DNA from: Gracilaria domingensis
Taxonomy: Eukaryota > Rhodophyta > Florideophyceae > Gracilariales > Gracilariaceae
Assembly (NCBI GenBank): GCA_022539475.1
Contig: VCMS01000438.1
Coordinates: 1 to 31,298, forward strand
Length of the DNA: 31,298 nt
Direction: 5' to 3'
Shown: positions 1 to 31,298 of the stretch, piece by piece
How positions within the stretch are numbered: the first letter of the stretch is position 1
How the letters are laid out: the number at the start of each line of letters is the position of its first letter
Position numbers and translations under genes: made by a program
The notes under the pieces: model-generated
What the model saw: only the letters and a program-made list of their open reading frames with translations
Told to the model about the DNA's origin: nothing
Database searches by the model: none

Positions 1-2048
1 TCATTTTCGATGTTGTGTATAAGGATTGATATTGTTTGGTTCGAACGGCGTCATGTTTGGTTTATATAGTATCAGGGGTGTTGCGGGGGAAGATCGCTTG
101 GGCCTTTGTATAAGGCGTTGTTGTTGTTGTGTGGTGCAAAACCTCTGCAGAGGGAGTAAACACGGGAAGGGGTCGGGACTTCCTCGATAGAGGTGGCAAG
201 AGGATGAGAGGGGGCGCTCCAAGGATGGTGACGAGTGCGGGTGTAGCCGAAATGCAAACGTCATGACGTGGCGTAAGGGAGATCAAGAAGTAGGGCTAGA
301 AGTGGGTGTTTGTGTAGAACACGGGCGATGCCGGCTTGAGATGTCAAAGGAGACATGAAGACACACACTGATTTGGCAGGGCGCGCGTGACGGAACGGGG
401 GCGAGCACGTGAGTTCCAAGAACGGTGGAGAAAGGAATAGCAGCCGGACAAGGGGTACGTTGCGTACGGTAAACCCCAGTGCACGAAACAAAAGAACCAA
501 GTAAACTAACACAGTAGTGGGGAAGCCTCACAGGTGGGATGACTTAGTATCACCCCAGTAGGTATCTCTGACGCGAGGAGACTGATAGCACCAGGAGGTT
601 TGCTGAAAGTCATCCTCAGGGATACCATTTCGGTAGTGGGCACTCATAACGCAATGGCCGCCCGATACGACAAGGTAAGCTCGAGTTATGCGTAGCCACG
701 ATGACGTGGACCGGAACCGTCGGAAATGTGTACATGTTACTCATATTTGGGTGTTTGGATGAGTGAATCTTTTCATAATTTTAGAAAATACCCGTGGCGA
801 CTGTTTGGTCCGACACTGTCAGGACTGCCGGTGACGGGAGGGCACAATGAGGTGCTTAGATTAATCTATATTTAGATATTTTTGAATAAGCCCTCTACAG
901 GAACCCTCGCGTATTCGTATTCTACTTAGCGTGATGGGCTCACCGCCATCACACCAACTAAGTAATTAGGTAACCCGGTGTTCGTGCTCTGAACTTTTAT
1001 TTTCGCCTGCGCGATCGACTCTAACTACTCCGCGGAGGCGAGTTAACAGCGAGCATCTGGTCCTAAGTTATCCCCCCGGCTCTCAACCAGGAGAGTCACC
1101 GTGCATTACATCATTGTCTTGGTTTTTCTTTGTTTTATCTTGTGATCCTCGTGGAGTACATCACATATCTTGTTTTTACCAGACCGGTACTTTCGTCTCC
1201 GCCGGCTTCAGTACCTGATTTGGTTCTGGTCTTTCTTTTGGTTTTAACGTCATTGGTTTGTTCAATTATCGCGCTATTTCCTTTGGTTTGTTGCCACCTT
1301 TGGATGCCCTAACATTTGGCTACACAATACCGTCGATTGTCATACTCGATCTACACTACTCTGTCTGCCTTTTCTGGCCTTTTTCCCGTCGGGATGATTC
1401 TGCTCAAGGCCTGTTGTAATTATGGCCTAAAGTTTCCTCGTGGATTTACCACTCCGATCACTGGAGGCAGACGTGGTGTTCGTCTGTCGCGTGTGCGAAC
1501 CTCTCTTGAGATGCGGGGGAATTTCGAACTGCGTCGTGTTGGCTTTTTTCGCCTTCTCTAAGGGATTGCTCCACAGTTTAACTTTGCGCTAGGTGTGGGT
1601 CGAGCTCGACAGTACCTAAATAGTGTGGCCGACGCGCACTGCTCAGGGTTAAGATTAGTAGAATCAATTCTAATATCTAAAACGGTAGAAGAAATACTAG
1701 TAATCTCCCTATGAATTGGGCGTGGCAGAGTACAATCGTGTGTGGGGAATCAGTGAAAGCTTTTGTACACTCGTTTCGACCGTAGAACAAATTCCCATAT
1801 GTGACCATTCTCATGTAATCTGGCATAATCCGCGTACATAGAGTCATAAAAGAGATATGACCTCATTCACCTTCCGTGACCGGAGCTGATTAGTCATCAA
1901 ATCTGCATAGCGACAGAATGTCCGCGAAACGAGTTGCTTGCTCCTTTTGTAGTTCTCGTTAGAGCCGTATTTCCTGCATGGAATGATTATTTGTTTTAAT
2001 GAAATTGTCACGAAGTTTCCGGAGAGTTTGGTGGATATGTTTCTCCGG
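1..2048. other. No supported gene
   Basis: I see no protein similarity, RNA gene or clean repeat in this stretch. Reading frames are short and low in complexity. A 60-codon hydrophobic frame near 1130 has no recognisable family. It may be decayed retroelement sequence next to the Gag fragment, but I could not identify LTR ends or a primer-binding site. Confidence 0.4.
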
Positions 2049-2261
2049 TTAATAAGAATTGATAATGTTAACTTGACGATTGATTTTTTTCTGCTGTTTG
2101 GAAGCTTCTCCTGGATCCATTGGGTCAGGAACGATTTCTATCTCCTGTAAGTGAATGCCGTGATACACTGATGCGTTGATGAACATGGCAGATCTCCAGA
2201 TCTTGAAGTTGTTGTATGATAATGTCGGAAGTTTTGTGTTGTCACTAGATGATGATGCCAT
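2049..2261 (-). pseudogene. Ty1/copia-like Gag N-terminal fragment
   Basis: The minus-strand frame from an ATG at 2261 gives about 70 residues. After a Ser-rich start it has a pattern like LPTLSYNNFKIWRSAMF, which resembles the opening of copia-type Gag proteins (a short leader, then L-x-G/Y-x-N-F/Y-x-x-W and a helix). The frame ends at 2049 without the rest of Gag, a zinc knuckle, protease, integrase or reverse transcriptase. I saw no LTR or tRNA primer site nearby, so this is most likely a truncated remnant. The family call rests on pattern recognition over a short segment and could be wrong. Confidence 0.45.
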
Positions 2262-2838
2262 GGCGATTTGGACGGTGTTCAAAATGATATCTGATGTGTT
2301 TGTTTTCGGTGAGCTTGGCTTGTTGAAGCAGCTGTTGGATGTATAGTTGTTGATCTATGTTGTCTTGGCGTTTTTGGAGCCGTAATGTTCTTGCTGAGAG
2401 TGAAGGAGATGGGGTTGGGCTACGGTCACCTGGGCGCATAACCTGAGACCAAAGAAAAGCCTTGAGCTCCCCTTTTTGGAGGGCGCTCAAATGTGTGTTT
2501 GCTTTATTCGTTGCCGGCGGCGACACCACGCCCTGCCGCGTGTCGTCGCTGTCGCTTTGGCGCCTCACATGACAATGGGTGCAGCCAAAATTCCTAGTTT
2601 TCTAAATGCTACAAAGGCAGTAACTGCCGCGCTGCAGGACACAGCCAAACTGGTTACACAATTGAAATTGTAACCACTGGCTGTCTTTTTGGCAGGTATG
2701 CATAACAAGCGAGTAGTCTTCGAATAGCCTCCCGCGCGGTAGGCTGCAACGGCCGTTTCGGTTTCGTCAGATGTTCAGTTTCAACCGAATCGCGCGCTAA
2801 ACTACGAACTGAAAGAAAACAGATTCTTTATCGACATA

Positions 2839-3782
2839 ATGACAGGACAAGTGCTACGAATAGAAACTTTGGTTAACATTGGAGAGGAAGAAGCGTACCT
2901 ATTGGCAAAGAAGAGGGTGAAACGTCTGGTGATCTCGATGTATGCAGGAACAGACGCACTAAAGTCAAAGAATGCTGGAGCCCTAAACAAGGATCACCAA
3001 AAACCTTTAGCTCCACAAACACCAAGTCACCCTACGCCTGTATTCCCACATGACGAAGAAGAAGACAATATAGAACCAGCTACGAAGTTTAAAAAGAAAA
3101 AGAGAAGAACAGCCAACGCCATGAACTACACAATAGGGGACGTAAATGTTCTGTTAGATATCATCGAAGAACAAGAACCAACGGGCATGAATGGATGGGC
3201 ATTGGTCCACCGCGATTACAATAGATACGCGTACCAGAATGAAAGACCAAGAAGACAATCAGAGGTACTCAAAAAGAAGTATGATAAACTTCATTACTAC
3301 CAGAAGCAAACGGGCGACCCACATGTCCTGATTAAGTTCGACGTGCGAAAAACATACAGAAAGAAATCCTTTCGAAAATGGTTTGTCAAACATACAACTC
3401 TAATCTCGAGGAACACATGGGACTCTCTGTCGTAGAGAATGAGGCTGTTGAAGGAGCTTCGGAGGAACAAAACATTGACGACAATCGTGAGCATAATGTT
3501 ATTGTGAGTACGAGAAAGCGACCACTTAACAGACCATCTTACATTTCCCCCTCGAAGCGACGTGAGTTCGAGCTCCAAGACACAATGAAAGACCTGGCAA
3601 AAAGTATTAAAGAATTATACGACGTCCAGACCCGTCGTGAAAAACAACAGTTAGCGGTGGGAGGCAGAGATATAGATTCGTTGGTAAAGGTGGTCGAGCA
3701 GAGTCGATATACTATTCAAGCAATTATCACCTCGCCGATTGAAGAAATCATCAAACGTGTGATAGATAAATCCCACAATTGA
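2839..3782 (+). pseudogene. SANT/Myb-like (DUF6818-type) DNA-binding protein, one frameshift
   Basis: Two overlapping frames (2839-3435 and 3378-3782) appear to be one gene. The first has a basic, Pro-rich leader with a KKKKRR cluster (about residues 85-90). A SANT/Myb-like trihelix segment follows (about 96-162), with a conserved W, an R-rich turn and a TGDP motif, typical of the DUF6818 family. The family's next helix, AKNIQKEILSKM, is not in that frame. It appears in the second frame, which continues into a charged C-terminal helix region. The frame change must fall within 3336-3347, because the second frame has a stop just upstream at 3333-3335. No plausible intron fits there, so a single-base indel is likely: either a pseudogene or a sequencing error. 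The protein was probably a nuclear DNA-binding factor, perhaps transposon-derived. Confidence 0.6.
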
Positions 3783-4407
3783 GAGACGTGTTGCGAGACA
3801 GTTTCGCCACACCACGCAGTGCAGAGAAAAGCAACCGAGTGCGAACAGAAAGGGAGCGGTAGAGCAGAGTGTCATGCGAGGATGCCAACTGAGTCTTGAC
3901 TTTCGATGTTGGCTTGGATGCGTATATTGAACTATCTGCTTAGCATCGACAGCTCTTCTTCGCGAAGGTGAGCAGTGTAGTGGTGAACTCCAAAAAGGAG
4001 GCGACGGGGCCTTGCGGAGGGATCCGTGTCGCGGACCAGGGTGGAGCTGTTGCGAATTTGCCTGTCTACGGGCCATGAGGGGCAGAAACAGTTCTGCGAA
4101 CAGAACTAACTCTCGGCGATGAATTTCTTTACATGACTCACGCAGATGGGGCAGCGCAGGCACGCGTCGCTGCGGCAGACAAGAAACGGTTACGGCATGG
4201 CCCATGAGTTGCGTGGGCGGCGGGGCGAAAACGTGCGCGCGGAGAAGGCGCTCGGCGAGCGAGCTCAGAACCGAGCAAACGCACTCCGGAACATTCGGCG
4301 CCGTACGGTGCGCGACCCGCCAATCGTGAGGTGCGGCGCCGAAATGGGTGACAAGCAGCTGTTGGAATCAAAATCTTAGATCCCGAACTCTGAAAGCGCG
4401 GGCATCG
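3783..4407. other. Intergenic, nothing recognised
   Basis: This stretch lies between the SANT-like gene and the minisatellite. It becomes GC-rich from about 4140. Overlapping open frames on both strands have biased composition, and I recognise no family in them. Confidence 0.4.
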
Positions 4408-5648
4408 CCGCGCTTTACATTGCCACCGTACGCCGCTCCACTCATCGCCGCAGTGCACCACACCGCTCGTCGTCGCGCGCCGGTCATCAGCGCCACGCCT
4501 CTCATCGCTGCCGTACGGCGCATCGCCCAACGCCTCAGCGCGCCGCGCCGCTCAGTTCCGACATGCGTCGCGGCGTTCATCGCTGCAGTGCGCCCCGGCG
4601 CTCATCGTCATCCCGCCGATCTTAGTCGCCCTGCCGCTCGTGACCGCTGTGCGCCGCGTTGCTGAACGCCTCCGCCTTCCGCGCCAGAGATTGCATCCGC
4701 GCGCCCTGCCTCTCATCGAAACCGAGCCACTCACCACCGCCGTACGCCGCGACGTTGATCACTGCCGCGCCGCTCATCGGCGCAGCACCCTGCACCGCTC
4801 ATCGCAACCGAGCCGCTCACCGCCGCCGTTCGCCACGTCTCTGATCGCAGTCACGACTCTCACCGGCGCCGCACGACGCACCGCTCATTGGCATTGTACG
4901 CCGCGCCATTTTCCGCCGCTGTACGCCACGTCGCTCATCGCTGCCGTGCCACTCATCGGCGAAGGACTTCGCACCCCTCATCGCCACCATACGCCCCGCC
5001 GCTCACCGCGGTCACGTGCCTTGCCACTTATGGCCGGCGTGCCGCTCTTCGCCGCGGCGCCGCTCATCGCCGCCATACGCCGCCTCGCTGATCGCCGTTG
5101 CGCCTCTCAAGGCCGCCGCACAATGCATCTCTCATTGCCACCGTACGCCGCGCTGCTAACTGCTTCCGCGCGCCTTGCTCCTCATCGCCGGCGCGCCTCT
5201 CAGCGCCGCCGTACGCCTCCTCTCTGATCGCCGCTACGCCACTCACCGTCGCCGCACGCTGCCTCCGTGATTGCCACTGCGCCGTTCGTCGTCGCCGCGT
5301 GCCGATGGTGCTCATTGTCACCGCGCCGCTCATCCCTCGCGATTGCCGCCACGCCACTCACCGCCACCGTACGCAGCTCCACTCATCGCCGCCGCGCATC
5401 TGGCAGCTCATCTCCGCCGCGCGCCTGGCAGCTCATCGCCGCCACGCCACACGTCGCCGCTGCGCCGCTCATAGCTGCCGTACGCGGCGTCGCTGATTGC
5501 CGCCGCACCCCTCTCCCCCGCCGTTCGCTACATCGCTGATCCCCGCCGCGTCGCTCATAGGCGCAGCACGCCGATGCCGCACATTGTCTCCGCGCCGCTC
5601 ATCGGCGCAGCACACAGATGCCGCTCATTGTCGCCGCGTCGCCGATGG
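4408..5648. repeat. GC-rich degenerate minisatellite
   Basis: About 1.2 kb is built from imperfect units around a core like CTCATCGCCGCCGTACGCC, recurring every few tens of bases with variants (CATTGCCACCG, CTCATCGGCGCAG, CTCACCGCCGCC). Because the unit lacks stop codons, long spurious frames appear in most phases on both strands; in one phase they read as PLIAAVR-like repeats. I call it non-coding repeat DNA. A repetitive Arg/Ala/His-rich protein cannot be fully excluded, but no single frame is consistently open across the array. Confidence 0.8.
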
Positions 5649-6624
5649 GGTGCCTACAGGAGTAAGTAATGTCGGAGGTAGTGGTGGTGGTGCTGGAATG
5701 GTAGGACAGGGGAGCACATACGGACAGCAACGACACAGCCTAGTGGGAGTGGGCAAGTGGCGCAAGAAAGTAGGAGTACTCTCGTGCAGCATGCGCAGCG
5801 TCGCCACAGCAGTCGCACCTCGGCATCACCCCCTCCCCCACCGAGAGAAGGCGCAGAGCAGCATGCCTGGCAGCTGCATAGCGCTGTGCGCGATACGCAA
5901 CTGAAACAAAGTGCGCACACGCCATCAGTGGTGCCACGAAGTGGTGCTGTAAGCGCTGTGGCGGCGCCGTTGCCATTCCCTATAGACAAAAAGCATGAAC
6001 CAAATATGGCCCTCATATAGCCGTAATAAAGTCCAGATATTTCTTATTTTTTGACACCCAAAATGGACAGAAAAAAGCCAAATTATGGCCGTAAAATGGC
6101 CTCCAGAGATGGGCGAAAGAATGCCTCATTCAGCATGGCTAAATCTAGCCCAGATATGACCACGGGCGGCACTGTTGTGGACATAATGGGAGCACTTTCT
6201 GCCTTTGTTTTGAGTCATCGCAAACAAACTAATGTTGACCGAATACAGTCGAGTGTCCCCATGAGTGTTTCAGGGCAAGACCGTAAGCAGTCCGTAGCTC
6301 GTACAAGGAATGCGCGAAATCGTGCCGTCAGAACGGCGAAGTCTGATCTACTGTGCGGCAAAAAAGGGACCTTAGCTCGCTCAGTAACGTATCAAGCGTT
6401 CAGAACATGTCCGCAGCGATGGCGTATACAAGTCAAGATACATACATCTTGTGCTTTTTATTGTCACCATAATCATCTCAAACTTCGTCCATTAGAAAGG
6501 TTGGTCTGACTGATTGTAGGTTCGAGTACGCGCGCAAAATGACCGCAAACGCGCCTTGTAGTACGTCTCTGTCAAAAATCCGTACAGGAACACTCGGGAA
6601 GTAGGAATGGGACAGTTAAAAACG
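5649..6624. other. Intergenic, nothing recognised
   Basis: After the minisatellite comes a GGT-rich patch (about 5670-5700). An A/T-richer patch (about 6000-6170) follows, where short ATGGCC-like words recur. A 152-codon frame (6051-6509) has basic composition but no recognisable domain, and I do not call it a gene. Confidence 0.35.
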
Positions 6625-6803
6625 TAGCGTGCAAGAGTACGCAGAGAACAAAAGATAACTCAATATCATCGCAGTGTGAGCAATGTATGCAGAAAACAAT
6701 ACAGAATCCAATATCATCGCAGTGTGAAGAACTACTCTGAAAACAGAACAAAAACCAATATCACCGCGGTGTGAAGGAGAACGCAGAAAAAACAAGAAAC
6801 AGG
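6625..6803. repeat. 48-bp tandem repeat, three units plus a partial one
   Basis: Units start at 6661, 6709 and 6756, each opening with CAATATCAtCGCaGTGTGA and followed by an A-rich half with CAGAAAACA-like words. Unit lengths are 48, 47 and about 47 bp. A partial, more diverged unit precedes them from about 6625. The array lies just downstream of the end of the minus-strand gene at 6946. Confidence 0.8.
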
Positions 6804-6945
6804 GAATCATAGAACTCGTTATTGAACCTAGAAATCGCATAGCACATGTGATGAGAAGTGTTGAAGGTTAGAATGGAAAGGAAGACGTCAGGATATATCT
6901 CTTCTTTGTTGACGTTCACTCACCGCGCCGCACAGGTAAGACATC

Positions 6946-8340
6946 TTAGGTGGTTCGGCGGCTCCTTGGTTGACGGGTACGAATAGAAACATTGGGCCTC
7001 AATTCGGATACGGACAACTTTGAGGAAGTCTTCTTGCCTGACTCACGTTTTGCGTTACGCCCTTTCGCCATCCTAGCGACAGCGCGCCTGCGACGGCGCC
7101 TCATTCTCTCAATTTCGGACTCTGTCTCAGATATCTCAATATCTTGACTGTTGTCAACAACATCCTCAAAGCCTTCCGCACTCGGATGCTCAGGAGCTGA
7201 ATCATCTGCTTCGTTCGAGTTGTGCGACGTAGGAACTTCATCTCCATAATCCACGTCACTCTCAGAAGAAGATTCCTCACTTAGGTCGGCAGATGGCTGA
7301 CGACAAATCTTCTTATGCTTTTTCCCAACCATTGGACTCTCATTCGAATGCAAACGTCTCTCTATTCTCTGATGTTCTCGTACCGGCTCTACAGCAGCAT
7401 TCGTTTTTGAAGTAAATCTCCCACGATTGTGCTTTCTAACCTTCCTCGTACTGCCCATGTTCGCATTGCTTGGTGTCCTCTTCTGCCTGCGGGTAGTGAT
7501 GCCAACATTTCCCAGGTTCTTACTTCCTCCGACCTCCGCTGGTTCCACACAAGATTGCTGCTCCGCCACCTCTTTCGGATACTTTAGCTGAACCGCTTCT
7601 GTTTCCTTAGCCTTGGAGCTCCCCTGAGCTCGGATAGATTCTTCGTGATCACGTTCGATGGAATTAGATACCGGCTGATGGAAGGGCTCCTGTTGGCCGG
7701 GTCTCATCGTAGGGTTACTCTTCTGAGTGCTCTTCTTAGATGTTCTCCTCCTCTTGGCCTCTGCTGAGGACTTCCTATAGCGCTGTATTGCTTCTTTGAT
7801 GAATTCGTCGCGAACCCAACCGCCCTGAGCGCAGTTCAGGACCGGATACATCTCTCCCAACTTCCTCTTCAAGTGGGAAAGCTGTGCAGAGAACTCATTC
7901 TGGATCGAGGAGAACTTGCGAGAGCCTCTCTCTAGCTCCATTCTCTGGTATACATAGTGGCGAATGTAGTCCTTGATCTTGTTGGCCATCTCCAGATAAA
8001 TCGGAAAGTTAGGTTCAAAGTTGTCTTCGTGGCGCCCCATCTTTCGCTGGTACAAACGATTGAAAACTGCTCGAGCCGTTATGATCGTCCCAGTCAGTAC
8101 TATCGGGCGGTCCGAATCTTTCATCTTACGCCTAGCCGATGCAGTGGGAATGAAAACTGAGTTCGGAGGAAGTATGCTATCCTGCGAAGAATTCGATTTG
8201 CCTGGTGCTCTCCTGCCAAGCGCGACAGAGCCACGAGAAACAGATGCATTTGCAAGAGGACCGTGAATCAAATCGCTCCCATGAACGACAGAGTTGAGAA
8301 CGCTGTCAGCAGTAACGTGATGCATAGTTCTGGAACCCAT
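6946..8340 (-). CDS. Charged nuclear-type protein, possible transposon accessory protein
   Basis: This is an uninterrupted 464-aa frame from an ATG at 8340. I do not recognise the family. The N-terminal third (about residues 70-150) looks globular and helical. The middle is rich in Lys/Arg/Ser (RRRTSKKS-like). A Ser/Glu/Asp-rich acidic stretch follows (about 355-405), then a run of seven arginines (RMRRRRRRA) and a basic tail. This composition fits a nuclear DNA- or chromatin-binding protein. It is divergent from the CACTA transposase gene (ATG at 8907) with 566 bp between start codons. By analogy with two-gene CACTA elements (TnpA/TnpD of En/Spm) it could be the element's second, DNA-binding protein. 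That role is inference from position and composition only. Confidence 0.6.
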   Translation of the reverse strand: MGSRTMHHVTADSVLNSVVHGSDLIHGPLANASVSRGSVALGRRAPGKSNSSQDSILPPNSVFIPTASARRKMKDSDRPIVLTGTIITARAVFNRLYQRKMGRHEDNFEPNFPIYLEMANKIKDYIRHYVYQRMELERGSRKFSSIQNEFSAQLSHLKRKLGEMYPVLNCAQGGWVRDEFIKEAIQRYRKSSAEAKRRRTSKKSTQKSNPTMRPGQQEPFHQPVSNSIERDHEESIRAQGSSKAKETEAVQLKYPKEVAEQQSCVEPAEVGGSKNLGNVGITTRRQKRTPSNANMGSTRKVRKHNRGRFTSKTNAAVEPVREHQRIERRLHSNESPMVGKKHKKICRQPSADLSEESSSESDVDYGDEVPTSHNSNEADDSAPEHPSAEGFEDVVDNSQDIEISETESEIERMRRRRRRAVARMAKGRNAKRESGKKTSSKLSVSELRPNVSIRTRQPRSRRTT

Positions 8341-8906
8341 GGAATACTGTTGCGCAGGTCGAAGCGATTGGCAGTGATAATGTTAATGTTAGAAGGACGC
8401 GAATTCCGTTAGTTAGTAGTGATGAAAGAGGCGGGAAAACTCACAGACTTTTGATTCACCTTGCGAAACCACTGAACGGGGCTGCGTCTGATCTGCAGAA
8501 GACTCTTCGACAACTACTGAGTGCTGGGAACGAATAAGTCAAGTTCCGGTAGGGGTGAGCATTTTCAAGATGTGAGAAGACAGATTTCAGCACTCGGGCC
8601 TCTTAAAGTGACAGAAAGTCATAGCGCCCGTGAAAGCCCGGAACCGCGGCGGTGATCCAAGCGAAAACTCAAATGAAGGGAAAGCACAGAGACTACCCCT
8701 ATTCCATGTCTGGAGCACTTTTGAAACAGCCAATAATATTGCAGAATTCATTTCTCGCTGTTTGACGACACATCGTGAGCTCCAAAACATGCCAAGACAA
8801 TTTCGGGTAGTCACCGAGATTTTTCTTCCCATTTCCTTGTTCTTGAAACTAATCACTGCTGTTTGTATTGTTTCTTATCCTGCAGAAACTGCCGTAGAGA
8901 ATCGTC
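8341..8906. promoter_or_regulatory. Divergent intergenic region, possible shared promoter and 5'-UTR intron
   Basis: This region separates the start codons of two divergent genes, so it should hold both promoters. On the plus strand a strong 3' splice-site-like sequence (TTGTTTCTTATCCTGCAG) ends at 8884, 23 bases before the transposase ATG. That suggests a leader intron; a matching donor such as the GTGAGC near 8553 is possible but unproven. No clear TATA box is seen. Confidence 0.4.
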
Positions 8907-11436
8907 ATGTTGATGGGCAGAGGTAGAAAACGATTCAGATGGGAGATAGCTGGGTATGGGAGCCCTGGCTCTAACGATATCGAAAATGAGGACGAGGAGC
9001 AGATATGTGAATATGGCGTAGGAGAACAAAGCTTGAAACGACGGTATCGATGGCAGAGGTCGAAGGGATCATACCCCGAGCACAACGCCATTAGTAGAGA
9101 AGTAGGTAACGGGCATGCTAACAGGTCCCAGTTGTTCTGCACCGAGAATCTCCATGTGGCGGATAACGCACCGTTGCATAGCTCAGTCTCTGGTAATCCC
9201 AACCAAGCTGACGTGATGGAAAGTCCCTCTTTCAATCACGACGATGAGATGGGTGATCATGGTAGCAACGGTCATTCTGATTCTCCAACGAAGGATAAGC
9301 AATATGTGAACTCTAGTCCTTATAGAAGCAGTGTTTTCAGTAATGAAATTGTGTCTAAAACGTCTCTCCCAACAAGTTATTCCTCACCTCACAGTTCGTT
9401 GCAGGACTCGAATAATGATCAGCGAAGCTCCAAACAGATTGAGTACGAACGGCTTGTAGGGCTTCTCTATGCCGGAGAGCGTTCAAATGTATCTCAACGA
9501 TCCATGGAGGTACTCTTAAAGACGGCACCGATAAACTTCCGATACTCTTACAGAACGCTCATGGCTTCTGCGATTCGCAGGGCTTCAAGTACAAAATCTC
9601 ATATTCCAATGTGTCAGAACGGCCATGCGGCACAGTCAGGGAGGCTTCGTTCTTCTTCTCATTGCCCTGTTTGTGAATTCAGCTTCTCAGAGAGTAGACA
9701 AAAGTTTTGGTTTCTGAAACCATCAATCGCGCTAAAGGGCCTCTGTTCCTCCCCTACGTCGTTGAAAGAGATTGTCGAAGGTTGTCTGAGAGCCAAAAAG
9801 TCGCTTTCTGAAGAGTCAAATGATAATTCGAGTCTCGACTACTACCATGGGAAAATGTTCGTTATGATGCACGGGGCCACGCTTCTAAATTGAGATGAAT
9901 CATCCAAAGAGATAATCATATTCTTGACTCTCTCGACAGATGGGTTTGAATGCGCTCGTAACCAAAAAGGTGTCGCATTATCATCATGGCCAATTATAGC
10001 CAGCATTCTGAATCTCCTTCCACAGGCACGGACTCAAGCTTCCATCTCATTAATTCTTGGTGTGGTTCCGTCATCGCATCACACCGACTACTTCGACACC
10101 TTCATGAGTGAGATAGTCGTCGATATTAGAGCCTTAGATAAGGGAATTACCGTATCTTGTCATGATGGCATCATGAGAAACCTTAGGGCATATGTTCTGT
10201 ACTTTACGGCAGACCGACTTGCTGCATCCAAGGTTCTCGGATATGTGGGTCATACAGGCCGTATTTTTTGTCGTTTCTGCATGAAGAAGCGCCAGTTTGT
10301 TAAGAAGTACAAGTGTCTTTGTGCGATTCCTGATACGCATCCCAAAGTCTTGAACGGAGCAATGAGACGGAATCGGTATTACAAACAGGGCGATATAGTT
10401 AAAAGTGAATGTCGCAAGAAGAGATCTGAGGCAAACATAATTTCAACGTGGAAAGCGCTTGATTCTCGACAGACGGATATGAGCTACCGCCATAAGTTGA
10501 TAGCATCCACAGGAATAAAGAGAGGATCATGTTTGCGGCGGCTTTGTATCGACTGCCTATACTCTTTTCATTACGATGTCATGCATATGCTGCTTCTCGG
10601 ATGTGCAAAGCACATATTGCGTCTCCTGACTGGGACTCACCCCGAGCACCAAAAGGGTCTGACATCTTCAGAGTATTGTATTACAAAAGGAGTCTTACAG
10701 AAGATCAACCAATCTATTGAGGCGTCAACGGAGGGAATCCCTTCGTGCTGGGATAGATCCCCTCTATCGCTTGAACATCTGTCAAAATTCAAAGCGGAGG
10801 ACCTTAAAAAGCATGCACAGGTGTACTTGCTTCCATTTCTTCACCACTTCAAAAGTTAGCAAAAGAATTCTACACCTGTGGAGCCGTACATCAGATATGA
10901 TTGACCTCAGCTTTGGATACAATTGTGGTCCGAAAGCTGTGGCAAACCTCGAAGCGGTTGTTGAAGAGGCGCATGTACGGTTTTTGAATTTGTTCGACAA
11001 ACACGGTACTCAATCGTACTGCCTCACACCTACCACGCATGCAATTCTTCATCTCCCAGACCTTCTGTGGGAATGCGTTCCTCTTTCTATTACATCACAA
11101 TTTGTTGTAGAACGACTTCTGGGAGAGATAGGAAACGTCTGTCTCTTGCAGATGCTAGTTTTTGGCGAGGGTCGTCCAGAAAGTGGCAAGGGTCGTCCAG
11201 TAAATTTTTTGAAAAAATATCGAAATCAATTATTTCAAAATTTAAAGATAATTGCTTGGGTCGCCCAGAATCGCTGTGCAGTAAATACTGCTGGGTTTTC
11301 CACTCGTGCTAGTTCTTTAGTCGAGGGCTACCTGAACGGTATTTCGCGAAGTCTAGGTTTAGTTTCCATTAAGGTGCACATTACACGATACCTTGTTCTG
11401 AATGATACCCTGCAACGCATGGAATACTGTTGCTAG
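8907..11436 (+). CDS. CACTA (tnp2/Transposase_21) transposase, C-terminus replaced by repeat
   Basis: DDE/D-type cut-and-paste transposase of the CACTA group. The ATG at 8907 opens an acidic, Ser-rich N-terminus. A Cys/His cluster follows (C236, H240, HCPVC about 252-256). Next is the tnp2 core: STDGF with the first catalytic Asp, SSWPI, N-L-L-P-x-A-R, LGVV, FCRFC and YDVMHMLLLG. The final segment has HAILHLPDLLW and FVVERLLGEIG with the likely catalytic Glu. Two interruptions split the frame. A single in-frame TGA (9891-9893) lies within a possible 51-nt intron (9861-9911). A frame change at 10855 can be repaired by a 40-nt GT-AG intron (10855-10894). From 11135 onward the sequence is the repeat also present at 25077, so the last ~100 codons are not native. 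The gene is probably a truncated, inactive copy. Confidence 0.75.
9861..9911 (+). other. Candidate 51-nt intron (or nonsense codon) in CACTA transposase
   Basis: Starts GTTATG and ends AAAGAG in phase 0. It removes the only in-frame stop between the N-terminal part and the STDGF catalytic segment. The acceptor is poor in pyrimidines, so a plain nonsense mutation is an equal alternative. Confidence 0.35.
10855..10894 (+). other. Candidate 40-nt intron in CACTA transposase
   Basis: Starts GTTAGC and ends CATCAG in phase 1. Removing it skips the TAG at 10857 and joins LPFLHHFK to MIDLSFGYNCG in the frame carrying the conserved HAILHLP and ER motifs. A frameshift mutation is the alternative. Confidence 0.4.
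11153..11314 (+). repeat. Short AT-rich element flanked by TGCTAGTT
   Basis: About 150 bp lie between two direct TGCTAGTT words (11153-11160 and 11307-11314). Inside are two GGGTCGTCCAG words, an AT-rich core, then GCTTGGGTCGCCCAG and CCACTCG. It is copied at 25095-25256. A related, more diverged sequence lies at 29028-29227. It could be a MITE-like insertion with an 8-bp target duplication, or subterminal repeats of the transposon. Confidence 0.5.
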
Positions 11437-11633
11437 TACAGATGATGTCCATTCTGAAATCATACCGTTTTATTCGTATCTATTCTTCTATCGACCGCTT
11501 TTGCTAACCACTACTTCGCTATATTACATGTACCATTTCCACATGATGAAGCGGGTGTAAGCGCAATCTGCGGCAGATGCCGCAGAGGGCACCTCCACCA
11601 AAGTGCCGTATCGGTAGAACAAATACGCACTCC

Positions 11634-11719
11634 GAGAGGATGAGGAGCGAAGCGCCTCATCCTCTCCGTTCCTCATGTAGGGAACCATGCCCAGATGCAT
11701 GGTTCCCTACTTGAGGAAC
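11634..11719 (+). repeat. Two consecutive perfect or near-perfect hairpins
   Basis: The first hairpin has 12-bp arms GAGAGGATGAGG / CCTCATCCTCTC with a 9-nt loop (11634-11666). The second has arms of about 22 bp around a short loop (11668-11719), with GGGAACCATGC facing GCATGGTTCCC. Both are conserved at 25576-25661 in copy B. Confidence 0.85.
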
Positions 11720-12230
11720 CTGCACCTGCAACTCGTGAGCTACGTCCGCATCAAAAGTCATTTACCTGTATACGCAAGCAGAAAGTATCCATAAGTTAGT
11801 CAATGATCCGTTGGATACATTTCAAATGCGATGGAACGTACCATTGATAAAACAAAACAGAAACGTTGCGCTAGAAAAGTCAAGGGACCTAGTAACTCGC
11901 AAAAGGGAGAAGAAGCAGGAAAGGGATCGGTTAGAATACCAGCCCATCATCATCGTAAAGCGCGAATGGTCTCGAAACGAGAACTCACAAGCAACGACAG
12001 CAAGAATGCCCATGCAACAAACATACCGCAGTTCCCCTTAACATCCTGCACCTGCAACTCGTGAGCAACGTCCGCATCAAAAGTCATTTACGTGTATACG
12101 TAAGCAGAAAACATCCATAAGTTAGTCAATGCTCCGTTGGATACATTTGAAATACGATAGAACGTACCATTGATAAAGCAAAACAGAAACGTCGCGCTAG
12201 AAAATCGAGGGACGTAGTAACTCGCAAAAG
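11719..12230 (+). repeat. Tandem duplication, ~326-bp unit, second unit truncated
   Basis: Unit 1 spans about 11719-12044 and unit 2 about 12045-12230. Both open with CCTGCACCTGCAACTCGTGAG. The units share the stretch from the CATCAAAAGTCATTTAC word to AACTCGCAAAAG. Unit 2 stops abruptly at 12230, whereas copy B keeps about 437 bp more at this point (26221-26657). Two overlapping frames stay open through the unit, but I recognise no protein in either. Confidence 0.75.
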
Positions 12231-12492
12231 TAACCCACAGCTTACTTCCTGCCGTTTACATGTCGCAGAGCGCGAAGAGACGTGGTGAGGATTAGTTAGT
12301 GTAGAACAAAGATACGTAGAAGGATATGGAAGCACGTACGAAAAGACTGCACGGAATACATCCAGGAGATACGGATGATGTCCGCTCTATGGGGGCGTCT
12401 ATTAGGCGGACATGAAGCGTACCTCATTCTCTTCCCCGCCCTGTACTTCGTAGCAAGTGCGAGGTCGGAGAAAGGTACGACGAAGCGCCGTT

Positions 12493-12569
12493 CGTGATCC
12501 GTGCCATCCACATCCTCGCGTTCTACTCGGTCGGAGTAGAACGCGAGGAGATGGATGGCACGGGTCACG
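12493..12569 (+). repeat. 36-bp-arm hairpin
   Basis: Arms 12493-12528 and 12534-12569 pair with about three mismatches around a 5-nt loop; the core is CCTCGCGTTCTACTC / GAGTAGAACGCGAGG. Only the right arm has a counterpart in copy B, where a different hairpin (26807-26879) occupies the left side. Confidence 0.85.
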
Positions 12570-12804
12570 ACGGTAACGGAAGGTCGGACGTCGGAGGAGC
12601 GGCGGCGGCGGCGGAGGGAAGAGATTTATTTTTCTGTGCGAGATTATACAGGTGTACAGCGTACAACGTTGGAAAACCACAGGTTTATAACCAGTGGTAG
12701 ATAATACGAGAAGTACACCCTTGTGTTGAGGTCGACGTTTACCTACGTTTCTTTTTGAACGAAAGCACGTGATTTAAACTCAAAATATATTCTCCGTTCT
12801 CAGC

Positions 12805-15800
12805 ATGACGTCGATATTGACTGTCGATCGACCTCCTTCTCCCTTCGGACGACCTTCCCTTGCAGTCTTTGTCGTCGTTTCTCGTTCATTTCTTCTTCCC
12901 ATGGTCTACTACTGTACACATAAGAAGCGTGGGTGCCTCTTCGTTACTCGCCGAGGAGTCTTATCTCTTCAACAGCATGTCCACCATTGCCCGTTTCGTC
13001 TGAAAGCAGCGCTGGAAGACGACAATAGGCGGCCCATTTGGAGAAGCAAGCGTCTCAAGCTTTCCGCGCCCGCGGCCGCATCTTCCGAAACGGTCACTGC
13101 CCCTTGTCGCCTTCCCGAGCCTCCAGTGTCCGAGGACATCGTCGACCCCACTCCGTGCGCCCCTCCCATTCCGGACACTTCGCATTGTGTTTCTTCTTCC
13201 CCGGTTCCCGCGTCATTAGAGCGAGAACACGGAAGCAGTTCCCACCCAGTGCCTTCTGAGGAGGCCCTCGGTGATTTGCATATGGATTATCTCACGGTTT
13301 GTCTGGCTTCAGTAGCTTCCAACCTTGGTCATCGTGAGGCAGACGAGCTAATTGCGCTACTTCGGGACCCGCGATTCTCGCAAAAGCGATTCAAAGAGAC
13401 CATAACAAGTTCCAAGCGCTGTACAGAACTGAAGAACGCCATTTTCGAACGATACGCCTCAAAGGACGGTTTCAATCGAAGAACTGTCTCGCCAGAAGGA
13501 TGTAAGTTCAGCGCCACCCTCTACACGAGAGACCCCGTTCAGACACTTGTGAAACAGCTCCAGTTGGCTAACAACGAAAACACATTCTTCCACCCTATAC
13601 TTCAGACCCATTCCACGAAAATATCTCAGCCTATGTCCGGCTCTCTCGCAAGAGACGCCACCTCAAAACTTAAGGAAGTAGTGAGGGGCTCTTTGGATAG
13701 TAGAATAGCGTGGTACGTTCAAGAAATAAGTTAAAGGGAATCTTTCGTAGGTCATCTGCAGGTATGCACCGATAAGTCTTCAACAACTCTAAAGCAAACA
13801 TCGGTTACCGCCTATCCTCTTCACCTCATATTTCTCAACTTCTCCGACGAGCTACGCCGTAAGCGCATCCGTGATGACCTCACAGTAGTGGCATACTTCC
13901 CTACCACACTGATCGAGGTTTCCGCATCTGAAGCAGACGCAATGCCCTTCGTTTCTAGCAAGTCTCTACGCGAGTCCAGGATGCAAATCCTTCAAGAATC
14001 TCTTCTTCAAGTCCTGGAGCTCATTCTAAATATCACGCAGAAAGGTTTTCAGTTCATCGGCGAAGAAAAACTAAGTCGAGTGTGCCATCCTCTGCTTGCA
14101 AGTTATTGTGCCGATATTCCTGAGGCTAAGGACATTCTGTCCATTCTTCATGGGACCAAAACGGAAAGCCCGTGTCATAGATGCAAAGCCCCTCGCTCAT
14201 CTTTATGCAGTCCTATTCCCACCTCATTCAACGGACGTTCTCAAAAGCACACGAAAAGCATCCGAAAGACATACACAGCTATCTTGCAACATGGACAAAA
14301 AGACGAGGCGGAAAGACGTCCACGTCGTGCGAGGGAGAGGAGATCTCAAGCGGATACTCTGATGCGTTCAAATTCCATATCTCTCATTCCTTCGTTCCTC
14401 GAAACTTCCGTAAGCCTTGGAATGATCCCGGGATTGTCTCCATACAGTCTGTTCTCATTCGAACCATTAGACAACTTGCATCTCGGCATCTCGAAGCTGA
14501 TAAAAACGGCCACAATCGAAAGACTGCAGTCAGACACCCTGTGCACCACAATAGGAAGATCTGTATCGCGTTCATTTCGAACGATACGCACCCAACTCCT
14601 CAACCATGCAAACGCAATTCTAGCTGCCATAGAACGCGATTCTCCTGCCAAAGGTCTACATATCGATTTCTCCACGCAGGACAAAGGCAAATCTTTGAAT
14701 GGTATCCTCACGAAAGACGGTCTCCGTGGAATACTGGAGGCCAAAAACTACAAAGCACTTGACATGGTCTTCCCCTTCATAGGAGCATTCTTTGACATAT
14801 GCTGTGGAGAACAAGACGTTGCCCCAATCACAACTGTTTTCTCTCAGTACTCGGACTTGCTTTCGACCTTATTCAGATACAGTCGTGACCCGTATTGGAC
14901 TGAAAGCTCTCTCCTGTGTCTTAGTTCGGAGATTGAAGCCTTCAAGCGTTCCGCAACAAAGACTCTGGCGGATTTTCATCCCTCCAGACTGGGAACTCTG
15001 AAGTTTCATCTTTTCGATCATTTCGTGGACGATATTCGCCGTCTGGGAAGTATCAAGTACTACGACGCAGGCATATACGAACATGCACACCTGCTATTTA
15101 AGAGACACTACAAAAAGATGTCCAGAAGAACAGCAACGGCTGTGGAGGAGACCATTCGCTCCATTGAGCACGGACACGTTAGAAAGCAATGGAATGGCAA
15201 TACTCCTTACCAGCGTAATCCAGGTTTACCAGGAACTTCCACACAGCTTCCTCGATTTGCAATCAGAGGGCGTTCTTTCACTTTACGAGCTCTTAAACAT
15301 TGTGTTTCAAGTATGTCCAGTTCAAAAACATGGACTGCTCTTAGAGAGATGTTCTCAAGTACGGACACAAGGTCGATTCTTCACCAAATTGGTGAACATG
15401 CCCTTCCTCCTTTCCTCAGTCTCGTGAAAGAAACACTGGATGAGCACTCTATTACATACTTCCCAGAAAAGACAAGGATAACTCTGGTGAATTCGGCCCT
15501 CCTGAAAGGCGGTTTCGTTCCGACTCTTGAACACTTCGATTCGTCTTCTGAGGCACTTAAGCTGGGACGACCCAAATACCCCATCATCCAACGATTCTTC
15601 GCTTCTCCAGCATTTGGTCCCAGTAGAAAGCCAAAGTTTTCCACTGTATTGGTAAGCGGAGAAGATTCAGAGACTTGGGTTGCCCAGGTAGTCGCTCTGA
15701 TTCGAATATCTCTCCTTGATTCTGCACTTACCGCACCAGAAGTGGCATTCGTCCGGTATTTCGAGGTTTTACCCCCGCAACAAACATCGACCACATATTG

Positions 15801-16079
15801 AAATGCATATCTTTACAGTGGGCTACAAACGATGAAAAGAACCACACTCTTCCGTTCCCTCGTCATTCCAAAGCGGAGACTATCGTAGAGTTAACTCCTT
15901 GGTACGGGATGGTTCCGGCTTCTGCGCTACAGGGAACTGTCCATGTTGTTCGATCAAACTACCCTGCCCGACCTTTTTGTCCTCCACTTCAATGGTTTCA
16001 ACACCGATTCTACATCAATCGATTCTATCATGATTCAGATGGAGGACCAACTGATCACGTTGATCTTGTACAGCCTTAA
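12805..16079 (+). CDS. Plavaka-type transposase, apparently intact
   Basis: Cut-and-paste transposase of the CMC superfamily. With introns 13717-13761 and 15766-15818 removed, exons 12805-13716, 13762-15765 and 15819-16079 give one open frame of about 1058 aa. Features in order: N-terminal Cys/His zinc-finger-like motif (C37, C44, H58, C62); a LYTRDP segment; VCTDKSSTT with the first catalytic Asp (D308); YPLHLIFLNFSDELRRKR; CHPLL...ADIPEAK and CHRC; EPLDNLHLG (D541); FHLFDHFVDDIRRLG followed by YEHAHLLFKRHYKK (E744); and a C-terminal GTVHVV ... FYINRFYHD segment. This order matches Plavaka transposases as I know them. The ATG at 12805 is the first in frame; an alternative Met is at 12901. 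TATA-like AATATAT lies about 20 bp upstream. The TAA overlaps the convergent neighbour's stop. Confidence 0.8.
13717..13761 (+). other. Candidate 45-nt intron 1 of Plavaka transposase
   Basis: GT at 13717 and TCTGCAG ending at 13761, phase 0, with an in-frame TAA inside. Removal joins RIAWY to VCTDKS, restoring the catalytic-Asp segment. The same 45 nt is conserved at 28063-28107 in copy B. Confidence 0.65.
15766..15818 (+). other. Candidate 53-nt intron 2 of Plavaka transposase
   Basis: Starts GTTTTACC and ends ATATCTTTACAG, phase 0. Removal joins VRYFE to WATNDEK and brings the conserved C-terminal GTVHVV and YINRFYHD segment into frame. Confidence 0.65.
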
Positions 16080-18454
16080 ACATTAAGGGCTCCATCCTCT
16101 ACATGTTCACCTTGTGGTGCCTTTTCTTGTGGTCCTGTGCTACTTCCGAAATCGTTCATGTCCATTTCCTTGAACTCCATATCCCCTTCCTCGCATTCAC
16201 CAACGAAACAATCGCTAATAGAACCCAATCTTCCGCTCACACTGTCAATAAAAAATTGTTCTTTCACAGTGAGGTAAAGTCTTTGGTTCGACGGCATTCG
16301 ATATCTAAATGTAGCCTCTCTCATGTCATTACCAAGAACCTTAGTCCAATCTTCCGCTGTCGTTCCAAAATTATGAAACTCCCTGGAATTGGTCCTCAAG
16401 ACACGTTGCCTAACATCCCCCAGAACATTCTTTAAACACAGAGGTAGCAGTTCGGCAAACTTCTTTGTAAACAGTTTCTGTCTCTGGCCACCCCTTGACA
16501 CATCCGTACTTAGAAGGCTCACAACCGTCAGCACCAAAGCGTCCAAACGTGCGAGCAACAGTATTGTGCCATCTAAAAAGGTGCCCGTATCCTTGTCTTC
16601 CACATCACACCCAATAAACTCCTTCAGTACTTGTACCCCGACACGGTTTCGGAAGAACAAGTCTTGATCTTCCGTCGGCATATCCTCGACATTGTCCGCA
16701 TTGGAGTACTTTAGACGAACAAATGGGGCTTTTCTCCACCATGAAGTGTTCGGTACACCATTTTCGTCAAGACGCAGTATGTTCTCCTGCGCTTCCTTCA
16801 ACTGCATTGTGAGTTCGTCAGCATTCTCTTCTACCAGCTTTGTTCTTCTCAAAATCAGATCGTACCCCAGGAGCAGAAATAGTTTATCCCTCGTATTTCT
16901 CTTCCGAACGCCCACGAAGTCACTCATGGTCTGCCGCATTCTCTGCCTAAGGCACATATCTGCACAAAGTTCCAGTATACACCTGTCGGTAAGAGATGCT
17001 TTTCTAATACCTTCCCAGCTCAACTCCTTCAACTCGCTTTCAACCATTTTCTTCAGCAAAGCATCTGGCCCCCCCTCTACCGACGGTGTGAACATGCGAA
17101 AACTGCCCAAGAGCTCCACGGGGTTTTTAGGAACCATGTATGAACCACCTTCTTCCGGCTCAATAAGCCCTTCCCCACTCTCAGTTGCGTCTTCCACCTT
17201 CTCGGCACGGTTACCCCAATTTCGGGTGAGCGACTCACCTTCGAGCCATAGCTCACTTGTTTTTCTCTTTGCCCACGTCAGCATGTTGTGATACACTGCT
17301 CGAGCAACCCCTCGAAACTCGTCGCACACCTCAATTTTATGCTTCTTTCGACCTGTCTGCCCAGGTTCACCAGCACGTGTATTCCTATCTCCCTCCTGTT
17401 TCAGTGCCCCCCTTAGCCCTTCAATAACTAGATCCTTCTCTTCAAGCCTCTTTTTCAAAGCCGTACTCTGCTCTTGGGCGACCTTCACTAGAATTCCCCG
17501 AACCATCAAGTCCTCTTGTAGCGTCTTAACCTTTTCTTTCAAGCAATTCAGTTCATTTAAAAGATCATGTCTGTTCATAGAGGTTGAATTTACACCAGTG
17601 TGGATATCTTCCGGTATTTCCCTAGCCTCTTCGGCGACAGGCCCCGGTAATGCCGCAGGATTCGCTGTTATTTCGTTATCGGAACTATCCTCATGTGCCA
17701 TGCCCTTAGACACGAGAGGCTGCAGGCGTTCTTTGTCCACCCTTGGCACGGCTCCGAGCTCCAACTCTCGTGTCTGTTCTCCTCCATGGCATCGTATATC
17801 AGATGAATTGGGCCTCGTACGATCTGCAACGGCCTCCGTTCTGGAAAGAGGGAAAGGTCGAGGAGTAACTCGTCTATCAGTTGTCTCTCGATTTCTTATT
17901 GTCTTTCTCCCTTGTCCGGACCCATTGCGAGGCATAATACGATTCATAGCGGCCCCAGTTCTAGAAGACAGGGAGGGACGTGACGATCTTAATATACTAG
18001 GGCTCTCACGACTTCTCGTCATTGTCTCTTGTTGTCCAGATCCACTGGGCGGCGTAACCCGCGCCCCAGTAGCTCCGGTCTTCGATATCGGCCGGGGACA
18101 TGAAGGTTTTGGTGTCATACGAACCTCTTCAGTTCCAGTTGTCATGCCCTCCTGTCCTGACCCGCTGGGCCGAGTTACCTCATCTTCTTGAGGAGCAGAG
18201 ACAGATGCACGATTTGCATTACCGGCAGTTGACGGCACGACATCGTTCGCTGATCCACGAATTCTTGACGCAATCCCGGAAGACGCTCCGCTGCGAGATG
18301 GGTGAGAGAGTACTGCAGAAGGACGCCCAGTGACTCTCTCCTTCGTCGAGGACGACTTCCGTTTAGGATGATTCGTATCATCCGATGCTCTTCTCTTCTT
18401 CTGTCCACTCTTGTTCCGCTGCGTACTATTTCGCTTTCTCGGCGTTATACCCAT
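16076..18454 (-). CDS. 792-aa repeat and coiled-coil protein, convergent with transposase
   Basis: The frame is open from 18664, but I take the ATG at 18454 (MGITPRKRN) as start because the upstream codons cross a poly-C/poly-Pro tract. The protein begins basic and disordered (KKRRASDD, KRKSSS). It then has three tandem 40-residue repeats (about residues 93-212; DNA 17819-18178, 120-bp units), each carrying an S/N-GSGQ motif. A coiled coil follows (about 293-355, ELNCLKEKVKTLQEDL). The rest is a mostly helical C-terminal globular region with no family I recognise. The stop codon shares the TTAA at 16076-16079 with the transposase stop, so the two genes are packed tail to tail. It lies downstream of the methyltransferase-SET gene on the same strand. 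A structural or DNA-bridging partner of that system or of the transposase is possible, but this is inference. Confidence 0.7.
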   Translation of the reverse strand: MGITPRKRNSTQRNKSGQKKRRASDDTNHPKRKSSSTKERVTGRPSAVLSHPSRSGASSGIASRIRGSANDVVPSTAGNANRASVSAPQEDEVTRPSGSGQEGMTTGTEEVRMTPKPSCPRPISKTGATGARVTPPSGSGQQETMTRSRESPSILRSSRPSLSSRTGAAMNRIMPRNGSGQGRKTIRNRETTDRRVTPRPFPLSRTEAVADRTRPNSSDIRCHGGEQTRELELGAVPRVDKERLQPLVSKGMAHEDSSDNEITANPAALPGPVAEEAREIPEDIHTGVNSTSMNRHDLLNELNCLKEKVKTLQEDLMVRGILVKVAQEQSTALKKRLEEKDLVIEGLRGALKQEGDRNTRAGEPGQTGRKKHKIEVCDEFRGVARAVYHNMLTWAKRKTSELWLEGESLTRNWGNRAEKVEDATESGEGLIEPEEGGSYMVPKNPVELLGSFRMFTPSVEGGPDALLKKMVESELKELSWEGIRKASLTDRCILELCADMCLRQRMRQTMSDFVGVRKRNTRDKLFLLLGYDLILRRTKLVEENADELTMQLKEAQENILRLDENGVPNTSWWRKAPFVRLKYSNADNVEDMPTEDQDLFFRNRVGVQVLKEFIGCDVEDKDTGTFLDGTILLLARLDALVLTVVSLLSTDVSRGGQRQKLFTKKFAELLPLCLKNVLGDVRQRVLRTNSREFHNFGTTAEDWTKVLGNDMREATFRYRMPSNQRLYLTVKEQFFIDSVSGRLGSISDCFVGECEEGDMEFKEMDMNDFGSSTGPQEKAPQGEHVEDGALNV
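17819..18178 (-). repeat. Three 120-bp in-frame coding repeats
   Basis: These encode three 40-residue units marked by S/N-GSGQ. The units have drifted strongly apart, but the spacing is exact, so this is an old internal duplication kept in frame. Confidence 0.75.
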
Positions 18455-18491
18455 GCTGTGGAGATAAACAGGGTAATGAAACGAAATTGTT

Positions 18492-18520
18492 GGGGAGGGG
18501 GGGAGGGGGTGGGGGGGGGG
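18492..18520 (+). other. G-tract, potential G-quadruplex
   Basis: Runs of 4, 7, 5 and 10 G separated by single bases lie in the 250-bp gap between the methyltransferase-SET stop and the 792-aa protein's start. The pattern meets the usual four-G-run quadruplex definition on the plus strand. It would be a C-tract in the minus-strand leader. Confidence 0.7.
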
Positions 18521-18703
18521 TGCATGGTTCAGATATTCCGGGAGACTCCGCAGTTCCTGCTTTTTAGGAATTTGAGGTGCCCAATGGGTCGCAAATATCG
18601 CCGTTACAGATGAAGAGCTCCAGTGTACATGTACAACAACGCGTATTGCAAGCAGCTGCAACATTCACAAGCATATTTACTTTCTATTCGGTACTGAACT
18701 CAT

Positions 18704-21700
18704 CTACTGCTCCAAAGTCAGAGCCCAGTCCCAGGCGTACTGCTCTCCGTAGTTGAAATACAACTCTTCGCCGCTCTCAATATCTCTTACTGCTCTACAA
18801 CGAAGTAGAGCATAGTTAGAAAGGTCGGACTTAAACTGTATCACGGACTTCGCTTCCAACATCTGCACATTGGCACTTCGAGTCTTGTTTGACCGGGGCT
18901 CCGATAAATTGGAATCCCCGGGATGATATCCGGCGTCGTTAATGTAGCCCCCGATACAAGAAGGCGCCGGGACAATGTACACTTCGCTCTCCTTTCTATC
19001 CTGAGCCAGTCCTGGTCTGTTCCTCAGGTGCAGAAAGTCCGTACCAGTCACAGTGACCATCATAGAAAACAACTTGTACCGCACTGGAGTTGCTCCGAGA
19101 CAGCCACTTCCATACGTTAAGTGTCTTTCCTTCCGGTTCTTCAGATCCGTGTATACCAAAGTTCCATAAAAATGACAGATAGTTTCCCCAGCCCATATCT
19201 TATGTTCCGTGAACACCCCCATACCAGCACGGGGATGTCGAATCTTAGAAGATGCTACATGTAAGCGATAGCGATTGGCTTCAACAGTCAACAGCATATG
19301 CATATCCATTAGATTCAGAGCTCCTCGGTACTTCTCCTCCCAAAGATCTACAGTATGCTGTTCACACTTGTCGACAAAGTCCCAGTCCTTCCAGTATCTT
19401 CCTAGGAACTGAGCAATATGTGCAGGCATCACTTGGTACCGGGGGTAACCAAATGGAGCCTCCCATTCAAGCCGACCTCGGTCCCGATGTGGAACCCGTT
19501 CATAAGTCGTTGAAGCCGCATCAACCACCTCCTGTTCAACCAGAATGTCATTCTTCCCCCCGCGAATAACTTCGGCCATAAGAGTCGTTATATGGTGCTT
19601 CGCATGGCTGAAACATGGCCTATTATTCTCGCACCCCAAGACCTTCTTATGCTTTGTCAGCGATAGGCACGCCATACCCGTAGAAAACGTTCCCGCGAAC
19701 ATGTCCATGACAAGATCACCCGGTTTTGTGAAGCGACATATCAACTCTTTCATCAACTCCCTTGCCTTCTGCTCCGGTCTTATGTACTGCGCACTTGGTA
19801 CTGAACTGCCTGGCTCATTTACCTTCCATGTCAACCACTCCCCCGCTCTCGGTTTTGGCACCCGGTCAATTACATTCCTGTTAGCCGGGAAAGTAGAAAG
19901 AATGAAATTGTTCTCCTCAAATGGAGTAAGACTGGCTTCCTTGGATGGTCGCAATCCACGCTTTACCCCATGAACGGCGTACTCCGTTACGGGATGTATC
20001 CCAAACTTCCGTGGATTCCTTCCAACATTACTTCGATCCCGGATGAACACCAGTGGATTCCCATCCACTTTAAACGAAGGCATGAGTTCTGGTTTACCTT
20101 CGCTTCCAGCTTCATCTTTCGTACTCGCCGTTTCCGAAAGTTTCCTGTGCCAAACATGAAACTGTGCCATGGCACAGAATATAATGAAGTGCCCACCTGA
20201 CCGAAGCGCGGAACTTATTAAGTCAGCCATACGGATGATGTCATCCTCACTGAAGACATCGTGAGCACTATTCCATTTGTTCCTCTTCCTGCGAGTGTTA
20301 AAAGGAGGGTCTGTTAGGACAAGCTGTGCCTCACCCATAAAATCTCCCTCTGATTCACAAACGTTTCGTGTGTGTGCCTCAGGTCCTTCATGTCACAGTT
20401 GTACGCTACAAAGTGTGATTTTCTCATCCCCTTCCACACCTTGTCCATATTCATTCGAAGGAGACTGGATATCCCCTTCATGGGCGGCTCAATACCCGTC
20501 TTTTGGATGTTGTAACCGGCAACCCGAGATTCATACTCCGCAAGATTCACCGGCTTCTCGAAGTCGTCGATATCGGAGCTCACGAGGTTCATATACTCTC
20601 GACGAGGTGGGGGTGGGGCAGACTTGGTCGAAGAAGGTTCGGCATTACCGGACGTCTTAGGGGTTTTCGTCAGTTCAATATCAGGTTTCGCGTGAATGCC
20701 GACATGGAACCCTGCCGCATGACGCATATCCTGTATCGGTTTCCATAGCAACTCCGAAAAGTTCTGAAATCGTGCAGGCAACTCACCGGAGTCAGAATCA
20801 GATACGGTATCCATCCGTAGCTCCGAAAACTCTATCCAGTTCCTCATCTGATCAGCCCGTAAGCTATAGAGGCTATCGTGGGTGCATATGGTTTCGAGGT
20901 CTGTCAAAAATTCCTTAGCCAGTATTCGGAGGTTTGTATCGCATTCATTACTCAAGGTCTCCACTGATCCACTAGTACTGCTCTGTAGCACATCCTGTGT
21001 GTTGAATCGAGTACTCTGGCTCGGCGGGGCATATCCAGACTCCAGTGTCTCTAGCGCTGTATACTTCAACGTCTGCATATTCATGTAAATGTATGGTTCC
21101 ACCATGTGCTGAACGTTCGTGTATCCAAGATGAGCCGCAAAACAACTCCATACCCATACGACCTCACTGATAACGAATCCCAGTCGATCACAGTTGTCTT
21201 TGGAGAACGACGTAAAAGTGGGTATGTACACAGGTGGTGCATGGTTCACTTTTCGTTTCTTTTTCGGTTGTTTCTTCTTCATCATTCGGATGTTGTCGTT
21301 CTCTCCCATTATGTGGCCGAGGTATGATAAGTATATAACGACCTCAAATGGGTTCACAGCTGTTGGTGGGATGAACACTGTCGTCTTCAGAACCTGCTTT
21401 CTCCTGGTCATGAAATAACCAACCAGGCATCGCACCGGTAGGTATATACCCATATCCATAGAGAGAAGGAAAAAATCGCGGAGTCTCTGGTCCTCATCCC
21501 CGTCCTTCTTGTCAGGAAGCTTCGTTACAAGATATCGTTGTTACACAGGTTTGTTATTCACAACACTCTTTCGCAGCTGTTGCAGTGTCAAGTTCTGCAG
21601 GTTCTTGGAGTTAGTGGCCTCCTCAAACATCTTCCTTGCCTCCGGAATATCCTTATAGTTCTCGGCGCAGAACTCTATTAGCCCTCTAAACCCCTCGTTC

Positions 21701-21840
21701 CGTGGCCGATCAGGGCCTCCATCGCTGTTTGCCAAAGCATCGCGAAGAACCAAGAAAAGTCTGACATATGCATGGAACGCCGGAGGCGGAGCACTCATGT
21801 CGATAGGATGTATCTCCTCTCCATCATCGGTGGAATCCAT
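18704..21840 (-). CDS. N6A/N4C DNA methyltransferase fused to SET domain
   Basis: Predicted nuclear protein of about 1009 aa if two mini-introns (21520-21564 and 20378-20439) are removed. Without them there is one in-frame TAA and one frame change. It has an unclassified N-terminus, a PKKKRKV nuclear localisation signal and a proline-rich linker. A beta-class (permuted) amino-methyltransferase follows: GDF, LVLTDPPF (catalytic DPPF, 20300-20311), RSGGHFIIF, a target-recognition stretch, then RPEQKARELM, GDLVMDMFAGTFSTG (SAM site) and LGCEN. The last ~180 residues form a SET domain: GMGVFTEHKIWAGETI, GGYINDAGY in place of the usual NHS region, and GEELYFNYGEQY. DPPF is compatible with N6-adenine or N4-cytosine methylation. 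The SET part suggests lysine methylation, but its altered core motif leaves activity open. The gene is divergent from the ParB-like gene. Confidence 0.8.
20378..20439 (-). other. Candidate 62-nt intron in methyltransferase-SET gene
   Basis: On the minus strand GTGTGG (from 20439) to ACCTGAG (20378), phase 0. Splicing brings ESEGDFMGEAQLVLTDPPF into frame with the upstream part. A frameshift near 20345 is the alternative. Confidence 0.5.
21520..21564 (-). other. Candidate 45-nt intron in methyltransferase-SET gene
   Basis: On the minus strand GTTGTG (from 21564) to ACGAAG (21520), phase 0, containing the in-frame TAA at 21541-21543. The frame is open and protein-like on both sides (KLPDKKDGDEDQRLRDFF follows). 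A nonsense mutation or a separate 99-aa gene at 21541-21840 is the alternative. Confidence 0.45.
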
Positions 21841-21855
21841 CGCTTCAGCGCAAAC

Positions 21856-22720
21856 AACGGAGGCGAGCCTTTAAATGGCGACTTACGCTGGGCACCCCCG
21901 CTTTCGGCAGCTCCTCCCAGCGCACTGCCAGTCTCGTCCGTGTCCGTGTCCCCTCGGTGCGATAGCGTCGCGTGTCGGCCACGTCGCGATTCGGAGCTAT
22001 TGCAAAGGTCGCGTATTGTGCTAAAAGTCGCAGATCAAGTGGGTGTGAAGCGCTAGTTTTCTCTAGTTTGATATATGTGCATGGCGTGTGCAGCGAAATC
22101 ACTGCCGGAAGTGCCGGGAGGAGTGTTTTGGGAGGTCTCCGGAGGGTGCCAGAATGTGGCCAGAACGTGCTCGCGGGCGGGGGTGGGGTCGGTCGTGTTA
22201 CGGTAGGTACCCTAACACGACCGGACCCCCCCCGCCCGCGGGCACGTTTTGGGGAATTTTTTGAAAAATGTGCGATTTTATGCCCGCCGGCGGGGGTGTC
22301 CGGTCGTGTTAGGGTACCTACTCTAACACGACCCACCCACCCCCCGCCCGCGGGCACGTTCTGGCCACATTCCGGCGCCTTCCCGGGACCTCCCAAAACA
22401 CGCCGCCCCGCAGTGATTTCGCTACACCCGGCCGCCGGTACGTTGGCGCCGCTGTCCACGTGTATTGGCGGTAGTAGGCTGTACATGGAAGTAAATGAGT
22501 GTTCTCTTGACTACTATGCAAAGCATTTGAAGAGCATGATTAGAGAGCGCTACCATTGCTCGCGTGAGTCATCATTGCGCGAACTCCACGACTCTAAAGC
22601 GTACAATCAGCGTCCGAGCGGCCACGGACAGGACACGGACGAGACTGGCAGTGCGCTGGGAGGAGCTGCCGAAAGCGGGGGTGCCCAGCGTAAGTCGCCA
22701 TTTAAAGGCTCGCTTCCGTT
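21856..22720. promoter_or_regulatory. Symmetric divergent promoter: 90-bp inverted repeats
   Basis: Arms 21856-21945 and 22631-22720 are inverted copies with a single mismatch. Each arm, read outward, contains GTAAGT and then ATTTAAAGGCTCGC before the start codon of the adjacent gene (21840 on the minus strand, 22783 on the plus strand). TTTAAA may serve as a TATA-like box, though it is only about 30 bp from the left ATG. GTAAGT could instead be a leader splice donor. Identical arms predict matched expression of the methyltransferase-SET and ParB-like genes. The DNA between the arms is unrelated left to right except for the central foldback. Confidence 0.75.
22093..22422. repeat. 330-bp foldback (palindromic) element
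   Basis: The sequence starts GCGAAATCACTGC and ends GCAGTGATTTCGC. The two arms of roughly 145 bp match with moderate divergence around a ~40-bp AT-rich centre (GGGGAATTTTTTGAAAAATG). Each arm contains its own imperfect ~32-bp palindrome built on GTCGTGTTAGGGTACC-like words. It could be a MITE or foldback transposon inserted in the promoter, or a structural regulatory element. No convincing target-site duplication is visible. Long open frames crossing it on both strands are by-products of its composition. Confidence 0.85.
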
Positions 22721-22782
22721 CTTGTATCGTCCAGAGCGAGCGTATTGTTGATATACACCTTTCACTGCAATAGCTTTTCAAC

Positions 22783-25254
22783 ATGAATCCAACTCGTGTT
22801 CGAAAGCGTACGCAAAGCGTGACTCCTCGCACTCGGCGGAGCACTCGATCATTGCAAGGTGGAATGCGGGTTTCTCTGCAGATGGATGTTGAGAATGAAG
22901 GAAAGGTGATAGTCGGGGAAGCGTTGTTGCATGGAATTGGAAGTGTTCTATGCCGCGAGTTGCACGGGAAGCAATTGGACCCCGGTCTTGTGGTGGTTCA
23001 TAATATTCTCATCAGTCGAAGCGGTCAGACATTCTACCCTTACCAGGCGGAGGGTCTGGATCTTCCACAATACATCCAGGATCTCCGGACGGCCGCTCCT
23101 TGGGATGAGAAAATGATGGAACCGGTGGCAGCCAGCATTCCGGCGTCCAAGCGAGGAACGGTGAGTGCTATGAGTGAGGTGATGATGCCGACAAGCCGCA
23201 TGGAGCCAATTCGAAGTTCATCAACACCGAGAGGTAACGCATCAGTAGCACCTTCGCGGGCAGGTCCGTCGTCTGTTACAAAGCGGTTTATGGAGACGAG
23301 ATCATCCCCAGCTGCGAAGCGGACAGTTCAAACAAAGTCTACCTCCGCTACGAAGCTCACTGCGTCGAAAAGGGCATCTCCAGCGATGAATCAGACCGTC
23401 TGCACAAGGGGAACTTCTGCGTCGAAACAGACGGTTCAGCACGGGACGGCTGTGCAAGAAGAGGAAGATGAGATCATAAAAGGTCCCCGTCCAGACGCGG
23501 ATGCGCAATCCGCACAAGGAGCTGGTCCATCTGTACCCCAAACTGCACCAGAAACTGCGGAGCAGCAGGACGATGACGTTGTGCTTCTGTCCGCAAGAAT
23601 GGCAAGTTCAAGTGTTTCTGGCGAGCGGTCTGGAACACAAGGGACACCTACTCGGAGCAAGACGTACAGACGAATTCGTCAGAAGGTACCAAAGGTGAAC
23701 CTCAATCACTACCAGATGGTTGTTGTTACTGTTAACATCACTCTGGTGGACACTCCGCCCAATTTACTTCGTGGAGTAAGTAAACGCCACGTTGAAGCCC
23801 TTGTGAACAGTATAGAGGAGCGGGAGATATTGCAGTCGATGGGTTCTCCAGTGGTGGCCTTACAAGATGCTACTACGGGAGAGAGGGATACTGACAAGGG
23901 ACGCCTAACGAAGAAGTGCTTCATTGTAGATGGTTTGCATCGTCTGAAAGCTATACAATATTTGGCAGGGACTGGTGCACCGAAGTGGAAGCGATTAGCC
24001 AAGTTTTGGCGTTGCAATCTGGTGATACGAAGAGATGGGAGACCCATTGGGATGAAGGAATTGTTATGTGTTGCTTCGTACCTCAATGAGTCGACGAGTA
24101 CCATGCGAAGGATGATGTTTGCAGACAAGATACACTCTATAGTTAGTGTGGTCGCCATTCTAATTGAAGATGTTGAGGGGGTGACGCCGGCAGACGTGGA
24201 TCCTGCAGAAGTGACAGAAGTGTTGAAGGAGAGCCAACTGATTGGGACTGTGCAAGAGCGTCAGTACCTGAGATATGCCAATGTCGCCCTGCAACTCATG
24301 TCTCGTGAGGGAATGCTGGCCCATTTCGAGGATATATGTGAGACTGTGAGTGACGTAGGTCTCACACATCTGTCCCATACTCCGCTATATGTTTTGGATG
24401 CCGAGGAGTTTTCCTTCATTCTTGATTGTCTTCAGATGTTTCTATTGAAGGGCAAGTCGACGAAGACAAAGCAATGGAAAAGCTTTGAGGAGGTTCGAGG
24501 TTTCTTTTATGATAGAGCAGTGTCTCTGTTCCACGCGGCTCGAGCAGTGAGGAATGAACTGAACGAGGAAGAGTCGATGGAAGTGTTCCTCAAACGCGAA
24601 GTCAGTCTTTCTGCTCCATCGAATGAAGATGACGTTGAAGACCCAGACAACAACGCAGCTGTGTATCAGTTCCTTTTGGGACAAGTTGTGAACTTCAACA
24701 CATTGCCTCGTGTTCGGAGCAGGACGAACTCAATTAGAACTGCCATGACTTCCGTTCAGAATCGATTGCGGACGATGCTCAAGGTAGTTCCACCCCCCGC
24801 ACCAGTGAAGCAGTCCGTGACGAAGAGGAGGACTCCCGCTGCTGCTGCTGCAACATCTGCCAGTGAAGAAGGGGAGCCGCGAAGAAATGCACGAGAACGG
24901 GCGCAGGGGAGTTATAGGGAAATTGAGCACGGCCAAAATCGAGGTGCCATAGAAGTTCTGGATAGCTCTGAAGAAGAACAGCGTGCCCCGCCGAGGAAGA
25001 AACGGAGAAAGACTTTCACAAAACAGATGAGATCTACTCTGAACAGCATGACACCGGATGACCTGATGTCTCAACTACGTCTGTCTCTTGCAGATGCTAG
25101 TTTTTGGCGAGGGTCGTCCAGAAAGTGGCAAGGGTCATCCAGTAAATTTTTTGAAAAAATATCGAGATCAATTATTTCAAAATTTAAAGATAATTGCTTG
25201 GGTCGCCCAGAATCGCTGTGCAGTAAATACTGCTGGGTTTTCCACTCGTGCTAG
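22783..25254 (+). CDS. ParB/sulfiredoxin-fold (ParB-N-like) nuclear protein, C-terminus altered by repeat
   Basis: Open frame of 823 codons from the ATG at 22783. Parts in order: a basic start (RVRKRTQS...RTRRSTR); a small folded region (about 30-105); a Ser/Thr/Ala-rich disordered linker with repeated KRTVQT-like words (about 120-300); a ParB-N-like domain (about 311-396) ending in the hallmark VDGLHRLKAIQYL; a helical region (about 400-620); and an acidic patch followed by PPRKKRRK (about 736-743), a likely nuclear localisation signal. ParB-N domains bind nucleotide or DNA, and some are nucleases; in bacteria and phages they often accompany DNA methylases. From 25077 (residue ~766 on) the frame runs into the repeat also found at 11135, so the last ~58 residues are not native and the original end is lost. 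Shares inverted promoter arms with the methyltransferase-SET gene. Confidence 0.75.
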   Translation: MNPTRVRKRTQSVTPRTRRSTRSLQGGMRVSLQMDVENEGKVIVGEALLHGIGSVLCRELHGKQLDPGLVVVHNILISRSGQTFYPYQAEGLDLPQYIQDLRTAAPWDEKMMEPVAASIPASKRGTVSAMSEVMMPTSRMEPIRSSSTPRGNASVAPSRAGPSSVTKRFMETRSSPAAKRTVQTKSTSATKLTASKRASPAMNQTVCTRGTSASKQTVQHGTAVQEEEDEIIKGPRPDADAQSAQGAGPSVPQTAPETAEQQDDDVVLLSARMASSSVSGERSGTQGTPTRSKTYRRIRQKVPKVNLNHYQMVVVTVNITLVDTPPNLLRGVSKRHVEALVNSIEEREILQSMGSPVVALQDATTGERDTDKGRLTKKCFIVDGLHRLKAIQYLAGTGAPKWKRLAKFWRCNLVIRRDGRPIGMKELLCVASYLNESTSTMRRMMFADKIHSIVSVVAILIEDVEGVTPADVDPAEVTEVLKESQLIGTVQERQYLRYANVALQLMSREGMLAHFEDICETVSDVGLTHLSHTPLYVLDAEEFSFILDCLQMFLLKGKSTKTKQWKSFEEVRGFFYDRAVSLFHAARAVRNELNEEESMEVFLKREVSLSAPSNEDDVEDPDNNAAVYQFLLGQVVNFNTLPRVRSRTNSIRTAMTSVQNRLRTMLKVVPPPAPVKQSVTKRRTPAAAAATSASEEGEPRRNARERAQGSYREIEHGQNRGAIEVLDSSEEEQRAPPRKKRRKTFTKQMRSTLNSMTPDDLMSQLRLSLADASFWRGSSRKWQGSSSKFFEKISRSIISKFKDNCLGRPESLCSKYCWVFHSC

Positions 25255-25575
25255 TTCTTTGGTCGAGGGCTACCTGAACGGTATTTCGCGAGGTCTAGGT
25301 TCAGTTTCCATTAAGGTGCACATTACACGATACCTTGTTCTGAATGATACCCTGCAACGCATGGAATACTGTTGCTAGTACAGATGATGTTCATTATGAA
25401 ATCATACCGTTTTATTCGTATCTATTCTTCTATCGACCGCTTTTGCTAACCACTACTTCGCTATATTACATGTACCATTTCCACATGATGAAGCGGGTGT
25501 AGGCGCAATCTGCGGCAGATGTCGCGGACTGCACCTCCACCAAAGTGCGTTATCGGTAGAACAAATACGCACTCC

Positions 25576-25661
25576 GAGAGGATGAGGAGCGAAGCGCCTC
25601 ATCCTCTCTGTTCCTCATATAGGGAACCATGCCCAGATGCATGGTTCCCTACTTGAGGAAC
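25576..25661 (+). repeat. Two hairpins (copy B counterparts)
   Basis: Counterparts of 11634-11719: 12-bp arms at 25576-25587 / 25597-25608, then a ~22-bp-arm hairpin at 25610-25661. Both stems are retained despite point differences between the copies. Confidence 0.85.
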
Positions 25662-26430
25662 CTGCATCTGCAACTCGTGAGCTACGTCCGCATCAAAAGT
25701 CATTTACCTGTATACGCAAGCAGAAAGTATCCATAAGTTAGTCAATGCTCCGTTAGGTACATTTGAAATGCGATGGAACGTATCATTGATAAAGCAAAAC
25801 AGAAACGTTGCGCGAGAAAATTCGAGGGACCTAGTAACTCGCAAAAGGGAGAAGAAGCAGGAAAGAGATCGGTTAGATTACCAGCCCACCATCATCGTAA
25901 AGCGCGAAAGGTGTCGAAGCGAGAACTCACAAGCAAAGACACCAAGAATGCCCATGCAGCAAACATACCGCAAGATGCGATAAACGAAAGAGCAGCCTAT
26001 GTCCCAACCAAGCACCAGAATCGCCTATCCCGAACAGTCAGACATCGATCTTGAGAGACGAAATGAAATTGGTCGTTTACCTGTATACGCAAGCAGAAAG
26101 TATCCATAAGTTAGTCAATGATGCGTTGGATACATTTGAAATGCGATGGAACGTACCATTGATAAAACAAAACAGAAACGTTGCGCTAGAAAAGTCGAGG
26201 GACCTAGTAACTCGCAAAAGGGAGAAGAAGCAGGAAAGGGATCGGTTAGATTACCAGCCCACCATCATCGTAAAGCGCGAAAGGTGTCGAAGCGAGAACT
26301 CACAAGCAAGGACACCAAGAATGCTCATGCAGCAAACATACCGCAAGATGCGAAAAACGAGAGAGCAGCCTATGTCCCAACCAAGTACCAGAATCGTCTA
26401 TCCCGAACACTCAGAGATCCAAGATCGCCA
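25661..26430 (+). repeat. Tandem duplication in copy B, ~373-bp unit
   Basis: Unit 1 runs from 25661. The shared TTTACCTGTATACGCAAGC word is at 25703 and again at 26076, so the offset is 373 bp. The second unit is complete here, unlike in copy A. Open frames of 162 and 106 codons pass through unit 2 in different phases. The Lys/Arg/Gln-rich product is not recognisable and I do not call it a gene. Confidence 0.75.
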
Positions 26431-26446
26431 AGAAACCAACTTGGTT

Positions 26447-26534
26447 TGTTGCGCAATAGGCTCTAGCTTCTCGCGTCTTGCGCTACTCTTGAAAAGTAGC
26501 ACAAGAGGCGAAGCTAGAGCCTATGGCGCAACGA
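26447..26534 (+). repeat. ~41-bp-arm hairpin
   Basis: Arms about 26447-26488 and 26495-26534 pair with few mismatches (GGCTCTAGCTTC facing GAAGCTAGAGCC). Absent from copy A, which lacks 26221-26657. Confidence 0.85.
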
Positions 26535-26566
26535 AATGAACCATTTTTCGCGTACTTACAGTTGTC

Positions 26567-26668
26567 GCTTTGGGTTACCGGGTTCCCGTTTTCACCCTTC
26601 AACTCGTTCTATATCTTGAAGAAATAGAAGAAGTTGAGAGTGAAAACGAGAATTCGGTAACCCAAAGC
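26567..26668 (+). repeat. ~46-bp-arm hairpin
   Basis: Arms about 26567-26612 and 26624-26668 (GCTTTGGGTTACCG facing CGGTAACCCAAAGC). Most arm differences are transitions; several would still pair as G-U in RNA. Copy A keeps only the last few bases of the right arm. Confidence 0.8.
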
Positions 26669-26806
26669 TTATTTCCTGCCGTTTGCATGTCGCAGAGCGC
26701 GAAGAAACGTGGTGAGGATTGGTTAGTTTAGAGCAAAGATACGTGGAAGGATATGGAAGAACTTACGAATAGACTGCACGGAATACATCCGTGAGATACG
26801 GATGAC

Positions 26807-26879
26807 TCCGTCCTACTTTTTTCCGCCCTCTACTTTAAGGAGCCTCCATAAAGTAGAGGGAGGAAAAAGAAGGACGGAG
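26807..26879 (+). repeat. ~31-bp-arm hairpin
   Basis: Arms CTCCGTCCTACTTTTTTCC... and its imperfect complement enclose AGGAGCCTCCA. It lies where copy A has a different foldback (about 12370-12490). Confidence 0.8.
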
Positions 26880-27150
26880 CAGAGTATAACGCGAGGAGGT
26901 GGATGGCACGGGTCACGACGGCAACGGAAGGTCGGACGTCGGAGGCGCGGCGGCGGCGGAGGGAAGGGATTTACTTTTTCTGTGCGAGATTGGACAGGTG
27001 TACAGCGTACAACGTTGGAAAACCACAGGTTTATAACCAGTGGTAGATAATACGAGAAGTACACCCTTGTGTTGAGGTCGACGTGTACCTACGTTCCTTT
27101 TTGAACGAAAGCACGTGATTTAAACTCAAAACATATTCTCCGTTCTCAGC

Positions 27151-28985
27151 ATGACGTCTATATTGACTGTCGCTCGACCTCCTTCTCCCTTCGGACGACC
27201 TTCCCTTGCAGTCTTTGTCGTCGTTTCTCGTTCATTTCTTCTTCCCATGGTCTACTACTGTACACATAAGAAGCGTGGGTGCCTCTTCGTTACTCGCCGA
27301 GGAGTCTTATCTCTTCAACAGCATGTCCACCATTGCCCGTTTCGTCTGAAAGCAGCGCTGGAAGACGACAATAGGCGGCCCATTTGGAGAAGCAAGCGTC
27401 TCAAGCTTTCCGCGCCCGCGGCCGCATCTTCCGAAACGGTCACTGCCCCTTGTCGCCTTCCCGAGCCTCCAGTGTCCGAGGACATTTTTGACCCCACTCC
27501 GTGCGCCCCTCCCATTCCGGACACTTTGCATTGTGTTTCTTCTTCCCCGGTTCCCGCGTCATTAGAGCGAGAACACGGAAGCAGTTCCCACCCAGTGCCT
27601 TCTGAGGAGGCCCTCGGTGATTTGCATATGGATTATCTCACGGTTTGTCTGGCTTCAGTAGCTTCCAACCTTGGTCATCGTGAGGCAGAAGAGCTAATTG
27701 GGCTACTTCGGGACCCGCGATTCTCGCAAAAGCGATTCAAAGAGACCATAACAAGTTCCAAGCGCTGTACAGAACTGAAGAACGCCATTTTCGAACGATA
27801 CGCCTCAAAGGACGGTTTCAATCGAAGAACTGTCTCGCCAGAAGGATGTAAGTTCAGCGCCACCCTCTACACGAGAGACCCCGTTCAGACACTTGTGAAA
27901 CAGCTCCAGTTGGCTAACAACGAAAACACATTCTTCCACCCTATACTTCAGACCCATTCCACGAAAATATCTCAGCCTATGTCCGGCTCTCTCGCAAGAG
28001 ACGCCACCTCAAAACTTAAGGAAGTAGTGAGGGGCTCTTTGGATAGTAGAATAGCGTGGTACGTTCAAGAAATAAGTTAAAGGGAATCTTTCGTAGGTCA
28101 TCTGCAGGTATGCACCGATAAGTCTTCAACAACTCTAAAGAAAACATCGGTTACTGCTTATCCTCTTCACCTCATCTTTCTCAACTTCTCCGACGAGCTA
28201 CGCCGTAAGCGCATCCGTGATGACCTCACAGTAGTGGCATACTTTCCTACAACACTAGTACAGTTTTTTGCATCTGAAGCAGACGCAATCCCATTCCTCT
28301 CTAGCAAGTCTCTACGCGATTCCAGGATGCACATCCTTCAAGAATCTCTTCGTCAAATCTTGTGACAAATTCTAAATCTAATGCAGAAACGTTTTCATTT
28401 CATCGCCGAGAACGCACTATATCGAGTGTGCCATCCTCTGCAAGTTTTTGTGCGGATATTCTGAGGCTGAGGACATTCTGTCTACTCTTCATGGGACCAA
28501 AACGCAAAGCCCTTGTCATAGATGCAAAGCCCCTCCCTCATCTTTAGACAGTAATGTTCTTACGTCATTCACTAGACCCTCTCAAAACCACACTAAAAGA
28601 GTCAGAAAGACATACTCAGTTATTCTCGAATATGCAAAGAAAGGCGAGGGAGAAAGAAGTTTACGTCGTGCAAGGGAGAGAAGATCTAAGTAGGATACTC
28701 TCATGCGTTCTAATTCCATATATCTCATTCTGTCGTCCATCAAAACCTCCTTGACCGTAAGATTCATCAAGGGGTTATTTCCATGCAGTCTGTTCGGAAC
28801 AAGGAGAGCTCTCTTTGAAAAGTTACACAACTTGCATCTCGGCATATTGAAACCGATTAATACTCCAGAAATCGAGAGACTGCAGTCAGAGACCCTAAGC
28901 ACTGCAATAGAATCATGCGCGTCACGTTCATTTCGAACGATACGTACTCAAATCCGGAACTTTACAAACGCAAATCTACGTCTGT
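27151..28985 (+). pseudogene. Plavaka-type transposase copy B, broken after exon 1
   Basis: Exon 1 (27151-28062) is open. Its encoded part differs from copy A at only a handful of residues, for example A for D at position 7 and E for D in the READELI segment. The 45-nt candidate intron (28063-28107) is conserved. Exon 2 then runs from VCTDKS to an in-frame TGA at 28363-28365. Beyond that, frameshifts and stops accumulate. Recognisable pieces continue (CHRCKAP near 28520, a diverged LHNLHLGILK near 28830) until about 28985, where homology to copy A (about 14630) ends. The second catalytic Asp region is damaged, and the region carrying the catalytic Glu is missing. Not functional as a transposase. 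The exon-1 product alone could still be made as a zinc-finger protein, which is speculation. Confidence 0.8.
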
Positions 28986-29416
28986 GTTCTGCAAAGTGGA
29001 ATATAGTCTGTTCGCTTTGGAAACTAAGCTAGTTTTGGGGCTATTTGGGGCGCGCGAGGGGGTAGCAGAGGCTGGCACTCAAAAAATTAAGAAATTTTGG
29101 AATATTAAATTCCATTTCGCGCAGTTTAGTGCTTGGGTCCCCTAGTTTTTGTAGAGGTTCTACTTCGCCGCACCACCCCATTCACTCTTTTCCGCGACCC
29201 TCTCTCAAAACTGCACTCGTGCTAGTTTGCGTTTCCATTTTCTCCCATGTTGCAATGCCAATCGCAACTCATCCCACCTCAATCATCCCATCACTTCTTC
29301 CCAGTCCACACCACCCCCGCTATTTACCCATTTCTCGCCCATCACGCGTTCATTTTGTAGAAGTCAGGTGCACAACTCTCCCCCTTCTCGTATACCCGCC
29401 TCGCCCCAAAACGGCT
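28986..29416. repeat. Diverged short AT-rich element (29028-29227) and flank
   Basis: 29028-29227 resembles 11153-11314. It opens with GCTAGTTTTGG, has an AT-rich core, then GCTTGGGTC about 102 bp further on (99 bp in copy A), and closes with CACTCGTGCTAGTT. It lies just after the end of transposase homology. No gene is seen in the remaining ~190 bp. Confidence 0.4.
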
Positions 29417-30346
29417 TCAAATCCCTCCCATCCTTCTCTCCTCCTGTCCCCTCAGAATCCCCTTCGCAGTCCGCGCTACCTCCGCCGCACTCCTAAACCC
29501 AGTCACCACCGGAACTCCCACTCCCTCCCGCGGCACCTCCTCCACCACCTTCTTCATCTCCTTACGCCTCTTCTTCAGACGGCTCTTCCCATCCCCAACC
29601 CCACCACCCTTTGTCTTCGGTGTCACAGGAGACCCCTTCTGCACCGCCACCCTTCCCACACTTCCCTTCTCCGTCTTTCCCTCCACACCTCCTTTCACCC
29701 TCTCCTCTTCCACCAATCTTTGCCTCTTGCACAGCTCCTTCACCTCCTTCTCCAGCACGTCCAACCTCTCGTTCAGAACCCTATTCTCCTCCCGCAAGTC
29801 TCCAACCTCCCTTCCCGCACACTCCACTATCCCATACACATGATTTCTCATCTCCACTCCCAATACCGACAATGAATTCCGCAGGCTCGAAATCGCCTCA
29901 ACCGAAACACCACTACCACCCCCACTCAGCACCACACCGCCCATTTCCGTTACAATCTCCACAATTCCATCGTCCAGTTGCTCCTTCATCACCAACCCCA
30001 ACATCCCCACCCTCGCCTTCATCTCCCCCACAAACCGCATCTCCCTGTCACCCTCTCCGCCCCCACTCTCTATCTGGTCTCCAACCTCTAACTGACTCAG
30101 ATGCACCGCACCCCTTCTCTCCATTGCGACCCCCTCCACCTCCAATTCTACCCCCTTCTCCACCTCATCACCATCCCCTCTCCTCGCCTCACACTTCTTT
30201 CCTTCCTCAGCCACTTCCTTCTTCTGCGACATCCGACCAGCCGCCGTAATCACGTCCTCTTCCCGCTTTGGTGACGGCGTCTGCGGTACCTCCTTCCCCT
30301 CCAACAGCACCCACAGCTCCTCATCCTTCACGTATCCGTTCGACAT
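29417..30346 (-). CDS. 309-aa coiled-coil protein, unknown function
   Basis: Open minus-strand frame. I take the ATG at 30346 (MSNGYVKDEELW) as start; the frame extends upstream to 30442 but without another ATG. The N-terminal half is rich in Glu, Gly and Val. A coiled coil is predicted by eye at about residues 178-216 (DLREENRVLNERLDVLEKEVKEL). A basic cluster KSRLKKRRKEMKK (about 254-266) could be a nuclear localisation signal. The C-terminus ends in a mixed segment (GFRSAAEVARTAKGIL). The coding strand is strongly purine-rich, which also leaves the opposite strand open, so composition alone inflates ORF length here. I do not recognise a family. It could be a host gene or a retroelement ORF1-like protein. 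Confidence 0.5.
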   Translation of the reverse strand: MSNGYVKDEELWVLLEGKEVPQTPSPKREEDVITAAGRMSQKKEVAEEGKKCEARRGDGDEVEKGVELEVEGVAMERRGAVHLSQLEVGDQIESGGGEGDREMRFVGEMKARVGMLGLVMKEQLDDGIVEIVTEMGGVVLSGGGSGVSVEAISSLRNSLSVLGVEMRNHVYGIVECAGREVGDLREENRVLNERLDVLEKEVKELCKRQRLVEEERVKGGVEGKTEKGSVGRVAVQKGSPVTPKTKGGGVGDGKSRLKKRRKEMKKVVEEVPREGVGVPVVTGFRSAAEVARTAKGILRGQEERRMGGI

Positions 30347-30979
30347 CTTCAGAAGAACAAGTAGTAGTTGGATCGAAGTTTCCGCTGCGATACAGTGCAA
30401 TCGAGCTAAACTGTGCTGTCCACCCCCACTGTCCAACCACACGGGCTATATCCAGCACCATGATTGTCCCTGTTTCCCTCATCCCATTTCCCGCCAAAAC
30501 ATCCACTGTACACCTCCGCACCTTCCACTATTTAAGCGCCATCTCTCTGTCCCCTCTTCACATAGTCCCCACCCACCTCGCCTCGACCGGCGATATTTTT
30601 CTCTTCCACCATAACCCCACTCGATGGTTATAGCAAAACAGGAAGATATTGCCAGTGGAGGCAAGCTAGGGACTAGTGATTGTACTTAGAGTTGCTCACC
30701 CTCTGTCTCGACTGGGGGCATGTTCTTCTTCCGTCACATCCTTTGTGGGTTGTGACAAAAAAAGAATATGTCACCACTCGACACCGGATGGGTAACAATG
30801 ATAGCACGTAGAGTAGTTCATCCTCCCTCTCAGCGTCCACTGGGGATATATTTATGTTCTCTCACATCCTTTCCCGGTTGTCATACAAGAGAAATACATC
30901 TCCAATGGAGACGGAGAATATAGTCGTGATAACACGTAAAGGTAACAATGTAATAAACAATAAATTTATGCTACTATCT
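30347..30979. repeat. Diverged ~125-bp tandem repeats between two minus-strand genes
   Basis: Three related units can be aligned on the word GATtGtACtTAGAG / GATAGCACGTAGAG / GATAACACGTAAAG at 30678, 30800 and 30928 (spacings 122 and 128 bp). TCACATCCTTT and a following GGTTGTsA word are shared by the first two. The repeats fill most of the space between the ribulose-phosphate epimerase stop and the coiled-coil gene. 30347-30620 should contain that gene's promoter; I see no clear motif. Confidence 0.6.
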
Positions 30980-31298
30980 CTAACCAACCTTTCGAAAACC
31001 AGCTATGACATGAGCTGGGTTACTCGAGCAAAAAATGGCAGATCCTGCAACTGAAATGTTTGCAACGGCCTTCACTACTCCTTTCACAGTACTCAGTCCA
31101 ATACCTCCATCCACCTGTATCCCTATTCTTGGGTACAACTCCCTTGCATGTCGCACCTTATCAAGAACACCCTCCATAAACGCCTGTCCTCCAAACCCTG
31201 GCTCCACCGTCATCAACAATAACATGTCTACAACTCCTTCCTTCATAAGTGCTTCTACGACCTTTATAGACGTATTCGGGCGCAATCCAACTCCATTC
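30980..31298 (-). CDS. rpe: Ribulose-phosphate 3-epimerase, C-terminal part
   Basis: Interconverts ribulose 5-phosphate and xylulose 5-phosphate in the pentose phosphate and Calvin cycles. The window holds the last ~105 residues; the gene continues past 31298. The visible frame begins NGVGLRPNTSI, matching the LKP-x-T segment. It continues with MTVEPGFGGQAF (the conserved M-V-x-P-G-F-x-G-Q loop), IQVDGGIGLSTV (with the catalytic second Asp, D-G-G) and VAGSAIF (phosphate-binding). The stop is at 30980-30982. No internal stop or frameshift is seen. I cannot tell from this end whether the protein is plastid-targeted or cytosolic. This is the only clear housekeeping gene in the window. Confidence 0.93.
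   Translation of the reverse strand, partial: NGVGLRPNTSIKVVEALMKEGVVDMLLLMTVEPGFGGQAFMEGVLDKVRHARELYPRIGIQVDGGIGLSTVKGVVKAVANISVAGSAIFCSSNPAHVIAGFRKVG

Follow-up and report, generated by a model that had tools for sequence, protein, structure and literature searches.

The genes encoding a DNA methyltransferase (MTase)-SET fusion protein and its ParB-like partner are cargo of a Plavaka-class DNA transposon of about 21–22 kb in a red alga. The window, that is the whole stretch of 31 298 nucleotides analysed here, corresponds to contig C438 in an assembly of 77.9 Mb and 680 contigs. The analysis demonstrated the architecture of the element, its mobility hallmarks and copy number, its conservation in three families and low pN/pS in the MTase and SET parts. 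We read the cassette as the epigenetic-enzyme module of a cut-and-paste transposon that would mark its own DNA and histones, an interpretation to which we assign a probability of roughly 55%.

Organisation of the window

The window contains one long but interrupted copy of the transposon and parts of two others nested within it (Table 1). The junction of copy B at 25078 was located by comparison with an uninterrupted ParB-like gene (L039) that reads straight across it, and copy C matched the right parts of the copies on contigs C25, C81 and C296. No Pfam match was obtained for ORF3.

Table 1. Features of the transposon copies in the window
Feature	Position	Strand	Remarks
Left terminus, copy A (CGTCTGTCTCTTGCAGATGCTAG)	11136–11158	+	Homology start in other copies; 563 genome matches
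Plavaka transposase gene, copy A	12805–15801	+	Two ORFs, 12805–13734 and 13888–15801; PF18759 (1.9e-7) on the second
ORF3	16076–18664	−	862 aa, downstream of MTase-SET; 53 scored places
MTase-SET gene, frameshifted	18704–21800	−	ORFs 20314–21459 and 18704–20338; upper limit estimated from intact copies; PF01555, PF00856
Nested palindromic intergenic region	21853–22723		Between divergent MTase-SET and ParB-like genes; inverted repeats
ParB-like gene, copy A	22783–25077	+	Interrupted by copy B; about 1300 aa where intact
Copy B of the same transposon	25078–28978	+	Nested in copy A ParB-like gene; left terminus and 5′ part of transposase only
Copy C, inverted right end only	28979–31298	−	Nested in copy B; right terminus at 28979; ORF 29417–30442 (−); runs off contig

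Several further features were noted. A near-perfect hairpin of 52 nt (GTTCCTCA...TGAGGAAC) is located some 530 bases in from the left end at both 11668–11719 and 25610–25661, and subterminal direct repeats follow it. Another transposase-like gene (8907–11436, plus strand; PF06869, 5.5e-6, below cut-off) is apparently interrupted by copy A at 11136, and a degenerate, GC-rich (about 66%) repeat array with spacings of 25 and 43 bases occupies 4406–5536. In the right part of copy C, positions 30980–31285 (minus strand) encode a fragment of ribulose-phosphate 3-epimerase (PF00834, 1.5e-22); the same stretch is present in the copies on C296 and C2, absent from those on C25 and C81, and is probably a gene piece captured by some copies.

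Transposon class, termini and target site duplications

The Plavaka transposase domain (PF18759), identified in the second transposase ORF of the window, matched the longer frame of copy L091 with an E-value of 1.1e-18 and was scored at 123 places in the genome, which fall into several families; open frames of 1100 aa were present at other places. A CHRC motif was visible by eye in the transposase and is a candidate for the C(2)C that, along with H(3–4)H, is expected in Plavaka between the catalytic residues D2 and E. The termini are inverted (CGTCTGT...ACAGACG) and abundant: allowing up to two mismatches, the right terminus pattern had 572 matches in the genome compared with the 563 of the left, and the reversed control patterns had none. 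Homology started at 11136 in four of the six copies fetched there (L047, L050, L051, with its first bases altered, and L052), and likewise at the second window site, 25078; in copies L048 and L049 it did not extend to the left terminus at 11136.

Identical 2-bp flanks (AA, CA, TG, CG, CC, AC, GT and TC) were found at eight of the ten end pairs examined first. These were all seven pairs spaced 10.2–10.8 kb apart and the pair on C6 (21.35 kb), none of the eight containing a listed MTase; the flanks did not match at the two long pairs of 22.8–22.9 kb, on C5 (with a partial MTase match inside) and C29 (none listed inside). Six more pairs, picked because they hold an MTase (16.9–22.8 kb; C34, C38, C23, C50, C41 and C81), had no matching 2-bp target site duplication (TSD), so that TSDs were present at 8 of 16 end pairs overall. 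No fitting right end was found within the stretches fetched from C60, C69 and C26, nor were the left ends of the copies on C25, C296 and C51 and the right end of that on C51. The outcome divided by size, with TSDs at 7/7 pairs of the 10 kb class and no matching TSD at 8/9 pairs 17–23 kb apart, C6 being the exception. Recombination between copies, or assembly joins within a repeat exceeding the read length, are possible reasons for the missing TSDs of long copies. The TSD-flanked short forms and the MTase-bearing form have termini and body in common, with TSDs seen at the short forms and C6 only. The suggestion in an initial annotation, made from the DNA sequence of the window, that the cassette belongs to a mobile element is thus borne out by a Plavaka transposase, inverted termini and 2-bp TSDs on part of the end pairs.

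The one short element that was read, L091 (C2:400600–409900; 10.5 kb), is a deletion derivative that has kept the transposase, with one stop between its two frames, the palindromic region and an N-terminal remnant of the ParB-like gene, and has lost ORF3 and the MTase-SET gene. Short forms of this kind may make up the bulk of the 563–572 ends. The gene order of the long form, a composite of the window and copies L039–L041, L043 and L053, is Plavaka transposase (+), ORF3 (−), MTase-SET (−) and the ParB-like gene with its C-terminal domain (+), followed in the right half, 3′ of the ParB-like gene, by two HAD-like genes (+ and −), a Rossmann-like ORF (−) and a coiled-coil-like ORF (+). One HAD-like gene matched PF08282 (4.5e-13) and the other was slightly below cut-off (0.0004). 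The last two ORFs were named by eye, the Rossmann-like one having no Pfam match in L091 and a match to ApbA_C at 0.062 in family 3. The HAD-phosphatase-like genes at L041:523–1434 and L041:1538–2605 are paralogous, and one has its first catalytic Asp replaced (SSVDGT/SSVEGT). In the family 3 copy L094, the Rossmann-like ORF begins within about 200 bases after the ParB-like gene, with no HAD-like genes between.

The MTase-SET fusion protein

The ORF at 18704–20338 (−) matched both N6_N4_Mtase (PF01555, 8.9e-14) and SET (PF00856, 1.4e-7) above the Pfam cut-offs. The fusion described in the initial annotation therefore holds at the level of Pfam profiles, and it recurs: the alignment reached the end of SET in 70 of the 80 places scored out of 772 candidates, and a stop-free frame of 1055 aa was present among these 80 at at least nine places on nine contigs, six of which were fetched (L010, L011, L013, L015, L019 and L038). 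PF01555 as such was scored at 150 places genome-wide. Intact proteins consist of an N-terminal part with the motif PKKKRKV, then N6_N4_Mtase, then SET. The attribution of PKKKRKV to the methylase protein is correct for these intact copies with their single frame and incorrect for the window, where owing to a frameshift the motif falls in ORF 20314–21459 (−), in another frame.

The fragmented state of the window copy could point to contamination by bacterial DNA, an assembly error or unrelated ORFs fused by chance, and 17 of the 30 copies that were fetched are no more than 22 kb from the end of a contig, against about 38% at most expected for 680 contigs. This explanation has a negligible probability and was ruled out by the uninterrupted 1055-aa frames on nine contigs, the presence of the fusion in three divergent families 30–46% identical, which also contradicts the idea that the two domains occur only apart, the linkage to a eukaryotic-type transposase and its termini, and a plastid contig in the assembly (see below).

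In the MTase, the catalytic motif DPPF precedes FAGTF, which is the beta-class order of (D/S)PP(Y/F) before FxGxG with the second G replaced. The usual form of motif I is FxGxG and that of the SET motif is NHS. Motif I is off-consensus in reading FAGTF in family 1 and YSGTF in family 2; in SET, GMGVF (GxG) and the terminal Tyr motif YF(D/N)YG are present, and YINDA, with NDA for NHS, is found in families 1 and 3. The PDB sequences nearest to the MTase were the adenine methyltransferases DpnA (5.4e-8) and CcrM (2e-6). Together with DPPF this suggests that the target is most likely N6-adenine and the predicted mark 6mA; in the part of the source available, the bacterial motif DPPY is assigned to N6A and SPPY to N4C (PMC8885841). 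SET is a SET domain by membership, and catalytic activity is predicted for both domains; the missing second glycine of FAGTF and the NDA of SET speak against it.

Selection and conservation in divergent families

Pooled over 30 family 1 copies including that of the window, pN/pS was 0.34 for the MTase, 0.32 for the SET part and 0.55 for the N-terminal part, values biased downward as these copies were the best-scoring 30 of 80. Compared with randomly re-dealt substitutions, a control in which related copies are counted repeatedly, the observed/expected N/S was 0.26, 0.37 and 0.61, respectively. The substitution pattern shows what we interpret as purifying selection on MTase and SET among copies. 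A stop was present in 18/30 of the copies. DPPF was intact in all 30, FAGTFSTG was changed in three (L025, L037 and L038), and SET motifs were changed in L018, L021, L023, L031 and L034. Six extra loci excluded from this sample included one with DPPS and two in which the last SET motif contains a stop.

MTase, SET, ParB-like partner and palindromic intergenic DNA are common to three transposon families, of which family 2 is represented by L092, L095 and L002 and family 3 by L001 and L094. Over MTase and SET, identity to family 1 was about 45–46% for L001 and 30–33% for L092 and pieces of L002, SET being recognised in families 2 and 3 by alignment to family 1. In family 2 only the first part of SET was seen, since the frame of L092 extends beyond the MTase but stops within SET, and stops interrupt L002. 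The ParB-like gene with its C-terminal domain was found in the same three families (29–57% identity in tblastn pieces), with that of L094 in broken pieces. All three families retain DPPF or DPPY and FYGTL; YINDA and the final DYG are shared by families 1 and 3.

The off-consensus motif I and the NDA of SET would fit proteins that work without catalysis, as sequence-specific DNA-binding or silencing-control factors whose degenerate MTase and SET domains serve as scaffolds. We consider this unlikely in view of the low pN/pS and of the motifs retained across families.

Linkage and intergenic palindromes

A listed MTase was found divergent to the ParB-like gene within 6 kb at 23 of 55 scored places (of 1523 candidates), 20 of these 23 at 2.3–3.5 kb, and directly upstream of ORF3 at 34 of 53 scored places (of 1014 candidates); the lists of MTase, ParB-like and ORF3 places are the scored part of 772, 1523 and 1014 candidates, so that an unpaired place is no proof of absence. 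The Plavaka transposase was convergent to a listed PF01555 place at 2.5–9 kb in 31 of its 123 scored places, with three pairs in other orientations. Distances in 27 of the 31 were 5.32–5.86 kb, clustering near 5.3, 5.5 and 5.7–5.9 kb. The palindromes between the divergent genes of the window have arms 121 nt (88%) and 93 nt (98%) long, and at the corresponding position L092 (family 2) and L094 (family 3) have comparable palindromes with arms of 175 nt and 171 nt, respectively; none was present in the 400-base start of L095.

The ParB-like partner

The divergent neighbour had been described as ParB-N-like. The gene recurs as divergent partner, and its description is upheld by a structure model of the intact copy L039, although the Pfam profile is silent: the ORF at 22783–25254 (+) had no Pfam or PHROG match, and the intact L039 protein had a weak match to a PHROG ParB family (phrog_3264, 0.0018). 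The predicted structure of the L039 protein contains a ParB-N-like fold at a middling pLDDT of 61, and both this fold and the GxxRxxA box typical of ParB-N are present. A PDB profile search with the ParB region gave nothing useful (best E-value 1.1). From the model, the partner would belong, as a ParB-N-like protein, to the ParB/Srx superfamily.

Intact partners of about 1300 aa combine the ParB-like part with a C-terminal domain, absent from the window copy, that carries the pattern HxD...H...R and in which LHTDF, GSH, DVxHA and RYHMY are kept in all three families. By this pattern the domain may be a 2-oxoglutarate/Fe(II) dioxygenase. Membership of TET/JBP was considered and dropped, as Pfam gave nothing up to an E-value of 10, the PDB sequence profile gave one match at 0.7 and the structure model of the domain was unusable (pLDDT 33).

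Host and genomic DNA methylases

The eukaryotic source of the DNA, assumed in the initial annotation, is supported by contig C680 of the assembly, which carries a plastid-type rbcL of 488 aa (PF00016, 3.8e-126; best PDB sequences 8bdb, then 1bwv) followed by rbcS and cbbX, the latter two named by eye. The order rbcL-rbcS-cbbX is that of red-type plastids, and the host is therefore most likely a red alga. The element is large and abundant in this red seaweed genome, with several hundred termini.

No match to the C5 DNA methylase profile PF00145 was found in the whole assembly in a search that detected 10 of 14 controls. The transposon MTases may therefore be the main DNA methylases here, and a role in countering 5mC is less likely in this genome. 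A search of the assembly with the MT-A70 profile gave no match, its controls being equally silent. Gracilariopsis chorda is reported to be methylated in the part of the source available (PMC8566409).

Proposed function

In the mechanism that we favour, a phage- or bacterial-type beta-class amino-methyltransferase joined to SET, in a protein with a nuclear-signal-like motif, and a divergent partner with a ParB-N-like domain and a possible 2-oxoglutarate/Fe(II) dioxygenase would target copies of the element itself and might load at the palindromes between the two genes. By placing one mark on DNA and another on histones, they would keep the element transcribable or let it regulate itself, and the ParB-like protein would contribute targeting and possibly erasure. 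The writing of both DNA and chromatin marks, already suggested in the initial annotation, remains an inference. Eukaryotic 6mA has been linked to permissive chromatin in the available part of the source (PMC12695648), and this link, together with the predicted 6mA, favours self-marking by which the element would remain active or regulate itself.

The MTase might alternatively mark transposon DNA in order to control transposition or to shield excised DNA from nucleases, with SET in a non-histone or structural role. The MTase has phage relatives in 103 phage records (26–29% identity in the 15 listed), and the palindromes between the MTase and ParB-like genes fit such a role; in bacterial Tn10/IS10, transposition is timed by adenine methylation. 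We give this alternative a modest chance, since it leaves unexplained both the nuclear-signal-like motif and the pN/pS of SET, which is as low as that of the MTase. Self-marking of DNA and histones, our preferred reading, can also be extended to a complete self-targeted kit comprising a dual DNA-and-histone writer and a ParB-type clamp that would load at the palindrome and spread the fused dioxygenase as an eraser, the transposon supplying most of the DNA methylation of a genome whose host has no recognisable C5 methylase; in this full form the proposal is improbable.

Comparison with known systems

Single epigenetic enzymes are already known as pick-ups of transposons. Fungal Plavaka elements resemble the present one in transposase, 2-bp TSDs and a DNA-modification gene as cargo. 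They differ in that, in the part of the account available, the cargo is TET/JBP, ParB is unmentioned and no MTase-SET fusion is described; their termini are given as TGT..ACA (PlavakaA) or CATCA..TGATG (PlavakaB), compared with CGTCTGT..ACAGACG here. In the red algal element a TGT/ACA sits four bases inside the ends, which are not the published ones. Harbinger and MuDR elements of Phytophthora likewise carry a SET histone methyltransferase gene on a DNA transposon, although they belong to other superfamilies and no fusion to a DNA methylase is mentioned in the available part of the source (PMC12730594). DIRS elements with Dam-like adenine MTases and LINE, DIRS and Gypsy elements with DNMTs also encode DNA methyltransferases, and purifying selection was reported for the Gypsy DNMT; unlike the red algal element, they are retrotransposons and, as far as the available part of the source goes, have no SET domain (PMC5890265). 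The N4CMT of bdelloid rotifers is, as described in the accessible part of the source, an amino-MTase of bacterial origin joined to a chromatin domain of eukaryotes, and its host is without C5 methylases; in contrast, it is a captured gene marking transposons, with a chromodomain reader instead of a SET writer and SPPY instead of DPPF (PMC8885841).

Among phage families, phrog_67 (1.9e-23) corresponds to the beta-class MTase and the phrog_3264 mentioned above to the ParB-like domain; these are families of prokaryotic viruses, with no SET match among them. A scan of viral contigs by a few short peptide patterns gave no relative of the full protein or of the C-terminal domain; with the MTase-SET pair alignment it gave three loci that match the MTase part only (26–35% identity), and the same kind of scan of prokaryotic genome contigs gave none. 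No report of an MTase-SET fusion on a transposon was found in the accessible parts of the open-access literature. If our reading is true, a covalent DNA-methylase and SET protein that selection has maintained, along with its ParB-like partner, in several divergent families of transposons would directly link DNA marking to histone marking, both written by a mobile element. It also makes it possible to test whether transposons, and not the host, encode the enzymes behind DNA methylation in some lineages of eukaryotes. SET, TET/JBP, adenine and cytosine methylases have each been described on transposons individually, as far as the available parts of these sources go (PMC12730594, PMC5890265, PMC8885841); the fusion of MTase and SET was not among the cargo reported in the accessible literature.
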